NCBI GenBank assembly: GCA_003096535.1
Contig: QEKJ01000002.1
Coordinates: forward strand, 1 to 64,000
Origin: Agathobaculum butyriciproducens
Lineage (GTDB): Bacteria > Bacillota > Clostridia > Oscillospirales > Butyricicoccaceae
DNA length: 64,000 nt
Direction: 5' to 3'
Below are positions 1 through 64,000 of the stretch, one piece after another. The position numbers were made by a program, and so were the translations under genes. Within the stretch, counting starts at the first letter, position 1. Every line of letters begins with the position of its first letter. The notes beneath the pieces were generated by a model. The model was given only the letters and a program-made list of their open reading frames with translations. It was not told the DNA's origin and ran no database searches.

Positions 1-307
1 AACTGTCCATCATCACCTGCATATTTGCGGTGAGCAATGTCATATTCGCCGGAATAACATCAATGCGGTCGTACTTGGTGTGCTGAATAACCTCTGCCAA
101 ATCGGCATCGCGGTCGAGCATCAGATCGGCAATGCTCATGCGGTCATAGCTGTGTACGCCGAAGGTCTTGGAGCAGTTTCCCTGCTTATCGTTGTCCACG
201 ACCAGTACGCGCGCATTATACTGCTGCGACAGCGCGTAGGCCATGCTGACGGTGGTCAGTGTCTTAGCAACGCCGCCTTTGAGGTTGATGATAGATACGG
301 TTTTCAT
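1..307 (-). CDS. parA: ParA/Soj-family partitioning ATPase, 3' part outside window
   Basis: Reading leftward from the ATG at 307, the first ~102 residues are visible; the rest lies beyond the window edge. The N-terminus carries a deviant Walker A loop (KGGVAKTLT, about residues 10-18) followed by VLVVDNDKQGN, which corresponds to the ParA switch I/A' region. ParA ATPases bind DNA non-specifically and move ParB-parS complexes to segregate plasmids, integrative elements or chromosomes. A ribosome site AAAGGGG precedes the start. The gene is the last visible member of a leftward cluster with AbrB and HTH regulators, which resembles the partition cassette of a plasmid or ICE more than chromosomal soj-spo0J. 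A ParB partner would be expected further left but cannot be seen. Confidence 0.9.
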   Translation of the reverse strand, partial: MKTVSIINLKGGVAKTLTTVSMAYALSQQYNARVLVVDNDKQGNCSKTFGVHSYDRMSIADLMLDRDADLAEVIQHTKYDRIDVIPANMTLLTANMQVMMDS

Positions 308-330
308 AAAATTATCCCCTTTGTTGTCGT

Positions 331-347
331 GTGTTCCAATGGAACAC
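331..347. promoter_or_regulatory. parS-like / operator palindrome 1
   Basis: GTGTTCCAATGGAACAC is a perfect 8-bp inverted repeat around one central base. It sits 24 bp upstream of the parA start codon. The half sites TGTTCCA/TGGAACA resemble chromosomal parS half sites (TGTTTCA/TGAAACA) but the centre is one base instead of two, so it is either a variant centromere for a cognate ParB or an operator. Confidence 0.65.
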
Positions 348-398
348 ATGGTTTCAGCAGTTTCCACGCTGCTGTTCCTGATTAAAAGAAAAATTAAT

Positions 399-707
399 TT
401 AGTGTGTTTCGACCAAACGACGGTCGAGCAGTTCGTCAAAGGTGACGGGAATTTCTTTGCGGTATGGGATACCGTTCGGTACGCTCATTTCAAGGCAACA
501 AAACGGCTGACCCTTGAAGATGCTTAAATGTATAGACACGCCATTAGGCCATTTCATCCAGAGAATATCATACTCTCTGGAGAAAAAGGTCTGGTTAAAG
601 GGCGGAAGCGAACAAATTCGCTGCTCTTTGAGTTTTTCGGCTACCAATTCGTAAAAAGCCAGATTCCGGGCACGAATGGATAAGCTATCGGAAAGTTGAT
701 AAGGCAT
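399..707 (-). CDS. Small uncharacterised protein, tandem paralog A
   Basis: 102 residues. I chose the ATG at 707 because AGGAGG lies 9 nt upstream; an upstream in-frame ATG would place the palindrome inside the gene. The protein is clearly related to its upstream neighbour: both start MPY, then share AEK, a C-x-LP motif, and a D/Y-W-x-WP core with I-x-G-P/Q afterwards. No catalytic motif or membrane segment is visible. I do not recognise a family. It lies between the paralog and parA in one leftward operon, so a role in maintenance or regulation of the mobile element is possible, but that is inference from position only. Confidence 0.8.
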   Translation of the reverse strand: MPYQLSDSLSIRARNLAFYELVAEKLKEQRICSLPPFNQTFFSREYDILWMKWPNGVSIHLSIFKGQPFCCLEMSVPNGIPYRKEIPVTFDELLDRRLVETH

Positions 708-721
708 CAATCGTCCTCCTG

Positions 722-1072
722 TCAGTCTGCGTGTTCCATTGGAACACATTCAGTTTTGCACGATGAAATTTCTTTCGCTATGCCGCGTTCAGTCAGCTCG
801 GCTATTGTAAATCTAAATACCCTGCGATTACGCTGATGCTTGGTATCGTCAGACGGAGCGTAATCGTACTGCGTGACGGTCAGCAGCGGTGTGCCGGGAA
901 TGAGGGTCGTAAAGTAAACCTCGTGATACGGCCAGCGGAGCCAATAAGACGTCCTGATATGCTCAAACAGAACATCGCTCATCTTGGGCAGCTCGCACCA
1001 CGGCAGGTTTGCGATCTTTTCTGCGGCCAGCTTGTACAGGCTGCGCTTTGTAGCGTGTAAACGATACGGCAT
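722..1072 (-). CDS. Small uncharacterised protein, tandem paralog B
   Basis: 116 residues from an ATG at 1072 preceded by GGAGAG. Homologous to the next gene over its first ~80 residues (LAAEKIANLPWCELPKM, then YWLRWP and IPGTPLLTVTQ). The C-terminus differs: its last residues, CVPMEHAD, are encoded by the second copy of the parS-like palindrome, so the site and the coding sequence overlap. This suggests that the palindrome arrived or was duplicated with the gene boundary. Function unknown; the conserved W-x-WP core suggests a small folded domain rather than a disordered tail. Confidence 0.8.
   Translation of the reverse strand: MPYRLHATKRSLYKLAAEKIANLPWCELPKMSDVLFEHIRTSYWLRWPYHEVYFTTLIPGTPLLTVTQYDYAPSDDTKHQRNRRVFRFTIAELTERGIAKEISSCKTECVPMEHAD
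731..747. promoter_or_regulatory. parS-like / operator palindrome 2
   Basis: GTGTTCCATTGGAACAC, the exact reverse complement of the site at 331-347. It again lies 24 bp upstream of a start codon (707). Identical sequence and identical spacing at two genes of one operon argue for a bound protein, either ParB or one of the operon's regulators. Confidence 0.65.
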
Positions 1073-1084
1073 AAGTTTCTCTCC

Positions 1085-1351
1085 TTAATCGGCCTGCTCA
1101 GCGATGGCTTGCAACTTGCTTACGCACTTAGCTGCGCAACTGGGGCAAATACGATACTCCTTAATGTGCTTCTCGGTAGGCTCACCGCAGAAAATGCAAG
1201 ATGGCTCATATTTTGTGATAATGACTTTCTGCCCCTCAGTGTAAATCTGCATTTTTGTGCCGGTTTCCCAGCCGAAAGTGTCGCGCAGCTCCTTAGGAAA
1301 AACAATACGTCCCAGTGCATCAAGTTTACGGATGATACCAGTATCAGTCAT
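1085..1351 (-). CDS. AbrB/SpoVT-type DNA-binding protein with zinc-ribbon tail
   Basis: 88 residues. Residues 1-47 match the AbrB swapped-hairpin fold: GIIRKLDALGRIVFPKELR, then W-x-x-G and IYTEGQKVIITKY. The C-terminus adds two Cys pairs (CIFC and CPSC, about residues 52-75) that could bind zinc, as is common for AbrB homologs on clostridial mobile elements. These proteins act as transition-state or element regulators. The start overlaps the stop of the upstream HTH gene by 8 bp, so the two are probably translationally coupled. It is one of two candidate regulators of the two palindromes in this operon. Confidence 0.9.
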   Translation of the reverse strand: MTDTGIIRKLDALGRIVFPKELRDTFGWETGTKMQIYTEGQKVIITKYEPSCIFCGEPTEKHIKEYRICPSCAAKCVSKLQAIAEQAD

Positions 1352-1628
1352 GGCGCGGCTCCTTACCTAATACAACGGGCGGCACGATGCGCACTGGAGG
1401 ACGCCCTGCCTTTACCATCTTTGCAATTGCGGATGCACGATCAGGGTCATAAACCTTGCGTCCACCGATGTAAATGTCACCGGTGTAGCCGCGCTCCAAC
1501 TCACTCTTTACTGTGTGATCATTAACACCGATGTCGGCTGCGATGTTCGCTACCTTATATCCGGCAATCCACATCTCGTAAATACGCTGACGCATTGCAT
1601 CGGTAATTGCTCTTTTTACTTCGGACAT
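1344..1628 (-). CDS. Small helix-turn-helix protein
   Basis: 94 residues; start at 1628 behind GGAGGTG. Residues 5-45 read as a helix-turn-helix of the resolvase/transposase type (MRQRIYEMWIAGYKVANIAA, IGVNDHTVKSEL), followed by a basic, proline-containing tail. It is the first gene of the leftward cluster and presumably close to its promoter. Small HTH proteins of this kind often accompany ParA/AbrB cassettes. A regulatory role is likely; partner and operator are not visible from sequence alone. Confidence 0.75.
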   Translation of the reverse strand: MSEVKRAITDAMRQRIYEMWIAGYKVANIAADIGVNDHTVKSELERGYTGDIYIGGRKVYDPDRASAIAKMVKAGRPPVRIVPPVVLGKEPRHD

Positions 1629-1865
1629 TTTTGCACCTCCACTCGGATTTTTTGTAATAAAAAAACTTACCTCGAGGACTACTCCTTTGCGGTAAGTTAA
1701 TTATTGCATTTTTGGCAGTGGGTTTGTCGAGCGGTATAACTCTTGCGTGAAGCGCGCAAAAGGCTTATAATAATAGCATTGCAGGCCGCACGGGCAGACG
1801 AAAAATTGCGTGTTTCCGTTCGGTGTTACAATTGTTAATATTTTGTAAAAGATGAGGTGAACGCC
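1629..1865. other. Divergent intergenic region with inverted repeat 1664-1698
   Basis: No gene seen. AACTTACC (1664-1671) and GGTAAGTT (1691-1698) form an 8-bp inverted repeat around a 19-nt loop upstream of the leftward HTH operon. This is a candidate operator or att-proximal structure. The strip also separates mobile-element-type genes on the left from housekeeping-type genes on the right, so an integration boundary may lie here; no duplicated att core can be tested inside this window. Confidence 0.4.
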
Positions 1866-2396
1866 ATGCCGCGGCTGGAGAAAACCATAGAAGCGGTCTT
1901 TGCTGACCGCGATATCATGCCCGACGAGGTGCCGCAGCTTGACCTGTATATGGATCAGGTGCTGACGCTGTTCGATCAGTGTCTATCAGGCAGCAAGCGC
2001 ACGCCGGAGGACAAGCTGCTGACAAAAACCATGGTCAACAACTACGTCAAGGAAGGGCTTATGACGCCGGTGAAGGGCAAAAAATACACGCGCCAGCAGA
2101 TCATGCAGCTGCTCTGCGTATACCATTTGAAGCAGACGCTGCGCTTAACCGATGTGAAGGCATTGACCGGTCGGGACGATGTGGACTTTGCGGCGTGCTA
2201 CGAGCATCTGCTCGCGGACAAGAAGCGCATGCGCGAAGCCATTCCGCCGCTGCTGACCTCCCAGCTGCCCGAGACGCCGGATGACCCGGAGGAGCGGCTG
2301 TGCACATGCCTTGCGCTCAGCGAAATTGCAAATTATTTACGTCGGCTGTGCGAAAGCATGATCGACGATATCCCGCAGCAGACAGAAGGAGATTGA
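1866..2396 (+). CDS. DUF1836 family protein
   Basis: 176 residues from ATG 1866, with AGGTG 6 nt upstream (a GTG at 1857 overlaps that ribosome site and is disfavoured). The family signature is present: LDLYMDQVLTLF, then LLTKTMVNNYVKEGLM and KKYTRQQIMQLL with LKQTLRLTDVKAL. These look like a MerR-like winged HTH without an obvious effector domain. DUF1836 proteins are widespread in Firmicutes and of unknown function. Transcribed in the same direction as ybaK, the nitrilase and thiE with gaps of 5-35 bp, so it probably heads a five-gene unit. Confidence 0.88.
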   Translation: MPRLEKTIEAVFADRDIMPDEVPQLDLYMDQVLTLFDQCLSGSKRTPEDKLLTKTMVNNYVKEGLMTPVKGKKYTRQQIMQLLCVYHLKQTLRLTDVKALTGRDDVDFAACYEHLLADKKRMREAIPPLLTSQLPETPDDPEERLCTCLALSEIANYLRRLCESMIDDIPQQTEGD

Positions 2397-2401
2397 GATC
2401 C

Positions 2402-2878
2402 ATGTCCATCGAAAAAGCAAAAGCGTATCTGCGTCAGTTCGGTGCAGAGGATCGCGTGATCGAATTCCCGGTGTCCAGCGCGACCGTGGAGTTGGCCGCC
2501 GAAGCTGCTCACTGCGAACCGGCACGCATCGCAAAAACGCTGTCGTTCCGCACGAATGACGGCGTGATCCTCATCGTTGCGGCAGGCGACACCAAGATCG
2601 ACAACCCGAAGTACAAGGCGCGGTTCGGCTGCAAGGCGCGGATGCTCGCGTTTGAGGAGGTCGAGCCGGAGATCGGTCATGCGGTCGGCGGCGTATGCCC
2701 GTTCGGTGTGAATGGCGGCGTGACGATCTATCTCGATGAATCGCTCCGACGGTTCGAGACGGTATTTCCGGCGTGCGGCTCGTCCAACTCAGCCATCGAG
2801 GTCACCATCCCGGAACTGGAGAAATTCTCCGGTTTTAAGGCATGGGTGGACGTCTGCAAGGGCTGGAGAGAGGCGTGA
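2402..2878 (+). CDS. YbaK/EbsC-family aminoacyl-tRNA deacylase
   Basis: 158 residues; AAGGAG lies ~15 nt before ATG 2402. The sequence matches the YbaK/ProX editing fold: RIAKTLSFR (with the conserved Lys), LIVAAGDTKIDNPKYKARFG, and GHAVGGVCPFGVNGGVTIYLDESL, the G-G-V-x-P-F/L motif of the substrate pocket. Such enzymes hydrolyse mischarged Cys- or Ala-tRNAs in trans. Length is normal for the family. The stop overlaps the GTG start of the nitrilase gene (GTGA), so translation is probably coupled. Confidence 0.93.
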   Translation: MSIEKAKAYLRQFGAEDRVIEFPVSSATVELAAEAAHCEPARIAKTLSFRTNDGVILIVAAGDTKIDNPKYKARFGCKARMLAFEEVEPEIGHAVGGVCPFGVNGGVTIYLDESLRRFETVFPACGSSNSAIEVTIPELEKFSGFKAWVDVCKGWREA

Positions 2879-3597
2879 GCACGGTTGCCATCGGGCAGTT
2901 CAGCGCCGGGGAGGACAAAACTGCCAATCTCAGGGAAATAGAACGCCTTGCACAAACGGCAGCGGAAAATAGAGCGAAAATGCTGTTTTTACCGGAATAC
3001 AGCATGTATTACGCAAAAGTGAACGCACGGTCGAAAAATATCGAGGCCGCAGAGCGGTGTGACGGCGCGTTCATTATTGCGCTCGGTGAGCTTTGCAGGA
3101 GATACGGCCTGTGGATTGCCGCAGGCATGTACGAGCGCATGGACGGTCTGCCGTACAACACGATTGCGGTTCTTGACGACCGCGGCCGCCTGCGCGGCAC
3201 GCACCGCAAGAACCGTTTGTACGATGCCTTCGGCTATCGGGAATCCGATGAGTGCCGGGCAGGGGACAAGCCGTTTTCGCCTATCGAGACACCTGTCGGA
3301 AAACTGGGCATCATTACTTGCTTCGAGCTTCGGTTTCCGGCGCTTGCCGCCGAGCAGAAGGCGCGCGGCGCCGAGACGCTGTTCGTTCCGGCGGGCTGGG
3401 TGCAGGGCGAGAACAAGCTGCTGCACTGGCGTACCCTGCTGTGCGCGCGAGCCATCGAGAACGGCCTGACCGTGCTCGGCGCAGACCAGTATGCGCCCGG
3501 AAAATTTGTCGGGCACAGCATGGCGTTTCAGCCGGACGGCACCGCGCTCGGTGAACTCGGGGAAGAACAGGATTTGCTTATCGTGAAAATAAATTGA
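2875..3597 (+). CDS. Carbon-nitrogen hydrolase (nitrilase superfamily)
   Basis: 240 residues from a GTG at 2875 that overlaps the upstream stop. The catalytic triad is visible: Glu41 in FLPEYS, Lys112 in HRKNRLYDAFGYRES, and Cys149 in IITCFELRFP. This corresponds to omega-amidase/NIT2-like or predicted amidohydrolase members that hydrolyse short amides. Cytoplasmic: no signal peptide. The substrate cannot be decided from sequence. Length is slightly short but all three catalytic blocks and the C-terminal GHSMAFQPDG strand are present. Confidence 0.92.
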   Translation: MSTVAIGQFSAGEDKTANLREIERLAQTAAENRAKMLFLPEYSMYYAKVNARSKNIEAAERCDGAFIIALGELCRRYGLWIAAGMYERMDGLPYNTIAVLDDRGRLRGTHRKNRLYDAFGYRESDECRAGDKPFSPIETPVGKLGIITCFELRFPALAAEQKARGAETLFVPAGWVQGENKLLHWRTLLCARAIENGLTVLGADQYAPGKFVGHSMAFQPDGTALGELGEEQDLLIVKIN

Positions 3598-3630
3598 TGA
3601 AAATTAACATGCGGTGAAAGGGGAGAGCGA

Positions 3631-4185
3631 ATGAAGGCTGCAAAGTTTTTCAGCATCTGTGAAATCGTTTGCTTTGTCGGTCTGGCGCTGTCGTATGCAG
3701 GCGAATTTCTGTGCGCTTTTGTGGCGCAAGGAACGGATAAGGACATATTTCAGATGGGATTATTCCTGTTCTGGCTGCTTATTGGGCCGTTGGCAATCTG
3801 CAATCTGATTTGCGCTGCTGTGATGTACAGGCGGCTGTCCGACCCGGCGGTGCGGCGGACGCTGTGGCGCTGCATCATTGCAATGAAGTGCATCGCGATT
3901 CCAATGTTCCTGCTGAATTTCTTTTTCGGCATGATTTACGGCATGTTTACGCTGATTTTCCCGATGACGCTGCCGGTCGTGCTCTTACAAATGCTGGTTG
4001 CCTGGTTTGCCATGATGGCCTCGTCCGGCTACTGCATTGCGCTCATCCTGCACGCGCGCAGGCAGGGCAAAATCAGCACCGGAACCGCAGTCCGGCAGGT
4101 CATTTCCCAGTTTATTTACGTTGTTGATGTGATCAGCCTGTTTTTCATTCGCAAGACGGTAAACGAATGCGAAACGGCACAATAA
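3631..4185 (+). CDS. Uncharacterised four-helix membrane protein
   Basis: 184 residues, GAAAGGGGAGAG before ATG 3631. Four or five hydrophobic segments are visible: around residues 8-28, 42-66, 85-115 and 118-140, with a final hydrophobic stretch near 160-175. No transporter or enzyme motif was recognised. It lies 33 bp after the nitrilase gene and 21 bp before thiE in the same direction, so it may be part of that unit; an involvement in thiamine precursor transport would be speculation. Confidence 0.75.
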   Translation: MKAAKFFSICEIVCFVGLALSYAGEFLCAFVAQGTDKDIFQMGLFLFWLLIGPLAICNLICAAVMYRRLSDPAVRRTLWRCIIAMKCIAIPMFLLNFFFGMIYGMFTLIFPMTLPVVLLQMLVAWFAMMASSGYCIALILHARRQGKISTGTAVRQVISQFIYVVDVISLFFIRKTVNECETAQ

Positions 4186-4206
4186 GTTCAAAAAAGGAGT
4201 ATTATC

Positions 4207-4839
4207 ATGCAGTTTGATCCTACATTATACGTTATTACGGACAGCACCTACCACACGACCGAGACCCTGCTCCGCGCGGTGGACGAGGCGTGCAGGGGCG
4301 GTGCAACGCTCATTCAGCTCCGCGAGAAGGACACCGGCGGACGCAGCTACCTTGAGCTGGCGCAGCAGGTCAAGTCCGTCACCGACCGCTACAGCGTGCC
4401 GCTCATCATCGACGACCGTGTAGATGTTGCCATTGCCTGCGATGCGGCCGGCGTACATGTCGGCGCGAGCGACCTGCCGGTGGCGGTCTGCCGCAGGCTG
4501 CTCGGCCCGGATAAGATCGTCGGCGCGACCGCCAAGACGGTCGAAGCAGCCGTTGCCGCGTACAACGACGGCGCGGATTACCTCGGCACCGGCGCCATTT
4601 ACCCGACGACTACCCACGTTACCACCAAGGTTACGCCGGTCTCCGTGCTGAACGATGTGTGCCGCGCGGTCCCGATTCCGGTGGTTGCCATCGGCGGCCT
4701 GAACGCGGATAACATGGACGTGCTGGCTGACAGCCCCATCAAGGGCATCGCCGTGGTCTCTGCCGTTATGAAGGCGGACGATCCGTGCGCGGCTGCCGCG
4801 CATATCAAGGAAAAGTTCCTGAAAATGATGAATAAGTAA
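4207..4839 (+). CDS. thiE: Thiamine-phosphate synthase
   Basis: 210 residues, AAAAGGAG 9 nt before ATG 4207. ThiE joins HMP pyrophosphate and thiazole phosphate to give thiamine phosphate in a TIM barrel. Diagnostic motifs: QLREKD (37-42), IIDDR (67-71), VHVGASDLP (83-91), the GTGAIYPTTTH pyrophosphate loop (127-137) and AIGGL near 177. No other thi genes lie beside it and no TPP riboswitch is visible upstream. A strong terminator follows directly. The distant yjbQ gene in this window belongs to a family reported to have weak thiamine-phosphate synthase activity, probably coincidental. Confidence 0.96.
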   Translation: MQFDPTLYVITDSTYHTTETLLRAVDEACRGGATLIQLREKDTGGRSYLELAQQVKSVTDRYSVPLIIDDRVDVAIACDAAGVHVGASDLPVAVCRRLLGPDKIVGATAKTVEAAVAAYNDGADYLGTGAIYPTTTHVTTKVTPVSVLNDVCRAVPIPVVAIGGLNADNMDVLADSPIKGIAVVSAVMKADDPCAAAAHIKEKFLKMMNK

Positions 4840-4841
4840 GA

Positions 4842-4876
4842 AAAAGCTCCGAAACAGGCGTTTCGGAGCTTTCCTT
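4842..4876 (+). terminator. Rho-independent terminator after thiE
   Basis: AAGCTCCGAAAC / GTTTCGGAGCTT stem of 12 bp with a short AGGC-type loop, followed by TTCCTTTT. It could also end the convergent gene at 4884. Confidence 0.9.
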
Positions 4877-4883
4877 TTGCAGG

Positions 4884-5483
4884 TCAGTTGTTTGGCTCGA
4901 TCGCGTAATCGTAGATCTCGTGTCCGCTTTCGAGCACCTTGCCGTCCACGGTGATGAGCACTGCGGTTGCGCCGCGCGCCTGCGCGAACGTGTTGACCAG
5001 TGCGTAGATCTTGAGCGTTTCACCGGCGGTGCCGGAGGCGCGGATCGCCTCGCCGAAGGCGGCATTCATGTCGAGCGTGAGCGTGCCGTTCTCGAGCGAC
5101 GAGGACTGCACCTTGACGCCCTCGGGCAGCGAGCCTGCGGCGATGAGCGCGTCCACGAGCGACTGGTCGGAGTCGTCCTTCGCGTCTGCGCCGGTCGGCG
5201 TGAGCGTTTCACCCTGTTCATCCGGAACGTAGATCGTGACCGACTCCGTGCCGCTCGGATTGGGGTTTTCCGGCTGTACGGCAGGTTCATTTGTCTTGGA
5301 ATCGGACGGTTTGCCGGAATTGCTGTCGTCCGGCGTTTCCGGCGTGGTCGGGTTCTCCGGCTCGGTAACAGCAGGCTTTTCCGGCTCATCGGCGGGCTTG
5401 CTGCGGACATATCCATATACACAGGCTGCGGCGACTACTGCAATGATCGCAATTACGGCTATAATAACTTTTGAGCGTTTCAT
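4884..5483 (-). CDS. GerMN-domain membrane-anchored protein
   Basis: 199 residues, AAAGGAGG before ATG 5483. Residues 6-26 form a transmembrane anchor or signal; VAAAC could be a weak lipobox. A Pro/Glu/Ser/Asn-rich linker (about 30-80) leads to a GerMN domain at ~82-195: VTIYVPDEQGE, SLVDALIAAG, and LDMNAAFGEAI followed by LKIYALVNTFAQ. GerMN domains occur in spore germination protein GerM and in secreted lipoproteins of Firmicutes, possibly binding cell wall. Located outside the membrane. It stands alone with its own promoter, converging on thiE. Confidence 0.88.
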   Translation of the reverse strand: MKRSKVIIAVIAIIAVVAAACVYGYVRSKPADEPEKPAVTEPENPTTPETPDDSNSGKPSDSKTNEPAVQPENPNPSGTESVTIYVPDEQGETLTPTGADAKDDSDQSLVDALIAAGSLPEGVKVQSSSLENGTLTLDMNAAFGEAIRASGTAGETLKIYALVNTFAQARGATAVLITVDGKVLESGHEIYDYAIEPNN

Positions 5484-5512
5484 TGTAAACGCCTCCTTTC
5501 TCTTACAAGCCT

Positions 5513-5541
5513 ATTGTATCAAGCCGGACGGGAAAATACAA
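5513..5541 (-). promoter_or_regulatory. Sigma-A promoter of the GerMN gene
   Basis: On the minus strand TTGTAT (5536-5541), a 17-bp spacer, then TACAAT (5513-5518), about 30 nt upstream of the start codon. Confidence 0.75.
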
Positions 5542-5559
5542 GGGATATACCGTTAACAA

Positions 5560-6545
5560 ACGGCGGCTTTTTGCCCCGGTTTGGGCGGCAGTTTTTTTCA
5601 GCACCGGCTGAGCGGGGTGCCCGAACTGCGTCAGCGTGTTCGCCCCTTCCGGGCGGCAGCCTTTTGTCTGCACCGCCCCAGCGGGGTACTTGAACCGCGC
5701 ACGCGGTTCACCCTATCCGGGCGGGGAGTTTTTCGCTGAACCTCAGCGGGGATTCGCCGCGCCCCGCGGCGGGGCAAGAGGGTAGACACCAAGGTTTCTA
5801 CCCTCTTAACTCCCACTTCCTTTGGGGAGAGTCTGGCGCAGATTGCCGACATGTGACCGCTTCGAAATGAGGAACGGCAGAGGATTTTTTCTACCGTATG
5901 GGAGCACAGTGTGCTCCCATGTCCCGACATATTCGCAGCGTCAGATACCGTACTGCTACACATGCAGTTTCATCTAAGCAGGCGCGGCATAGCAGTGCCG
6001 CGCAACTCTTTAACGCGTTATACCGCACGGTACCTGCGGATTAGGCGTTTGGTACAATTTATCCTCGCAGACCCTGTCTATTATAACGCGCTCACGAATT
6101 GCGCGGCACGGTTATGCCGCGCCTGCGCAGAGTAGCCTGTATGTGTAGCGGTACGCTGTCTGTGAACTGCGAACAGGTTACGAAAGACACGGAAGAAAAA
6201 ATCCTCTGCCGTTCCCCTTTTCGGAGCGGTCACATATAGGCAATCTGCGCCAGATTAGGAAGCAAGGGAAAGGTAGGAGTCCAAAGAGGAAGGGAAACCG
6301 CAGGTGTCCCTTCCTTTTTGCCCCCGCCGCGGGGCGCGGCACGTTCCCGCCGTCCGCAGACGGCGAATCCCTCGCTGAGGTTCAGCGAAAAACTTCCCGC
6401 CCGTTAGGGGCGAACCCGCCTGCGGCAGTTCGCGCACCCCGTTCAACCGGTGCAGAGAAAGGAGCCGCCCCGTTAGGGCGAACCCGCCTGCGGCAGTTCG
6501 TGCGCCCCGCTCAGACGGTGCAGAAAAATTTTTTCGAAAATTTTC
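5560..6545. repeat. Giant nested palindromic intergenic element, copy A
   Basis: No credible gene. The ~985 bp form a mirror array around an apical loop near 6041-6064. Paired modules include 5726-5758 with 6362-6395 (contains TTTTTCGCTGAACCTCAGCG), 5831-5867 with 6219-6255 (TCTGGCGCAGAT), 5871-5897 with 6189-6215 (GGCAGAGGATTTTTTCTACC, 27 bp), and 5983-6004 with 6099-6120 (GCGGCATAGCAGTGCCGCGC). GC-rich units of ~68 bp lie at both outer ends. The same modules recur in copies B-E. It lies between two divergently transcribed genes. Confidence 0.88.
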
Positions 6546-6611
6546 AAAAAAGTTGACCATTCATGGTCAATTTTCACCTCCATCCGGCATAGGGTTGAAG
6601 GAGGTGACGCA

Positions 6612-7334
6612 ATGACGAACATTGCATTCAAACAGGCACACAGCGGCAACTACCGCCGAGCCGCGCGCGGAAAGGAGGATATCCGCTATCTGGTGATTCA
6701 CTTTACGGCGAACGACGGCGATACCGCGAAAAATAATGCGGATTACTTCGCTCGGGCGGAGATTTCGACCTCAGCGCACTACTTTGTGGACGAAAACGAG
6801 GTCTGGCAGTCGGTTCGCGACGCGGATATCGCATGGCACTGCGGCACGCGCGGCGTCTATTTCCACCCGTACTGCCGCAACGCGAACAGCATCGGCATTG
6901 AACTGTGCAGCCGCAAAAACGGCGAGAAATTCTACTTTATGCCCGAGACCGTGCGCCGGGCACAGGCGCTGACGCGCGAACTGATGGCGAAATATGGTAT
7001 TCCGCTCGAAAATGTTGTGCGCCACTACGATGTTACGCACAAAAACTGTCCTGCGCCGTTCGTCGAGAGCGCATCCGCGTGGACAGTATTCAAGCAGGGG
7101 TTACAGAAAAAGGAGGAACCTGACATGACCGAAGCCGAGGTAAAGAAGATCATCGAGAGCACCCGCAGGACGTACAACAGCGTTTCCGCCGTTCCCGCGT
7201 GGGCGAAGCCGACTGTCGAGAAGCTGACGCGCAAGGGCTGGCTGCTTGGCGATGAGCACGGAAAGCTCGACCTGACCGAAGAGCTGCTCCGCACGCTGGT
7301 TATCAACGACCGCGCAGGAATCTACGGCGAATAA
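6612..7334 (+). CDS. N-acetylmuramoyl-L-alanine amidase (Amidase_2)
   Basis: 240 residues, AAGGAGGTG before ATG 6612. Residues 20-150 form the zinc amidase domain: VIHFTA (His30), SAHYFVD, IAWHCG, SIGIELCS, then RHYDVTHKNCPAP with His138 and Cys146 as further zinc ligands. It cleaves the MurNAc-L-Ala bond of peptidoglycan, as in phage endolysins and T7-lysozyme-like amidases. The C-terminal ~90 residues (WAKPTVEKLTRKGWLLG) look like a small wall-binding or cap domain seen in prophage amidases. There is no signal peptide and no phage gene nearby, so it is probably a domesticated endolysin. Confidence 0.92.
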   Translation: MTNIAFKQAHSGNYRRAARGKEDIRYLVIHFTANDGDTAKNNADYFARAEISTSAHYFVDENEVWQSVRDADIAWHCGTRGVYFHPYCRNANSIGIELCSRKNGEKFYFMPETVRRAQALTRELMAKYGIPLENVVRHYDVTHKNCPAPFVESASAWTVFKQGLQKKEEPDMTEAEVKKIIESTRRTYNSVSAVPAWAKPTVEKLTRKGWLLGDEHGKLDLTEELLRTLVINDRAGIYGE

Positions 7335-7340
7335 GCGCAA

Positions 7341-7374
7341 AAGAGGCTGTAAATTAAATTTACAGCCTCTTTTT
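7341..7374 (+). terminator. Terminator between amidase and MATE gene (bidirectional)
   Basis: AAGAGGCTGTAAATT pairs with AATTTACAGCCTCTT; TTTTT follows on the plus strand and the minus strand also ends in T-rich sequence, so it can serve both convergent genes. Confidence 0.9.
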
Positions 7375-7375
7375 G

Positions 7376-8743
7376 TTACTTTGTATTTTGATAGGTCAAA
7401 CCTTTTTTTCGGATGATAAACAGCTGGATATAGTACGATGCTGCAAGGAATACCGCTGCGAATGTCCACGCGGCCGCGTCCGTGTAGAACAGACCGCGCT
7501 CACCGATGACCCTGGTCAGCAGCAGCGATGCACCCACACGGCCTGCGAACTCGGTCAGACCGGAGAGCATGGGCGCGGTCGTAAAGCCCATGCCCTGCAA
7601 GGCCGAGCGGTAGGTGTGCAGCACATAGGCGGACAGCAAAAACGTGCTCATGACAACCAGATAATCGTACGCGACCGACAGCGCCTCGGCGGCGTTGGCA
7701 GCATCCGCGGAGATGAACAGCGCGACAACGTGACGGCCGAACAGGATCATGCCCGCCGCCAGCAGCGCGGAAAAGCTGAGCGCCAGCACAAGCGTCGAGC
7801 GGACACCCATCCGCACGCGGTCAAGCCGGTTTGCGCCCCAGTTCTGGCCGGTGTAGGTCGAGGCGGCGTAGCCGAACGCGGACGCGGAGCAGTCCATCAG
7901 ACCGTGCAGCTTGTTGGTCGCGGTAAAACCCGCGAGGAACACAAAGCCGCAGGTGTTGATAACCGCCTGCATGATGATGCCGCTGATGACGATGACAAAA
8001 TGCTGCAGCGCAAGCGGCAGACCAAGGTGGCACAGCCGCCGGATCACACTGCTGTCCGGCTGCCAGTCCGGCTTTTCGACGGACGCAGCCGGGATTTTCC
8101 GCAGCGCAATGACGCAGTACGCGAATGCAAACAGCTGCGCGAGCAGTGTCGCGGCGGCAGCGCCCGGAATGCCCCAGCCGAAGCGGATAACGAACAGCAG
8201 ATCGAGCACAATGTTCAGACATCCGGCAGTAAACATGGCAATAAGCGGACTTTTGCCGTCTCCGAGTGCGCGGAGGATCGCCGCTGCCATGTTGTACGCC
8301 ATCGTGATGAGTGTGCCCGCATACATCATGGTTAAATAAATGTGCGCGCCGTCATAGATGTTCTCGGGCGTGTCCAGCAGGTGCAGCAGCCAGCCTGCCG
8401 AGGACACGAACACCACGGTCAGCAGGATGCCGACTGCCGCGCACAGCAGCACGGACATGGTGATGGCCTTGCGCAGTCCCTTCTTATCGTTTGAGCCGAA
8501 GGTCTGCGACACGAGCACGGAAAAGCCTTGCGTCATGGCCTGCACGGTCCACAGCACCAGCCAGTACAGCCAGTCGGTCGCGCCGAGTGCGGCCAGCGCC
8601 TCCACACCGACACCGCGCCCGACGATGGACGCGTCTGCGACTGTGTACAGCTGCTGACCGACATTTGTCAAAATCAGCGGTACGGCCAGTCCGAGAATGA
8701 GTTTTGTCGGACGGCCGACGGTCATATTTGTCTCTCTGCTCAT
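7376..8743 (-). CDS. MATE-family efflux transporter
   Basis: 455 residues with twelve hydrophobic segments. N-terminal signature LILGLAVPLILTNVGQQLYTVADASIVGR and the repeat half at about 240-260 fit the NorM/DinF MatE domains. MATE proteins export cationic drugs or metabolites in exchange for Na+ or H+. AAGGAG lies before the ATG at 8743. The gene follows the PepV gene by 9 bp in the same direction, so it is the last gene of a Crp-PepV-MATE operon. Substrate unknown. Confidence 0.93.
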   Translation of the reverse strand: MSRETNMTVGRPTKLILGLAVPLILTNVGQQLYTVADASIVGRGVGVEALAALGATDWLYWLVLWTVQAMTQGFSVLVSQTFGSNDKKGLRKAITMSVLLCAAVGILLTVVFVSSAGWLLHLLDTPENIYDGAHIYLTMMYAGTLITMAYNMAAAILRALGDGKSPLIAMFTAGCLNIVLDLLFVIRFGWGIPGAAAATLLAQLFAFAYCVIALRKIPAASVEKPDWQPDSSVIRRLCHLGLPLALQHFVIVISGIIMQAVINTCGFVFLAGFTATNKLHGLMDCSASAFGYAASTYTGQNWGANRLDRVRMGVRSTLVLALSFSALLAAGMILFGRHVVALFISADAANAAEALSVAYDYLVVMSTFLLSAYVLHTYRSALQGMGFTTAPMLSGLTEFAGRVGASLLLTRVIGERGLFYTDAAAWTFAAVFLAASYYIQLFIIRKKGLTYQNTK

Positions 8744-8752
8744 ACAATCTCC

Positions 8753-10117
8753 TTACTTTGCCAGTTCGTACATTGCCGCCGCGATGATTTCCGCGTTCTG
8801 CAGCACGCGCTCGATCTCCATGTACTCGTCCGGCTTGTGCTCGCGCACCTCATCGCCGGGGAAGATCGGGCCGAATGCGACAAGGTTCGGCATGGATTTG
8901 GCGTAGGTGCCGCCGCCGATGCTCTTGAGCTCCGCCTTCTCGCCGGTCTGCTCCTCATATACCTTGGACAGTCTGCGGATGAGTTCGCTTTCGGGCGGCA
9001 TGTAAATGGCCGCCGCGTGCGTCATTTCGGTTTCGGTAAAGCCGCCGAGCGTGAAGCCGCGCGACAGACGCGGGTATACGAGATCGTATTTCAGGGTGAC
9101 CGGATAGCGCACCGAGAAAACGAGCGACAGCGTTTCCTGCTCAAATTTTGCCACGCCGAGGTTGAGCGTCAGCGGGCCGGACAGCTCATCGCGCATGGCG
9201 AGACCGAGGGACTCACCGTGTACCTCCATGCCGATGCGCTCTGCCACAAATGCCATGCAGTCGCCAAGCTCGCCGGTCAGCGGCAGCTGATTGAGTGCCT
9301 GCGCCAGCCGTCCGATGGCATTTTCGCCCTGCTCCGGGGTCGAGCCGTGAACGGCAATGCCCTCGGCTTCCACGCGGATGCCGCCCGCGATCGGCGTGAC
9401 GGTTACCTTGTCCGCCGAGATTTTGGCAGCCGCGTCCGCCGGACACTGCAGCTCCGCCGCCGCATACGCGGGCGAGATGTTGGAGGCGGCACCGCCCTCG
9501 AACTTTGTCAGGCGGTAATCGCCGGTCTGGTGCAGCTTTCGGCTGTAAGTGCCGTTGAGAATGCCCTTTTCGCCGTTGATGATCGGGTATTCGCCGTCCG
9601 GCGTGAAGCCGTACACCGGCAGCTCGCCGCCATGCGAAACGTACCACGACATATCGCCGCAGCCGGTTTCCTCGTTGGTGCCGAACAGCAGACGGATGCG
9701 CTTGGAGGGGGCAAATCCGGCATCCTTGAGCGCCGCCAGCGCGTAGATGGCCGCCACCATCGGGCCCTTGTCGTCCATCGTGCCGCGTCCGTAAATACGG
9801 CCGTTTTTGATCTCGCCGGAAAACGGCTCGGTCTCGGTCCAGCCGTCGCCGGCGGGCACAACGTCCAGATGACCGAGTACAGCCACCATTTCCTCGCCCT
9901 CGCTGTACTCGCACCAGCCGACACGGTCGTCCATATTGCCGGTCCGGAAGCCCAGCTTTTCGCAGAGCGCAAGCGTTTCGTGCAGCGCACGGGCAGGCTC
10001 ACGGCCGAACGGCGCATGCTCCTCCGGCACGCCTTCCACGCTCGGTATGCGCACGAGCGCGGCAAGACTCTCCAGCAGTTCGTCCGCGTGCGCGCGGATG
10101 TAGGGTTTGCAGTTCAT
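8753..10117 (-). CDS. M20 family dipeptidase, PepV/Sapep type
   Basis: 454 residues, AAGGAGG upstream. Metal ligands of the M20 di-zinc centre are visible: GHLDVVP (His83, Asp85), GTMDDKG (Asp115), NEETG (Glu149/150) and a C-terminal GGTYAKSM block. The lid domain is longer than in ArgE, which is typical of PepV. Such enzymes hydrolyse dipeptides, often with an N-terminal beta-Ala or D-residue, in the cytoplasm. It lies between the Crp-type regulator (27 bp gap) and the MATE exporter, suggesting a peptide-related response controlled by the regulator; the inducer is unknown. Confidence 0.93.
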   Translation of the reverse strand: MNCKPYIRAHADELLESLAALVRIPSVEGVPEEHAPFGREPARALHETLALCEKLGFRTGNMDDRVGWCEYSEGEEMVAVLGHLDVVPAGDGWTETEPFSGEIKNGRIYGRGTMDDKGPMVAAIYALAALKDAGFAPSKRIRLLFGTNEETGCGDMSWYVSHGGELPVYGFTPDGEYPIINGEKGILNGTYSRKLHQTGDYRLTKFEGGAASNISPAYAAAELQCPADAAAKISADKVTVTPIAGGIRVEAEGIAVHGSTPEQGENAIGRLAQALNQLPLTGELGDCMAFVAERIGMEVHGESLGLAMRDELSGPLTLNLGVAKFEQETLSLVFSVRYPVTLKYDLVYPRLSRGFTLGGFTETEMTHAAAIYMPPESELIRRLSKVYEEQTGEKAELKSIGGGTYAKSMPNLVAFGPIFPGDEVREHKPDEYMEIERVLQNAEIIAAAMYELAK

Positions 10118-10143
10118 AACAAAAACCTCCTTAACGGGGTGGA

Positions 10144-10812
10144 TTATTCATCGGATTGGGAATGGTTGAGCACAAAATGGCTCTTTTTGTATGCGATAAG
10201 TCCGTCGCGCTGCATGCGGCTCAGCTCGGCGGACAGCGCACTGCGGTCCACGCCGAGGTAGTCGGCCAGCTGCTGACGGTCGAACGGAATGTCGAACGTG
10301 TCTGAGCCGTGCTGCACCGCCTGTGCGGACAGGTACGACAGCAGCTTGCCGCGCATGGATTTCGGACTTGTGTGGAAGATTTTTCGCGTCAAAAGCAGGT
10401 TTTTCTGCGCGGTGACGTCCAAAAGATTGCGTAAAAGCACACTGTGCGCGCTGTCCTGCGCGGCAGAGGAGAGCAGTGTTTCGCTCGGCAGGAACAGCAC
10501 CTCGGACGGCTCGTCCGCCACAGCAGAGACCATCATGGGCGTGCCGGGGACGCAGGCGTACGTTTCAGCGAATACCGAACCGGGCGTAATGTGATCGAGC
10601 AGCGTCTTGTGGCCCCATGCGTCGCAGCGCTCGATATTCACGCCGCCCGAGAGCAGAATACACAGCGCATGCGCGGTATCGCCGACACGGTAAATCGGCT
10701 GAAATTTGTCAAATTCACGCGTGCAGGCGTGCAGACGGCGCAAAAGCGGGGATAATTCTGCGGTTTCAATGCCGCGGAACAGACCGCAGCGTGCAAGGAT
10801 AGACAGGTTCAT
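10144..10812 (-). CDS. Crp/Fnr-family transcriptional regulator
   Basis: 222 residues, AGGAGG before ATG 10812. Residues 10-125 form a cyclic-nucleotide-binding beta-roll (FRGIETAELSPLLRRL, LLSGGVNIE, GSVFAETYACV); 145-215 form the Crp winged HTH (MRGKLLSYLSAQA, DRQQLADYLGVDRSALSAEL). The phosphate-binding Arg-Ser pair of true cAMP receptors is not evident, and no N-terminal Cys cluster for an Fe-S centre as in FNR is seen. The gene heads the operon with pepV and MATE. A perfect 6-4-6 palindrome just downstream of its promoter suggests autoregulation. Confidence 0.93.
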   Translation of the reverse strand: MNLSILARCGLFRGIETAELSPLLRRLHACTREFDKFQPIYRVGDTAHALCILLSGGVNIERCDAWGHKTLLDHITPGSVFAETYACVPGTPMMVSAVADEPSEVLFLPSETLLSSAAQDSAHSVLLRNLLDVTAQKNLLLTRKIFHTSPKSMRGKLLSYLSAQAVQHGSDTFDIPFDRQQLADYLGVDRSALSAELSRMQRDGLIAYKKSHFVLNHSQSDE

Positions 10813-10826
10813 ATTTCCTCCTGTTT

Positions 10827-10885
10827 TGTTGTTGGGACAACATACTTTGCCTTCTCAGTATAGTAAGATATGAGCGTAAAGTCAA
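10827..10885 (-). promoter_or_regulatory. Promoter and operator of the Crp-pepV-MATE operon
   Basis: Minus strand TTGACT (10880-10885), 17-bp spacer, TATACT (10857-10862). TGTTGTTGGGACAACA (10827-10842) is a perfect inverted repeat at about +8 to +23, positioned to repress and typical in size for a Crp-family dimer. Confidence 0.8.
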
Positions 10886-11745
10886 GCGGGACACACGAAC
10901 CGCGCAGGCGGTTCGCCCGAACGGGGCGGCAGCTTTTTCAGCACCGGCTGACCGGGGTGCGCGAACTGCGTTAGCGTGTTCGCCCTGACGGGGCGGCACT
11001 CTTTTTCAGCACCGGCTGACCGGGGCATACGAACTGCGTCAGCGGGTTCGCCCCTAACGGGCGGAGAGTTTTTCGCTGAACCTCAGCGGGGGGATTCGCC
11101 GTCTGCGGACGGCGGGAACGTGCCGCGCCCCGCGGCGGGGGCAAAAAGGAAGGGACACCTGCGGTTTCCCTTCCTCTTTGAACTCCTACCTTTCCCTTGC
11201 TTCCTAATCTGGCGCAGATTACCGACATGTGACCGTTGCGAAAAGGGGTACGGCAGAGGATTTTTTCTACCGTGTCTTTCGTAACCGATTCGCAGTGTCA
11301 GATAACGTACTGCTACACAGACCGGAAAGTCTTCGCAGGCGCGACATAACAGTGTCGCGCAACTCTTTGGCACGTTGCACCGCACGGCACCTGCGAATGT
11401 AGGCGTTCGGTAGCATTTATCTTCGTAGGTGCTGTCTATCATAACGCGCTTACGAATTGCGCGGCACGGTTATGCCGCGCCTGCTGGAAGTAGCCGACCT
11501 GTGTAGCAGAACGGTATCCGACACTGCGAATATGTCGGGACACGGGCGCACACTGTGCGCCCCTACGGAAGATGAGCAGTACGCTCGTTCCTTGGCGAGT
11601 CTCAGCTCTGCAAATTTCGCCGTGCCCTCATAGGAAAGGGGTGATCCACAAGAGGGTGGAAACCTTGGTGTCTACCCTCTTGTGCCCCCGCCGGGTAGGC
11701 GGCCCCCCCGCTGGCCCCAGCGGAACCATCTCAAGACAAGAAACA
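10886..11745. repeat. Giant nested palindromic intergenic element, copy B
   Basis: No credible gene. Same modules as copy A: two to three GC-rich end units at 10890-11060, the TTTTTCGCTGAACCTCAGCG module near 11070, the CTGGCGCAGATT module near 11210, GGCAGAGGATTTTTTCTACC near 11252, and core arms at 11339-11365 and 11453-11480 around the apical loop 11399-11421. The right arm is diverged: instead of the GGCAGAGG module it holds the GCGCACACTGTGCGC hairpin and ends with a CAAGAGGGT hairpin near 11650-11690. It lies between divergent genes. Confidence 0.85.
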
Positions 11746-11767
11746 GGATATATAAGGAGAAAACACT

Positions 11768-12463
11768 ATGATTCGCAAAATTATCGAAATCGACAAAGAA
11801 AAATGCAACGGCTGCGGCCTGTGCGCCCACGCCTGCCACGAGGGCGCCATCGGCATGGTGGACGGCAAGGCCACTCTGCTCCGCGACGACTACTGCGACG
11901 GCCTCGGCAACTGCCTGCCGGTCTGCCCGACCGGTGCCATCTCGTTCGTTGAGCGCGAAGCGGCCGCTTATGACGAAGCCGCTGTGCAGGCCAATATGCA
12001 GGCAAAATCTCAGCCGCATACCGGATGCCCGGGCAGCATGGCGCGGAGCATTGAACACGCCTCGGTCAATCAGCCGGCCTCGTTCATTCCGATGCCGAGC
12101 CAGCTGCGCCAGTGGCCGGTGCAGATTAAGCTCGTGCCGGTGAATGCGCCTTATTTTGACGGCGCAAACCTGCTCATCGCGGCGGACTGCACCGCTTACG
12201 CATACGCAAACTTCCATCAGGATTTTATCCGGGGGAAGGTAACGCTCGTCGGCTGTCCCAAGCTGGATGATGTGGATTACAGCGAGAAGCTGACAGAAAT
12301 CCTCCGTCAGAACAACATCAAAAGCGTAACCGTTGTCCGCATGGAGGTGCCGTGCTGCGGCGGACTGGAATACGCCGTCCGCACCGCGCTGCAGAACTGC
12401 GGCAAGCTGCTGCCGTGGCAGGTGAAGACCATTTCCATCAAGGGCGAACTGCTGGACGATTGA
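11768..12463 (+). CDS. 4Fe-4S ferredoxin-type iron-sulfur protein
   Basis: 231 residues; AAGGAG before ATG 11768. Residues 10-60 contain a first cluster motif CNGCGLCAHAC (Cys13, 16, 19, 23) and a shortened second one (Cys43, 49, 53, ending CPTGAI). The remaining 170 residues hold further Cys (GCPGSM, ADCTAYAY, VGCPKLDD, VPCCGGLE), the pattern of clostridial ATP-binding/ferredoxin proteins whose C-terminal half resembles a cysteine-rich redox domain. Probably a cytoplasmic electron carrier or sensor; the partner is not evident. It stands alone, followed by a LacI gene with its own promoter. Confidence 0.88.
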   Translation: MIRKIIEIDKEKCNGCGLCAHACHEGAIGMVDGKATLLRDDYCDGLGNCLPVCPTGAISFVEREAAAYDEAAVQANMQAKSQPHTGCPGSMARSIEHASVNQPASFIPMPSQLRQWPVQIKLVPVNAPYFDGANLLIAADCTAYAYANFHQDFIRGKVTLVGCPKLDDVDYSEKLTEILRQNNIKSVTVVRMEVPCCGGLEYAVRTALQNCGKLLPWQVKTISIKGELLDD

Positions 12464-12493
12464 CCGATTCCTGTCGATTTCACTGATTTGCAT

Positions 12494-12522
12494 TTGCAAT
12501 TTTCGTTCGAAACGTGTAAAAT
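12494..12522 (+). promoter_or_regulatory. Promoter of the LacI operon with embedded operator
   Basis: TTGCAA (12494-12499), 17-bp spacer, TAAAAT (12517-12522). The spacer contains TTTCGTTCGAAA (12501-12512), a perfect inverted repeat in the position expected of a LacI-family autoregulatory site. A further hairpin ACCGCG-CAA-CGCGGT (12582-12596) lies between the promoter and the gene. Confidence 0.72.
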
Positions 12523-12614
12523 AACAAGGTAACACCACAAAGCACCGCAGTCAAATTGTGTGGTGGTGCCTTTGGAATGACACCGCGCAACGCGGTATGT
12601 AGGAGCGAAAATTC

Positions 12615-13637
12615 ATGGCAGTCACTTTGGCAGAAATCGCTGCGCTGGCGGGCGTTTCACGCGGCACGGTGGATCGGGCACTTAACGACAGAGGACGCGT
12701 CGATCCCAAGGTTGCGGCACGCGTGCGCCGCATTGCGGCAGAGCGAGGCTACCGCCCAAACCGTGCGGGACGCATGCTGGCACGTGCGAAAAACCCGATC
12801 AGGATCGGCGTGATCGTCCAGTCGGTCGAGACCATGTTCATGCACACGGTATTTGAGGAGATCGAACGCGCATCGGCGCACTTTACCACCACCGGCGCAG
12901 AGGTGCTCGTGCGGCCGCTGGAGGGCGTCGATGCACAGCAGCAGCTGGACGTGATTGACGAGTTGCTCGAGGCAGGCGTGCAGGGCATCGCGCTTTCTCC
13001 GGCGGAGGACGAGCGGGTGCGCGCCCGTATTCAGGAGCTGTCCGAGCGCATGCCGATCGTTACCTTCAACTCGGATCTGCCGGACTCGGGCCGCCTGTGC
13101 TACGTCGGCGTGGACAATTTCGCGTGCGGACGCATGAGCGCCGGTCTGATGGACCTGCTGCTTGCCGGTCACGGGGAAGTCCTGCTGGTTGCCGGTCAGG
13201 AAAACAACTGGTCGCATCAGCAGCGTGTGGACGGCTTTCAGGCCGAGGCTGCCGCAAATTTTCCCGGTTTGAGCCTGCTGCCGCCGCAGACCTGCGGGGA
13301 CGATCAGCAGCTGGCGCATGATATTGTGTGCCGCGCCGTGCAGGAGCATCCGTCGCTGCGCGGTGTGTACGTTTCGGTAAACGGTCAGCTCGGTGCGTGC
13401 GACGCGCTGCGTGAGCTGGGTTTACAGGGCAAGGTGCACCTGATCTGTCACGATTTGATTCCGGCAAATACGGAGAATGTCCGCCGCGGACTCATCGACT
13501 TCCTGATCGATCAGGATGCCGCCCTGCAGGGCGCCCGTCCGATCGAGCTGCTCATGGATTACCTGCTGGCAGGCGAAAAGCCGGAGACCGACCGCATTCT
13601 TGCGTGCATTGATATCCGCAACCGCTACAACGTGTGA
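12615..13637 (+). CDS. LacI-family transcriptional regulator
   Basis: 340 residues from ATG 12615 (GGAG about 11 nt upstream). The N-terminal HTH reads VTLAEIAALAGVSRGTVDRALN, followed by the hinge helix (YRPNRAGRMLARAKNPIRIGVI) and a periplasmic-binding-protein-like domain of the sugar type (TMFMHTVFEEIE, GIALSPAED, VTFNSDLPDSGRLCYVGVDN). The effector domain resembles ribose/inositol/rhizopine-type sensors. It shares an operon with an alpha/beta hydrolase (8 bp gap) and a GNAT, so it probably responds to a sugar or acylated glycan product. Confidence 0.93.
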   Translation: MAVTLAEIAALAGVSRGTVDRALNDRGRVDPKVAARVRRIAAERGYRPNRAGRMLARAKNPIRIGVIVQSVETMFMHTVFEEIERASAHFTTTGAEVLVRPLEGVDAQQQLDVIDELLEAGVQGIALSPAEDERVRARIQELSERMPIVTFNSDLPDSGRLCYVGVDNFACGRMSAGLMDLLLAGHGEVLLVAGQENNWSHQQRVDGFQAEAAANFPGLSLLPPQTCGDDQQLAHDIVCRAVQEHPSLRGVYVSVNGQLGACDALRELGLQGKVHLICHDLIPANTENVRRGLIDFLIDQDAALQGARPIELLMDYLLAGEKPETDRILACIDIRNRYNV

Positions 13638-13645
13638 GGTGCGCG

Positions 13646-14419
13646 ATGAAAGAGGTTTTGCGGCTCGATCACGGCGTTTTGACATATTTTCCGGCATCAG
13701 CCGGACGGAATAAGCCTGCGCTCATCCTGTGCCCGGGCGGCGGCTACGAATACTGCTCCATCCGGGAGGGCGCACCGGTCGCGCGTGCGTTTGCGCGGGA
13801 CGGTGTGGAAGCGTTCGTGCTCGAATACGACTGCACGGAGGTGCCGCTTGGCGTAAAGCCGCTGCACACGCTGTCCGCGTCTGTCGCCTGGGTGAGAGAA
13901 CATGCGGCACAGCTCGGCATCGCGGCAGACCGCATTGCGGTCGGCGGCTTTTCGGCGGGCGCCCATCTGGCGGGACTGCTGGCGGCGACGTGGCACGACG
14001 CAGACTGGTTTCCCGAGGGCACGGATTTGCAGGCGCACCGACCGAATGCGGCGGTGCTGTGCTATCCGGTGGTCTCGGCGGGAGTGTATGCGCATCGCGG
14101 CAGCTTTGTGCGTCTGGCAGGCGAAAATGCTGCGGAACAGCAGAGGTTTTCGCTCGAAACGCTGGTTTCTGCGCACATGCCGCGCACGTTTTTGTGGCAC
14201 ACCCTGACGGACGCGACCGTTCCGGTCGAGAACACGCTGCTGCTCGAGGCGGCTTTGCGCCGAGAAAATATCAGCCACGAGCTGCACCTGTTCCCGCACG
14301 GCGTGCACGGACTCGCGCTCGCGGATTTGGAGACAGCCGACCCGATGAAAGGGCGCGTGCCCGACCGGCATATAAACCGCTGGCAGGCGCTCTGCGCGGA
14401 ATGGCTGAAGGAGGAATAA
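13646..14419 (+). CDS. Alpha/beta hydrolase, acetylxylan-esterase-like (BD-FAE type)
   Basis: 257 residues. ATG 13646 chosen for the AGGTG just upstream; the LacI stop is 9 bp earlier. Oxyanion loop CPGGGYEY (29-36), nucleophile elbow GGFSAGAHLAG, acid Asp in TLTDATVPVENTL and His in HGVHGLAL. This set matches the BD-FAE / xylan esterase 1 group that removes acetyl or feruloyl groups from hemicellulose, here without a signal peptide, so acting on imported oligosaccharides. The LacI neighbour supports a carbohydrate role. A generic carboxylesterase is the alternative. Confidence 0.88.
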   Translation: MKEVLRLDHGVLTYFPASAGRNKPALILCPGGGYEYCSIREGAPVARAFARDGVEAFVLEYDCTEVPLGVKPLHTLSASVAWVREHAAQLGIAADRIAVGGFSAGAHLAGLLAATWHDADWFPEGTDLQAHRPNAAVLCYPVVSAGVYAHRGSFVRLAGENAAEQQRFSLETLVSAHMPRTFLWHTLTDATVPVENTLLLEAALRRENISHELHLFPHGVHGLALADLETADPMKGRVPDRHINRWQALCAEWLKEE

Positions 14420-14421
14420 CA

Positions 14422-14916
14422 ATGCAGATTCGACACACCCGGCCGGAGGATCTTCCGGCGATGCAGGAAATTTTCGCGGACGCGCGGGCGTTTATGCGCG
14501 AAAACGGCAATCCCGATCAGTGGGGAGACAGATTCCCGACGCGGGAAATGCTGGACAAGGATCTTGCACTGCACCGCAGCTATGTCTGCGAGGACAACGG
14601 CAAAATCGCAGCGACCTTTGCGTTTACGACCGACGGCGAGCCGACCTACCGCGTCATTCGCGGCGGCGCCTGGCTGGACGATGCGCCGTACGGCGTTGTC
14701 CACCGTATCGCGGCGGCAAAGGGCACGCACGGTGCGGCTTCGTTCTGCATGAACTGGTGCATGGAGCAGTGCGGCAACATCCGCATCGACACGCACGCGA
14801 ACAACAAGCCCATGCAGGGTCTGCTGAACAAGCTCGGCTATACCTATTGCGGTGTCATTGAGCTGGAAAACGGGCGCGGAGAACGTCTGGCGTTCCAGAA
14901 ACGAGTGGAAAAGTAA
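14422..14916 (+). CDS. GNAT-family N-acetyltransferase
   Basis: 164 residues, GAAGGAGGA 7 nt before ATG 14422, 2 bp after the hydrolase stop. MQIRHTRPEDLPAMQEIFADA is the typical GNAT beta1-alpha1 start; HRIAA is a reduced acetyl-CoA motif A, and DTHANNKPMQGLLNKLGYTYCG forms motif B. The pattern resembles uncharacterised RimI-like enzymes of Firmicutes. It is the third gene of the LacI operon; substrate unknown. Confidence 0.9.
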   Translation: MQIRHTRPEDLPAMQEIFADARAFMRENGNPDQWGDRFPTREMLDKDLALHRSYVCEDNGKIAATFAFTTDGEPTYRVIRGGAWLDDAPYGVVHRIAAAKGTHGAASFCMNWCMEQCGNIRIDTHANNKPMQGLLNKLGYTYCGVIELENGRGERLAFQKRVEK

Positions 14917-14930
14917 GTAAGAAACAGCAA

Positions 14931-14969
14931 ACGGCATACCGGAGAGAATCTCCCGGTGTGCCGTTTTTT
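14931..14969 (+). terminator. Terminator of the LacI operon
   Basis: ACGGCATACCGG pairs with CCGGTGTGCCGT (one G-T) around a GAG-AAT-CTC tip, followed by TTTTTTAT. Confidence 0.88.
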
Positions 14970-14996
14970 ATTTCTGAACTTTGATAAAATTGAAGA

Positions 14997-15025
14997 TTGA
15001 CTTTAATATAATTTAATATTATAAT
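14997..15025 (+). promoter_or_regulatory. Promoter of the DUF2089 gene pair
   Basis: TTGACT (14997-15002), 17-bp AT-only spacer, TATAAT (15020-15025); GGAAG then precedes the GTG start at 15054. Confidence 0.85.
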
Positions 15026-15053
15026 GAAGTTACAATGAAAGGAAGTGATAGCC

Positions 15054-15359
15054 GTGGCAATCGAGGTAATGCCGGAGTGGCTTGCATCGCTGGACGAGGA
15101 GGACGTGTCGTTCATCAAAAAATTCGTGCTGGCGTCGGGGTCGCTCAAGGAGGTCGCGGGCATTTACGGCGTGACCTACCCGACCGTGCGCCTGCGTCTG
15201 GACCGTCTGATCCAGAAGATCAGGCTTGGCGAGCAGGCGGACGAGGAGCCGTATATCGCGCTCATCAAGCGTCTTGCGGTCAAGGACAAGCTGGATTTTG
15301 ACACGGCGAAGCTGCTCATCAACGAGTACAAAAAGCTGAGAGAGGGGAATAAATCATGA
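15054..15359 (+). CDS. DUF2089 family protein
   Basis: 101 residues. The GTG at 15054 is 8 nt after AGGAAG; a GTG at 15045 overlaps the ribosome site. Residues 3-100 match DUF2089: PEWLASLDEEDVSFIKKFVL, GSLKEVAGIYGVTYPTVRLRLDRLI, an HTH of the sigma-4 type. The usual N-terminal zinc ribbon of longer DUF2089 proteins is absent, a shorter form common in Firmicutes. Its stop overlaps the next start (ATGA), so it is probably coupled with the downstream membrane protein. Confidence 0.88.
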   Translation: MAIEVMPEWLASLDEEDVSFIKKFVLASGSLKEVAGIYGVTYPTVRLRLDRLIQKIRLGEQADEEPYIALIKRLAVKDKLDFDTAKLLINEYKKLREGNKS

Positions 15360-15730
15360 TGATTGCAACGGTTTCTACAATTATTTCGCTGATTTTTCTG
15401 ATCGCGTTTGTCGCGGCAATGATTATTTTGCAGGTCTATCTTTCCAGACGGAAGAGCAAACTGCCGGGACTGGTACTGCCTGCCATCACGTTTTCGGGGG
15501 AGCTGTTCATCCTGCTGAACGTGGTGACGAATGTGGTGATGACCTCGGCGGCTGACAATGCGGTTGGCGGAGTGGATTCGTACAGCGTGTTCGTGACGGT
15601 GCTCAACACGGTGCTGACACTGCTCGTTATCTCCATGCCGACCATCGTGCTGCTGGTAATCTACTTCCTCTGTCGCAGAGGGATGAACCGCAAAAAGCAG
15701 ATCGAGAAGATGAATATTCAGGATTTGTGA
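15356..15730 (+). CDS. Small three-helix membrane protein
   Basis: 124 residues beginning in the ATGA overlap. Hydrophobic segments at about 4-28, 38-60 and 78-105; short basic loops (LSRRKSKLP) and a Lys/Arg-rich C-terminus facing the cytoplasm. No family recognised. Coupling to a DUF2089 HTH protein suggests a regulator/membrane-partner pair, similar in architecture to other DUF2089-linked membrane proteins, but the function is unknown. Confidence 0.72.
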   Translation: MMIATVSTIISLIFLIAFVAAMIILQVYLSRRKSKLPGLVLPAITFSGELFILLNVVTNVVMTSAADNAVGGVDSYSVFVTVLNTVLTLLVISMPTIVLLVIYFLCRRGMNRKKQIEKMNIQDL

Positions 15731-15734
15731 GTTT

Positions 15735-16742
15735 TTCGCTTACTTTAAGCGAGGGGATTCGCCGTCTGCGGACGGCGGGGATTTGCCGCGCCCCGCGGCG
15801 GGGAGTGCGCTGACGCCGCGCGGGCGTACAAGAGGGTAGACAACCTGCGGTTTTCCACCCTCTTGTAAATCTCCCCTTTTCCCTTGGAGGGCACGGTGGT
15901 GATGGGAGAACTGAGACTATAAAGGAACGGCAGAGGATTTTTTCTGCCGTAGGGGAGCACAGTGTGCTCCCATTTCTTTACCTATTCACAGTGTCAGATA
16001 CCGTTCTGCTACACATATGGTTTACTCTACGCAGGGCGCGGCATAGCAGTGCCGCGCAATTCTTTAGCGCGTTATACCGCCCGGCACCTTCGAATTTAGA
16101 TGTTCGGCACAATTTATCCTCGCAGGTGCTGTCTGTAATCTCCAGACTAACGAGTTGCGCGGCACTGCTATGCCGCGCTTGCGGAAATTTAACCGCCTGT
16201 GTAGCAGAACGGTATCTGACACTGCGAACAGGCTGCGAAAGACACGGTAGAAAAAATCCTCTGCCGTACCCAATTTCGGAGCGGTCACATATAGGAAATC
16301 TGCGCCAGATTAGGAAGCAAGGGAAAGGTAGGAGTTCAAAGAGGAAGGAAAACCGCAGGTGTCCCTTCCTTTTTGCCCTCCGCCGTGGGTACGGCGCCGT
16401 CCCCGCGGCGGGCGCCGCGACGCTCCCGCCGTCCGCAGACGGCGAATCCCCCCCGCTGAGGTTCAGCGAAAAACTCCCCGCCCGTCAGGGGCGAACCCGC
16501 CTGCGGCAGTTCGTGTGCCCCGCTCAGCCGGTGCAGAAAAGGAGCCGCCCGGATAGGGCGAACCCGCCTGCGGCAGTTCGTGTGCCCCGGTCAGCCGGTG
16601 CAGCAAAAGGAGCCGCCCGTCAGGGGCGAACCCGCCTGCGGCAGTTCGTGTGCCCCGGTCAGCCGGTGCAGCAAAAGGAGCTGCCCGTCAGGGTCGAACC
16701 CGCCTGCGGCAGTTCGTGTGCCCCGGTCACCTTGTGCCGAGA
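15735..16742. repeat. Giant nested palindromic intergenic element, copy C
   Basis: No credible gene. Left arm starts with a shortened TTTTTCGCTT module and has no 68-bp unit; then the CAAGAGGGTAGACA hairpin (~15830-15868), GGCAGAGGATTTTTTCTGCC (~15926), GGGAGCACAGTGTGCTCCC (~15953-15972), core arms 16034-16060 and 16153-16182, apical loop ~16097-16118. The right arm repeats the modules in mirror order and ends in four tandem 68-bp units. Located between convergent genes. Confidence 0.87.
16473..16741. repeat. Four tandem 68-bp GC-rich units
   Basis: Units begin at about 16473, 16541, 16609 and 16677 with an exact 68-bp period for the last three. Each holds GGCGAACCCGCCTGCGGCAG and a CCCCGGTCAGCCGG block. 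Copy A has two such units at each end, showing that copy number varies between elements. Confidence 0.9.
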
Positions 16743-16777
16743 AAAGAAAAGCACCGCAGAATTGCTTCTACGGTGCT
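16741..16777 (-). terminator. Terminator of the nitroreductase gene
   Basis: Minus strand AGCACCG-T-AGAA-GCAA-TTCT-G-CGGTGCT followed by TTTTCTTTTC. Lies exactly at the border of the repeat element. Confidence 0.9.
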
Positions 16778-16791
16778 CAAAGTATGCACTT

Positions 16792-17334
16792 TTACTCAAA
16801 TCGCAGCAGCGTATCGACATCCTTACGCGCCGGCGCCTGCGGGTCCTGTGCCGGATGACCGAGCGCGATGAGCGCGGCCACTTCCTGACCCTCGGGGATT
16901 TCCACGACCTTGGCAACCTCGGCGGGATCGTAAATGCCCATGATGACCGTGCCGAGACCGAGCGCGTGCGCGGCAAGGCAGAAGGTCTGCGCGGCAACGC
17001 CCGCGTCAAAGGACTGCCAGTGGGCAGCAAGCGGGGTGCTGAACGAGCCGTCGCGCTCGTAGCCCGAGCGACCCTTGATCATGGTCAGCACGACCAGTGC
17101 CGGTGCACCGTGCGTGGTCTTCTGGTTGTAGGCAAAACCGAGCATGCAGTTGTCGGCCAGCTTGTCCTTCTTTTCCTTGTCGGTCACAACGATGTAGCGC
17201 GCGATCTGCGTATTCTTCCAGCTCGGCGCAAAGGCGACAGCTTCAACGATCTGACGAACCTCGTCCTCGGTCACAGGCTGCTCGGTGAACTTGCGGATGC
17301 TTCGGCGGGTTTTGATACATTCCAGTGCTTCCAT
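16792..17334 (-). CDS. Nitroreductase-family flavoprotein
   Basis: 180 residues, AAAGGAAG before ATG 17334. The FMN-binding start RRSIRKFTEQPV, APSWKNTQ (Ser/Lys/Asn contacts), LAAHALGLGTVIMG and the C-terminal LIALGHPAQDP are diagnostic for the NfsB/FRase-like nitroreductase family. Members reduce nitro groups, quinones or flavins with NAD(P)H. Cytoplasmic. It has its own promoter 40-60 bp upstream, so it is not simply the tail of the YjbQ operon. Natural substrate unknown. Confidence 0.93.
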   Translation of the reverse strand: MEALECIKTRRSIRKFTEQPVTEDEVRQIVEAVAFAPSWKNTQIARYIVVTDKEKKDKLADNCMLGFAYNQKTTHGAPALVVLTMIKGRSGYERDGSFSTPLAAHWQSFDAGVAAQTFCLAAHALGLGTVIMGIYDPAEVAKVVEIPEGQEVAALIALGHPAQDPQAPARKDVDTLLRFE

Positions 17335-17371
17335 GAGAATATCTTCCTTTTTAGAGTATGTTTGACTTTAT

Positions 17372-17400
17372 TATAGCAGAGCGAAAAAGCAAGTGCAAGT
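17372..17400 (-). promoter_or_regulatory. Promoter of the nitroreductase gene
   Basis: Minus strand TTGCAC, 17-bp spacer, TATAAT (positions accurate to about 2 bp); the -35 touches the yjbQ stop codon. Confidence 0.78.
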
Positions 17401-17801
17401 TAATTATCCGCCATTACCTTAATATAGTAGCGGCGATGGCGCGGACCGTCGAACTCGCAGAAATACACGCCCTGCCAGATGCCGAGGATGGGCTTGCCGT
17501 CCTCGATGAGCACAGTCTGGCTCGGGCCAACATAACTGCACTTGAGGTGCGCGGTCGAATTGCCCTCGGCATGCCGGAACTCGCGTCGGTCGGGAAACGC
17601 CTCGCGCAGACCGAGCAGCAGGTCGTGCTGCACATCCGGGTCAGCGTTTTCGTTGATGGTGATACCGGCGGTCGTATGCGGGCAGTACACCACGGCAAGA
17701 CCGCTCTGCACGCCGCTTTCGCGGATGACTTCACGCAATCTGGCGGTGATATTGTACATGCCCTCGTGATCGGTCGAGATGGAAAATTCTCTGGTTTTCA
17801 T
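17400..17801 (-). CDS. yjbQ: YjbQ / UPF0047 family protein
   Basis: 133 residues from ATG 17801, 7 nt after GAGGAG; an ATG 6 bp earlier overlaps the upstream stop (ATGA) and is possible. Conserved blocks: VYCPHTTAGITINENADPDVQ (metal-binding His) and HRRYYIKV near the C-terminus, with GIWQGVYFCEFDGPR. Members have been reported to show a secondary thiamine-phosphate synthase activity, but the physiological role is unsettled. It follows the HD-domain gene without a gap. Confidence 0.92.
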   Translation of the reverse strand: MKTREFSISTDHEGMYNITARLREVIRESGVQSGLAVVYCPHTTAGITINENADPDVQHDLLLGLREAFPDRREFRHAEGNSTAHLKCSYVGPSQTVLIEDGKPILGIWQGVYFCEFDGPRHRRYYIKVMADN

Positions 17802-17803
17802 GC

Positions 17804-18373
17804 TCATTCTCCTCGGCTTTCGTGCAGATAGGTCGCTTCCAGATCGGAAAGGTGCAGCTTTACGGCAAGCGGGTACTTCTCGAACGCGTGCGCGAGTGCG
17901 AAGCTGCCGCCCTTGACCGACTCGTCAAAGCCGCCCATGTGCCAGCGCACGGCGATGGCCTCCTCCGTGCGCAGCCGCATGAACCGCTCGATCAGGAACA
18001 CGGATTTTTCGCCGTGACCGTACGGAAACTGGTCGTCTACTGCGTAAACCGGCACCTTTTCCCACTCACCGCGGTCGTTTTTGCGGTTGCGGAGCTCGGT
18101 CTTGTAGAAACCGGCCTTGCACAGATCGTGCAGGAGCGAAACGATGGTATAGCTTTCCAGATCGTCGGTTTCGGGATTGAAATGCTTGGAGATCAGCACG
18201 TTGTACACGTTGAGCGAGTGATCGAGCAGACCGCCCTCATACGCAGCGTGGAACCGCGTGGACGCGGGAGCAGTGAAGAAATCCGTGCCCTCGAGCCATG
18301 CAAGCAGCTTTTCCGCGCCCGGACGATGGATGTTTTTGTTGTAGGTTTCGATGAAAATCTCTTTATTTGACAT
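17804..18373 (-). CDS. HD-domain hydrolase
   Basis: 189 residues from ATG 18373, behind GGAGG inside the end of the CCA gene (11 bp overlap). Metal ligands of an HD domain: GGLLDHSLNV (His), LLHDLCKAG (His-Asp), YGHGEKS and RWHMGG. Such proteins are phosphohydrolases acting on nucleotides or phosphorylated signals. The operon order DUF896 - CCA transferase - HD - YjbQ suggests a link with RNA or nucleotide metabolism, though the partner reaction is unknown. Confidence 0.9.
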   Translation of the reverse strand: MSNKEIFIETYNKNIHRPGAEKLLAWLEGTDFFTAPASTRFHAAYEGGLLDHSLNVYNVLISKHFNPETDDLESYTIVSLLHDLCKAGFYKTELRNRKNDRGEWEKVPVYAVDDQFPYGHGEKSVFLIERFMRLRTEEAIAVRWHMGGFDESVKGGSFALAHAFEKYPLAVKLHLSDLEATYLHESRGE

Positions 18374-19697
18374 GTTGTTCCTCCATTCGGGTGCGGGCAA
18401 GCCGCAGAAGCGTCTCCCGCCGATTGTCGGTCCGGCCGTCTATCACGGCATCCAGCAGGGCGTGCAGCATTTCACCGACCGGTCTGCCGCGCAGACCGAG
18501 CGCCTGTAAATCGGCTCCGTTTACGGCAAGCTGCCGCAGCGAGAAGCATTGCTCCTGCGCGAGCACGCGGTTCAGCAGCGCTTCGGTCTCAAACAGCTGC
18601 GCCACATAGTCGCGGCTGGTGCCCTGACCGACCGCATCGCCTTTTTTGATCGCCAGCAGGTCACGGAACCGCGCCTCTCCGATGCGCGACAGGCTGCGCC
18701 GCACCAGCTTTTCGTTGTCACCGAGCGGTGTGTCGTGCCGCTCGACCAGCAGGAGGATGCGTTCGGTGTCCGCGCTCGAGAACCGCAGCCGCGGCAGGAG
18801 CTCGCGCGACAGCGCAAGGCTCGCCCTGGGATGTCCCCGGAAATGCCCGATGCCTTGCTCGTCCACGGTCTTGCAGGCGGGCTTGCCGCTGTCGTGCAGC
18901 AGCATCGCCCACCGGAGCACCGGCTCGGCCGGCACCTGACCGACCGCGCGTACGGTGTGCTCCCACACATCGTACAGGTGGTGCGGATTCTGCTGCTGAC
19001 AGCCCTGCATGGGCGCGAGCTCGGGCAGGGCAGAGGTGATAAGGTCGGCGTAAGTCATCAGTGTGCGCTGCACATAGCGGCCGCACAGCAGACCGGTCAG
19101 TTCCTCGCGGATGCGCTCGGCGGCAATGCAGTCCAGGCGATGCACCTGCCGCCGCATGGCAGCGGCGGTTTCCGGCTCGATGGCAAAACCCAGCTTGGAC
19201 GCGAAGCGCAGTCCGCGCAGGATGCGCAGCGCGTCCTCCTGAAATCGGGTATCTGCATCACCGACCGCGCGCAGAACGCCGTTTTTGAGGTCGGTTTGCC
19301 CGCCGAACGGGTCGCACAGACCGCGTTCCGGGTGCCACGCCATCGCACCGACCGTGAAATCCCGGCGGGCCAGATCCTCACGGATGTCGGTGACAAAGCG
19401 CACGTCGTCCGGATGCCGCCCGTCCGAGTAGCCGCCCTCTGTGCGGTAGGTGGTAATCTCGAGCGGGCCGCCGTCCGTGAGCACGGTCAGCGTGCCGTGC
19501 CTGAGTCCGGTCGTGAGCACACGCGCGTCCGCGAACACGGCCTGCATCTGAGCCGGAGAGGCGGACGTACACAAGTCCCAGTCGTGCGGTTCGACTCCGC
19601 GCAGACTGTCGCGCACGCAGCCGCCGACCACCCACGCCTCAAATCCGGCGCGCTCTAATTGCCGGATGGCGTGCGCCGCGTGTTCGGGCAGCTGCAT
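18363..19697 (-). CDS. cca: CCA-adding tRNA nucleotidyltransferase
   Basis: 444 residues; ATG 19697 forms TGATG with the DUF896 stop. Class II nucleotidyltransferase head: VVGGCVRDSL (24-33) and HDWDLCTSA (Asp39, Asp41), then RRDFTVGAMAW, RILRGLRFASKLGF and the EELTGLL neck. A C-terminal HD-type segment (MLLHDSGKP, HDTP) as in E. coli-like or mixed-type enzymes is present. It repairs or completes the CCA end of tRNAs. Length fits the family. Confidence 0.95.
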   Translation of the reverse strand: MQLPEHAAHAIRQLERAGFEAWVVGGCVRDSLRGVEPHDWDLCTSASPAQMQAVFADARVLTTGLRHGTLTVLTDGGPLEITTYRTEGGYSDGRHPDDVRFVTDIREDLARRDFTVGAMAWHPERGLCDPFGGQTDLKNGVLRAVGDADTRFQEDALRILRGLRFASKLGFAIEPETAAAMRRQVHRLDCIAAERIREELTGLLCGRYVQRTLMTYADLITSALPELAPMQGCQQQNPHHLYDVWEHTVRAVGQVPAEPVLRWAMLLHDSGKPACKTVDEQGIGHFRGHPRASLALSRELLPRLRFSSADTERILLLVERHDTPLGDNEKLVRRSLSRIGEARFRDLLAIKKGDAVGQGTSRDYVAQLFETEALLNRVLAQEQCFSLRQLAVNGADLQALGLRGRPVGEMLHALLDAVIDGRTDNRRETLLRLARTRMEEQHVK

Positions 19698-19903
19698 CAC
19701 TTTTTGTCCTGCTTCAGTTTGTACGAGCTGCCGTCCGGATTGATAACCACCGTGTTGTCCAGCTGTGCCTTCAGGCTCTTGCGGAAATCGGCAACGTACT
19801 CCGCGCGGAGCTCCTGCTGCTCCTTCTTTTCTGCGTCGGTCAGTCCTTCGGTCTTGGCCTTTTTGGCAAGCGCGTTGATGCGTGCAATTTTTTCGTCAGT
19901 CAT
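19697..19903 (-). CDS. DUF896 (UPF0291, YnzC-like) protein
   Basis: 68 residues, AAGGAG before ATG 19903. MTDEKIARINALAKKAKTEG, LTDAEKKEQQELR and the C-terminal LDNTVVINPDGS are the full family pattern: two helices plus a conserved tail. Homologs are induced with the SOS gene yneA in Bacillus, where the function is unclear. It shares one base with the cca start, so the pair is probably co-translated. Confidence 0.93.
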   Translation of the reverse strand: MTDEKIARINALAKKAKTEGLTDAEKKEQQELRAEYVADFRKSLKAQLDNTVVINPDGSSYKLKQDKK

Positions 19904-19948
19904 ATCGCAAAATCTCCTTGATTATCCTTATGCTATCTTTATATTATA

Positions 19949-20449
19949 TCAAATTTCTATTCGTAATGAAAGCCTTTTGCGGACGCTGAGCAGCCGTTTC
20001 CGGTTATACCGCTGAATCCATGCGAACGGCAGGTTCGCCAGCTGAATCGCAAGCGCAATGACCGCATACCGGATGAGCCACGCCGTCCGGTCGGCGCTCA
20101 GCAGACAAAAAACGAGCGACACCCAGCCGAGCACGCCGATCACATAATGAATCACCTCCGCACGGCAGGTGATGAACAGAAAACGGTCGAGGTATGCCGT
20201 ATCCCGCCCGGATTTGAGGTGCCGCTTGTCAAATTCGGGATTAAACTGCGGCAGCCGGTCCTTCCATTTCGGCAGACCGATCTTGCGGAAAACCCGCATT
20301 TCCCAGTCGGAAACCGTGAAAAAGCGCCGGTTTGGGTCGAACCACAGTGTCTGCACATCCTTCGGCAGAGCGCACACCGCGCCAGCCGTACCGAAATGCA
20401 GTCCGAACCAGAACGCTGTATTCAGCAGAGTAATGAGCAGATCCTTCAT
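19949..20449 (-). CDS. CrtO-like (glycosyl-4,4'-diaponeurosporenoate acyltransferase family) membrane protein
   Basis: 166 residues from ATG 20449 (GGGAGG 8 nt upstream); longer in-frame versions lack a ribosome site. The conserved core W-F-x-P-x-RRFF-x-x-SDWE, IGLPKWKDRLPQF, FDKRHL and FITCRAEVIHY matches the CrtO/GTase family, with three hydrophobic helices. In staphylococci the founding member acylates a carotenoid; no carotenoid genes are visible here, so a different lipid acyl acceptor or an unrelated role is likely. It precedes DUF896 by 45 bp. Confidence 0.8.
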   Translation of the reverse strand: MKDLLITLLNTAFWFGLHFGTAGAVCALPKDVQTLWFDPNRRFFTVSDWEMRVFRKIGLPKWKDRLPQFNPEFDKRHLKSGRDTAYLDRFLFITCRAEVIHYVIGVLGWVSLVFCLLSADRTAWLIRYAVIALAIQLANLPFAWIQRYNRKRLLSVRKRLSLRIEI

Positions 20450-20516
20450 GTGGTTTGCCTCCCTTCGTACTGCCTCTATCATACCATGATACCGCCGTTT
20501 GTTCAACCGAACCGCC

Positions 20517-20545
20517 TTGACCGACAGGCTTCTGCATGCTACAAT
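20517..20545 (+). promoter_or_regulatory. Promoter of the O-acetylhomoserine sulfhydrylase gene
   Basis: TTGACC (20517-20522), 17-bp spacer, TACAAT (20540-20545); AAAGAGGTAG precedes the ATG at 20592. Confidence 0.88.
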
Positions 20546-20591
20546 AAGTGGAGATTCTTCTACGTTAAATCATAGTAAAGAGGTAGTCTAT

Positions 20592-21860
20592 ATGAAAATC
20601 GAAACAAAATGCCTGCATGAAGGCTATAAGCCGGAAAACGGCGGTCCGGGCGTCATGCCGATCGTGCAGTCCACCACTTACCGCTTTGACTCGACCGCAA
20701 AGATCGCGTCCCTGTTCGATATGCCGACAGAGTGCATCTATTCGCGCTTTGCCAACCCGACCTGCGATGCGGTAGAGAAGAAGATCGCGTCCCTCGAGGG
20801 CGGCGTCGGCGCGATGCTGACTTCCTCGGGTCAGGCGGCATCCCTGCTGTCCATCCTCAACCTGTGCTCGGCAGGCGACAGCTTCATCGCGGCCTCCACC
20901 ATCTACGGCGGCACGATCAACCTGTTTGGCGTAACGCTCAAAAAGCTCGGCATCGAGTGCATCTGGGCGGACGCAGAGGCAAGCGAGGAGGAAGTGCAGA
21001 AGCTGTTCAAGCCCAACACCAAGGCTGTGTTCGGTGAGACGCTCGCCAATCCTGCTCTGACCGTGTTCGACATTGAAAAGTGGGCGAATATCGCGCACAA
21101 GAACAACGTGCCGCTCATCGTGGACAACACGTTCGCAACGCCGGTGCTGTGCCGACCGATCGAATGGGGTGCGGACATCGTCATCCACTCGACCACCAAG
21201 TACATGGACGGCCATGCCGTACAGGGCGGCGGCGTGATCGTGGACGGCGGCAAGTTTGACTGGGCGGCATCGGGCAAGTTCCCGGATTTCACCGAGCCGG
21301 ACGAAAGCTACCACGGCGTAGTCTACACCCGCGAGTTCGGCGCGATGGCGTACATCATCAAGGCGCGTATGCAGCTGATGCGCGATTTCGGCTGCTACCC
21401 GGCGGCGCACTCGGCGTTTCTGCTCAACCTCGGTCTGGAGACCCTTCCGGTGCGTATGCGTCAGTACTGCGAGAACGCGCTGACCGTTGCCAAGTTCCTC
21501 GAGTCGAGCGACAAGATCGCATCCGTTCGCTATCCGGCACTGCCGGGCAACGAGCACTACGAGCGTGCGCAGAAGTACCTGCCGCTGGGCACCTCCGGCG
21601 TTATGTCCATCGACATCAAGGGCGGCCGCGCTCCGGCGATGAAGTTCATGGACAGCCTCAAGCTGGCGTGCAATGAGGTTCATGTTGCCGACATCCGCAC
21701 CTGCGTGCTGCATCCGGCGTCCGAAACCCACCGTCAGCTGACCGATGAGCAGCTGGTTGCCGCAGGCATTGAGCCGGGCATGGTTCGCATTTCGGTCGGT
21801 CTGGAGAATGTTGAGGACATTATCGCTGACCTCAAGCAGGCGCTCGACACCCTCGATTAA
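20592..21860 (+). CDS. O-acetylhomoserine aminocarboxypropyltransferase / sulfhydrylase
   Basis: 422 residues, a full-length Cys/Met-metabolism PLP enzyme. Key sites: YSRFANPT (50-57), SSGQAA (78-83), VDNTFATP with Asp178, HSTTKYMDGH with the PLP Lys203. The long C-terminal half with LGLETLPVRM and HPASETHRQLT matches the OAH sulfhydrylase (MetY) subgroup rather than cystathionine synthase. It makes homocysteine from O-acetylhomoserine and sulfide. A sigma-A promoter lies upstream with no S-box or T-box leader visible. Confidence 0.94.
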   Translation: MKIETKCLHEGYKPENGGPGVMPIVQSTTYRFDSTAKIASLFDMPTECIYSRFANPTCDAVEKKIASLEGGVGAMLTSSGQAASLLSILNLCSAGDSFIAASTIYGGTINLFGVTLKKLGIECIWADAEASEEEVQKLFKPNTKAVFGETLANPALTVFDIEKWANIAHKNNVPLIVDNTFATPVLCRPIEWGADIVIHSTTKYMDGHAVQGGGVIVDGGKFDWAASGKFPDFTEPDESYHGVVYTREFGAMAYIIKARMQLMRDFGCYPAAHSAFLLNLGLETLPVRMRQYCENALTVAKFLESSDKIASVRYPALPGNEHYERAQKYLPLGTSGVMSIDIKGGRAPAMKFMDSLKLACNEVHVADIRTCVLHPASETHRQLTDEQLVAAGIEPGMVRISVGLENVEDIIADLKQALDTLD

Positions 21861-22037
21861 GACGATTTCATCGTCTTAATCGAAGAGAACGTACCGAACA
21901 CGTTCGGATACGTCCCATACGAACATCGGCGCGTCGCACGGCGGCACACCGATGTTCTTTCTTGTATAAAAAGTCAGGCGCATGTCCTGACTTTTTATGA
22001 ATTTCTGCGAAATTCTATTAAATGCGCGCTACGCGCA
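21853..22037. repeat. String of small perfect hairpins and terminators after the sulfhydrylase gene
   Basis: At least five consecutive structures: a 14-bp stem with TTC loop overlapping the stop codon (21853-21883), GAACATCGG / CCGATGTTC then TTTCTT (21921-21962, terminator), TAAAAAGTCAGG / CCTGACTTTTTA (21967-21997, bidirectional terminator), GAATTTC-TGC-GAAATTC (21999-22015), and TGCGCG-CTA-CGCGCA (22023-22037). Three of them have 3-nt loops. Confidence 0.85.
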
Positions 22038-22054
22038 AAAAGAAAGGTTAAACT

Positions 22055-22510
22055 ATGCGTATTCGCTCTATTGAAGCCGCTGACCGCGAATTCTTTATCG
22101 ACCGCTGCCATGCGTTCTACAAAACGCCTGCCTGCGACCATGAAATCCCGCAGCAGAACGCCGAACGCACCTTTGAGCTGCTCCTGCACGGCACGCCGTA
22201 TGCGGACTGCCTGATTGCCGAGGACGAGAACGGACAGCCGTGCGCGTACTGCCTGCTGGCGCTCACCTGGTCGAATGAGGCGGGCGGTCTGTGCGTCTGG
22301 CTGGAGGAAATCATGGTGGATGACGAGCGGCGCGGCAAGGGCATCGGCAGCAGGCTCATCGCCGCGGTGCACGAAAAGTACAACACAGCCGCGCGGTATC
22401 GTCTGGAGGTAACGGAAAGCAACGTGCGGGCAAGTGCCCTCTATCACATGCTCGGCTTTGAGGATTTGGAGTACAGGCAGATGATACTGGACACGCCGCC
22501 GCTCGGCTAA
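22055..22510 (+). CDS. GNAT-family N-acetyltransferase
   Basis: 151 residues, AGAAAGG before ATG 22055. MRIRSIEAADREFFIDRC start, LEEIMVDDERRGKGIGSRLI is the acetyl-CoA motif A (R/Q-x-x-G-x-G/A), and VTESNVRASALYHMLGF is motif B. A standalone gene between hairpin arrays. The substrate is unknown; the aminoglycoside- and RimI-like branches are both possible. Confidence 0.92.
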   Translation: MRIRSIEAADREFFIDRCHAFYKTPACDHEIPQQNAERTFELLLHGTPYADCLIAEDENGQPCAYCLLALTWSNEAGGLCVWLEEIMVDDERRGKGIGSRLIAAVHEKYNTAARYRLEVTESNVRASALYHMLGFEDLEYRQMILDTPPLG

Positions 22511-22555
22511 GCAGATTGTTGGTATTTTTGTCACAAACTTGTTACAAATTACCTC

Positions 22556-22584
22556 TTGATTTTGTGCACTAAGCGCACTATAAT
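22556..22584 (+). promoter_or_regulatory. Promoter of the HD-domain gene at 22616
   Basis: TTGATT (22556-22561), 17-bp spacer containing GTGCACTAAGCGCAC, TATAAT (22579-22584). Confidence 0.82.
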
Positions 22585-22615
22585 AAAAGTATTAAAAGGA
22601 AGGAAGGTGGGTCCG

Positions 22616-23131
22616 ATGGACAGTGAAATTCAGCAGTACGCAGGAGATATCCTTGCACATCCGCGTTTTCAGCAGCTTCGCACGTTCTGTCACCACGGAC
22701 TGGACAACTCTGTGTATGACCATTCCGTTGCGGTAGCGGAAGCAGCCTGTCAGATCGCCCGCCTGATGCGTCTGTCGGAGAGCGAAACGACCTCGGTTGT
22801 CCGTGCCGCGCTGCTGCATGACTTTTTCGGCTATGACTGGCACGGCGAGCGCTTTCGCCGTTATCTGAGCCATTTTTCCGGCGTGCACCGCATTGCACAC
22901 ATGCACGGGTTCATTCACGGCCACATCGCAGCCGACCGCGCCAAGCATACCTTCGGTCTGTCCGAGCGGGAGTGCGAAGCCATTGCACGGCACATGTTTC
23001 CGCTGGCGGCCATGCCGCGCACGCGAATCGCGTGGATCGTCACCGTGGCGGATAAAGCCGTGGCGTCCAAGGAAATGACCGCCGCTGTCGGCGGTTACGT
23101 CTCGCACGCGTACCATAAAATTTTCGCATAA
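22616..23131 (+). CDS. HD-domain phosphohydrolase
   Basis: 171 residues, AAGGAAGG before ATG 22616. HD ligands: YDHSVAVAEAACQIAR, ALLHDFFGYDWHG (His-Asp), HGHIAADRA and ARHMFPL, with a final Asp in VTVADKAVASKE. This is the compact HDIG-like arrangement found in small Firmicutes phosphohydrolases, which may act on nucleotides. It has its own promoter and terminator, so it is monocistronic. Confidence 0.92.
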   Translation: MDSEIQQYAGDILAHPRFQQLRTFCHHGLDNSVYDHSVAVAEAACQIARLMRLSESETTSVVRAALLHDFFGYDWHGERFRRYLSHFSGVHRIAHMHGFIHGHIAADRAKHTFGLSERECEAIARHMFPLAAMPRTRIAWIVTVADKAVASKEMTAAVGGYVSHAYHKIFA

Positions 23132-23136
23132 AAAGC

Positions 23137-23174
23137 ACCCGATCTCCATTGTGTCTGTTGGAGATCGGGTTTTT
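23137..23174. terminator. Bidirectional terminator
   Basis: ACCCGATCTCCA / TGGAGATCGGGT, 12-bp stem; TTTT on the plus side and TTTTTAT on the minus side. Serves the convergent HD and anti-sigma genes. Confidence 0.9.
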
Positions 23175-23175
23175 G

Positions 23176-24177
23176 TTATTCGTAGATGGAGTTGATGATG
23201 GATTTCATTTCGTCCACTGATACAGGAGCGGAGATGAGCACTTGATAATTTCCTGTTAAGGCAACGGCATTGATCTGCTGCAAATTATGCATAATATACC
23301 ATGTTGTATTTTCTTTGACATATTCAAGTACGGGTCGATCGTCTTTTTCAATCGTTCCGCTCGACGAATCCGTGACTTTGGAAATCATCACAAACATTTC
23401 AGAATGTTTAGTATGATCCTCATACTTTGCAAAAATGCTATCTTCACCTAACAAATAATCCTTTGTCATTTTAATATACGCCTGCTCATATCCATACGGC
23501 AGCCATAATGGAGCCATTTTTGTTTTAATTCCCAATGCTGATAAAGTATCTGCTAAGGTCGCATTTTCGATATTAAACCATTCAGTCATATGTCCATCGT
23601 CCCAAGCAGAATCGCTCTTTTCTAAACCAACATTCGATAAATCTGTATCCGGCAAATCGGCATATTCCGGTAATGGCTCACTCTTTTCTGCTGGCTCTAA
23701 GGTTTGAGCATACTCTTCTATTGAAGAAGTATTATTCTCGGGCAACGCAGTATACGTTTCATGGTCATAATCCGGCATATTGGAACGATCTTCCCATGAG
23801 CCATCAGGATAATAGATAATCTTTCCATCTTCTGACGTAGCAAAATCATCATGGTAAAAGCCGAATGTTTCTGCACCCCACATCGCCGCATAGTCGAACG
23901 GATTGTGTCCGGTAGCCAGCGCAAACACGGTTCCTGCGGCGAAAACAGCCGCCGCGACAACAAAAATGCGGTAGCACAGCCGCCGTCCGCGGTGCGGCTT
24001 GACGAAAAATTCCTTATGGTCGGCCTTGAACTTTTTGAGCGACGCTTCTGTGTCGATTTCCGGCGCGTCCGTCTGCGTCTGCAGATACTGCTCGAGCGCA
24101 GGCAGAGCCGCATCACCGTTTTCGCAAACGTCGTCCATCAGTCGGAACAGCTCGTCAATCTGCTTAGAATCCTGCAT
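23176..24177 (-). CDS. Anti-sigma-factor-like membrane protein (DUF4367 type)
   Basis: 333 residues from ATG 24177 (AAAGGAG 8 nt upstream; it overlaps the sigma gene end). Residues 1-65 are a cytoplasmic, helical domain; 69-90 a transmembrane helix (RIFVVAAAVFAAGTVFALA); 95-333 extracytoplasmic. The last ~120 residues (LWLPYGYEQAYIKM, LEYVKENTTWYIMHNLQQI, GNYQVLISAPVSVDEMKSII) resemble DUF4367. As partner of the upstream ECF sigma factor it probably holds it inactive until an outside signal. Base composition changes sharply near 23870: the intracellular part is GC-rich, the sensor part AT-rich. Confidence 0.88.
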   Translation of the reverse strand: MQDSKQIDELFRLMDDVCENGDAALPALEQYLQTQTDAPEIDTEASLKKFKADHKEFFVKPHRGRRLCYRIFVVAAAVFAAGTVFALATGHNPFDYAAMWGAETFGFYHDDFATSEDGKIIYYPDGSWEDRSNMPDYDHETYTALPENNTSSIEEYAQTLEPAEKSEPLPEYADLPDTDLSNVGLEKSDSAWDDGHMTEWFNIENATLADTLSALGIKTKMAPLWLPYGYEQAYIKMTKDYLLGEDSIFAKYEDHTKHSEMFVMISKVTDSSSGTIEKDDRPVLEYVKENTTWYIMHNLQQINAVALTGNYQVLISAPVSVDEMKSIINSIYE

Positions 24178-24658
24178 TGTCGTCACTCCTTTCCATAAGT
24201 TCGGCGCAGTGCCGCCGTGCGCGGCTGTACTGGCTGCGGCAGGCGGTCTCGGAAATGCCGAGTTTTTCCGAAATGGTGGAATAGTCCATGTCCTCAGCGA
24301 GCCGCAGGGTCAGAATGCGCTGTTCGGACTCAGATAAGCCCTTTGGCAGCATACCGGAAAACGGTATCAGCTCGGGTTCGGCTGCACGCAGAATGCTTTC
24401 CTCAAGCGGCGCGGCCGCGTGTCTGCACTGCGCGCGGTATTCGCTGATGGCGTTGTTTTTCAGCACACGGAACAGCCATTTGACCGGCTGCTCGTGCTCC
24501 ATCACGCTGTTGATCTTTGCCAGCAGGATGAGAAAGGTGTCGGCCACAATGTCCTCGGCAATATCGCGGCTGCCGACAATGGGCAGAACAGTCTGCACCA
24601 TCATCCTGTAATACTTTGTATATGATTCCTCGAAAAAGAGGATTTGCTCCTGTGTCAA
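24164..24658 (-). CDS. ECF-type RNA polymerase sigma factor
   Basis: 164 residues if started at TTG 24658, which has GAGAGGG upstream; an ATG at 24691 lies only a few bases after a TATAAT (24695-24700, minus strand) and would leave almost no leader. Region 2: YYRMMVQTVLPIVGSRDIAEDIVADTFLILLAKI; region 4: LPKGLSESEQRILTLRLAEDMDYSTISEKLGISETACRSQYSRAR. It overlaps the anti-sigma gene by 14 bp, the usual arrangement for a signalling pair. The regulon is not visible. Confidence 0.9.
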   Translation of the reverse strand: MTQEQILFFEESYTKYYRMMVQTVLPIVGSRDIAEDIVADTFLILLAKINSVMEHEQPVKWLFRVLKNNAISEYRAQCRHAAAPLEESILRAAEPELIPFSGMLPKGLSESEQRILTLRLAEDMDYSTISEKLGISETACRSQYSRARRHCAELMERSDDNAGF

Positions 24659-24808
24659 TTTGGTTCCCTCTCGGGTTGAAAATGATACCATTCAATTATA
24701 CAACGCCTGAGCGGGATTTTCTGTGGCAAATTTTTTGAAAAATTTTTTTAGCGGCTTGTTGTCACAAAACGGCGCTCCCGGTCGTTATAATAGTATCGGG
24801 AAAATGGA

Positions 24809-24837
24809 TTGACAAAATATTATTTTTGTTGTATACC
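24809..24837 (+). promoter_or_regulatory. Promoter of the secreted CuAO-N-like protein
   Basis: TTGACA (24809-24814), 17-bp spacer, TATACC (24832-24837); the start codon follows ~48 bp later. Confidence 0.82.
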
Positions 24838-24885
24838 ATAAGTATGGATAGAAAAAACTGTATTTTGTTATGTGGAGGGGCAATT

Positions 24886-25980
24886 ATGATTAAGTTCAAG
24901 AAAATCGTAAGCGGCACACTCGCGGGCTGCCTGATGGCGTCCGCGCTGATGATGAGCGCAGGCGCAGCAAATGTGCAGACCTATATACCGTCGGGTACGG
25001 TGCAGGCAGCTGCACAGAATACGGCGCAGACCCGCACCGCCGTAAAAATCAATCCGCAGAGCGCGGACATCTATGCAGAGGGCATTCCGGCTGCCTTCCC
25101 GAGCGAGGACGGCAAGACGGTTTACACGGCGCTGAGCTACAACGGCTCGACTTACATGCCGCTGCGCACGGTTGGCCGTTGGATGGGCAAAAATATCTCG
25201 TGGGACAGTGCATCGCGCACAGTATTCCTGTCCGGCACTACGGAAAAGTCCTATCCGTGTGCGGATGATGATGCGTACCACAAGGAAGGCGTGAAATATG
25301 TCGGTGCGACCGGCACGGCTACGCTCGATAAGGGCGTGAAGGTGCTCGTGGACGGCAAACAGCAGACCTTCAAAAACCAGAAGGGCCAGACGATTTATCC
25401 GCTGTTTTACAGAAACTCCATCTATCTGCCGCTGCGCAACATCGGTGAGCTGACCGGCATGGATGTAACGTGGTACAGCGCCAAGGCAGAGAATGACGTG
25501 AACGCCATCTTCCTGCGCATGCCGCTTTCGGACAGCAAGCGCGCCGAAATGGAAACCTACGCGACGAACCTCATGAAGCAGCTGCTCGATATGCGAACGG
25601 ATACGCAAAAGTTCGAGAATTGCGAATCTGCGGTGAAAAACGGCAGTTATACCGACTATGTGATTACCGATAAGGCGGCTGCTATGGCGGCGCTGGATTC
25701 CATCAAGCGCAAGGCGCAGACCATCCGCAGCGGCATGACCGAGCAGGCCAACCCGATTCGCTACTACAACAGCAGCCTGATGAACGAACTGGATTTCCTC
25801 ATCAATAACGCGGATACCGTGATGGACCGCGTGAAGAACGGACGGGTCGTGGTCGGCAGCAGTAACCCGAATGCGAGCGTAGTCGATCAGACCGCCGTCA
25901 TGTTCGGCGCGGATGATACCATGCTCGACTGCGAACGTATGGTTCGCATGCTGCGACAGAATATGGACAGATTATTCTAA
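24886..25980 (+). CDS. Secreted protein with copper-amine-oxidase N-terminal-like domains
   Basis: 364 residues from ATG 24886 behind TGGAGGGG. Signal peptide 1-28 (KKIVSGTLAGCLMASALMMSAGAA). Two copies of the stalk domain: STYMPLRTVGRWMGKNISWD (about 87-108) and SIYLPLRNIGELTGMDVTWY (about 180-200), each with the PLR-x-x-x-E/W pattern of Cu_amine_oxidN1 domains found in many Firmicutes surface proteins. The C-terminal ~150 residues are helical and unrecognised. Probably exported and wall-associated. No copper-amine-oxidase catalytic part is present. Next to the sigma/anti-sigma pair, but transcribed divergently. Confidence 0.87.
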   Translation: MIKFKKIVSGTLAGCLMASALMMSAGAANVQTYIPSGTVQAAAQNTAQTRTAVKINPQSADIYAEGIPAAFPSEDGKTVYTALSYNGSTYMPLRTVGRWMGKNISWDSASRTVFLSGTTEKSYPCADDDAYHKEGVKYVGATGTATLDKGVKVLVDGKQQTFKNQKGQTIYPLFYRNSIYLPLRNIGELTGMDVTWYSAKAENDVNAIFLRMPLSDSKRAEMETYATNLMKQLLDMRTDTQKFENCESAVKNGSYTDYVITDKAAAMAALDSIKRKAQTIRSGMTEQANPIRYYNSSLMNELDFLINNADTVMDRVKNGRVVVGSSNPNASVVDQTAVMFGADDTMLDCERMVRMLRQNMDRLF

Positions 25981-25990
25981 CAGGCAAACA

Positions 25991-26023
25991 AAAGAAGCTG
26001 AGACAAAATCTCAGCTTCTTTTT
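25991..26023. terminator. Terminator between convergent genes
   Basis: GAAGCTGAGA-CAAAA-TCTCAGCTTC followed by TTTTT; also T-rich on the minus strand. Confidence 0.92.
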
Positions 26024-26027
26024 CATG

Positions 26028-26588
26028 TTATCCGCCGCAGACCGAGCAGGCGGTGTAACCCTGCCGCTTGGCTTCGGAAAGCGACATTGGAATCTGGCTT
26101 TTCTTCAAATACCGGCAGCCGGCGCTGTGATATTTGGAGCCGGTGTCTGTGACGTAAACCGTTTCGCTCTGGTCGTCCGAGCTGCTGTAAGCTGCCGGGA
26201 CGGACGAACTGTCACTCGAGGAACCGCCGGAGGACGAGCCGCTCGATGCACCTGCTTTGAGCGTATCCACCTGTTTCTGTAAATCCGCCTTCTGGCTCGT
26301 GAGCGTGTCCACCTGCGTCTGCAGGCCGTTCTTCTCCTCGGTGAGCGAAGCCACCTGCGCTTTCAAACCGTCAATGGTCGGCTGGGATTCGTCCACCTGC
26401 GCCTGCAGGTCGGAGACCGAGCCTTCCAGATGGCTTACCTGCGACTGCAGGGAAGCGGTCTCGTTCATCTGCTCCGCCAGATGATTGTAATATGTGTACG
26501 ATGCACCGCCTAAAACGCAGTTCAGCAGCAGAGAAGCCGCGATTACAAGTGTTTTCAGCGTGTTTTTATCAAATTTTTTGCCATCCAT
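26028..26588 (-). CDS. Membrane-anchored coiled-coil protein with C-terminal Cys/His zinc-like module
   Basis: 186 residues. One N-terminal transmembrane helix (LVIAASLLLNCVLGGASYTYY, ~13-35), a heptad coiled coil (~38-110: QSQVSHLEGSVSDLQAQV, QVDTLTSQKADLQKQVDTL), a Ser/Gly linker, then VYVTDTGSKYHSAGCRYL and CSVCGG. That C-terminal module (Y-x-T-x-x-G-x-x-YH-x-x-x-C ... C-x-x-C) is frequently fused to nucleases and hydrolases in Firmicutes and probably binds zinc. Here it is attached to a coiled coil outside the membrane. Function unknown. Confidence 0.8.
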   Translation of the reverse strand: MDGKKFDKNTLKTLVIAASLLLNCVLGGASYTYYNHLAEQMNETASLQSQVSHLEGSVSDLQAQVDESQPTIDGLKAQVASLTEEKNGLQTQVDTLTSQKADLQKQVDTLKAGASSGSSSGGSSSDSSSVPAAYSSSDDQSETVYVTDTGSKYHSAGCRYLKKSQIPMSLSEAKRQGYTACSVCGG

Positions 26589-26730
26589 GGATGTCCTCGC
26601 TCCTTTCGGTTCGGTTTCATTGTATCGCCTAAAATCTGGCTGTGTAAATGCGGCAGAGCGAATTGTCGATATCTGTCGAACTTATGGCAGCACTTTTGCG
26701 ACGATGTTTGTATAATTTTCGTGTCTAACA

Positions 26731-26759
26731 TTGAAAAACAGTCGGGAAGTGTGTATAAT
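26731..26759 (+). promoter_or_regulatory. Promoter of the rlmB operon
   Basis: TTGAAA (26731-26736), 17-bp spacer, TATAAT (26754-26759); GGAG then precedes the ATG at 26823. Confidence 0.85.
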
Positions 26760-26822
26760 GAAACTAACTGAAAGTATCTGAGGATATGCAAAGTTATTTC
26801 TCATTTTGGAGCGTAAAAATTT

Positions 26823-27596
26823 ATGGCATATGAAAAAAACAGACGCCGCCCTCCGGTAGAGGATGACGGCACGCTGATCGAGGGACGCAACGCCGTCCTC
26901 GAAACGCTGCGCGCAGGCCGTGCAGTGGATAAGGTGTTTGTGGCTGAAGGCGCACACATCGGTGATGTGGCGGCAGAAGCGCGCAGGCATCGCGTTCCGG
27001 TCGTCACCTGCGACCGGCGCAAGCTGGACGGCATGAGCCCGACCGGCAACCATCAGGGCGTTATCGCACAGGCGGCGGCACAGGAGTACGTCTCGCTCGA
27101 CGATATTTTCCGCGTCGCCGAGGAGCGCAGTGAGGTGCCGCTCATCGTTGTCTGCGACGGCATCGAGGACCCGCATAATCTGGGTGCCATCATCCGTTCG
27201 GCAGAGACCGCAGGCGCACACGGCGTTATCATCCCGAAGCGCAGAGCTGTCGGTCTGACCGCGGCTGTCGCTCGTTCGGCGGCGGGCGCACTCGCCTATG
27301 TCGGCGTACACAAGGCAAACAACCTTGCGTCCACGCTCGATGAACTCAAGGAACGCGGTGTATGGCTGTTCGGTGCAGAGGCTGACGGTACGGTCGGCCT
27401 GTATGACGCACCGTTTGACCGCCCGACCGCCATCATCATCGGCTCGGAAGGACAGGGGCTCAGCCGCCTGACCCGCGACAAGTGCGACTACATCGTCAGC
27501 ATCCCGATGAGAGGCCGTGTCAACTCGCTGAACGCATCCAACGCGGCGGCTGTGCTGCTGTTTGAGGCGCTTCGCCGACGCACACAGGGCAATTAA
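26823..27596 (+). CDS. rlmB: 23S rRNA (guanosine-2'-O-)-methyltransferase, RlmB/TrmH family
   Basis: 257 residues. N-terminal substrate-binding domain (IEGRNAVLETLRAGRAVDKVFVA) and C-terminal SPOUT domain with motif 1 (CDGIEDPHNLGAIIRSAETAGAHGV), motif 2 (AIIIGSEGQGLSRL) and motif 3 (IPMRGRVNSLNASNAAAVLLFE) of the knotted SAM site. It methylates a ribose in 23S rRNA. Followed 13 bp later by the P-type-ATPase-like gene in the same direction. Confidence 0.95.
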   Translation: MAYEKNRRRPPVEDDGTLIEGRNAVLETLRAGRAVDKVFVAEGAHIGDVAAEARRHRVPVVTCDRRKLDGMSPTGNHQGVIAQAAAQEYVSLDDIFRVAEERSEVPLIVVCDGIEDPHNLGAIIRSAETAGAHGVIIPKRRAVGLTAAVARSAAGALAYVGVHKANNLASTLDELKERGVWLFGAEADGTVGLYDAPFDRPTAIIIGSEGQGLSRLTRDKCDYIVSIPMRGRVNSLNASNAAAVLLFEALRRRTQGN

Positions 27597-27609
27597 GGGG
27601 GAAGTGAAC

Positions 27610-29820
27610 ATGGATAGAAAAGACGATATGGATCTGGAATCGCTGAAAAATATGCTCAGCGACGTACCGGATACCGATGAATTTGATCTGGATTCCATCA
27701 TCGCCGAGGTGTCCGGTCAGGCGCCCGCAAAGGCGGCAGAGCCAATGCCTAAGGCATCGGCAGAGCCGGAAAAGCCGGTCGAGCCGCAGCCCGCACCGGC
27801 GGCAGAGACCAAGGCAGAGGAGCCAAAGACGGCTCCCAGAAATAAGAAGGATAAAACGGCAAAGAAGGCCGCAGAGACCGCCGCCGCCGAACACGAGTCT
27901 GTTGAAGAAGCGCGTGAAGCGCGCATCGCGGCGCGCGAGCAGAAAATGGAAGAGCGTGAGCGCAGGACCGCGCAGAAGATCGCCGAGCGGCAGGCACGCC
28001 GCGAGGCCAAGCTGGCAGAAAAGGAAGCTGCCGAGAAGGCCGCCGAGCAGCAGGAGATCGTGGAAGAAGCCGCTGCCGAGGAAGCAAGCCGCAAGGCAAG
28101 CATCTCGCGCAAGCAGGCAAGAGCGGCACGCATTGCCGCCGATCAGGCCGAGGAAGAAGAAGATATCAAGCTGGTCGATCCCGAGGTGGCTATGCACGCG
28201 GCACGCCGCCGTTCGGGCATTCTGTCGTTCCGGTCGCTGCTGGTGCTGATCCTTGCCGCAGCTGCCGCGTATCTCAGCTTTGCACCAAGCTTTGAGGCAC
28301 TGCCGCTTCCGGTCGTGCTCGATATTCTGCAGAACCCGACCATCGGCATCGGCGCACTGGCTGCCCTGCAGATCCTGGCGCTGCTGATCGGTATTGACGT
28401 GTTCGGCAACGGCTTTTCCTCGCTGCTGCATGGCCGTCCGGCACGCGGCACGCTCGTGTCGTTCGCGGCGCTGGCATCGCTGCTGCACTGTGCCTCTCTG
28501 CTGGTATTTCCAGATCAGGGCGGCGTCGCCGTACCGTACACGGCGGTTTCCATCCTTCTGCTTTACGCTGAAATGCGTGAGGCACGCGGCCGCAGTCTGG
28601 CGCAGGCGCGTTCCTATCGTGCCGTCTGCGAGGCAGAGCAGCCGCTGGCGGTTTACAGCCACTACGACAGCGAGATTGACGCGTGCAACGCCGTCAAGTG
28701 CCCGCTGTACGACGCAAGCTCGTTCCTGACCGAGATCGAGCGCCCGGACACGGTTGACCGCTTCTCGCTCATCTACACGCCGATTGCACTGGCGCTCGCA
28801 ATCGTCCTGTCGCTGGTCGCTTCGTTCAACTGCGGCGAGCCGGTGCGCTTCTTCTGGGCGTTCTCGGCAATCCTGTCGGTGTCCGCGCCGGTCGGTCTGC
28901 TGTGTGCGTTCGGCGCAAGCTACAAGAACACCGCAAGCCGCCTACTGCGCTCGGGTGCAGCCATTGCGGGTGCGCGTCAGGCCAACCTGCTGCGCGGCAC
29001 GGAGAAGGTCATGCTGCTCGAGAACGATCTGTTCCCGACCGGCTCGATCGAGCTTGAGGCCATCGACAATCTGGGCCGCATCACGGACGAGCAGATTCTC
29101 GGCTGTGCAGCCGCGCTGACCGAATCCGCTGGTCTGGAGCTGGGCCGCGTGCTGACCGATACCACGAAGGAGCGCTTCGGCATCACCTTCACCGCGCGTG
29201 ACGTGCGTCTGGTCGAGGGCGGTGTGACCGGCGCTGTCGGCACCAGCCGTATCGTGCTCGGCACAGCGGCGCTCATGGTCAAGATGGGCATTCCGATCGA
29301 ATCCGGTCATAAGGGTCAGATCAATATGTATCTGGTTGTGGATAACGCGCTTGCAGGCGTGCTGACCATGCGCTACCAGACCACCAAGAATACCTATAAG
29401 GCGATGCGCCTCATGCGCCGCATGCACATGAATGCGGTCCTCGCCGTTCGCGATTTCAATATCTCCCCGGCGATGGTCGAGGAGGAGTTTGACCTCCGAC
29501 GCGGCTTTGCCGACCAGCCGGACCCGACAGGCGTGGATCGTCTGCTGAATCCGAATTACGCCAAGGGCGATGCACCGGCAGCTATCCTCACCCGCGAGGG
29601 TGCCGGTCCGTTCATGCAGGTGCTCCGCGGCGCGGATAAGCTGGCAGGCGCCGTCCGCTCGGCGCTGACGCTCGGCACGTTCGCCGGCCTGCTCGGTATG
29701 CTGATCGTGTTCTACCTGCTGTACCAGAACGCCGCAGACGCGCTTCCGGTGATGAATATCCTGCTGTATCAGCTTATTTGGTACATTCCGGTGTTTATTA
29801 TCACCCAGCAGACGAGATAA
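27610..29820 (+). CDS. P-type-ATPase-like membrane protein lacking the catalytic aspartate
   Basis: 736 residues, GGGGGAAG before ATG 27610. Residues 1-200: acidic, Ala/Glu/Lys-rich, with a coiled coil (~95-185). Two helices follow (205-225, 245-262), then three more (282-320) and a pair at 387-435 containing FSAILSVSAPVGLLCAFGAS, placed like the transmembrane CPC segment of P1B ATPases. Then VMLLENDLFPTG (467-478) aligns with the DKTGTLT phosphorylation loop but has Leu470 instead of Asp. VEGGVTGAVGTSRIVLGTAALM resembles the nucleotide-domain GxG; LAVRDFN stands for TGD, and the hinge GDGxND is missing. Final helices 690-730. Probably a pseudo-ATPase; role unknown. Confidence 0.82.
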   Translation: MDRKDDMDLESLKNMLSDVPDTDEFDLDSIIAEVSGQAPAKAAEPMPKASAEPEKPVEPQPAPAAETKAEEPKTAPRNKKDKTAKKAAETAAAEHESVEEAREARIAAREQKMEERERRTAQKIAERQARREAKLAEKEAAEKAAEQQEIVEEAAAEEASRKASISRKQARAARIAADQAEEEEDIKLVDPEVAMHAARRRSGILSFRSLLVLILAAAAAYLSFAPSFEALPLPVVLDILQNPTIGIGALAALQILALLIGIDVFGNGFSSLLHGRPARGTLVSFAALASLLHCASLLVFPDQGGVAVPYTAVSILLLYAEMREARGRSLAQARSYRAVCEAEQPLAVYSHYDSEIDACNAVKCPLYDASSFLTEIERPDTVDRFSLIYTPIALALAIVLSLVASFNCGEPVRFFWAFSAILSVSAPVGLLCAFGASYKNTASRLLRSGAAIAGARQANLLRGTEKVMLLENDLFPTGSIELEAIDNLGRITDEQILGCAAALTESAGLELGRVLTDTTKERFGITFTARDVRLVEGGVTGAVGTSRIVLGTAALMVKMGIPIESGHKGQINMYLVVDNALAGVLTMRYQTTKNTYKAMRLMRRMHMNAVLAVRDFNISPAMVEEEFDLRRGFADQPDPTGVDRLLNPNYAKGDAPAAILTREGAGPFMQVLRGADKLAGAVRSALTLGTFAGLLGMLIVFYLLYQNAADALPVMNILLYQLIWYIPVFIITQQTR

Positions 29821-29828
29821 GACATAGA

Positions 29829-29861
29829 AAAACCTCCGTACGAACCATACGGAGGTTTTTT
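29829..29861 (+). terminator. Terminator after the P-type-ATPase-like gene
   Basis: AACCTCCGTA-CGAACCA-TACGGAGGTT then TTTTTT. Confidence 0.93.
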
Positions 29862-29880
29862 GCATTTTCTGGCAGTGATT

Positions 29881-30770
29881 AGGTGGGGCACACGAACTGC
29901 GTCAGCGGGTTCGCCCTGTCCGGGCGGCAGCCTTTTTCTCTGCACCGGCTGAGCGGGGTGCGCGAACTGCGTAAGCGTGTTCGTCCCTAACGGGCGGAGA
30001 GTTTTTCGCTGAACCTCAGCGAGGGGATTCGCCGCGCCCCGCGGCGGGGGAGTGCGCTGACGCCGCGCGGGCGCACAAGAGGGTAGACACCTGCGGTTTC
30101 CACCCTCTTGTGAATCTCCCCTTTCCCTTTGATAGCCTGGCGCAGATTGCCTACATGTGACCGCTTCGAAAACAGGGGAACGGCAGTCGGGTTACCGTTG
30201 CGTGTCTTTCGTGAAATATTCGCAGTTCACAGATAGCGTACTGCTACACAGACCGGAAAGTCTTCGCAGGCGCGGCATAGCAGTGCCGCGCAATTCGTGA
30301 GCGCGTTGTGATAGACAGCACCTACGAAGATAAATTGTACCAAACGCCTAATTCGTAGGTGCCGTGCGGTATAACGTGTTAAAGAGTTGCGCGGCACTGT
30401 CATGCCGCGCTTGCGTAGATGAAACCACATGTGTAGCAGAACAGTATCTGACACTGCGAACATGTTGCTCAAGAGGACGGACTCCGAAGGTAGTTCGTCC
30501 GCAGCAGAGAAAAAATCCTCTGCCGTACTCCTTTTCGGAGCGGTCACATGTCGGCAATCTGCGCCAGACTAACTAATAAGGGAAAGGTAGGAGTTCAAAG
30601 AGGAAGGAAAACCGCAGGTTGTCCTTCCTTTTTGCCCCCTGCGGCGGGCGCCGCACTCTCCCGCGCTCCGCAGAGCGCAACTCCCCGCTGAATCGCAGCG
30701 AAAAACTTCCCGCCCGGAAAGGGCGAACACGCTCACGTAGTTCGTGTGCCCCGCTCAGCCGGTGCAAAAA
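29881..30770. repeat. Giant nested palindromic intergenic element, copy D
   Basis: No credible gene. Best preserved apex: GCACCTACGAA (30318-30328), a 23-nt loop (30329-30351), TTCGTAGGTGC (30352-30362), 11 perfect base pairs. The loop is the reverse complement of that in copies A-C, so this copy is inverted. Core arms at 30270-30292 and 30387-30410; the GGCAGAGG module appears only on the right, near 30510-30528; end units lie near 29890-29990 and 30715-30770. Between convergent genes. Confidence 0.87.
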
Positions 30771-31652
30771 TTAAGTTAAACTGTTTTTCCGATAATGCGA
30801 CGGCGAAACGCCATACACAAGCCGAAACCGCTTGATAAAGTAGCTGAAATTATCAAATCCGACGCGAAACCCGACCTCCATGACCGGCAGATCGGTCTCA
30901 CGTAGCAGACGCGCCGCCTGCTCGATTCGCAGGGAATTGATATGCTGGGTGAATGTCCTTCCGAAATTATCCCGGAAAAAGGTGCTGAAATACTGCGGCG
31001 ACAATCCAAACTCCGCTGCAACCGCCGACAGCGAGAGCGGTTCGGTGAAATGCTCACCGAGGTAGCCGACGATCTCCTTAAGCTGCTGCGCCTTATAGTC
31101 CGCGCCCGGGCGCATTTGATGTCCGACAAGTCTGCCGTACTGCGCGCACACCGCCACGATGCCGAGCAGCGCGGCCTTCACGGCAAGCTGACAGCCGGGC
31201 GCCTGCACCTGCCACGCGCGCACGATCTGTGCGAGCAGCGCACGTATCTCGCTCTGGCCGGGTTCACCGGCGCGAATGCAGGTGCCGAATCGCAGCCGTC
31301 CCTCGGCGAGCGGCGACAGCAGCGCGAATTCGCTCTGGTCGGCGCGCGAAAACTGCAGGAAATCCGCCGCAAACACGAACGAACGGAACTGATTTTCCCG
31401 TCCGGCGGCACGAATTTCGTGCAATTCCTCACCGGCGGCGAAGAACACATCGCCGTGGGTGCCCTCGTAGGTGTGGTCAGCGATGGTGAGCGAAACGTGG
31501 CCCGCGTCCACCGTGATGATTTCCAGCTCCGGGTGCCAGTGATAGGGGATAAAATCGCTGTCATCGGCCTCGCTGCCGTCCAGCGCGGGATAGATCTGGA
31601 ACGGGAACGCCAGTGTGCCGTGCTCTTTTTTTTCTCGGCGGGCTGCATCCAT
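30771..31652 (-). CDS. AraC-family transcriptional regulator
   Basis: 293 residues from ATG 31652 (AAAGGA 9 nt upstream; longer version lacks a ribosome site). Residues 25-100 form a cupin sensor (YHWHPELEIITVDAGHVSLTIAD, GDVFFAAGEELHEI); 195-290 a double HTH (EPLSLSAVAAEFGLSPQYFSTFFRDNFG, LPVMEVGFRVGFDNFSYFIKRFRLVYGVSPSHYR). Divergent from iolB and adjacent to the inositol genes, so it is a plausible inositol or derivative sensor, though inositol loci usually use IolR/LacI-type repressors. Its final codons run into the end of repeat element D. Confidence 0.92.
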   Translation of the reverse strand: MDAARREKKEHGTLAFPFQIYPALDGSEADDSDFIPYHWHPELEIITVDAGHVSLTIADHTYEGTHGDVFFAAGEELHEIRAAGRENQFRSFVFAADFLQFSRADQSEFALLSPLAEGRLRFGTCIRAGEPGQSEIRALLAQIVRAWQVQAPGCQLAVKAALLGIVAVCAQYGRLVGHQMRPGADYKAQQLKEIVGYLGEHFTEPLSLSAVAAEFGLSPQYFSTFFRDNFGRTFTQHINSLRIEQAARLLRETDLPVMEVGFRVGFDNFSYFIKRFRLVYGVSPSHYRKNSLT

Positions 31653-32021
31653 GGCGAAAATCCTTTCTGATGCACGCGCTGCGTGCATACCTTAAAATCG
31701 TGTTATTACTGCTGAAGAAATTGCAAGCAATCCTTTGAATATCTGCTATAATTATAGATGAAAAAGGAAAGGAAGGCAAGAGTGCGAGGGAATCCAATCG
31801 TATTTTTGTTGTATCATTTGCGAGAAAATCCGCTTGGATTTTTGTGCTGAATGCCAAAGCCTTTCCGCACCGCGCCGAATCCGTTCAATGAGTGGTTGAA
31901 ACTGGCTGTTATGGCGTGGTATAATGATAACAGATAGGCTGTTTTGCACAGCTGAATCTGCGTGATCGGGTGGGATATACCGGTCACCGCACCAAAAAAT
32001 TATTTTTTGGAGGGAATTCCT
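31653..32021 (+). promoter_or_regulatory. AraC-iolB divergent regulatory region
   Basis: 369 bp without a gene. TGCACGC-GCT-GCGTGCA hairpin (31671-31687) next to the araC start; AT-rich stretch with TATAAT at 31747; AAATCC-GCTT-GGATTT then TTTG (terminator-like, ~31834-31850). The main iolB promoter is TTGAAA (31896-31901), 18 bp, TATAAT (31920-31925). CCAAAAAA/TTTTTTGG (31992-32010) flanks and may partly hide the ribosome site GGAGGG. A 30-codon reading frame at 31758 has no convincing support. Confidence 0.7.
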
Positions 32022-32828
32022 ATGTACATGGATAAGCAGGTCAAGCGCGGATACAACGAGTACATCCGTCTTGACGAAGGCATCGGCAAGGATGCCATGA
32101 TGGACGTTGCTCTCCTCGTGATGGAAGACGGCGACACCTGGAGCTGTGAGGAGCCTGAGAAGGAAGTTGCAGCACTGGTATTCGACGGCAAGTGCACCAT
32201 CAAGTGGGAGAATGAGTCCTACGACGTAGACCGTCCGAATCCGTTCGACTATAACCCGTCCTGCCTGCACGTTTGCAAGGGCGTAAAGTTCGAGATCATC
32301 GCACACGGTCCGTGCAACATCTACATTCAGAAGACTTTGAACGAAAAGACCTTCCCGAGCAAGATGTACAAGCCGGAAGACACCGATACCTGGGCACGCG
32401 GCAACAAGGGCGAGCTGATGGGTTGCATCAAGCGTGATGTACGCACCTGCTTCGACCTGGACAACGCGCCGTACTCCAACATGGTACTGGGCGAAGTTGT
32501 CAACCTGCCGGGCAAGTGGTCCTCTTACCCGCCGCATCATCATCCGCAGCCGGAGTGCTACTTCTACCGCTTCGACAAGCCGATGGGCTTCGGCGCAGGC
32601 TGGGGCAACGGCGAGATTTACGAGACCCATCACAACGGCCTCGCTATCATCACCGATAAGATGCACTCTCAGGTAACCGCACCGGGCTACTCCTGCTGCT
32701 ACGCATGGGGCATCCGTCATCTGCCGGGCAATCCGTGGGACAAGACCCGCATCGACGACGAGGAGCACCTGTGGCTGCTTGAGGACGATGCCAACGATCA
32801 TATCTGGCACTGCCCGAGCGGCAACTAA
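32022..32828 (+). CDS. iolB: 5-deoxy-glucuronate isomerase
   Basis: 268 residues, GGAGGG 8 nt before ATG 32022. IolB isomerises 5-deoxy-D-glucuronate to 2-deoxy-5-keto-gluconate in myo-inositol breakdown. The metal-binding cupin motif is evident (SSYPPHHHPQPECYFYRFD, ~residues 168-186), with ETHHNGLAIITDKMHSQVTAPGY and HIWHCPSGN near the end. It is followed, after a hairpin-filled gap, by iolD. iolA, iolC, iolE and iolG are not in this window. Codons are strongly biased as in highly expressed genes. Confidence 0.94.
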   Translation: MYMDKQVKRGYNEYIRLDEGIGKDAMMDVALLVMEDGDTWSCEEPEKEVAALVFDGKCTIKWENESYDVDRPNPFDYNPSCLHVCKGVKFEIIAHGPCNIYIQKTLNEKTFPSKMYKPEDTDTWARGNKGELMGCIKRDVRTCFDLDNAPYSNMVLGEVVNLPGKWSSYPPHHHPQPECYFYRFDKPMGFGAGWGNGEIYETHHNGLAIITDKMHSQVTAPGYSCCYAWGIRHLPGNPWDKTRIDDEEHLWLLEDDANDHIWHCPSGN

Positions 32829-33204
32829 ATAGTTGCCTTGCTTCTAAGGGGGACTCCGGGAAACAGACTGTAAAAACAGCCACCGGCTGTTTTTACACCG
32901 CTTGTTCGAAAATCACAAGCGGCCGTCTGAAACTCGCACGCGCAAACGCTTCGCGTTTATTTTAAGGCGCGTGTTCGCTCCCTTAGATACCGAAAAAGTT
33001 CCCAAGGAAACTTTTTTGGATAACCCCCTCTCGTTCGCACAGCGAACGAGGCTCGGGACACGGTGTCCCGAGGCAGTGGGATCAAAGTCCGGCGGAGCTG
33101 GACTTTGACAAGGAACTGCATCTGCCGCGTGCGCGCGGCAGGCACGAGACCTGTCTCGTGCGTTTGGGAACCTATGGTTCCCTTGCCCCTCCTTTTGGAG
33201 AGGG
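32820..33204. repeat. Array of about ten different small perfect hairpins between iolB and iolD
   Basis: 453 bp without a gene, filled by back-to-back inverted repeats: 32820-32837 (over the iolB stop), 32869-32897 (13 bp, ACC loop), 32898-32922, 32944-32958, 32993-33017, 33030-33050 (CTCGTTCGC, ACA loop), 33052-33072 (CTCGGGACA, CGG loop), 33082-33108, 33122-33141, 33142-33161 (GCACGAGAC, CT loop), 33166-33182 (GGGAACC, TAT loop), 33187-33204. Sequences differ between hairpins; stems are mostly perfect. Confidence 0.9.
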
Positions 33205-33281
33205 AGGGTGCTAAGTCAAGGCTTGTTGGAGACTGGCTTTGATTCATCATTATTTGTATTCTATTTAGGAGGATTTCCAAC

Positions 33282-35252
33282 ATGATTCATATGGAAACCG
33301 TTCGTCTGACTGCGTCTCAGGCGCTCGTTCGCTTCCTCGAGAACCAGTATATCAGCTACATTGATATGGATGGCAACGAGCAGGAGCACAAGTTCGTTAA
33401 GGGCATCTTCATGCTGCCGGGCCACGGCAACGTTGTAGGCTTTGCCAACGGCGTTGAGCAGGAGCTCAAGGACATGGTTGTTTACCAGGGCAAGAACGAG
33501 CAGGGCATGGCTCTGGCTGCTGTCGGCTATGCAAAGCAGATGCGCCGCAAGTCCATCTTCGCCTGCACCTCTTCCGTAGGCCCCGGCGCGTGCAACATGG
33601 TTACCGCTGCTGCAACCGCTACCGCTAACAACATTCCGGTCCTGATCCTGCCGGGCGACATCTACGCTTCCCGTCAGCCGGATCCGGTTCTCCAGCAGAT
33701 GGAGCAGCCGCAGAACCTGTCCATCTCCGCTCATGATGCTTTCCAGGCTGTTACCAAGTACTGGGGCCGCATCAACCGTCCGGAGCAGGTTATGACCGAC
33801 ATGATCTCCGCTATGCGCGTGCTGACCGATACCGCTAACACCGGTGCTGTTGCAATTTCTCTGCCGCAGGACGTTCAGGCTGAAGCATACGATTACCCGG
33901 TTGACTTCTTCAAGAAGCGCGTATGGCGCATCGACCGCCGTCCGGTTACCAAGTACGCTCTGGACAAGGCTGTTGAGGTCATCAAGAACGCAAAGAAGCC
34001 GCTCCTGATCTGCGGCGGCGGCGTTCGTTACGCTGAGGCACACAAGGTATTCAAGAAGTTCGCTGAGGACTTCGGCATCGCATTCGGCGAGACCCAGGCC
34101 GGCAAGTCCGCTGTTGTTTGGGATCACGAGCTGAACCTCGGTGGTCTGGGCACCACCGGCGGCATCGCTGCAAACAAGCTGGCGCACGAGGCTGACGTTG
34201 TAATCGGCGTTGGCACCCGTTACACCGACTTCACCACCGCTTCCAAGTGGCTGTACCGCACCGATGCGAAGTTCGTCAACATCAACCCGTCTGAGTTCCA
34301 GGCTTACAAGATGGACGCTACTCCGGTCGTTGCTGACGCAAACGAGGCTCTGACCGCAATCGGCGAGGAGCTGGCTAAGATCGGCTACCACACCGACAAG
34401 GCTTACGCTGAGGAAGTTGCTGCTCTGCGCAAGGAGTGGTGGACCGAGGTTGAGCGTCTGGACAAGGTTGAGTACACCGATCCGGAGCACTTCACCCCGG
34501 AGTGCAACGACGACAACCGTGAGTGCGTTGAGAAGTACATCGAGGATACCGGCTGCAAGCTGTGCCAGACCACCGTTCTGGGCACCATCAACCACATGAT
34601 CGATGACAACGCTATCGTATGTGCAGCAGCAGGCTCCCTGCCGGGCGACATGCAGGGTCTGTGGCGTGCACGCAAGGAGAACACCTACCACATGGAGTAC
34701 GGTTACTCCTGCATGGGTTACGAGGTTGCTTCTGCTCTGGGCGCTAAGATCGCTTGCCCGGATCAGGAAGTTTACGCTATGTGCGGCGACGGTTCCTTCG
34801 ACATGCTGCACTCTGAGCTGATCACTTCGGTTCAGATGGGCCACAAGATCAACGTTATGCTGTTCGATAACGCTTCCTTCGGCTGCATCAACAACCTCGA
34901 GGTTTCCAACGGCAACGCTTCCATCTGCACCGAGAAGAACATGCTTGAGGAAGGCGTAACCAACGGCGTACACAAGGGCAAGGTAATCCAGGTAGATTAC
35001 GCTGCAATCGGCGCTGCTTACGGCTGCAAGACCTACACCGTTAAGACTCTTGACGAGCTGAAGGCTGCAATCGAGGATTCCAAGAAGCAGACCGTTTCCA
35101 CCCTGATCGACATGAAGGTTCTGCCGAAGACCATGTCCGCAGGCTACGAGGCTTGGTGGCGTGTAGGCGTAGCTGAGGTATCTCAGAAGGCTGAGGTTCA
35201 GGCTGCCCGCAAGCGCATCGAGGATCACCTGTTCGAGTCCCGCCACTATTAA
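33282..35252 (+). CDS. iolD: 3D-(3,5/4)-trihydroxycyclohexane-1,2-dione acylhydrolase
   Basis: 656 residues, AGGAGG before ATG 33282. A thiamine-diphosphate enzyme that opens the inositol ring to 5-deoxy-glucuronate, the IolB substrate. The cofactor motif is MCGDGSFDMLHSELI ... LFDNASFGCINN (GDG to NN, ~505-545); the N-terminal pyrimidine domain has GHGNVVGFANGVEQ and CTSSVGPGACNMVTAAA. Length fits IolD. GCT/GTT-rich codon usage differs from neighbours and suggests high expression. A strong terminator follows. Confidence 0.95.
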   Translation: MIHMETVRLTASQALVRFLENQYISYIDMDGNEQEHKFVKGIFMLPGHGNVVGFANGVEQELKDMVVYQGKNEQGMALAAVGYAKQMRRKSIFACTSSVGPGACNMVTAAATATANNIPVLILPGDIYASRQPDPVLQQMEQPQNLSISAHDAFQAVTKYWGRINRPEQVMTDMISAMRVLTDTANTGAVAISLPQDVQAEAYDYPVDFFKKRVWRIDRRPVTKYALDKAVEVIKNAKKPLLICGGGVRYAEAHKVFKKFAEDFGIAFGETQAGKSAVVWDHELNLGGLGTTGGIAANKLAHEADVVIGVGTRYTDFTTASKWLYRTDAKFVNINPSEFQAYKMDATPVVADANEALTAIGEELAKIGYHTDKAYAEEVAALRKEWWTEVERLDKVEYTDPEHFTPECNDDNRECVEKYIEDTGCKLCQTTVLGTINHMIDDNAIVCAAAGSLPGDMQGLWRARKENTYHMEYGYSCMGYEVASALGAKIACPDQEVYAMCGDGSFDMLHSELITSVQMGHKINVMLFDNASFGCINNLEVSNGNASICTEKNMLEEGVTNGVHKGKVIQVDYAAIGAAYGCKTYTVKTLDELKAAIEDSKKQTVSTLIDMKVLPKTMSAGYEAWWRVGVAEVSQKAEVQAARKRIEDHLFESRHY

Positions 35253-35283
35253 TAGCGCGCGATAAACTCGCTTTAGGTTTACG

Positions 35284-35317
35284 AAAGCTCCCAACCGTGA
35301 GGTTGGGAGCTTTTTTG
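35284..35317 (+). terminator. Terminator after iolD
   Basis: AAAGCTCCCAACC-GTGA-GGTTGGGAGCTTT, 13-bp stem then TTTT. Confidence 0.95.
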
Positions 35318-35329
35318 CGGTTTCAGGTA

Positions 35330-35360
35330 TGCTGAATGGAGAATGGCGCTATCCTTGCGC
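35330..35360. repeat. Remnant of a MITE-like repeat
   Basis: TGAATGGAGAATGGCGCTATCC matches, in reverse complement, the right end of the repeat at 62492-62638 (GGGATAGCG ... CATTCTCC). Confidence 0.6.
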
Positions 35361-35395
35361 TCAGCCCGCCCTGCGGTACCGGTATAGAATAAAAG

Positions 35396-35433
35396 AACTC
35401 CTCCCATCGCTTCAGACGGGAGGAGTTTTTTTT
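35396..35433. terminator. Terminator hairpin 3' of the VOC gene
   Basis: AACTCCTCCC pairs with GGGAGGAGTT; an 8-T run on the plus strand and CTTTTAT on the minus strand. Confidence 0.85.
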
Positions 35434-35836
35434 ACAGCATCTGCAACAGCTCGATCTGCTCACCGGACGGACCGGTGAAGAACCAGTTCTGCAGGCCGCC
35501 GAAGGTATTCGGCAGTACCTTCTTCTCCGGTGCGGTGAAGCTGATAACGCCTGCCGCCTTGAGGTCAGCCGCGGTCTTGTCGAGGTCATCAACGTAAACG
35601 GCAAAGTGCGGGATGCTGCCCTCACCGGACGGCACGAGCGTGCCTGCGGGCGGCTCGATCAGCTCGAGCAGGAAGCCGCCGAATTCAACGAGCGCCAGCT
35701 TCTTCAGGCCTTCCGGCGTCTCTACGCCGTCGCGCTTGAATACACTGCCGCCGATCATCTCGTAAAATGCAATGCTCTGGTCCATATCTACGGTGTAAAT
35801 CGCAATATGGCCGATACCTTTATAGTGTTCCTTCAT
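35432..35836 (-). CDS. VOC-superfamily (glyoxalase/dioxygenase-fold) protein
   Basis: 134 residues from ATG 35836, AAGGAGG upstream. Two beta-alpha-beta-beta-beta modules: GIGHIAIYTVDMDQSIAFYEMIGG with metal-ligand His10, and IPHFAVYVDDLDKTAADLKAAGV, with FFTGPSGEQIELLQ at the end carrying the last Glu. This pattern fits metal-dependent isomerases or lyases such as glyoxalase I. Between iolD and the transporter but transcribed leftward with its own hairpin; a role in inositol breakdown is unproven. Confidence 0.88.
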   Translation of the reverse strand: MKEHYKGIGHIAIYTVDMDQSIAFYEMIGGSVFKRDGVETPEGLKKLALVEFGGFLLELIEPPAGTLVPSGEGSIPHFAVYVDDLDKTAADLKAAGVISFTAPEKKVLPNTFGGLQNWFFTGPSGEQIELLQML

Positions 35837-35918
35837 GGTGATTCCTCCTTGTGCGGGTATTCTCGCCTTAGTATTAGCATAGCACGTTTTTGCGGATTTG
35901 CATAGGGGATAGGCATAA

Positions 35919-35946
35919 AAAAACGACCGTCGAAAGACGGTCGTTT
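35919..35946 (-). terminator. Terminator of the SSS transporter gene
   Basis: AACGACCGTC-TTTC-GACGGTCGTT on the minus strand followed by TTTTTTAT. Confidence 0.9.
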
Positions 35947-35955
35947 TGAGTTGCA

Positions 35956-37674
35956 TTACTGAACAGAATCGGAAACAGAAGCAGTGGTCTGATTCTCGAG
36001 GTAGTTCTGGTAGGTGGTTTTCTCGCTCTTGCCGAAGCCAAGGGGAGAGAAGATTACATAAGCCAGAACCATGATCAGCAGGGTAACGGTAGCCCAGATC
36101 TTGCCGTTCTTCCACGGGGTCAGATCTACAGCGCCTACGTCCTTCAGCTCGAAATCGGTTGCACGCGGATGCTTCTTAACGATTACCCACATCAGCAGCA
36201 TGTCGAATACGAACAGGATCGCGGTGAAGTACAGGTAGTGGATGTTGTTCAGTGCCGGGATTACGTTACGCAGACCGAACTGGAGGATGAAGTACAGAAC
36301 AACGTGTACCGGGATGACGATCTTAGCAGCGATAGCCGGAACCTTCTTCCAGAAGAAGCCGCACAGCAGGCAAACAAAGATCGGGGTGTTGAACGCAGCG
36401 AAAGCAGAGTTTACGAAGCTCGTGATGCCGCCCATGTACAGCATGAACGGGGACATGATGGTGGAAACAACTGCTACTACAGTACCGAAGTTCTGACCGA
36501 TCTTAACCATGCGGGCATCGGATGCGGTCGGGTTGAACAGCGGACGGTGAATGTCGAGTGCGTAGATGGTGGATGCGGAGTTCAGTACCGAGTTGAAGGA
36601 GGACAGGATCGCGCCGAACATTACAGCAGCGAAGAAGCCCAGGATCGGCTTCGGCATAACCTGTGCTACCAGCATCGGGTAAGCGGAGTCGCCGGAACCC
36701 CAGTCCATGCCCGGGTAAGCCAGTGCGCAGATAACGCCCGGAACAACGATGATCAGCGGAGTCATGATCTTGAGGAAGCCTGCAAATACGGCGCCCTTCT
36801 GTGCTTCCTTCAGGTTCTTAGCACCGAAGGTACGCTGGATGATGGACTGGTTGGTTGCCCAGTAGTACATGTTGTTGACCAGCAGACCGGTGAACAGCAG
36901 CGGCCACGGAAGCCACGGCTCCGGGGTGTTAACCTCGTTGATGGCGTTCAGGTAGGACGGATTGGTGTGCAGGAACTTGTCGAAGCCGTCCATGAAGGAG
37001 CCGTCGCCGCCGAGCTGGCCGGACAGGAACATGAAGCCGAATACCGGAACCAGCAGGCCGCCGACGATCAGGCCGAGGCCGTTGATGGAGTCGGACAGTG
37101 CGATTGCCTTCAGGCCGCCGAAGATGGCGTAGATAGAACCGATGATTGCGGTTGCAACACAGACGATTGCGATTGCTGCAAAACGGGAAATACCGAACAT
37201 CTCGTCAATGCCGAAGATGTTTACGAATACCTGTGCGCCTGCGTACAGGATGTTCGGCAGCATGATTACAACGTAGCTGAGCAGTACGATGATGGAAACC
37301 AGACGGCGGGTGCCTTCGTCGTAGCGCTGCTCAAAGAACTGCGGAACGGTGGTCAGACCGGTCTTCAGGTACTTCGGCATCAGTACGAATGCGAGGATTA
37401 CCAGAGCGATTGCAGAGGTTACCTCCCAGCCCATGGTGGACATACCGACGCGAACTGCCTGACCGTTGTTGCCAACGAGCTGTTCTGCGGAAAGGTTGGT
37501 CATCAGCAGAGAACCGGCGATGACCGGGCCGGTCAGGCTGCGGCCGCCGAGATAGTAGCCGTCCTGCGTGTCGAGGTTGTCACCGCGGGTTTTCCACCAC
37601 GAGATGAGTGCGACGAGTGCCGTGAACGCCACGAAGGTGATCGCGGTAAACGCCATGGAGTTTACGAAGTTCAT
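35956..37674 (-). CDS. Sodium/solute symporter (SSS family), sugar/inositol type
   Basis: 572 residues from ATG 37674 (GGGGAG 8 nt upstream). About 14 hydrophobic helices; YYLGGRSLTGPVIAGSLLMTNLSAEQLVGNNGQA is the SSS signature around TM1-TM2, and YAIFGGLKAIALSDSINGLGL a later conserved loop. Na+-coupled uptake of sugars, polyols or inositol is typical for this SGLT-like branch. Position beside iolB-iolD makes myo-inositol a plausible substrate, by inference. Codon use is strongly biased, as in iolB and iolD. Confidence 0.92.
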   Translation of the reverse strand: MNFVNSMAFTAITFVAFTALVALISWWKTRGDNLDTQDGYYLGGRSLTGPVIAGSLLMTNLSAEQLVGNNGQAVRVGMSTMGWEVTSAIALVILAFVLMPKYLKTGLTTVPQFFEQRYDEGTRRLVSIIVLLSYVVIMLPNILYAGAQVFVNIFGIDEMFGISRFAAIAIVCVATAIIGSIYAIFGGLKAIALSDSINGLGLIVGGLLVPVFGFMFLSGQLGGDGSFMDGFDKFLHTNPSYLNAINEVNTPEPWLPWPLLFTGLLVNNMYYWATNQSIIQRTFGAKNLKEAQKGAVFAGFLKIMTPLIIVVPGVICALAYPGMDWGSGDSAYPMLVAQVMPKPILGFFAAVMFGAILSSFNSVLNSASTIYALDIHRPLFNPTASDARMVKIGQNFGTVVAVVSTIMSPFMLYMGGITSFVNSAFAAFNTPIFVCLLCGFFWKKVPAIAAKIVIPVHVVLYFILQFGLRNVIPALNNIHYLYFTAILFVFDMLLMWVIVKKHPRATDFELKDVGAVDLTPWKNGKIWATVTLLIMVLAYVIFSPLGFGKSEKTTYQNYLENQTTASVSDSVQ

Positions 37675-37894
37675 CTTTTTCTCCCCTTGTAAAAATTTCG
37701 TGTCCCGGCGGAGATCCCTCAAAATCCACCGAAACGATTTCTGAATGACGGCCTCGGTCTGCGCTTGCGTGCGCGTGCCCGCAAGATCCCAAAAAACAAG
37801 ACCGTCAATCGAAGGACTGAAGATCTGTCGAATGGGCAAACCGCGTTGCCGTTTGTCCGAGAGTTATTTTAACACTATACAGAGGCTATAGCAA
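37675..37894 (-). promoter_or_regulatory. Promoter and ~185-nt leader of the SSS transporter
   Basis: Minus strand TTGCTA (37889-37894), 17 bp, TAAAAT (37866-37871). The transcript leader of ~185 nt contains GGCAAACCGCGTTGCC and GCGTGCGCGTGCCCGC hairpins and no recognised riboswitch. 37895-38050 is AT-rich and holds nothing recognisable. Confidence 0.6.
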
Positions 37895-38050
37895 AACATT
37901 TTTTTTACTTTTTTTGCACTTTGGATACTTGCACATAAACAAGAAGGCGTATTTGTGCATTTCGACGTTAACTGAAAGCAGATTTACAAAGTGAACGTTA
38001 AAAAATTATCAATAACAACGAAAAAATTCGTAAAACTGTATCTTTTTTAC

Positions 38051-38080
38051 AAGAAAAAATCCCCACATAAAGTGGGGATT
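38051..38080 (-). terminator. Terminator of the LTA-synthase-like gene
   Basis: AATCCCCAC-TTTAT-GTGGGGATT on the minus strand, then TTTTTTC. Confidence 0.92.
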
Positions 38081-38090
38081 CTGTACGGAA

Positions 38091-40094
38091 TTACGGTGTA
38101 TACCATTCATCGCTGCGATTTTTTGCGTCAAAAATCTGCGCATATTCCGCATGGTGATAATCGTTCAGCAGGTCGTTTTCCGGCTGTTCACTCTGCGGAT
38201 ACCAGGTGCCGTCCGGCAGGCGATAACCGTTGACGTTCATCACCGGAATCTGCTGCTGCAGGGCAAGGCGCATCTGGTCAAAGCCCGAGGTCGAGCAGCC
38301 GAGCGCGTTCAGCGCATACGCGGACAGATAGTTCGCGCTGATCTGCATGTTTGTCTGCTCCTTGATGTCGTAGTTCGCCCAGATGAAGAACGGCGTTACC
38401 ATCTTTTTCTGGCGTAGCTCGGCATCCGAGAGATCGCCGCGCTGACTCTCGAGCAGGGTGTTGTAAAAGTCCTCCGGCAGATTGGGCTGGTGGTCGCCGA
38501 AGAACACGATCGCCGTCGGCTCATCCACCTTGGAGAAGTAGCTGATCAGCTCCTGCACGGCGTCGTCGCTGTACCGCACGAGCGACAGGTACTGGTCAAC
38601 CGTCGGGTACTTGTCCTGCTCCTTACCGGTGAGGTAGATGCGCTTGTCGAAGTAACCGTCGCCGTCCCAGTCATAGCCGCCGTGGTTCTGCATCGTTACG
38701 TTGAACACGAACAGCGGCGTGTTTTCCCTCTTGTTCTCGTACAGCTCGAAAATCTTCTTGTAGCTTGCGCTGTCGCTGATAAAATCGCGCACACGACCGG
38801 CGTCAGCGGCAAAATCGTCCTGATAATACTGCGCTTCAAAGCCGAAGAAGCGGTAGACGTTTGTGCGGTTCCACGAGGTGGACAGATAGGGGTGAATCGC
38901 CGCCGTCTGGTAGCCGAGCGAATCCAGACCCGAGGTCAGATTGGGCATTTCGCTCTTGATGAACACCTGATACGCCGAGCAGTTGTACGGCAGGAACGCC
39001 ATTGAATCGCCGGTGAGGAACTCCAGCTCGGTGTTGGCGGTGCCGCCGCCGAAGGTCGAAACGGTCAGCTGACCGCTGATGGTGTTCTCCTGACCCTGCA
39101 TCAGCTTGTGCACATACGGCATGGGGTCCTCGTTGGTCTCAAGCGCACCGACCGAGCCGAGATCCGAGAAGGATTCGTTCATGATCACGATCAGATTGGG
39201 CGTTTTCGTGCCCTGTTTGCCGGTAAATTCGCTCTGTGCGGCAGAAAGCGCGTCCGCGCTGTAGCCCTCCGGCTGCTTGACAAACGAGCTGGTCGCGCAG
39301 CGCAGGAAGTAGAAAATCTCGCTGTACTGGCGGCTGGACTGCCAGAAAGCCAGTCCGGTGCCGACCGTCTGGATGCCAGTGTAGGCGATGAACGCCAGCA
39401 CGAGCACGCACGGCAGCGAAAACAGTCTGCGGAAGTACCAGCGCTTGTGCACCTTGAAGCTGCGCTGCATCAGGCACACGCTCACGCAGAACAGCACAGC
39501 CGCCGCCGCGGCGCGGAGCACGGAAAGCTCCATCGGTGCGGAGTAGCCCTTGGAAACGTTGGCTGCCGTGCCGATGGCGGCAATGTCGCTCAGCATGACA
39601 GGCGTGCCGCGGAACAGCATAACGTAGTGGTCGATCATGCCGTGGATCATCGAAATTGCCATGCCGAGGCATACGCCGATACGCACGTTGCCGCAGATCA
39701 GATACGCCGCGGCGTAAACCGCCACATAGCAGATCCAGCCCTGAAAAAACGACTGCTTGAGCGTGATGACGCAGCCCTTGACCATGTATTCTACCAGGAT
39801 CAGGCTGACAGCCGCCGCAGACAGGAACAGCAGCACGTCATGCACGAGCAGAACCGCCGCGTACAGCCGCGTGTGATTTTCCGCAAACGGGTGGTTGCGG
39901 CGCCACGGACGCAGCACCAGCGGCACGAATGCGCCTGCGGTCAGCCAGTGCGAGATGGTCGGCTGATACATCAGCGAGCCCTTGCTCAGCAGGGGATGGA
40001 ACAGCAGGAAAAACGCAACGAGCAGCAGTACATTTACACCGATTCGGTACGGGTTTCGTCCGGTTTCGTTTTGAACCTTATGTTCAATGCTCAA
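38091..40094 (-). CDS. Lipoteichoic-acid-synthase-family phosphoglycerol transferase
   Basis: 667 residues. The TTG at 40094 (AAAGGAG 10 nt upstream) begins MSIEHK. Five transmembrane helices (~20-245) are followed by an extracellular sulfatase-fold domain. Metal and catalytic sites: MNESFSDLG (Glu307), GGGTANTELEFLTG with the nucleophile Thr352, MQNHGGYDWD, and FFGDHQPNLP. Such enzymes polymerise glycerol-phosphate from phosphatidylglycerol or decorate glycans on the outer face of the membrane. No other teichoic-acid gene lies beside it; it is followed leftward by its own terminator. Confidence 0.93.
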   Translation of the reverse strand: MSIEHKVQNETGRNPYRIGVNVLLLVAFFLLFHPLLSKGSLMYQPTISHWLTAGAFVPLVLRPWRRNHPFAENHTRLYAAVLLVHDVLLFLSAAAVSLILVEYMVKGCVITLKQSFFQGWICYVAVYAAAYLICGNVRIGVCLGMAISMIHGMIDHYVMLFRGTPVMLSDIAAIGTAANVSKGYSAPMELSVLRAAAAAVLFCVSVCLMQRSFKVHKRWYFRRLFSLPCVLVLAFIAYTGIQTVGTGLAFWQSSRQYSEIFYFLRCATSSFVKQPEGYSADALSAAQSEFTGKQGTKTPNLIVIMNESFSDLGSVGALETNEDPMPYVHKLMQGQENTISGQLTVSTFGGGTANTELEFLTGDSMAFLPYNCSAYQVFIKSEMPNLTSGLDSLGYQTAAIHPYLSTSWNRTNVYRFFGFEAQYYQDDFAADAGRVRDFISDSASYKKIFELYENKRENTPLFVFNVTMQNHGGYDWDGDGYFDKRIYLTGKEQDKYPTVDQYLSLVRYSDDAVQELISYFSKVDEPTAIVFFGDHQPNLPEDFYNTLLESQRGDLSDAELRQKKMVTPFFIWANYDIKEQTNMQISANYLSAYALNALGCSTSGFDQMRLALQQQIPVMNVNGYRLPDGTWYPQSEQPENDLLNDYHHAEYAQIFDAKNRSDEWYTP

Positions 40095-40117
40095 AAAAGT
40101 TGCTCCTTTCGCAGAGA

Positions 40118-40151
40118 CGGAAAAGCCGCTGTGGTGTTTCCGCAGCGGCTT
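40118..40151 (-). terminator. Terminator of aspS
   Basis: AAGCCGCTG / CAGCGGCTT on the minus strand followed by TTCC; it overlaps the upstream region of the LTA-synthase gene. Confidence 0.8.
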
Positions 40152-40167
40152 CTCAAGTCGTTAGAAT

Positions 40168-41979
40168 TTATGCCTCAGGCGTTTCTTCTACGCGGGTAAC
40201 TGCGATAGAGAGATCGTCCAGCTGCTTGTCATCTACGATATCCGGGCAGTTCATCATCAGATCGGACGCGTTCTGAACCTTCGGGAAGGCGATCACGTCG
40301 CGGATGGAATCCAGACCGGCGAGCAGCATGCACAGACGATCCAGACCGTAAGCCAGACCACCGTGCGGAGGTGCGCCGTAGGAGAATGCAGTAATCAGGT
40401 GACCGAACTGCTCCTTGGCCTTCTCCTCGGTGAAGCCGAGGGCCTCGAACATCTTGGTCTGCAGCTCGGGATCGTGGATACGAATGGAGCCGCCGCCCAG
40501 CTCACAGCCGTTGAGGATAATGTCGTACGCCTTGGCACGAACCTTGGCCGGATCGGTGTCCAGCAGCGGGATATCCTCGTCCATCGGTGCGGTGAACGGA
40601 TGGTGCATGGCAACGAGGCGGTTCTCCTCCTCGCTGTACTCGAACTGCGGGAACTCGGTGACCCACAGCAGCTTGAAGTCGTCCTTCTTGGCAAGGCCCA
40701 GACGCTTAGCCAGCTCGCAGCGCAGCGCGCCCAGAGCAACAGCGGCGGTCTGCCAGTTTGCGTCGGCAACAACGAACAGCAGGTCGTTCTCCTTTGCGCC
40801 TGCACGCTCCTTGATGGCTGCAATCTCGTCCTCGGACAGGAACTTGGCGAACGAAGAAGTCATGCTGCCGTCTGCGGCGAGCTTCATCCATGCAAGGCCC
40901 TTTGCGCGGTAGGTCTTGACGAACTCGCCGAGCTTGTCAATCTCCTTGCGCGGGAACTTGTCCGCGTAGCCGTTTACGTTGATAAGACGGACCGTGCCGC
41001 CGTTCTCAACGGTATCCTTGAACACCTTAAACGAGCAGTCCTTGGCAATGTCGGAAATATCCTTGATCTCAAAGCCGAAGCGAACGTCCGGCTTGTCCGA
41101 GCCGTACTTGTCCATGGCGTCCTGCCAGGTCATGCGCGGCAGCGGCAGCTGAATGTCAACATCGAGCACTTCCTTGAATACGCGCTGGAGGAAGCCCTCG
41201 TTGACGGCGATAACGTCATCCTGCTCAACGAACGACATCTCAAGGTCGATCTGGGTGAACTCCGGCTGACGGTCGGCACGCAGGTCCTCGTCGCGGAAGC
41301 AGCGGGTGATCTGAATGTAACGGTCCATACCGGACAGCATGAGCAGCTGCTTGTACTGCTGCGGGGACTGCGGCAGGGCATAGAACTTGCCCGGATGCAC
41401 ACGGGACGGCACGAGGTAGTCGCGCGCACCCTCCGGGGTGGACTTGGTCAGCATCGGGGTCTCGATCTCGAGGAAGCCGTGCTCGTCGAAGTAGTTGCGG
41501 GCAACCTGCGTTACGCGGTGGCGCAGCATCAGGTTCTTCTGCATGGACGGACGGCGCAGGTCAAGGTAGCGGTACTTCAGACGGATCTGGTCACCGACCT
41601 CCTTGGTGTCGTCAATCTCAAACGGGGTGGTCTCCGCCTTGGACAGAATGCGGATGTCCTCGGCAATAATTTCGACCTCGCCGGTCGGCATCTTCTTGTT
41701 GATGGCAGCCGCGTCGCGGGCCACCAGCTTGCCCTTGACAGCCACAACGAACTCGGTGCGGCAGGTGAATGCGATGTCGAACAGGTCGGCGTTGACCGAC
41801 TTGTCAAAGGTGCACTGTACGATGCCCGCGCGGTCGCGCAGCAGCAGGAACAGAACGCCGCCGTTGTCACGCACGCGGTCAACCCAGCCGTTTACGGTAA
41901 CGGTCTGACCGGCGTGCTCCAGGCGAAGATCGCCGCACATATGCGTGCGCTTCATGCCTGCAATAGATGTGTTATTCAT
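40168..41979 (-). CDS. aspS: Aspartyl-tRNA synthetase
   Basis: 603 residues from ATG 41979 (AAAGGA ~10 nt upstream). N-terminal OB fold (VNGWVDRVRDNGGVLFLLLRDRAG), class II motif 1 (FLEIETPMLTKSTPEGARDYLVPSR), motif 2 (RCFRDEDLRADRQPEFTQIDLEMSF), bacterial insertion domain and motif 3 (GLAYGLDRLCMLLAG). Length ~600 is the bacterial-type AspRS. On the minus strand it is preceded by a small membrane-protein gene and hisS, close to the common hisS-aspS pairing of Firmicutes. No T-box leader is visible in the 105-bp gap. Confidence 0.97.
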   Translation of the reverse strand: MNNTSIAGMKRTHMCGDLRLEHAGQTVTVNGWVDRVRDNGGVLFLLLRDRAGIVQCTFDKSVNADLFDIAFTCRTEFVVAVKGKLVARDAAAINKKMPTGEVEIIAEDIRILSKAETTPFEIDDTKEVGDQIRLKYRYLDLRRPSMQKNLMLRHRVTQVARNYFDEHGFLEIETPMLTKSTPEGARDYLVPSRVHPGKFYALPQSPQQYKQLLMLSGMDRYIQITRCFRDEDLRADRQPEFTQIDLEMSFVEQDDVIAVNEGFLQRVFKEVLDVDIQLPLPRMTWQDAMDKYGSDKPDVRFGFEIKDISDIAKDCSFKVFKDTVENGGTVRLINVNGYADKFPRKEIDKLGEFVKTYRAKGLAWMKLAADGSMTSSFAKFLSEDEIAAIKERAGAKENDLLFVVADANWQTAAVALGALRCELAKRLGLAKKDDFKLLWVTEFPQFEYSEEENRLVAMHHPFTAPMDEDIPLLDTDPAKVRAKAYDIILNGCELGGGSIRIHDPELQTKMFEALGFTEEKAKEQFGHLITAFSYGAPPHGGLAYGLDRLCMLLAGLDSIRDVIAFPKVQNASDLMMNCPDIVDDKQLDDLSIAVTRVEETPEA

Positions 41980-42084
41980 GTTTATCAATCCTTTAAGATT
42001 TGTTTATTACAGTTTTGATTTGCAGAGCAAATTCTATTTCATACGCGCTGTCGCGCGGATTAGCTGAGATATGGATAATTTAAG

Positions 42085-42294
42085 TTACTCATTGTCTGTA
42101 TTCTTCATCGCCGGACGAACGTGCTCATAATAGCCGAGAAAGACCATAATCGCAAACAGAATGATGCCGACGAAGGCGATAAGGAACGGTATCGATGCAC
42201 CCGTATTGGTAAAGATAGAAAGCAGCATCAGCGAAACAATGATACCAAGCATACCCGTAATCATGAGAATACCGCCGTAAACAAGCTGTTTCAT
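42085..42294 (-). CDS. Small two-helix membrane protein
   Basis: 69 residues from ATG 42294 (GGAGGG 7 nt upstream). Hydrophobic segments at about 5-28 and 36-58 separated by a short polar turn; polar C-terminal tail with VRPAMKNTDNE. Nothing else recognisable. Inserted between hisS and aspS in the same direction, so it is probably co-transcribed with the synthetases. Confidence 0.65.
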   Translation of the reverse strand: MKQLVYGGILMITGMLGIIVSLMLLSIFTNTGASIPFLIAFVGIILFAIMVFLGYYEHVRPAMKNTDNE

Positions 42295-42334
42295 AAACAA
42301 TCCCTCCATATTCAGTTGAAAACTCTATCCGTCC

Positions 42335-42390
42335 ATTAACAGTCAGCAATCAATAATTACTAACTACTAATTCCTAATTACTAATTAGAA
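42335..42390. repeat. AT-rich repeated TAATTACTAA tract
   Basis: Several tandem variants of AATTACTA / CTAATTACTAATT between hisS and the small membrane gene. Looks like the end of a dispersed AT-rich repeat; no second end was identified here. Confidence 0.5.
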
Positions 42391-42394
42391 TGAA

Positions 42395-43753
42395 TTATTT
42401 GTCGCAAATGACCTTGCCTGCGTTCTTCTTCGCCAGACCGTCATGGATGAGCTTTGCTGCCTCGTCAAGCGAAATCTTGACCTGCTCGCCGCTCTCCATA
42501 TCCTTGACAGCGACCACGCCCGCGTTGATCTCATCCTCACCGAGGAAGATAACGAACGGAATGCTCAGCTTGTCGGCGTAGCCGATCTTGTGCTTGAACT
42601 TCTTCTGCTCGCTGTACAACTGGGTGCGGATGCCCGACTCGCGCAGAGCGGTAGCGGTCTTGATGGCCGCGCCCATGTCGTCGGTCATCGGCAGGATGAG
42701 TACGTCCGCCGGTGCCTTGTTCATCTGATCGTTCAGGTAGCCCTGCTCACCGAGAACGTAGAACAGACGGGTCAGACCGATGGAGATGCCCACGCCCGGC
42801 AGCTGCTTGTCGGTGTAATACTCGGCAAGGTTGTCGTAGCGGCCGCCCGAGCAGATGGAACCGATCTCCGGATGGTCGAGCATAGCGGTCTCATAAACGG
42901 TGCCGGTGTAGTAGTCCAGACCGCGGGCAATCGTCAGGTCGATCTCGAAGTGGTCAGCCGGAACGCCGAACGCCTGCATATAGGTTGCAACCGTTTTCAG
43001 CTCCTCTGCGCCGAGGTCGAATACCTCGTTCTTGCCCTTGTAGCCCTCCAGCGCCGCGAGGATACCCTCGGTGCCGCCCGGCGTCTCGATGAACTTCAGC
43101 AGCTCGTCAGCCGTAGCCGCTTCCACGCCGAAATCCTCGACCAGAATGGTCTTTACCTTCTCTGCGCCGATCTTCTCCAGCTTGTCGATGGTACGCATCA
43201 CGTCGCCGGCCTTCTCGGTCAGACCGAGGATAGCAAAGAAGCCGTTGAGCACCTTGCGGTTGTTGATGCGGATCTTGAAGCGCTCGAGGCCCAGTGAGGT
43301 GAACGTCTTGTAGATGATGCTCGGCACCTCGGCCTCGTTGATGATGTCCAGCTTGCCGTCGCCGATGACGTCGATGTCCGCCTGATAGAACTCGCGGAAA
43401 CGGCCGCGCTGTGCGCGTTCACCGCGGTAAACCTTGCCGATCTGGAAACGGCGGAACGGGAAGGTCAGCTCGCCGTAGTGCTGGGCAACATACTTTGCCA
43501 GCGGTACGGTCAGGTCGAATCGCAGGGACAGATCGCTGTCGCCCTTGGTGAAGCGGTAGATCTGCTTTTCAGTCTCGCCGCCGCCCTTGGCAAGCAGTAC
43601 CTCGGAGGACTCGATCAGCGGGGTATCCAGCGGATAGAAGCCGTACAGCGCATAGGTTTCGCGCAGTACCTGCATGATGCGCTCCATCTGCACCTGCGGT
43701 GCCGGAAGCAGCTCCATAAAGCCGGATAAGGTTCTGGGTTTTACTTTTTCCAT
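42395..43753 (-). CDS. hisS: Histidyl-tRNA synthetase
   Basis: 452 residues from ATG 43753; GAGGAG is rather far (13 nt). Class II motif 1 (YGFYPLDTPLIESSEVLL), motif 2 (FPFRRFQIGKVYRGERAQRGRFREFYQADIDVIG), the His-specific blocks IARGLDYYTGTVYE and SICSGGRYDNLAEY, and motif 3 (GVGISIGLTRLFYV). Attaches histidine to its tRNA. A TGCACCG / CGGTGCA hairpin (43785-43815) sits just upstream, too small for a T-box. Co-directional with mgsA and minD. Confidence 0.97.
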   Translation of the reverse strand: MEKVKPRTLSGFMELLPAPQVQMERIMQVLRETYALYGFYPLDTPLIESSEVLLAKGGGETEKQIYRFTKGDSDLSLRFDLTVPLAKYVAQHYGELTFPFRRFQIGKVYRGERAQRGRFREFYQADIDVIGDGKLDIINEAEVPSIIYKTFTSLGLERFKIRINNRKVLNGFFAILGLTEKAGDVMRTIDKLEKIGAEKVKTILVEDFGVEAATADELLKFIETPGGTEGILAALEGYKGKNEVFDLGAEELKTVATYMQAFGVPADHFEIDLTIARGLDYYTGTVYETAMLDHPEIGSICSGGRYDNLAEYYTDKQLPGVGISIGLTRLFYVLGEQGYLNDQMNKAPADVLILPMTDDMGAAIKTATALRESGIRTQLYSEQKKFKHKIGYADKLSIPFVIFLGEDEINAGVVAVKDMESGEQVKISLDEAAKLIHDGLAKKNAGKVICDK

Positions 43754-43829
43754 AACTATTTTGATTCTCCTCAAGACAGACGTATGCACCGAATTGGCGT
43801 ACCCGATCCGGTGCAACGAATGCTATTGT

Positions 43830-44240
43830 TTATTTTTTGTTCTTCGGGTTGACAATATTACGCCAATCCAGATCACCGCGATCCAGACCGAGGATGAGCA
43901 TTTCAGCGGTTGCCGAGTTGGTTGCAATCGGGATATTGTGCATGTCACACAGGCGGGAAATCGCATGGACATCCGGTTCGTACTGTGCGTTGGACATCGG
44001 ATCACGGAAAAACAGCACGAGGTCGATCTCGTTGTAGGCTACGCGAGCAGAGATCTGCTCTTCGCCGCCCTGCATACCCGCAAGGCACTTGTCGATTTTC
44101 AGACCGGTAGCTTCTTCAACAAATTTGCCGGTGGTGCCGGTGGCACAGATGTTATGCTTTGCAAGAATACCGCAGTATGCCATGCAAAACTGTACCATCA
44201 GTTCTTTTTTGCGGTCATGTGCGATCAGTGCAATGTTCAT
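43830..44240 (-). CDS. mgsA: Methylglyoxal synthase
   Basis: 136 residues, AAAGGGG before the ATG. MNIALIAHDRKK, CATGTTGKFVEEATG (phosphate loop), GMQGGEEQISARVAYNEIDLVLFFRDPM (catalytic Asp) and IPIATNSATAEMLI are diagnostic. It converts dihydroxyacetone phosphate to methylglyoxal, bypassing lower glycolysis when phosphate is short. Between minD (40 bp) and hisS (76 bp) in a leftward run of genes. Confidence 0.96.
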   Translation of the reverse strand: MNIALIAHDRKKELMVQFCMAYCGILAKHNICATGTTGKFVEEATGLKIDKCLAGMQGGEEQISARVAYNEIDLVLFFRDPMSNAQYEPDVHAISRLCDMHNIPIATNSATAEMLILGLDRGDLDWRNIVNPKNKK

Positions 44241-44280
44241 CAGGAATAACCCCTTTCCTGTATATTTATTTCGAGATTTC

Positions 44281-45021
44281 TTACAATTTAAGTGGAATAC
44301 GCTCGCCGTTGAGCCGCCGGGCGATATTCACAAAGGCGCGAGCCGCGCCCGTGTGCTTGACGGCATGAATGCTCCTGCCGCTGTTGCTGCACGAAATGAG
44401 GTCCACATCCTCGGGCACGAGACCGAGCAGGGGAAGCCCTGCTTCGTCCATCGCGTCATCGATGTTGCCGGATTTGCCGTGGCTGATGAGCTGCGGGCGC
44501 ACACGGTTGAGCACCATGCGGATGCGCTGGATGCAGTATTCCTCCTCCAGCTTGCGGGCGCAGCGTTCCGCGCCGCGGACACACACGCGGTCGGTCGAGG
44601 TGACGATGATCGCCTGCGTGGCAATATGCGCCAGAAAGGAAAGCTCAGCCGGCAGTCCGGCGGGACCGTCGATCAGCAGGTAGTCGAACCCGGCCTCCTC
44701 GGCCTGCACAGCCAGCTGCTCCATGCCGCGCTCGCTGAGCGCGGGAAGCGCCACCGGTGCAGTGAGTAAGTACAGCGTTTTCATATCCGGATGACACGCC
44801 ATGGCATCCGCGAGGGGGACCGCGCCGCCTGCCACATCGGCAAACGAGTAGACCACCCGGTCGGACATGCCGAGCACGATATCCAGATTGCGCAGACCGC
44901 AGTCGCCGTCAATCAGCAGCACTTTGCTGCCAAGCTGCGCGAGAGCCGCGCCTACGCCCGCTGTAAGGGAGGTCTTTCCTGTGCCGCCCTTACCGGACGC
45001 AACAAGAATCACCTTCAACAT
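44281..45021 (-). CDS. minD: Septum-site determining ATPase MinD
   Basis: 246 residues, GGAGG before the ATG at 45021. Deviant Walker A SGKGGTGKTSLT (9-20), A' motif DGDCGLRNLDIVLG and Walker B DYLLIDGPAGL. The C-terminus (NIARRLNGERIPL) could be the amphipathic membrane-targeting helix, though it is less hydrophobic than usual. MinD with MinC blocks division at the poles. Neither minC nor minE is adjacent in this window; upstream lies a MITE-like repeat and then the mreCD-pbp2 block. Confidence 0.93.
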   Translation of the reverse strand: MLKVILVASGKGGTGKTSLTAGVGAALAQLGSKVLLIDGDCGLRNLDIVLGMSDRVVYSFADVAGGAVPLADAMACHPDMKTLYLLTAPVALPALSERGMEQLAVQAEEAGFDYLLIDGPAGLPAELSFLAHIATQAIIVTSTDRVCVRGAERCARKLEEEYCIQRIRMVLNRVRPQLISHGKSGNIDDAMDEAGLPLLGLVPEDVDLISCSNSGRSIHAVKHTGAARAFVNIARRLNGERIPLKL

Positions 45022-45045
45022 ACCGCCTCCGAAAGAAAACCTTAT

Positions 45046-45248
45046 TTAAGGCAATACTGCACAATTAAAGCTGCGGCGCTTTGCGGAAATTTTGTGCCCT
45101 GACTTTGGCTTCGGTTCCTTGCGCGAGTTCCGTCCGCGCTGCCGAGATTTCACGGTAATACATCAAGTATTACCGCAAAACCGCGCCTTGTCAGAACGCA
45201 AAATTTGCTCGCAAATCGCTCTTGTTCAATTATGCAGTATTGCCTTAA
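45046..45248. mobile_element. MITE-like element with TTAA-ended inverted repeats
   Basis: No gene between 45022 and 45440. TTAAGGCAATACTGCA at the left end (45046) is mirrored at the right end (to 45248), with arms of ~24 bp; a further half copy directly follows (45245-45262), making a 32-bp palindrome centred on TTAA. The interior is itself an imperfect inverted repeat with the tip CGGTAATAC-ATCAA-GTATTACCG. No coding capacity; presumably mobilised in trans. The rest of the gap contains the PBP2 terminator. Confidence 0.75.
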
Positions 45249-45367
45249 GGCAATACTGCATAAATCTGCAGATTCGCCTACAAGTGTATTATAAACTAAC
45301 AGCGGGCGGTTTACAAGCGTTCCACGCGAATTTTTTGACGAAAACTTCAAATGGCACCGGGTTTGGA

Positions 45368-45400
45368 AAGAAAAAACCCGGCAAAATCACATTTGCCGGG
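45368..45400 (-). terminator. Terminator of the mre-pbp2 operon
   Basis: CCCGGCAAA-TGTGAT-TTTGCCGGG on the minus strand then TTTTTTC. Confidence 0.94.
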
Positions 45401-45440
45401 CTTATGCTGCCGCGAAACTGCAGTTTCGCTTACAATTGTT

Positions 45441-47777
45441 TTATCGAATCAGGGTGTTCTCCGCCTGACGGGAGGCTGCGCGGTCCGACTTGCCGACAGA
45501 GAAATACTCATCGAGCATATCACGCACGATCGGCGCAACGTAAGCGCCGTGGCCTGCGCCTTCACCAACCACGCAGATAACGATCTGCGGGTTGTCAAAG
45601 GGCGCAAACGCGATGAACAGACCGTTGTCGAACGACTCGCCGTTCTCGAACATCTCGGCCGTACCGGTCTTGCCGCCAACCTTGATGGGGTAGTCCGCGA
45701 AAACGCTGCCTGCGGTACCGCCCTCGTCGGTAACCTCGCTCATGCCCTGCATGACAAGCTCGCGCGTGGCATCCGAAATGTCGATCTTGCCGAGCACCTC
45801 GGATTCATCGGTTTTCATAAAGCTGCTGTAATCGTAGCTTTTGATGCTTTTGACGAGCGTCGGCTTGTACAGCGTGCCGCCGTTTACGATAGCGGAAACA
45901 TAGTTTGCCAGCTGCAGCGGCGTAAAGCCGTTATCCGACTGACCGATCGCTGCGTTCAGATCATCGCCGCCCTGCCACTCGCGGATCGCCGGGTCGGCCT
46001 TGCGCTGCTGCGCACGATAGGCCGGGCCTGCTGCCTGACCGGTGGCTTCGCCGACCTCGATGCCGGTCGCCGTGCCGAGACCGAACTTCTTAGTCCACTG
46101 CTCGAGGTGCTCACCGGTCAGCTTCTGACCGACCGTGTAGAAGAACGTATTGCACGAGTATTTGAGCGCATTCGTGACGTTGAGCGTCATGGGCGTGTCG
46201 TGGTTGTTGCAGCGGAAGGTCTGTCCGCCGTACTCGTAGGTGCCGGTGCAGGTAACGTAGGTGTCACCGGAGATGATGCCTTCCTCCAGACCCGCGATGG
46301 CGGTCACCATCTTAAAGGTGGAGCCCGGCGGGTACACACCCGAGGTTGCACGGTTTACCTCCGGATGACGGCTGTCCGCCTGGATAGAGGCGTAGTTTTT
46401 GTTGTAGTTTGCCAGGTAGTAGGTCGGGTAGGACGCCATTGCGAGCACCTCGCCCGTGTTCGGGTCGAGTGCAACAGCCGCGCCGCCCTTGCCGTAAGCG
46501 GAGAGATTGCCTGCCAGCGATTTCTCGGCGACTTCCTGCAGGTCAAGGTCAATCGTGGTGATAACATTATCGCCGGGCTTGGGAGCTGTAGCGGTGGTCT
46601 GCTCGGCAATAGCCGAACCGCCAAGATCGGTCTCCACCGTGCGGGAGCCTGCCGTGCTGTGCAGGTAGGACTCGAGCGCGCTCTCCAGACCGGATTTGCC
46701 GATGAGATCGCTCATCTGGTAGCCTGCCTTGTCCTTGTAAGGGCCGCCGTTTTTGTCGGACCTCCACTCGTCGGAGGTCAGGGAGCCGATCGTGCCGAGC
46801 AGGTGTGCGGCGGTGGAGGTGTCGTATTGGCGGACGGCTTCGCTCTGGATTTCAATGCCCTGAAAATCCGCGCTGTGCTCCTTGATATAGGCGATCAGGT
46901 CCATTGGCACATTGTCCGCGAGCGTGTAGGTCGCCTGATTGCTGAAGCCGACCGTGCGCATGCTGTAATAGATGCCGACCATCGTGCGGGCATCCGCAAG
47001 CGAGAGATCGGTCGGCATGCCGAGGTTTTTCTCCATATAGGCGCGCATGGCGTTGATAAACTCGGTCGGGGAGACCAGCTTGGTCGCATCCACCTGTGCC
47101 GCCTGATCAATGGTGTTGCCGTTCTCGTCGGTCTTGGGGTCGGTTTCATTGGCCTGCTTGGCAGCATCTACGGCCGTCGTAACCGCATCCAGACCGAGCG
47201 ACTTGGCGCTGTCCTTCATATAACCCGACAATTCGGTCAGCGATGCGCTGTTGTAGGTGAACGGCGCGGCCTGCGTGATCGGCAGCCGGTCGTTGATGGA
47301 CGGAATCGCCGCTGTGTCCGCAGAAACCGCCTGCGCGGTGTCAGTCGAGGTGTCCGAGGACGTATCCGTGCTGTCTGCGGCATCCGCAGAGGTGTCACTC
47401 GAGGTATCGGTGGCAGCAGCCGTCTTTGCGGCATTCTGCTTGGCGGTCGCGTCCACGGCTGCGGTCTGGATACGGTGCGTCAGATCGAGCAGGGTATCAA
47501 ATCGCTTGTCGTTGCCGTCCCAGAAGGACGAGTAGATGAGCACGAGCGAAAAGCCGGTGTTGTTGGTGACGAGCGGTCTGCCGTAGCGGTCGAGGATCTC
47601 ACCGCGGGCTGCGGAAACCGTAGACGTGGTGGTGAGAAACTCCGCCGAGCGGCGGACATACTTTTCGCCGTTCAGAAGCTGCAGCTGGAATAACTGCGAG
47701 AGCGCCACACCGCTGCACAGCAGCAGCAGTCCGCACAGCGCGAGCAGACGGCGAAGCAGTTGAGGTTTATTTAACAT
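45441..47777 (-). CDS. Penicillin-binding protein 2 (class B transpeptidase)
   Basis: 778 residues; ATG 47777, GGAG 9 nt upstream. N-terminal helix (LLRRLLALCGLLLLCSGVAL), pedestal starting RGEILDRYGRPL, transpeptidase with STFK (Ser486), KYSCN (S-x-N) and KTGTAEMFE (Lys703). It cross-links lateral-wall peptidoglycan with MreCD and RodA. Odd: the pedestal contains a ~45-residue low-complexity insert rich in Asp/Thr/Ser (repeats of DTSSDTS) near residues 112-150. Last gene of the mreC-mreD-pbp2 run, which ends in a strong terminator. Confidence 0.95.
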   Translation of the reverse strand: MLNKPQLLRRLLALCGLLLLCSGVALSQLFQLQLLNGEKYVRRSAEFLTTTSTVSAARGEILDRYGRPLVTNNTGFSLVLIYSSFWDGNDKRFDTLLDLTHRIQTAAVDATAKQNAAKTAAATDTSSDTSADAADSTDTSSDTSTDTAQAVSADTAAIPSINDRLPITQAAPFTYNSASLTELSGYMKDSAKSLGLDAVTTAVDAAKQANETDPKTDENGNTIDQAAQVDATKLVSPTEFINAMRAYMEKNLGMPTDLSLADARTMVGIYYSMRTVGFSNQATYTLADNVPMDLIAYIKEHSADFQGIEIQSEAVRQYDTSTAAHLLGTIGSLTSDEWRSDKNGGPYKDKAGYQMSDLIGKSGLESALESYLHSTAGSRTVETDLGGSAIAEQTTATAPKPGDNVITTIDLDLQEVAEKSLAGNLSAYGKGGAAVALDPNTGEVLAMASYPTYYLANYNKNYASIQADSRHPEVNRATSGVYPPGSTFKMVTAIAGLEEGIISGDTYVTCTGTYEYGGQTFRCNNHDTPMTLNVTNALKYSCNTFFYTVGQKLTGEHLEQWTKKFGLGTATGIEVGEATGQAAGPAYRAQQRKADPAIREWQGGDDLNAAIGQSDNGFTPLQLANYVSAIVNGGTLYKPTLVKSIKSYDYSSFMKTDESEVLGKIDISDATRELVMQGMSEVTDEGGTAGSVFADYPIKVGGKTGTAEMFENGESFDNGLFIAFAPFDNPQIVICVVGEGAGHGAYVAPIVRDMLDEYFSVGKSDRAASRQAENTLIR

Positions 47778-47803
47778 GGGGAAGTGCTCCTTTCCGCAAA
47801 GGG

Positions 47804-48316
47804 TCAGCGGCTGCGCTTGCGGGATTTGCCGCTGAGCCTGCGCAGCGGCAGGTAAACGATAAAGCAGAACAGGCAGGTCAGCACCGTACCGACGGCAAGC
47901 TGCCGCAGGACGATCAGGAAGGACGCGCCTGCATGCATCAGCGAGAAGAGATACCGCAGCAGACCGAGCAGCACACACTCAAACGCCGTAAGGATGAGCA
48001 TGGAAATGTAATTGCGGGTGAGCAGTCTCTGGCAGAGCTTTCCGGCGGCATAGCCGAACAGCAGGAAAAACAGGGGATAGAGACCGTCCACGCCGGTGAA
48101 GCTGAGGTCATAGCAGATGCCGACCGTCAAGCCGACAACAGCCGCCTCCGCCGGGCCGCTGAGCAGCGCGGCTGCCGTGACGAGTGCGGGCAGCAGATCG
48201 ACCGCAGAGCCGAAAATGCGCATGCCGCCGAACGTACCGGTCTGCAGCGCGAAGATAATCACCGAAAACAGCACGTACGCGATCAGCTTCGGGATGGAAA
48301 TATGTTCTCTCTGCAT
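47804..48316 (-). CDS. mreD: Rod-shape-determining protein MreD
   Basis: 170 residues, starting 3 bp after the mreC stop behind GGAGTAAG. Five to six hydrophobic helices; PKLIAYVLFSVIIFALQ, DLLPALVTAAALLSGPAEAAVVGLTVGICYDLSF is the conserved MreD core with the D-x-x-P/G pattern. A membrane component of the elongasome linking MreC to PBP2/RodA. The C-terminus is very basic (SGKSRKRSR). Confidence 0.9.
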   Translation of the reverse strand: MQREHISIPKLIAYVLFSVIIFALQTGTFGGMRIFGSAVDLLPALVTAAALLSGPAEAAVVGLTVGICYDLSFTGVDGLYPLFFLLFGYAAGKLCQRLLTRNYISMLILTAFECVLLGLLRYLFSLMHAGASFLIVLRQLAVGTVLTCLFCFIVYLPLRRLSGKSRKRSR

Positions 48317-48319
48317 GGC

Positions 48320-49183
48320 TTACTCCGCTGTGTCCGTGTATTCGGTGATGATGGAAACCGAGGAAACGCTGTCCACGCTGACAAACGGCTTGATGACCGC
48401 GTAGTACGACAGGCCGCTTTCCTCCGGCTGCACGCTTTCCACCGTGCCGATGAGGATGCCCTTGGGAAATACACCGCCGCGTCCCGAGGTCTCGACCGTA
48501 TCGCCGACGACCACCTTGGAGTCCTCGCGCAGATAGGACAGGCGAAGCGCACCGCGTGTCATCAGGTTATAGTCGCCCTCCGCAATGGCGGTCTCGCGCG
48601 TGCGGGTGACAAGCGCGCCGCACTGCATTTTCGGGTCGGTGATGGAAGTCACCTCGCAGGTGTTGTCGGTCACCTCGCTGACAAAGCCGAGCATGCCGTC
48701 CACGGTCGTTACAAGATCGTCCTTGTTGACGCCGCTCGAGCTGCCCTTGTCCAGCGTCAGCGTATCCGCCCAGTCGCCCGGACTGCGGGCGATGACCTCG
48801 GCGCTGACCGTGGTGGTGGTGCGGGTGTTCTCCGGCTGCCCAAGCTGAGAGCGCAGCTGGTTGTTTTCCTCGAGCGCGATCTGTGCGTCGCGCACAAGCT
48901 GTGCATTGTCGCTGATCTGCTGCTTGAGCTGCTCATTCTCGGCCTTGAGTGCATCAAACTCGGTGAAATAATCCAGTCCCTTGCTGAAAAAGTGTCCGAC
49001 ACCGGTGCCGAACCGCTGAAACGGCCGGACAACCGCACCGGCGGCTCTCGTGATCGGCGAGGAATTGCCGCTGATGCCGCTGTACACCGCGGAGAGAATG
49101 CACAGCAGAATGACGACTGCCGCACCGATCAGGAGCGGAGAGCCGACTTTATGACGTCGTCGCAAAACGAATCTTCCTTTCAT
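48320..49183 (-). CDS. mreC: Cell-shape protein MreC
   Basis: 287 residues from ATG 49183. That ATG has no ribosome site, whereas AAAGGAAG lies 7 nt before an in-frame TTG at 49165, so the true protein may be six residues shorter. Transmembrane helix ~16-36, coiled coil ~72-110 (LKAENEQLKQQISDNAQL, ALEENNQLRSQL), then two beta domains (GWADTLTLDKGSSSGV region, GMLGFVSEV, VETSGRGGVFPKGILIGTV). A scaffold of the elongasome outside the membrane. No mreB is adjacent in this window. Confidence 0.94.
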   Translation of the reverse strand: MKGRFVLRRRHKVGSPLLIGAAVVILLCILSAVYSGISGNSSPITRAAGAVVRPFQRFGTGVGHFFSKGLDYFTEFDALKAENEQLKQQISDNAQLVRDAQIALEENNQLRSQLGQPENTRTTTTVSAEVIARSPGDWADTLTLDKGSSSGVNKDDLVTTVDGMLGFVSEVTDNTCEVTSITDPKMQCGALVTRTRETAIAEGDYNLMTRGALRLSYLREDSKVVVGDTVETSGRGGVFPKGILIGTVESVQPEESGLSYYAVIKPFVSVDSVSSVSIITEYTDTAE

Positions 49184-49225
49184 AATTTTGCACTGAAATG
49201 TGGAATTTCAGCAGGTAAATGCGGC

Positions 49226-49786
49226 TTATACCGCATGAATATCGCGCAGAATGGTATAAAGCGGAGCCACAGGCAGACCCATGACGCTGTAATAGTCGCC
49301 CTCGATGCTCTTGATGAGCAGTGCGCCGTGGCCCTGGATGCCGTAGGCGCCGGCCTTGTCGAGCGGCTCTCCGGTGGCGAGGTAGGCGGCAAGCTCGTCC
49401 TCCGCAAAATCGCGGAAGGTGACGCGCGTGCAGGTGTGCAGCGTGTGCGCCCCGCCGTCCGGCGTGAGCACGGCAAGTCCGGTCAGCACCTCATGGGTGC
49501 GTCCGCGCAGACGGCGGAGCATGGAAGCGGCCTCGTCCGCGTCCTTCGGCTTGCCGAGGCGCAGTCCGTCGATCGTGACCATGGTATCCGAGCCGATGCA
49601 CACGGCGTTCGGGTGCTGTGCCTGCACAGCCTCGGCCTTGAGGCGGGAAAGACGGGTGACTTCCTCACCGAGCGGTGCATCCCGCAGGGTTTCGTCCGCA
49701 TCGGCAGGGCAGACCGTAAAGTGTTCGGTGATAAGGCTCAGAAGCTCCCTGCGCCGCGGCGAAGCGGACGCTAAAACGATCTCCAT
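49226..49786 (-). CDS. maf: Maf-like nucleoside-triphosphate pyrophosphatase
   Basis: 186 residues. ASASPRRRELL is the substrate-binding start, then ADADE, RLSRLKAEAV, GSDTMVTIDG, LGKPKDADEA and YGIQGHGALLIKSIEGDYYSVMGLPV. Members hydrolyse dTTP, UTP or modified nucleotides and affect septation. It overlaps the U32 gene stop by one base (TAATG) and precedes mreC, matching the common maf-mreC order of Firmicutes. Confidence 0.95.
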   Translation of the reverse strand: MEIVLASASPRRRELLSLITEHFTVCPADADETLRDAPLGEEVTRLSRLKAEAVQAQHPNAVCIGSDTMVTIDGLRLGKPKDADEAASMLRRLRGRTHEVLTGLAVLTPDGGAHTLHTCTRVTFRDFAEDELAAYLATGEPLDKAGAYGIQGHGALLIKSIEGDYYSVMGLPVAPLYTILRDIHAV

Positions 49787-51819
49787 TATTCGACTCCTCT
49801 TTTATATAATCCGTTGGTAAATTCGCCGTCCAGCGGTGCGCCGGACAGGAACGCGCGGGCAATCCGCACACATTCCTCGGGCGATTCGATGGTGAACTGC
49901 AGACGCGCGGTCTGCACGCCCAGGCGGGCAAAATCCTCACGCAGACAGAGCGGACGGCTGTTCAGCAGCGTGTTGCGGCAACCGAATTCGTTCAGCAGCG
50001 GGAAACGCTCCTTGCGGCGGTCGGTGAGGTACGTCACGCCGTTCTGGCACGAGCACTTGCCGCCGTGCTGACGGCGAATGGCGCAGTTTTCAAAGATCAT
50101 CAGCGGCAGACGGCCGTAGACGATCAGGTCGGTCTCGAGCGGACCGCGCATATCTCGAATCTGCGCCAGACGAGCCTCGAACGAAAGCGTCTGGCGGGAA
50201 ACGCCCATTTCAGCCAGTGCGCTCAGCGTTTTGCTGTTGTAGGCGTTCAGACCGAAATCGCCGTGCACGGTAAAGCCAAGCCGCTTGGCAAGCGGGATGT
50301 GGCCGATGTTTCCGGCGAGAACCGTGTCGGTTCCGCGGCTCATGGCTTCACCGAGCAGCATCTCGATCTGCGGCTGCTCGTTGTCCGAGAACACGCGCGG
50401 CAGGATGGCGGGCAGTCCGGTCTGTGCCGCAACTTCAAGCGGGACGTAAACGGTCTCCAGACCAAGCTCGCGCAGCGCATCCGCCTGCGCCTTGGTGCGC
50501 ACGGCTGCGGTGTAGCCGCGGAAGCCCTCGCGGGCAGCGGCCTCGTCGTCGCGCGGCAGCACGCTGCCATGCAGCCAGTCGCGGGAGGGCGCAACGCCGC
50601 GTTTTGCCAGCAGAAGGTCGAGTGCGTCGCGGCGCATGCCGTTCATCACGGACGCCGGGATCATCAGACCGTCCTGCACCTCGATACGCATATTCTCAAT
50701 ATAAAACGGCGTGCCGCCGGTCTTTCTGAGCGATTTTTCGATCATCTCCGGTGTGGTCGGGCGGTTCTGTGCCTGCTCTACCGGCATGACGACCGAAACG
50801 CCGTCCGCACTGAGCACCGCGCCGGTGTCCTTGCGGGCGGTAAAGCAGAGCGAAACCGGCACGAGCGGCGCCTCCCTGCCTTCGGCAAAGCGGTGCGCGG
50901 CCTCGTCGTACAGCTTCTTTACCTCGTTCATCGGTACATCGGTCTTGGTGCCGAACATGCTGTCGCCCAGCTTGCCGGTGTAGTAGCCGTCGGTGAAGCC
51001 GTCGCGCGAGAATACGCGGCGCAGAATGTCGCGCTCCTCGGCGGTCGGTCTGCGGTGCTCACGGAGCAGGTCAGAGTAGACCTTGGTTACAATAGCGGCG
51101 TACTCCGGACGCTTCATGCGGCCCTCAATCTTGAGCGAGGACACACCCCAGTCGGAAAGCTCGGCAACGTGTCCGGCGAGCATGAGATCCTTGAGCGACA
51201 GCGGATAGCCGCCGCTGTACGGCAGGCGGCACGGCTGTGCACACAGACCGCGGTTGCCCGAGCGCTGACCGATCACGGCGGACAGGTAGCACTGGCCCGA
51301 GTAGCACATGCACAGCGCACCGTGCACGAACACCTCGGTCTCGACACCGGCCTGCTCGGTGATGAGTTTGATCTCCTCGCGGGAGCATTCCCGGCTGAGC
51401 ACTACGCGCGAAAAGCCGATGTCGCGCGCCTGCTTTGCTGCGTCGAGCGTGTGAATGGTCATCTGCGTGGAGGCGTGCAGCGCGAAATCCGGCGCGTGTG
51501 CGTGGATGAGCCGCGCCAGCCCCAGATCCTGCACGATAAGCGCGTCCGCGCCTGCTTCGTACAGGAATTTTGCGTCCTCGAGTGCGTCCTCAAGCTCGCG
51601 GTCGCCTGCAAGAATGTTGAGTGTGATATTGGTTTTTACGTCGCGTGCGCGGCAGTAGGCGATGGCGTCCGCCATCTCGTCATGCGAAAAGCCCTGTGCG
51701 TTGCGGCGTGCGTTGAACATGCCGAAGCCCATATAGACCGCGCCTGCACCGGACTGCACAGCGGCGCGAATGCCCTCCGGCGAACCGGCGGGAGCAAGAA
51801 GTTCTACTTTATTCCTCAT
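49786..51819 (-). CDS. Peptidase U32 family protein
   Basis: 677 residues. Starts VELLAPAGSPEGIRAAVQSGAGAVYMG; the U32 signature is around HGALCMCYSGQCYLSAVIGQRSGNRGLCAQPCR with its conserved Cys set, then SLKDLMLAGHVAELSDWGVSSLKIEGRMKR. A second Cys group (CAIRRQHGGKCSC, FGCRNTLL) is near the C-terminus. U32 members include RNA-hydroxylation enzymes such as RlhA/TrhP, which fits the Fe-S-like Cys sets better than a protease. Translation is coupled to zapA (ATGA overlap). Confidence 0.92.
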   Translation of the reverse strand: MRNKVELLAPAGSPEGIRAAVQSGAGAVYMGFGMFNARRNAQGFSHDEMADAIAYCRARDVKTNITLNILAGDRELEDALEDAKFLYEAGADALIVQDLGLARLIHAHAPDFALHASTQMTIHTLDAAKQARDIGFSRVVLSRECSREEIKLITEQAGVETEVFVHGALCMCYSGQCYLSAVIGQRSGNRGLCAQPCRLPYSGGYPLSLKDLMLAGHVAELSDWGVSSLKIEGRMKRPEYAAIVTKVYSDLLREHRRPTAEERDILRRVFSRDGFTDGYYTGKLGDSMFGTKTDVPMNEVKKLYDEAAHRFAEGREAPLVPVSLCFTARKDTGAVLSADGVSVVMPVEQAQNRPTTPEMIEKSLRKTGGTPFYIENMRIEVQDGLMIPASVMNGMRRDALDLLLAKRGVAPSRDWLHGSVLPRDDEAAAREGFRGYTAAVRTKAQADALRELGLETVYVPLEVAAQTGLPAILPRVFSDNEQPQIEMLLGEAMSRGTDTVLAGNIGHIPLAKRLGFTVHGDFGLNAYNSKTLSALAEMGVSRQTLSFEARLAQIRDMRGPLETDLIVYGRLPLMIFENCAIRRQHGGKCSCQNGVTYLTDRRKERFPLLNEFGCRNTLLNSRPLCLREDFARLGVQTARLQFTIESPEECVRIARAFLSGAPLDGEFTNGLYKRGVE

Positions 51820-52127
51820 TTGCGGTTGTGATTCGGGTGCTTGCCGTTATTCGGCGCCTGCCGGTCGCGCAGTGCGGCAAGCTCGGCTTCGAGGGCACGG
51901 CATTTTGCCTCAGCGGCTTCGGCGGCAGACTTGGCCTTGATGTAATCATCCGCCAGCGTGACCGTTGCCAGTGCCAGCGCGCGTGTGGACGCAAACGACG
52001 GCGAGCCGCCGCAGTGCGCTACGGTCTGGCGTGCCAGCTCGGCTACCTCATGCATATAGTCCGCGCTCTCGTCGGAGACCAGGTTGTATTTTTGACCGGC
52101 AATATGAAGAACCATGCGGTTTGCCAT
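51816..52127 (-). CDS. zapA: Cell division protein ZapA
   Basis: 103 residues from ATG 52127 behind GGAAGGG. Residues 4-25 (MVLHIAGQKYNLVSDESADYM) and VAELARQTVAHCG, followed by ALATVTLADDYIKA and a coiled coil to ~90, match ZapA. It bundles FtsZ filaments at the division site. First gene of a leftward run zapA-U32-maf-mreC-mreD-pbp2, with a promoter at 52218-52246. Confidence 0.9.
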   Translation of the reverse strand: MANRMVLHIAGQKYNLVSDESADYMHEVAELARQTVAHCGGSPSFASTRALALATVTLADDYIKAKSAAEAAEAKCRALEAELAALRDRQAPNNGKHPNHNRK

Positions 52128-52217
52128 AACGGGTCCCTTCCTTTCATTAAATATAGTGCAGGCAGAGCAGCCGAAAACAGGCGGCTCTGCTCGAATAGGC
52201 ATAAGAAGATAAGATAT

Positions 52218-52246
52218 AGTATAGCACAATATGACAGGTTTTGAAA
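52218..52246 (-). promoter_or_regulatory. Promoter of the zapA operon
   Basis: Minus strand TTTCAA (52241-52246), 17 bp, TATACT (52218-52223). Confidence 0.75.
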
Positions 52247-52326
52247 TAAAAATTCTGTGCAAACGATAAAAAACTCCGTATAGAATTTTCACAATGTGTA
52301 TAAAGTGTAAAAGATTTGTGTTCGGC

Positions 52327-52355
52327 TTGTCTCGCGCGTTTTAGTGTGATAAAAT
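52327..52355 (+). promoter_or_regulatory. Promoter of proBA
   Basis: TTGTCT (52327-52332), 17 bp, TAAAAT (52350-52355); no T-box seen. Confidence 0.75.
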
Positions 52356-52414
52356 GTGTATATTGGCGGAAGTCCGGGAAAAGGCTTCCACGTTATCTTT
52401 TGGAGGTCATTTTT

Positions 52415-53215
52415 ATGCTGAACATGAACGAGGTCCGGCGCATTGTCGTCAAGGTCGGCTCCTCGACGCTGACTTATGACAACGGCAAGCCGAATATCCG
52501 CCGTATCGAGCGTCTGGTACGCACGATCAGCGACCTGCAGAACCGCGGCTTCGAGATGGTGCTCGTATCCTCGGGTGCGGTGGCGGTCGGCACAGCAAAG
52601 CTCGGCCTGGCGGAGAGACCGAAGGAGCTGTCGGTCAAGCAGGCGGCGGCGGCTGTCGGGCAGTGCGAGCTGATGCACATTTACGACAAAATGTTTCTGG
52701 AATACGGCATCAACGTGGCGCAGATCCTGCTGACGCGCGAGAATATCGTCGATGACGACCAGCGCGCCAACATCCATAACACGTTTACCGCGCTGACCAA
52801 GATCGGCGTTGTGCCCATCATCAACGAAAACGACACGGTTGCAACCGCCGAGCTGAAGCACATCGAGAACTTCGGTGATAACGATACGCTGTCCGCAGTC
52901 GTGGCACGCATGTGCGATGCCGATCTGCTGGTCATCTTCTCGGATATCGATGGCCTGTACGACTCCAACCCGCGCACCAACCCGCAGGCCAAGCTGATTA
53001 ACCACGTCGGCAGGATTGACGCAAAAATCCGCCGTATGGCGGGCGGCGCCGGTTCCGCGCACGGCACGGGCGGCATGGCGACCAAAATCACCGCCGCAGA
53101 GCTTTGCATGGACGCAGGCATTCCTATGATGGTCGCCAACGGCGATAAGCAGGGACTTTTGTATGATATTGTGGACGGTAAAGAGGTTGGAACCCTGTTC
53201 CAACGCGAACGCTAA
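52415..53215 (+). CDS. proB: Glutamate 5-kinase
   Basis: 266 residues, GGAGG before ATG 52415. Amino-acid-kinase fold: VVKVGSSTLTYDNGK, VSSGAVAVG, IINENDTVAT, FGDNDTLSAVVAR, FSDIDGLYDSNPR and the GTGGMATKI loop. It phosphorylates glutamate in the first step of proline synthesis. The C-terminal PUA domain of E. coli ProB is absent, a short form known in Firmicutes. proA follows after a 124-bp gap that contains a palindromic repeat. Confidence 0.96.
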   Translation: MLNMNEVRRIVVKVGSSTLTYDNGKPNIRRIERLVRTISDLQNRGFEMVLVSSGAVAVGTAKLGLAERPKELSVKQAAAAVGQCELMHIYDKMFLEYGINVAQILLTRENIVDDDQRANIHNTFTALTKIGVVPIINENDTVATAELKHIENFGDNDTLSAVVARMCDADLLVIFSDIDGLYDSNPRTNPQAKLINHVGRIDAKIRRMAGGAGSAHGTGGMATKITAAELCMDAGIPMMVANGDKQGLLYDIVDGKEVGTLFQRER

Positions 53216-53222
53216 CGTATAC

Positions 53223-53305
53223 CGTAGGGCGCGACGACTCGGCGCACCGTTTCTAACGAATTGCAGATGGTTTACAGCGGCGTGCCGAGGTCGTCACGCC
53301 CTACG
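53223..53305. repeat. Palindromic repeat between proB and proA
   Basis: CGTAGGGCGCGACGACTCGG pairs with the mirror block ending GTCGTCACGCCCTACG across a ~35-nt centre. Ends in CGTAGGG / CCCTACG, as in several hairpins of the giant elements (near 5895, 11560, 60030). Confidence 0.8.
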
Positions 53306-53339
53306 AGATAAATTGTGCAGATTATGAGGTGAATATATA

Positions 53340-54587
53340 ATGAGAACGCTCATGCAGATCGCCGAAGATGCCCGCCGCTCGAAATACGCGGTGGCGAAGC
53401 TCGGCACGAACGATAAAAACCGCGGCATCCTCGCCATTGCGGACACGCTGATGGCACATGCGGACGAGATCATCGCGGCAAACAGGATTGATATTGAAAA
53501 CGGCAGAGCGGCAGGTCTGAACGACGGCCTGATCGACCGTCTGATGCTGGACGAAAAGCGCATTGCGGGCATTGCCGAAGGCTGCCGTCAGGTGGCGGCG
53601 CTGCCCGACCCGGTCGGTGAGGTGCTTTGGATGCATAAGCGTCCGAACGGCCTGAACATCGGTCAGAAGCGCGTGCCGATGGGTGTGATCGGCATTATCT
53701 ACGAGGCTCGTCCGAACGTTACCGTGGATGCGGCTGTGCTGTGCTTCAAGGCCGGCTCGGCGTGCATTCTGCGCGGCGGCAAGGAGGCGTTCCAGTCCTC
53801 CATGTGCCTGACCAGGCTGATGCGCGAGGCACTGGCGGCTGAAGGTCTGCCGGAGAACGCCATCAATCTGGTGGAGGACACCAGCCGCGACACCGCAACC
53901 CAGATGATGAAGCTGAACGGCTATCTCGATGTGCTGATTCCGCGCGGCGGCGCAGGACTGATCCGTTCGGTTGTCATGAACGCGACCGTGCCTGTCATCG
54001 AGACCGGCACGGGCAACTGCCACGTTTACGTTGATGCGACTGCCGACCTCGAGATGGCGAAGAATATTCTCGTCAACGCCAAGTGCCAGCGCCCGAGCGT
54101 ATGCAATGCGGCGGAAAGCCTGCTCGTCCACAAGGACGTTGCGGAGAAATTTCTGCCGATGGCAGCAGAGGGCCTTGCACCCGATCATGTGGCAATTCAC
54201 GGCTGTCCGCGCACGATGGAAATCCTCGGTGACAGCATTGCGCCCGCGACCGATGAGGACTACGGCAGAGAATACCTCGGCTACGAAATTTCGTGCAAGG
54301 TGGTCGATTCGCTGGACGAGGCCATTGACCACATCAACCGCTTTAACACCGGTCACTCGGAGTGTATCGTCACCCGCGATTATGATGCGTCGCAGCGATT
54401 TTTGGAGGAAGTGGACGCGGCGGCTGTCTATGTCAATGCGTCTACGCGCTTTACCGACGGCTTTGAGTTCGGCTTCGGCGCTGAAATCGGCATTTCTACC
54501 CAGAAGCTGCACGCACGCGGTCCGATGGGTCTGACCGCGCTCACCACCACCAAGTATATCATTTACGGAAACGGACAGGTGCGATAA
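53340..54587 (+). CDS. proA: Gamma-glutamyl phosphate reductase
   Basis: 415 residues; an ATTATGAGGTG ribosome site lies before ATG 53340. Aldehyde-dehydrogenase fold with GVIGIIYEARPNVT, KAGSACILRGGKEA, LIPRGGAGLI, VPVIETGTGNCHVYVD, and NAKCQRPSVCNAAES carrying the catalytic Cys. Converts gamma-glutamyl phosphate to glutamate semialdehyde. The stop overlaps the CYTH gene start by one base (TAATG). Confidence 0.97.
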   Translation: MRTLMQIAEDARRSKYAVAKLGTNDKNRGILAIADTLMAHADEIIAANRIDIENGRAAGLNDGLIDRLMLDEKRIAGIAEGCRQVAALPDPVGEVLWMHKRPNGLNIGQKRVPMGVIGIIYEARPNVTVDAAVLCFKAGSACILRGGKEAFQSSMCLTRLMREALAAEGLPENAINLVEDTSRDTATQMMKLNGYLDVLIPRGGAGLIRSVVMNATVPVIETGTGNCHVYVDATADLEMAKNILVNAKCQRPSVCNAAESLLVHKDVAEKFLPMAAEGLAPDHVAIHGCPRTMEILGDSIAPATDEDYGREYLGYEISCKVVDSLDEAIDHINRFNTGHSECIVTRDYDASQRFLEEVDAAAVYVNASTRFTDGFEFGFGAEIGISTQKLHARGPMGLTALTTTKYIIYGNGQVR

Positions 54588-55192
54588 TGGATAAAACGAT
54601 GGAGAAGGAATACAAGTGGCGTGCCGACGAAAAGCTGCTCGGTCAGGCGCTGCTGTGGGCTTCCTCGCGGATTGGCAGCCAGAGCCGAACCATCAACATG
54701 GAATCCAGCTATTTTGACACGGCGGACGGACTGCTGAAGGAACATCAGGCGGCACTGCGTCTGCGCCGCGAGAACGACCGCAGCGTGTGCTGCATGAAGC
54801 TGCGCAACACGGATACGCCGGATGGCATGCGTGCTCACGAGGAGTACCAGTGCGAGGCGGTCTCTCTGCTTGACGGTCTGCGCCGACTGCCCGAACTCGG
54901 TGCACCGAATGACCTGTGCGAGCGGGCGCTGGCAGCCGACCTGCAGGAAATCTGCACGGTTTCGTTCCGCCGGTGTGCGGTTCTGCTGCAGGAGGGCGAT
55001 ACCGTGTGCGAAATGGCGCTTGACGAAGGCGAACTGCGTCATAACGGTAAATCGGCGCCGCTGTGCGAGATCGAACTGGAGTATGTCGCAGGCAGCGAGG
55101 ATACCTTCCACGCGCTTGCCGCAGAGCTGGCGCAGCAGCTTGACCTCGTGGTTGAGCCGACCAGCAAGCTGGCGAGAGCGATGGCGCTGTAA
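54587..55192 (+). CDS. CYTH-domain protein (triphosphate tunnel family)
   Basis: 201 residues. The start MEKEYKWRAD is the E-x-E-x-K-like CYTH motif; SSYFDTADGLL, ALRLRRENDRSVCCMKLR, CEMALDEGEL and CEIELEYV supply the alternating charged strands of the tunnel. Members hydrolyse triphosphates (tripolyphosphate, ThTP) or act as adenylate cyclases; the Firmicutes form is usually a triphosphatase. Coupled with proA by a one-base overlap, for no obvious metabolic reason. Confidence 0.9.
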   Translation: MDKTMEKEYKWRADEKLLGQALLWASSRIGSQSRTINMESSYFDTADGLLKEHQAALRLRRENDRSVCCMKLRNTDTPDGMRAHEEYQCEAVSLLDGLRRLPELGAPNDLCERALAADLQEICTVSFRRCAVLLQEGDTVCEMALDEGELRHNGKSAPLCEIELEYVAGSEDTFHALAAELAQQLDLVVEPTSKLARAMAL

Positions 55193-55199
55193 ATTTCGC

Positions 55200-55228
55200 T
55201 TTACAAACCGGTTTCTATACCTTATAAT
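55200..55228 (+). promoter_or_regulatory. Promoter of the fluoride-riboswitch transcript
   Basis: TTTACA (55200-55205), 17 bp, TATAAT (55223-55228). The leader then begins about 55235. Confidence 0.85.
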
Positions 55229-55239
55229 AAGAACTGCAA

Positions 55240-55312
55240 CAGGGGAATGAGGTTCTCCCTTGGACGAACGTCCTAAACCGCTTTCGAAGCTGATGACTTC
55301 TGCGTACTATTT
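55240..55312 (+). promoter_or_regulatory. Fluoride riboswitch (crcB motif)
   Basis: The leader matches the aptamer layout: P1 GGGA / TCCC around the loop ATGAGGTTC (55247-55255), an optional GGACG-AA-CGTCC hairpin, the conserved AAACCGC, P3 GCTT-TCG-AAGC, and CTGATGACTTCTGC. The loop GAGGTT can pair with GACTTC of the 3' segment (with two G-U pairs) as the aptamer pseudoknot. TCTGCG and CGCAGA further on (to ~55322) can form a switching hairpin near the ribosome site. Fluoride would activate the downstream antiporter gene. Confidence 0.85.
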
Positions 55313-55358
55313 CTGCGCAGATGCCATCGGCTTTTCTGCGTTTCTGGGAGGAAAAACT

Positions 55359-56576
55359 ATGCTAACTTCACTCGCGCTCGTATTTCTGCTCGGTCTGGCT
55401 GCGGCGGCACTATGCAGCCGGATCGGTCTGCCGCGCATCATCGGCATGCTGCTCACGGGCATTCTGATAGGGCCGTATGTGCTGAACTGGCTGGACGATT
55501 CCATTTTGTCCATCTCGTCCGAGCTGCGGCAGATGGCGCTCATCATCATCTTGATCAAGGCCGGTCTGTCGCTCGACCTGTCTGACCTGAAAAAAGTCGG
55601 CCGACCGGCTGTCATGATGTCCTGCGTGCCCGCAAGCTGTGAGATTCTGGCGTTTTTCCTGCTTGCGCCGCACATTCTGGGCATCAACCGGATAGAAGCG
55701 GCCGTCATGGGTGCTGTGCTCGGTGCGGTATCTCCGGCGGTGGTTGTGCCGAGAATGGTACAGCTGATGGAAGAAAAGCGGGGAACAGGGCAGGGCATTC
55801 CGCAGATGATACTGGCGGGCGCGTCCTGTGACGATATTTATGTGATCGTGCTGTTCTCGACCTTTGTCGGCATGGCACAGGGCGGCAGTGCCAACATGAT
55901 GGATTTCGTGAACATCCCGGTTTCCATTGTGCTCGGCGTGGCGCTCGGGGCGGCTGTCGGTCTGCTGCTGCACCTGTTCCTTGAGACCGCTTATCGGCAC
56001 GGCTGCTATGTCCGCAACAGCACGAAGGTTATTTTGATTCTCGGCCTGTCGTTCCTGCTGATGGCGGTGGAGACCTGGCTCAAAGGCATTGTGTCCGTGT
56101 CCGGACTGCTGGCCGTTATGAGCATGGCATGCGTGCTCAAGATCAAAAGTCCGGAGAAAGTCACCAAACGTCTGTCCGCCAAGTTCGGCAAGCTGTGGAT
56201 CGCTGCCGAAGCGATTCTTTTCGTGCTGGTCGGCGCGGCTGTGGATATCCGCTGCGCAGTACAGGCCGGTGCCGCCGCTGTGCTCATGATCGCACTTGCG
56301 CTCGTGTTCCGCGCGGTCGGCGTAAGCATCTGTATGCTCGGTACCGGGCTGAACCGGAAGGAGCGTCTGTTCTGTGTGATTGCCTATCTGCCGAAGGCAA
56401 CCGTGCAGGCGGCCATCGGCTCGGTGCCGCTGTCAATGGGTCTGCCGTGCGGACAGCTGGTGCTTTCGGTGGCGGTGCTCGCCATCCTGATTACCGCGCC
56501 GCTCGGCGCCATTGGCATCGACCGTACCGCCGGACGCCTTCTCGTGCAGGAGAGCCCGTCCGATATTGCAGAATGA
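55359..56576 (+). CDS. Cation:proton antiporter (CPA family), fluoride-riboswitch controlled
   Basis: 405 residues from ATG 55359 (GGGAGG 8 nt upstream). About eleven or twelve helices; GLPRIIGMLLTGILIGPYVL, LRQMALIIILIKAGLSLDLSDLKKVG and GAVLGAVSPAVVVPRMVQL plus ASCDDIYVIVLFSTFV (the paired acidic site in TM5) match CPA antiporters of the KefB/NhaP group. Its mRNA carries a fluoride riboswitch; cation/proton antiporters are known companions of this switch and are thought to help against fluoride or the resulting acid load. No crcB or CLC-F gene is seen nearby. Confidence 0.9.
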   Translation: MLTSLALVFLLGLAAAALCSRIGLPRIIGMLLTGILIGPYVLNWLDDSILSISSELRQMALIIILIKAGLSLDLSDLKKVGRPAVMMSCVPASCEILAFFLLAPHILGINRIEAAVMGAVLGAVSPAVVVPRMVQLMEEKRGTGQGIPQMILAGASCDDIYVIVLFSTFVGMAQGGSANMMDFVNIPVSIVLGVALGAAVGLLLHLFLETAYRHGCYVRNSTKVILILGLSFLLMAVETWLKGIVSVSGLLAVMSMACVLKIKSPEKVTKRLSAKFGKLWIAAEAILFVLVGAAVDIRCAVQAGAAAVLMIALALVFRAVGVSICMLGTGLNRKERLFCVIAYLPKATVQAAIGSVPLSMGLPCGQLVLSVAVLAILITAPLGAIGIDRTAGRLLVQESPSDIAE

Positions 56577-56679
56577 GGATATGTTGGGTGCGTTTGTGAT
56601 AACTGCTGTCATTTTCCTCGGCGGAAAATTGTGCAAAGTGTATATTTTTTGCTAAAGATGCAATTTCCTTCGTGAAATC

Positions 56680-56708
56680 TTGCAAAATTGCACGTTTCCG
56701 TGTATAAT
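56680..56708 (+). promoter_or_regulatory. Promoter of putP
   Basis: TTGCAA (56680-56685), 17 bp, TATAAT (56703-56708). TTGCAAAATTGCA and GATGCAATTT overlap the -35 region as a possible operator. Confidence 0.85.
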
Positions 56709-56737
56709 TAAAATGAAATTTTAGGAGGGTAAAACAT

Positions 56738-58234
56738 ATGACTTTCGACAGCATAATCACAATAGCGGCATTCTGCTGTTACCTGATCTTTATGCTCTGC
56801 ATAGGCATGTATTTCGTCGGCAAAAACCGCACGACAAATGAGTATTTTCTGGGCGGCCGACAGCTTGGCTCGTGGGTAACCTCCATGAGTGCACAGGCAT
56901 CCGATATGTCCGGCTGGCTGCTGATGGGTCTGCCGGGTGCGGCGTACCTGTCCGGTATTTCCGCAGGATGGATTGCCATTGGTCTGGCTATTGGCACTTA
57001 CCTTAACTGGCTGCTCGTTGCAAAGCGTCTGCGCCAGTACACCAAAACCGCAGGCGATGCGATTACGCTGCCGCAGTTCTTCAAAAACCGTTTCCACGAT
57101 GAAAGCGGCTGGATTTCGGTTGTTGCAGCGGTGTTTATTCTGGTGTTTTTCCTGTTTTACACTGCGTCCGGCTTTGTATCCTGCGCGAAGCTGTTCTCGT
57201 CCGTATTCGGCATTCCGTACATGGTGTCGCTGCTGGTCGGTGCAGTAGTCGTTATTTCGTACACGTTTGCAGGCGGCTTTTTCGCTGTTTGCTGGACCGA
57301 CTTCTTCCAGGGCATCCTGATGTTCTTCTGCGTGCTCGCGGTTCCGACCATTGCTATCTTCTCGATGGGCGGTCCGACCGAGTTCTTCTCGCAGGTGGAA
57401 GCGTTCAATCCGAATTTCCTGAATATGCTCGTTGACGGTGCGACCGGCGTGCCGTATACTGCAATGGGCATCATCTCGCTGCTTGCATGGGGTCTCGGCT
57501 ACTTCGGTCAGCCGCATATCCTCGTGCGCTTCATGGGCATTTCGTCTCCGCAGGCGATCAAGAAATCCCGACGCATTGCTACGGTATGGGTGCTTATCTC
57601 GCTGACCGCAGCTATCATGATCGGCGTTTCCGGCCGTATGTTCCTCGGCGACGGACTGCTGCTCAATGACGGCAATCAGGAAACCATCTACATTAACATG
57701 GTAGCGAAGATCTTCCCGGTATTCATCGCCGGTATCTTCCTGTCGGCTATTCTGGCAGCCATCATGTCCACTGCGGACAGCCAGCTGCTGGTTACCGCAT
57801 CCGCTATCACGGAGGACTTTTACCACAACAAGATCCGCAAGAACGCAAGCGAGAAGGAGCTGATGTGGGTCTCCCGCGGCTGCGTTATGGCGGTAGCAAT
57901 TATCGCTGTTCTGATCGCAACCAACCAGAACAGCACCATCCTTGGTCTGGTATCCTACGCATGGGGCGGCTTCGGCTCTGCCTTCGGTCCGCTGGTTCTG
58001 TGTTCGCTGTTCTGGAGACGCACGAACAAGCAGGGCGCGTATGCCGGCATTATCGTCGGCGGCGTAGTCGATCTGGTATGGGCGCAGCTGTCCGGCGGCA
58101 TCTTCGATCTGTATGAGATCGTGCCGGGCTTTGTGTTCGGTCTGCTTGCCATCGTTGTTGTCAGCCTGCTGACACCGGCACCGACCAAGGCAGTGACCGA
58201 TGAGTTCGATTCCTACCATCACTGCGTAGAGTAA
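56738..58234 (+). CDS. putP: Sodium/proline symporter
   Basis: 498 residues, TAGGAGGG before the ATG. Thirteen helices; NEYFLGGRQLGSWVTSMSAQASDMSGWLLMGLPGAAYLSG is the PutP start with the SAQASDMSGW sodium site, then TAGDAITLPQFFKNRF, SYTFAGGFFAVCWTDFFQG and MSTADSQLLV. Takes up proline with Na+. It lies 3.5 kb after proBA, so synthesis and uptake of proline are encoded close together, but with separate promoters. Confidence 0.96.
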   Translation: MTFDSIITIAAFCCYLIFMLCIGMYFVGKNRTTNEYFLGGRQLGSWVTSMSAQASDMSGWLLMGLPGAAYLSGISAGWIAIGLAIGTYLNWLLVAKRLRQYTKTAGDAITLPQFFKNRFHDESGWISVVAAVFILVFFLFYTASGFVSCAKLFSSVFGIPYMVSLLVGAVVVISYTFAGGFFAVCWTDFFQGILMFFCVLAVPTIAIFSMGGPTEFFSQVEAFNPNFLNMLVDGATGVPYTAMGIISLLAWGLGYFGQPHILVRFMGISSPQAIKKSRRIATVWVLISLTAAIMIGVSGRMFLGDGLLLNDGNQETIYINMVAKIFPVFIAGIFLSAILAAIMSTADSQLLVTASAITEDFYHNKIRKNASEKELMWVSRGCVMAVAIIAVLIATNQNSTILGLVSYAWGGFGSAFGPLVLCSLFWRRTNKQGAYAGIIVGGVVDLVWAQLSGGIFDLYEIVPGFVFGLLAIVVVSLLTPAPTKAVTDEFDSYHHCVE

Positions 58235-58323
58235 TCTGCAGAATTTAAGAGTAAGTAATGTAAGTAAAAGGGAATACCCAATGTGGTACCGCCCAGAATC
58301 AATGAGGCGAGGAGGAGACTGCT

Positions 58324-58557
58324 ATGACAAAGCAGACCGGAATTGTAGATTGCTTTGAAGGCGATTCCGTAGTCGTTGAAGTAAACGGCGAAATGGTGAA
58401 TTTCGACCGTGCCGATGCACCGGCAATGCTGTGCGAGGGCATGGTGGTCATCATCAAGGACGGCCGTATCGTTGATATCGATGAAATCGAGACCCAGCGC
58501 ATGGAAAACGATATGCGCCGTCGATTTGAGCGAATTCTCGGTAAGAATACCGATTGA
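58324..58557 (+). CDS. DUF3006 family protein
   Basis: 77 residues, GAGGAGGAG before ATG 58324. TGIVDCFEGDSVVVEVNGEMVNFDR and GMVVIIKDGRIVDIDE match the small beta-barrel DUF3006 family, whose members often sit next to metallohydrolases; function unknown. It lies 31 bp upstream of lysA in the same direction, so co-transcription is likely. Confidence 0.85.
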   Translation: MTKQTGIVDCFEGDSVVVEVNGEMVNFDRADAPAMLCEGMVVIIKDGRIVDIDEIETQRMENDMRRRFERILGKNTD

Positions 58558-58588
58558 ATACCCCAGTAAAGGAAAGGCGAACACACCA

Positions 58589-59857
58589 ATGGAAAAGAAA
58601 CCCTTTTTGACGCTCCAGCAAGTGCAGGAGATCACCAAAACCTATCCGACTCCGTTCCACATTTACGATGAGAAGGCGATCCGTGAGAACGCCCGTAAGG
58701 TAAAGAAAGCATTTGCGTGGAATCCGGGTTACAAGGAATATTTCGCTGTTAAGGCGACGCCGAACCCGCGTCTCATCCAGATTCTGCATGAGGAAGGCTT
58801 TGGCTGTGACTGCTCCAGCCTGCCCGAGCTGCAGCTCAGCGATGTTTGCGGCGTAAAGGAGCATGACATCATGTTCTCCTCCAACGTCACTCCGGCAGAG
58901 GACTACAAGCTCGCGTCCGACCTGAACGCCATCATCAACTTCGATGATATTACCCACCTCGATTTCTACGACAAGGTAGTAGGCGACTGGAAGGAGACCA
59001 TGTCCTGCCGCTTCAATCCGGGCGGCGACTTCGTGCTGAACAATTCCATCATGGATACCCCGCAGGAGGCCAAGTACGGCATGACCCGCGAGCAGCTGGT
59101 CGAAGCGTTCAAGTACATGAAGCAAAAGGGTGTTAAGCATTTCGGCATTCACGCATTCCTCGCCTCCAACACGGTTGCCAATGAGTACTATCCGGCACTG
59201 GCGCGCATCCTGTTCCAGCTGGCGGTTGACGTGCAGAAGGAGACCGGCGTGCATATCGCATTCATCAACCTGTCCGGCGGCGTAGGCATTCCGTACCGTC
59301 CGTCGCAGGAGCCGAACGACATCATGGCCATCGGTGAAGGCGTGCATCAGGCATACGACGAGGTTCTTGTTCCGGCCGGCATGGACGATGTTGCCATCTA
59401 CACCGAGATGGGCCGCTTTATCCTTGGCCCTTACGGCGCTCTGGTTGCCCAGTGCATCCACCAGAAGCATACCTATAAGGAGTATGCCGGTCTGGACGCC
59501 TGCGCGGCAAACCTCATGCGTCCGGCGATGTACGGCGCATACCACCATATCACCGTGCTCGGCAAGGAAAACGCGCTGTGCGATCATACCTACGACGTGA
59601 CCGGCGGTCTGTGCGAAAATAACGACAAGTTTGCCGTTGACCGCAATCTGCCGCAGATTGACATCGGCGATTACGTTTATATCCACGATACCGGCGCGCA
59701 CGGCTTCTCGATGGGCTATAACTATAACGCAAAGCTGCGTTCCGCAGAGCTGCTGCTTTGCGAGGACGGCTCGGTAGAGATGATCCGCCGCGCAGAGACC
59801 CCGAAGGACTACTTTGCAACGTTTGATTTTACCGGACTGTTTGATAATATTAAGTAA
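58589..59857 (+). CDS. lysA: Diaminopimelate decarboxylase
   Basis: 422 residues; GGAAAGG before ATG 58589. Fold-III PLP enzyme: YFAVKATPNP with the PLP Lys55, FGCDCSSLPELQL, NFDDITHL, HFGIHAFLASN, LSGGVGIPYRP (HAF and GGG-like phosphate loop) and the C-terminal CAANLMRPAMYGAYHHITV with the Cys. Makes lysine from meso-diaminopimelate. The sequence belongs to the longer clostridial subgroup; carboxynorspermidine decarboxylase is a less likely alternative. Followed by a strong terminator. Confidence 0.92.
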   Translation: MEKKPFLTLQQVQEITKTYPTPFHIYDEKAIRENARKVKKAFAWNPGYKEYFAVKATPNPRLIQILHEEGFGCDCSSLPELQLSDVCGVKEHDIMFSSNVTPAEDYKLASDLNAIINFDDITHLDFYDKVVGDWKETMSCRFNPGGDFVLNNSIMDTPQEAKYGMTREQLVEAFKYMKQKGVKHFGIHAFLASNTVANEYYPALARILFQLAVDVQKETGVHIAFINLSGGVGIPYRPSQEPNDIMAIGEGVHQAYDEVLVPAGMDDVAIYTEMGRFILGPYGALVAQCIHQKHTYKEYAGLDACAANLMRPAMYGAYHHITVLGKENALCDHTYDVTGGLCENNDKFAVDRNLPQIDIGDYVYIHDTGAHGFSMGYNYNAKLRSAELLLCEDGSVEMIRRAETPKDYFATFDFTGLFDNIK

Positions 59858-59874
59858 GAGTTTTATGTACACAG

Positions 59875-59901
59875 AAAAGGACCCCTTTGGGGTCCTTTTT
59901 G
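59875..59901 (+). terminator. Terminator of the DUF3006-lysA unit
   Basis: AAAAGGACCCC-TTT-GGGGTCCTTTT then T-rich. Confidence 0.93.
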
Positions 59902-59918
59902 CGTTCTGTGGAGTAATT

Positions 59919-60480
59919 GAGGATTGAAAATGGAGAATGGAAAATGAACGTACAGATGAAACAATGTCTCCGGTTGGGTTTAACATAAGGGGGGTATTGG
60001 GGAACGGCGGGGTGAGGGCACCCCGCCCTACGGATAGTTGTTAAATGATATTAATGGATTATATTCGTAGGTGCCGTCTGTAATAACGAGCCAACGAGTT
60101 GCGCGACACGGGTATCCTCCAGAGGACCTTCTCTTGCCCTTCGGGCAATTCACCTTGGCGCACCCTGCGGTAAAGTTTGTTGGTAAAGTGGAATCCGCAG
60201 GTGTTGTCCATAACAACGCGTAAACGAGTTGCGCAACACTGTTATGTTGCGCCTGCGTAGAGTAAACCATATGTGTAGCAGTACGGTATTTGACACTGCG
60301 AATATGTTGAGAAACATACGGAAGAAAAATCCTCTGCCGTATTCCAATTTCGGAGCGGTCGCCGGTCTCTGGTCTGCGCCAGACTACGAAATAAAGGGAA
60401 ACGGGAGTTAAGAGGGTAGAAACCGCAGGTGTCTACCCTCTTGCCCACCGCCGCGGGTGCGGCGAACCCTGTGCAGAATA
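59919..60480. repeat. Degenerate copy E of the palindromic element plus repeat remnants
   Basis: No credible gene in 59858-60669. A solo end of the AATGGAGAATGG repeat lies at ~59922-59946; GGCGGGGTG-AGGG-CACCCCGCC hairpin near 60007-60028; then TTCGTAGGTGCCG (apical arm, ~60064) without its partner and a second CCGCAGGTG arm at 60195. From 60215 the right-arm modules follow in the usual order: GCGCAACACTGTTATGTTGCGC, GAAGAAAAATCCTCTGCCG (~60321), CGGAGCGGTC, TCTGCGCCAGA (~60372), and the AGAGGGTAGA hairpin (60411-60441). The 68-bp end units are missing. Confidence 0.78.
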
Positions 60481-60576
60481 TTTACAAATTAAGATCACCG
60501 AGACTCGGGTTGTACCCAATACAATCGAAAACCAATGTTAAATGTGTGTAAAGCCTGCGTATTAACGCAATTTTTA

Positions 60577-60605
60577 TTGACAGTACCATGTAAAAACCAT
60601 ATAAT
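60577..60605 (+). promoter_or_regulatory. Promoter of the Na/Pi cotransporter gene
   Basis: TTGACA (60577-60582), 17 bp, TATAAT (60600-60605), ~60 nt before the start. Confidence 0.9.
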
Positions 60606-60669
60606 TAAAATGTATGCGAATCGTCAAGAAATAATGAAAATGATTGTGTAACAAAACGGGAGGAAGCAT

Positions 60670-62454
60670 ATGGGTTTTGATGTGCTGTCAATCGTGCAGA
60701 TGATCGGCGGTCTTGCGCTGTTCATCTACGGTATGACGACAATGGGAAAGGGTTTGGAGCGCGCAGCTGGCTCTAAACTGGAGAAAACACTCGAAAAAAT
60801 GACGGGCAATGTCGTTACGGCTCTGCTGATGGGCATGGTCGTTACCATGGTCATTCAATCTTCGTCCGCAACGACCGTTATGGTTGTCGGCTTTGTAAAC
60901 GCCGGTATCATGACGCTCAAGCAGTCGGTCGGCGTTATCCTCGGTGCCAACATCGGTACCACGATTACCGCGCAGATCCTGCGTCTGTCTGGCGGCGAGG
61001 GCAGCGGCAACCTGTTCATGGATCTGCTCAAGCCAAAGAATCTGGCATATATCATCGTGCTGGTCGGCGTAATCATTATGATGATTGCAAAAAAGCGCCG
61101 TACCCGCGATATCGCGGATATCTTCACCGGTTTCGGTATTCTGTTCATCGGCATGTCGGTCATGGAGGGCGCAGTTGCACCGCTGGCTGATCTGCCGCAG
61201 TTCGCGGATCTGTTCGCTGCTATCTCCAATCCGGTGCTCGGCGTGCTGGTTGGCGCGGGCGTTACCGCGATCATCCAGTCGTCCTCCGCATCGGTTGGTA
61301 TCCTGCAGGCGCTGTCTACCACGGGTGCGATCACCTATTCGGCTGCTATCCCGATCATCCTCGGTCAGAACATCGGTACCTGTATCACCGCATTCCTGTC
61401 CTCGGTGGGCGGCTCCAAGAATGCCCGCCGTACCGCGATGGTACACTTCTACTTCAACCTGATCGGCTCCATCCTGTTCCTGATCGGCATTTATGCGATT
61501 CAGTACACGGTTGGTTTCTCTTTCTGGGATAACGCAATCGACAAGGGCGGCATCGCAAACTTCCATACGCTGTTCAATCTCACCTGTACGGTGCTGTTCC
61601 TGCCGTTCACCGGTCTGCTGGTCAAGCTGGCAACGGCAAGCGTGCCTGCCGAGGAGACGCAGGAAGACCCTCTGGCAAAGCTGGAGCCTCGCTTCCTGAC
61701 CACGCCGTCCCTGGCACTCGATCAGGCGCAGCGCTGCATTGCCGACATGGGCGACACTGCCAAGCAGAATTTCCATCTGGCAACCGACCCGCTGTTCGGC
61801 GGCGCGGCTGCAAACGAGGAGATCTTCCACGAGCACGAGGCCTTCCTCGACCGTGCAGAGGTTGAGATTGGCCGTTACCTGACCACCATCCACAACATCC
61901 GTTCGGTCGATCAGCGCCGCCAGATGGCCGAGATGATGCACTCGCTGTCTGATTTTGAGAAGATCGGCGACTATGCGCAGAACATCTTCGAGCGTGCCGA
62001 CGAGTTCCGTGAGGCCGGTCTGTCCTTCTCGCCGAGTGCGATGCAGGAGCTGCATACCATGTGCGAAGCGGTTGCCGAGGTGCTCGACATGACCGTTGAC
62101 GGCTATGACAATCAGGCTGTTTCGACCGCCCGTATGGTCGAGCCACTGGAAGAAGTTGTGGATACGATGAAGGAGCGTCTCAAGAGCCGCCACATCGAGC
62201 GTCTGGGCCGGAACGAGTGCACCATGCAGACCGGTATCCACTTCCTGGATATTGTGCATGACCTTGAGAAGATCAGCGACCACTGCTCGAATATCGCCAT
62301 TTATACCATCCAGCTGGCCGAGGGCGCAGCCGAGTTTGATACGCACGCCTACGTCAAGCAGGCGTATAAGGAGACCCCGCAGTTCGCGGAGAAGCTCAAA
62401 TTCTATCAGAATAAGTACCTCACCAAGATTGATGAAGTCGAGGCGATGGAGTAA
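60670..62454 (+). CDS. Na+/phosphate cotransporter family protein with PhoU-like C-terminal domain
   Basis: 594 residues, GGGAGG before ATG 60670. Two inverted repeats, each with the QSSSA motif (VIQSSSATTVMVVGFVNAG at ~65 and AIIQSSSASVGILQALSTTG at ~200) and GANIGTTITA / GQNIGTCITA, define PNaS transporters. Eight or nine helices to residue ~320. From ~345 to 560 lies an all-helical PhoU-like domain (SLSDFEKIGDYAQNIFE, FLDIVHDLEKISDHCSNIA). This NptA-PhoU fusion is common in Firmicutes. Possibly phosphate uptake or efflux, regulated by the PhoU-like part. Confidence 0.94.
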   Translation: MGFDVLSIVQMIGGLALFIYGMTTMGKGLERAAGSKLEKTLEKMTGNVVTALLMGMVVTMVIQSSSATTVMVVGFVNAGIMTLKQSVGVILGANIGTTITAQILRLSGGEGSGNLFMDLLKPKNLAYIIVLVGVIIMMIAKKRRTRDIADIFTGFGILFIGMSVMEGAVAPLADLPQFADLFAAISNPVLGVLVGAGVTAIIQSSSASVGILQALSTTGAITYSAAIPIILGQNIGTCITAFLSSVGGSKNARRTAMVHFYFNLIGSILFLIGIYAIQYTVGFSFWDNAIDKGGIANFHTLFNLTCTVLFLPFTGLLVKLATASVPAEETQEDPLAKLEPRFLTTPSLALDQAQRCIADMGDTAKQNFHLATDPLFGGAAANEEIFHEHEAFLDRAEVEIGRYLTTIHNIRSVDQRRQMAEMMHSLSDFEKIGDYAQNIFERADEFREAGLSFSPSAMQELHTMCEAVAEVLDMTVDGYDNQAVSTARMVEPLEEVVDTMKERLKSRHIERLGRNECTMQTGIHFLDIVHDLEKISDHCSNIAIYTIQLAEGAAEFDTHAYVKQAYKETPQFAEKLKFYQNKYLTKIDEVEAME

Positions 62455-62456
62455 CA

Positions 62457-62491
62457 CAAAAAGAGATTGGCTTTGCCAATCTCTTTTTTTA
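62457..62491 (+). terminator. Terminator after the Na/Pi cotransporter
   Basis: AAAAAGAGATTGG-CTTTG-CCAATCTCTTTTT with a long T run. Confidence 0.94.
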
Positions 62492-62638
62492 TTGAGAATG
62501 GATAATGGAGAATTGAGAATTGTGGTATCGCGCCGTGCGCGATATAATAACGCGCGCAGCGCGTACTTCCACGCGGCGAGGATGGAACTCGCGCAGGGAT
62601 AGCGTCATTTTCCATTCTCCATTCTCAATTTTCCATTA
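62492..62638. mobile_element. MITE-like repeat with GAATGGAGAAT-type inverted ends
   Basis: TTGAGAATGGATAATGGAGA at the left end is mirrored by CATTTTCCATTCTCCATTCT at the right. Inside are TATCGCGC-CGT-GCGCGATA and ACGCGC-GCA-GCGCGT, both with 3-nt loops. No coding capacity. Fragments of the same ends occur at 35330 and 59922. Confidence 0.7.
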
Positions 62639-62647
62639 CTTCACCGG

Positions 62648-63943
62648 TTAACTCAACTGCACATACTGAGTGGGATCTACCTTTTCATCATTGACCTGCA
62701 CCTCAAAATGCAGATGCGGGCCGGTGGAGTTGCCGGTATTGCCGGAAAGCGCGATTTTATCGCCCTTGCTGACTACATCGCCGACCGACACGAGCAGCTG
62801 TGAATTATGCCCGTACAGCGTCTTGAAGCCGTTCCGGTGGTCGAGGATGATATAGCTGCCGTAGCCGTTGCCGGAGTCCTCTGCAACGATGACCTTGCCG
62901 TTATCCGCGGCATAGACCGGCGTGCCTTCGTCCACGGCGAGGTCTACGCCGCCGTGCAGGCGGCCCCAGCGGTACTTGAACGCCGAGGTGAACGTGTAGC
63001 TGGTCAGCGGCACGGCAAATTCTCCGGTGCCGATGCCAACATTGCGCGTGCCGACCTCGACAATTTCATCGGTGGCCTGCCGGAGCACGGTGCGCGCAAG
63101 GATGGTGCGCGTGCGCTCCTCGCCGTCCACGGTTTCAATCTCGGCGGTGACCTGCGCTGTGCCTGCACAGCCCTGCCGAACGGTCTCGCGGTAGGTCTGG
63201 TCCTGATTTTCGTTCTCCTGCGTCACGGTATCGAACGGAATCTGCTCGGTGTAGGTGACGGCGCGGGTCGCGGTCACGTCAAGGCATTGCGACAGGGTAT
63301 CATACAGCGCGGAATCGGTCTCTGCAAGCGCGGCTGGCGCAACGGCCTTGTCCACGCGGACGGTCTGCAGGAAGTGTACGTTTTCGTCTGCCGCTGTCGT
63401 GTACGCGGCCTTGATCCGGTCGAGCGCGGCCTGCGCGCCGTCCGTATCGGCGGCAATGGCGGTCTGTTTGCCGTCCACCGAAATAATGGCAAGCGTGTCT
63501 AACTCGCCGCTGGCAGTAATGAGATTGCGCTCGAGTTCCTCCTGCGTCAGCAGGGGAGCGGCTGTCCGCACCGGCCTGGCCTGCAGGCGCAGCGGCAGGT
63601 AATAGTCCGTGCCGGAAACAGAGGATGCGCTGGATTCAACCGCGTTTACTGCGTTCAGCAGCGTTGCGCTATCCTCGATGACACCGAGCGGCTGACCGTC
63701 CGCAAGCAGCAGCGTGCCCGGCCGGGTCAGCAGCAGAGCGGGCAGCAGGAACAGCAGTCCGAATACGCTCAGCGCACAGACCGAACGGCGGCGGCCTGCC
63801 TGCCGCAGAACGCCGGCGAACCGGCTCCAGACCGGCAGGTCGTATACGCGGCAGATCGTGCGGTCGAGCAGCAGGATGAGCCGCAGAAGCAGGTAGAGCA
63901 GGCGTGAAATCACGCCCAAAACAAAAGATAACAGGTTTCGCAT
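62648..63943 (-). CDS. M23 family metallopeptidase with G5 domain
   Basis: 431 residues. One or two N-terminal hydrophobic helices (to ~75), a long linker, a G5 domain (~225-295: VTYTEQIPFDTVTQEN, GTAQVTAEIETVDGEE, EVGTR) and a C-terminal LytM/M23 zinc peptidase (RLHGGVDLAVDEGTPVYAADNGKVI ... GPHLHFEVQVN) with its His and Asp ligands. It probably cuts peptidoglycan cross-bridges at the cell surface. The ATG 63943 has no ribosome site; AAAGGAG lies ~40 nt upstream, in front of an ATG (63977) in another frame. Confidence 0.92.
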   Translation of the reverse strand: MRNLLSFVLGVISRLLYLLLRLILLLDRTICRVYDLPVWSRFAGVLRQAGRRRSVCALSVFGLLFLLPALLLTRPGTLLLADGQPLGVIEDSATLLNAVNAVESSASSVSGTDYYLPLRLQARPVRTAAPLLTQEELERNLITASGELDTLAIISVDGKQTAIAADTDGAQAALDRIKAAYTTAADENVHFLQTVRVDKAVAPAALAETDSALYDTLSQCLDVTATRAVTYTEQIPFDTVTQENENQDQTYRETVRQGCAGTAQVTAEIETVDGEERTRTILARTVLRQATDEIVEVGTRNVGIGTGEFAVPLTSYTFTSAFKYRWGRLHGGVDLAVDEGTPVYAADNGKVIVAEDSGNGYGSYIILDHRNGFKTLYGHNSQLLVSVGDVVSKGDKIALSGNTGNSTGPHLHFEVQVNDEKVDPTQYVQLS

Positions 63944-64000
63944 GATGGTAGTATGGCGGAATGATGTGCGCCATATTCACTCCTTTCAATGGTTACAATT

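Follow-up and report, generated by a model that had tools for sequence, protein, structure and literature searches.

Long palindromes are known as hazards to the chromosome. In Escherichia coli, a 246-bp interrupted palindrome is described as forming a hairpin in every replication cycle and as being cut there by SbcCD (PMC3315005). The organelle DNA of Volvox carteri is reported to contain short palindromes lying within other palindromes, which build larger and more elaborate elements that are seen as selfish (PMC2670323). For bacteria, REPs are given as palindromes of 20 to 40 bp, single or in doublets (PMC3733652), with which RAYTs are obligately associated (PMC3116915, PMC2817692), and the largest REPIN cluster described in the available text comprises four tandem REPINs across 700 bp (PMC3116915). 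For GTAG repeats, Firmicutes are not among the phyla listed, and the name is absent from the source text (PMC3733652).

The window analysed here, a 64,000-nucleotide stretch of the Agathobaculum butyriciproducens genome, carries members of a family of giant nested palindromes whose nearest counterparts are the Volvox organelle palindromes in working and BIMEs in genome setting. With the Volvox elements it shares the placement of one palindrome within the loop of another (here 15 of 15 inserts) and presence or absence at an orthologous site (here copy B only); the Volvox palindromes average approximately 50 nt and lie in organelles, whereas the Agathobaculum element measures approximately 1 kb, has a fixed module order and lies in a bacterial chromosome (PMC2670323). 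The GC clusters of yeast mitochondrial DNA are alike in being small mobile palindromes that merge and shuffle and whose stems are more conserved than their loops, but they are on a 42-nt scale, and kilobase mirror arrays do not feature in the sections of that account available to us (PMC4478555). REPs, BIMEs and REPINs resemble our family as dispersed extragenic hairpins with mosaic composites, inverted doublets and compensatory hairpin changes (PMC3116915, PMC2817692). The REPIN cluster is, however, tandem as described and not a nested mirror array like ours (PMC3116915); REPs are accompanied by a RAYT, while the Agathobaculum genome has no Y1_Tnp match (PMC3116915, PMC2817692); and the full element, at approximately 0.6 to 1.2 kb, falls outside the REP size range, to which an insert of approximately 43 bp comes close (PMC3733652). 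GTAG repeats have their likeness in hairpins that start with GTAG, found here as insert hosts and as module M4, but the M1 and M7 hairpins are untagged and the genome again lacks a Y1_Tnp match (PMC3733652). The element is thus set apart from REPs and REPINs by size and by the RAYT comparison, and from MITEs by its ends, which are ragged by module and show no steady duplication by eye at copy B or at the copy in locus L052. We found no account of the element in the literature, although one may exist.

The features of the window are as follows.

5560..6545, plus strand: copy A, a full palindromic element, oriented by its loop and flanked by a Germane-domain gene (minus) and an amidase gene (plus)
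6041..6062, plus strand: apical loop of A, interpreted as a spacer separating two inverted half-elements
5776..5807, plus strand: module M1 of A, left arm, a terminator-like hairpin AAGAGGGTAGA..TCTACCCTCTT
6283..6319, plus strand: module M1 of A, right arm, of a different type, GGAAGGGA..TCCCTTCC plus a T run
5982..6003, plus strand: module M7 of A, left arm, a local hairpin with compensatory forms family-wide, which hosts the 43-bp insert elsewhere
10886..11745, plus strand: copy B, flanked by divergent crp-like (10144-10812, minus) and 4Fe-4S (11768-12463, plus) genes
11399..11420, plus strand: apical loop of B
15735..16742, plus strand: copy C, whose right end carries a tandem series of four outer modules (about 66 bp each)
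16095..16117, plus strand: apical loop of C
29881..30770, minus strand: copy D, in the orientation opposite to A-C
30330..30351, minus strand: apical loop of D
60193..60480, minus strand: copy E, a half-element only, non-palindromic; the strand is given in the sense in which the inner end reads CACCTGCGGAT
60113..60157, minus strand: hairpin insert CAAGGTGAATTGCCC..GGAGGATA at E, within a chimeric host hairpin and adjoining a half-element fragment at 60063-60109

Aligned with their own inverse, copies A (5594-6528; 69% identity, E 1.5e-98), B (11099-11723; 62%, E 1.3e-34), C (15727-16478; 67%, E 8.8e-72) and D (29932-30775; 68%, E 3.1e-86) are clearly the mirror arrays that the initial annotation had taken them for. 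In the folding check that it proposed, A folded as RNA (z -25.9) and D folded as single-strand DNA (z -25.4) both do far better than dinucleotide shuffles, with 0 of 20 shuffles as good in either case. The outer arms can be very unequal, as in C, where the four tandem modules on the right have no equivalent on the left. E, by contrast, had been read as a degenerate mirror array (59998-60480), but the self-inverse scan reports no palindrome of at least 250 bp there, and the region instead consists of one half-element and, pointing the same way, a piece of a second, the two being linked by a hairpin. Gene neighbours vary, being divergent (A, B), convergent (C, D) or co-directional (L052). The window also contains a fluoride riboswitch at 55234-55309 on the plus strand (RF01734, 45.9 bits).

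The family is dispersed well beyond the window. With 40 of 120 candidates scored, copy A has at least 113 blastn matches in its own genome, itself among them; they fall on both strands because the element is a near-complement of itself. Within 794 kb of this genome, made up of the window plus 40 stretches mostly picked around copy-A hits, copies A to E match 57 stretches totalling 35.5 kb, 30 of them full copies (at least 600 bp and with the loop) and 27 partial, half or short. The arm statistics below use 29 full copies, leaving out L056:9498, whose apex was misplaced by the script. A scan for palindromes of at least 450 bp with at least 60% identity and E <1e-20 finds 29 in the hit-centred part of the own genome (574 kb). 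Two further own contigs (220 kb) and the congener G017 (800 kb) yield none, and congeners besides G017 yield one (298 kb). One stretch (L084:9464-11251) was set aside, its self-match being weak (56%) and running partly across open reading frames.

The loop TTAGGCGTTTGGTACAATTTAT recurs among copies and gives each an orientation, as had been proposed. Its right-side pattern (at most 3 mismatches) turns up 24 times in the own genome but not once in 24 congeners, the reversed pattern gives no hits, and the exact loop is absent from the genome_contigs collection, from which the own record is possibly left out. None of the 24 places lies on the own contigs C3, C7 and C8 (about 426 kb) or on C2 past 31 kb, so that full copies may be unevenly distributed over the chromosome. 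With copy A as the query, 18 of 24 congeners give matches, all of at most 113 bp (at most 11 candidates scored per genome) and nearly all at the M1 hairpin region and its outer neighbours, while 0 of 15 genomes from other families match. The short congener matches and the absence of the loop pattern thus place the giant element, as observed, in its own species only, and its outer modules genus-wide. Over the best segment, the Na/Pi cotransporter of the window shares 83-86% identity with 12 of 13 Agathobaculum loci and 80% with the remaining one; the values are 81% for one Butyricicoccus faecihominis record and 70-71% for other Butyricicoccus records. A phage or plasmid origin was considered and dropped: copy A has no blastn match in the phage and plasmid collections at E 1e-5, and three exact element patterns occur 0 times in viral_contigs.

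Each arm is modular. From outside to inside, it consists of a variable number of tandem modules of approximately 66 bp, small GC hairpins, M1, M2 to M8 and GGCACCTGCGAAT, and several of the module positions occur as discrete types. Arms are also found alone. Among 17 mostly partial stretches, 8 end within two changes of GGCACCTGCGAAT (3 of them exactly) without a partner arm, and unrelated AT-rich DNA lies beyond the inner end; the inner ends of L054, L047 and window copy E are weaker forms of GGCACCTGCGAAT. Solitary arms with a recurring inner end show the arm to be a unit, two of which are placed head to head in the full element, on either side of a spacer of approximately 20 nt.

Smaller hairpins within the arms show how the element can lengthen at a small scale. 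The local hairpin of M7 exists in 27 distinct forms, in which pairing is kept by paired changes: 191 of 216 pairs are standard, compared with 160.5 +/- 3.6 in shuffles (maximum 173), in a set that was collected by likeness to a paired consensus and that includes four insert remnants, which lower the pair count. A hairpin doublet of approximately 43 bp (CAAGGTGAATTGCCC..) was located by pattern at 15 places and, by eye, lies inside the loop of another hairpin in all 15. Its hosts are M7 (eight cases), a GTAG-tagged hairpin (six) and an M7/GTAG chimera (one, window E). The GTAG-tagged host occurs without an insert at 13 places (second pattern), empty M7 forms exist as well, and in the clearest cases, such as L055:9383, filled and empty M7 differ by the insert alone. 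At the 43-bp scale, therefore, elements grow by insertion of hairpins into hairpin loops; only the 43-bp hairpin was seen as an insert, and never a whole giant element. At L048:13393-13490, a miniature nested palindrome consists of a 43-bp insert around the asymmetric loop AGAGAAGG, all within a GTAG hairpin, and repeats the giant-element architecture at a small scale.

Hairpins that start with GTAG (GTAGGGTGCG.., GTAGGGGAGCACA..) serve both as insert hosts and as module M4; the tag is missing from M1 and M7. By pattern, such REP-like hairpins number 49 in 730 kb of own loci (L047-L086), 9 in 92 kb of the congener G010, and 0 in both 800 kb of G017 and 35 kb of G012. The loop inserts and the half-elements with their recurring inner end speak for one of the options raised in the initial annotation, that of a growing composite of miniature elements. 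We consider it probable that the giant palindrome is a selfish, non-coding composite repeat, made of small hairpins and amplified within the species.

The comparison with congeners provides further support for a composite. At site B the gap between the crp-like and 4Fe-4S genes is 955 bp here and approximately 92-129 bp in 11 of 11 congener loci with both genes (20 congeners have a crp match, 11 of these carry the 4Fe-4S gene on the same locus and the other 9 are unusable). Copy B is flanked there by crp-ward promoter-like DNA (TTGACT..TATACT) and by the ribosome-binding site of the 4Fe-4S gene, with a possible 5-bp duplication, TCAAG. Nothing like it is present at L050 or L052, and no consistent target-site duplication is apparent by eye. 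The L052 copy (9004-9775) lies between co-directional spermidine synthase-domain and saccharopine dehydrogenase-domain genes, in a run that also holds two decarboxylase-domain genes; the corresponding site in G017 measures about 119 bp, with poorer junctions. The element is thus absent from congeners at one site with clear junctions (B) and at a less clear one (L052). Both flanks occur together in the G017 and G012 stretches for 4 of 57 sites, namely B (in G012), L050, L052 and L069; the flanks of L050 and L052 are divergent, and those of L069 too far apart to use. Sites A, C and D have no joint synteny in the genomes compared, and at site E the upstream gene differs in congeners.

Congeners also arrange similar outer modules around other cores, which again agrees with a composite. 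G009 and G011 carry inverted half-elements of this kind around cores of a few hundred bp, and in G010 an inverted array of approximately 1.8 kb (L169:4975-6759) is made of half-element-like units of approximately 286 bp, 2.2 of them in tandem on one side, and brackets a gene for a 105-residue helix-turn-helix protein. Since the half-elements of congeners bracket other cores or a gene, the loop of the giant element would be a short leftover between two inverted units.

This reading of the apex differs from that of a conserved single-stranded tip on a variable stem, acting as a structured RNA or a cruciform, which had been offered initially. The perfect 11-bp apical stem noted in D is indeed visible, at 30319-30362. 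Across the family, however, GTG pairs with the left CACCT in 14 of 29 copies, and in the other 15 the stem is broken, the right side being GCC, ACC or ACG while the left still reads ACCT. No compensating change is found on the left side of the broken stems (left CACCT in 28 of 29). The loop does recur, with a mean pairwise identity of 0.81 compared with 0.65-0.79 in the stems, but its supposed conservation exceeds that of the stems just modestly, 49 of 638 windows being more conserved (both values from 30 copies, including L056:9498 with its misplaced apex). Shared descent would account for this. A promoter within the loop was also considered and rejected, as a TACAAT-like hexamer, seen by eye, varies across copies. 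The behaviour of the apex is not that of a conserved functional structure.

A structured regulatory or non-coding RNA, in which a transcript of approximately 1 kb would form a long hairpin with a conserved tip, would explain the very strong folding of A (as RNA) and D (as DNA) and the somewhat conserved loop. The placement of B directly upstream of the 4Fe-4S ribosome-binding site, and of the L052 copy within a co-directional polyamine-type run, means that copies could be transcribed. Yet the compensatory changes that should then link the arms of the copies are missing and the trend across 29 copies is the opposite one; mismatches between the arms comprise 333 G-U and 347 A-C, so that neither strand looks RNA-like; and no copy searched, in the window or in the own stretches L049, L059, L061, L062 and L066, has an Rfam gathering match. 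Given also the broken apical stem, the lack of the loop-side pattern in all 24 congeners and neighbours that are divergent, convergent and co-directional alike, we regard an RNA function as highly improbable.

A host-useful intergenic device, multiplied because it helps expression as a bidirectional terminator or as a stabiliser or insulator of mRNAs, draws on a different part of the arms. The M1 hairpins resemble intrinsic terminators, M1-like hairpins are present in congeners, and positions 5400-17000, genes included, hold 28 terminator-like sites compared with 13.5 +/- 3.9 in shuffles, although such an excess is expected of any hairpin-rich DNA. Terminators need no nested palindromes of 1 kb, and copies are also located in the promoter region of divergent genes and within a series of co-directional ones. 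Such a device therefore appears unlikely as the reason for the family, and a lack of host function is what the palindromes suggest to us.

The most surprising result is that the two arms are less complementary within a copy than between copies. Left arms pair with right arms from other copies at a mean complementarity score of 267, compared with 230 for the right arm of the same copy, and the own-copy score lies below 10,000 of 10,000 permutations (z -4.7; 29 copies). The longest perfect arm-to-arm run averages 17.5 bp within copies (maximum 29; 29 copies) and 25.0 bp between them (maximum 103), with 0 of 10,000 permutations as low as the within-copy value; when arms of different copies are paired, 11% of the pairs have a run longer than 40 bp, whereas none of the 29 copies has one. 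The module types behave similarly. Just one of 29 copies has matching M1 types on its two arms, where 8.8 would be expected, and 5 of 20,000 permutations give a value as low; for M3/4, the arms match in one of 27 classed copies, compared with an expected 7.1, and 30 of 20,000 permutations fall as low. Module classes were set after viewing the alignment, and the arm score and run-length tests are independent of them. The avoidance is absent for M2 (same type in 15 of 30, 14.9 expected) and M7 (6 of 21, 5.7 expected), both from the 30-copy set that includes L056:9498; M8, unclassified in most copies, was left out of the arm-type tests.

Unlike arms fit either a loss of copies that were too complementary or two old arm lineages combined with flips of inner segments. 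In the second case the unlikeness would just be inherited, with no selection involved: a palindrome whose arms had diverged early spread, and recombination flipped its inner segments. The GGAAGG-type M1 is in keeping with this, as 23 of 29 copies carry it on one arm but not the other, and on either side (left 10, right 13). So is its mixed phase relative to the M3 'b' type (same arm in 5, opposite arms in 7), which indicates that arms get reshuffled, and so are the left-left and right-right identities of 0.82, barely above the 0.81 between left and right arms of other copies (30 copies, including L056:9498). The six remaining copies fit less well, as five have two different M1 types and a single one has GGAAGG on both arms. 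Inheritance also sits poorly with perfect tracts of up to 103 bp that are common to different copies while none above 29 bp exists within a copy: the arms of one copy are adjacent, and gene conversion would be expected most often between them. We thus consider purely inherited arms possible but rather doubtful, and favour, with moderate confidence, the loss of too-complementary copies, in view of the long tracts that different copies share and single copies lack. Perfect palindromes that failed to assemble could contribute as well, but such failure would be unexpected at 30-40 bp.

SbcD has an expected length of approximately 400 residues. Nothing in the own genome matches the SbcD model (TIGR00619), for which the control is positive in 13 of 14 genomes, and the frames that contain the genome's seven metallophosphatase matches span 182-262 or >1,000 residues, with none of an SbcD-like size. 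Across 25 Agathobaculum genomes, one passes the cut-off (G018), 16 have weak matches of about 19-25 bits and 8 have none (own genome included); the weak matches suggest that a divergent relative may exist in the genus. The SbcC model (TIGR00618) gives two weak matches in the own genome, the better one (33.9 bits) in a 1,211-residue frame that we take for SMC. Its cut-off is a poor yardstick, since none of the 25 Agathobaculum genomes reaches it and just 1 of 14 controls does; two congeners nevertheless stand out, G018 at 257.6 bits and G002 with a partial match at 149.1 bits. Nor does the SbcD model match in G017 or G012, where the sequence read (800 kb and 35 kb) contains no giant palindromes, showing that a lack of SbcD is not sufficient. 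Canonical SbcCD thus appears to be uncommon in the genus, and going without it can be permissive rather than causal. The E. coli work concerns one engineered palindrome, whereas here there are approximately 30 natural ones in a genome with SbcD unmatched and weak SbcC matches only (PMC3315005).

A transposase acting in trans on a MITE or REP/REPIN-type element, with CACCTGCGAAT or the outer modules as the relevant ends, would suit an element that is dispersed, non-coding, palindromic and intergenic, and in which GTAG hairpins resembling REPs form M4 and surround half-elements (49 in 730 kb). The enzyme expected for the REP/RAYT route was not found, and we set this route aside: Y1_Tnp (PF01797) has 0 matches in the own genome, which is 99.7% complete, with the control positive in 5 of 14 genomes including E. 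coli, and among 19 matches in five congeners the adjoining GTAGGG-type flank pattern is missing in 18 and is a bare pattern match in one. As the outer ends are ragged, no steady duplication was observed and Y1_Tnp, the one transposase family searched, is unmatched in the own genome, we judge mobilisation by such a transposase to be improbable.

In the reading that we consider probable, the unit is the half-element, in which small hairpins follow one another in a set order from the recurring inner end (GGCACCTGCGAAT) to an outer end that is ragged and modular, and two of these placed head to head make the giant palindrome, leaving the asymmetric 'loop' as the spacer between them. Lengthening would occur as small hairpins insert in the loops of existing ones. 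Spread within the genome may proceed as DNA, via hairpin or strand-exchange intermediates, by some enzyme or process. Arms would swap modules between copies and yet stay unlike inside one copy, most likely because copies that are too complementary are unstable, possibly helped by internal flips that swap the arms, and the lack of canonical SbcCD may let imperfect palindromes of approximately 1 kb be tolerated. A bolder proposal, which we hold to be improbable, envisages transposase-free, self-extending hairpins that multiply through strand exchange at replication hairpins, enter each other's loops and join head to head, while the limit that the host sets on long palindromes works as a constant filter and makes the arms of each copy differ.

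For the genome, what stands out is that approximately 30 near-kilobase imperfect palindromes coexist where no SbcD was detected, and that the arm statistics point to a ceiling on perfect pairing. If the transposase-free proposal were true, the family would be a replicated natural record of how much palindromy can be borne by a chromosome without canonical SbcCD (no run >29 bp in 29 copies). It also carries a warning that an asymmetric tip recurring on a long stem is not necessarily a functional RNA or protein site. Both the limit of palindrome tolerance and the growth of nested hairpin repeats become testable through strain sequencing, and the origin and persistence of long palindromes in bacteria can be studied here in a natural setting.
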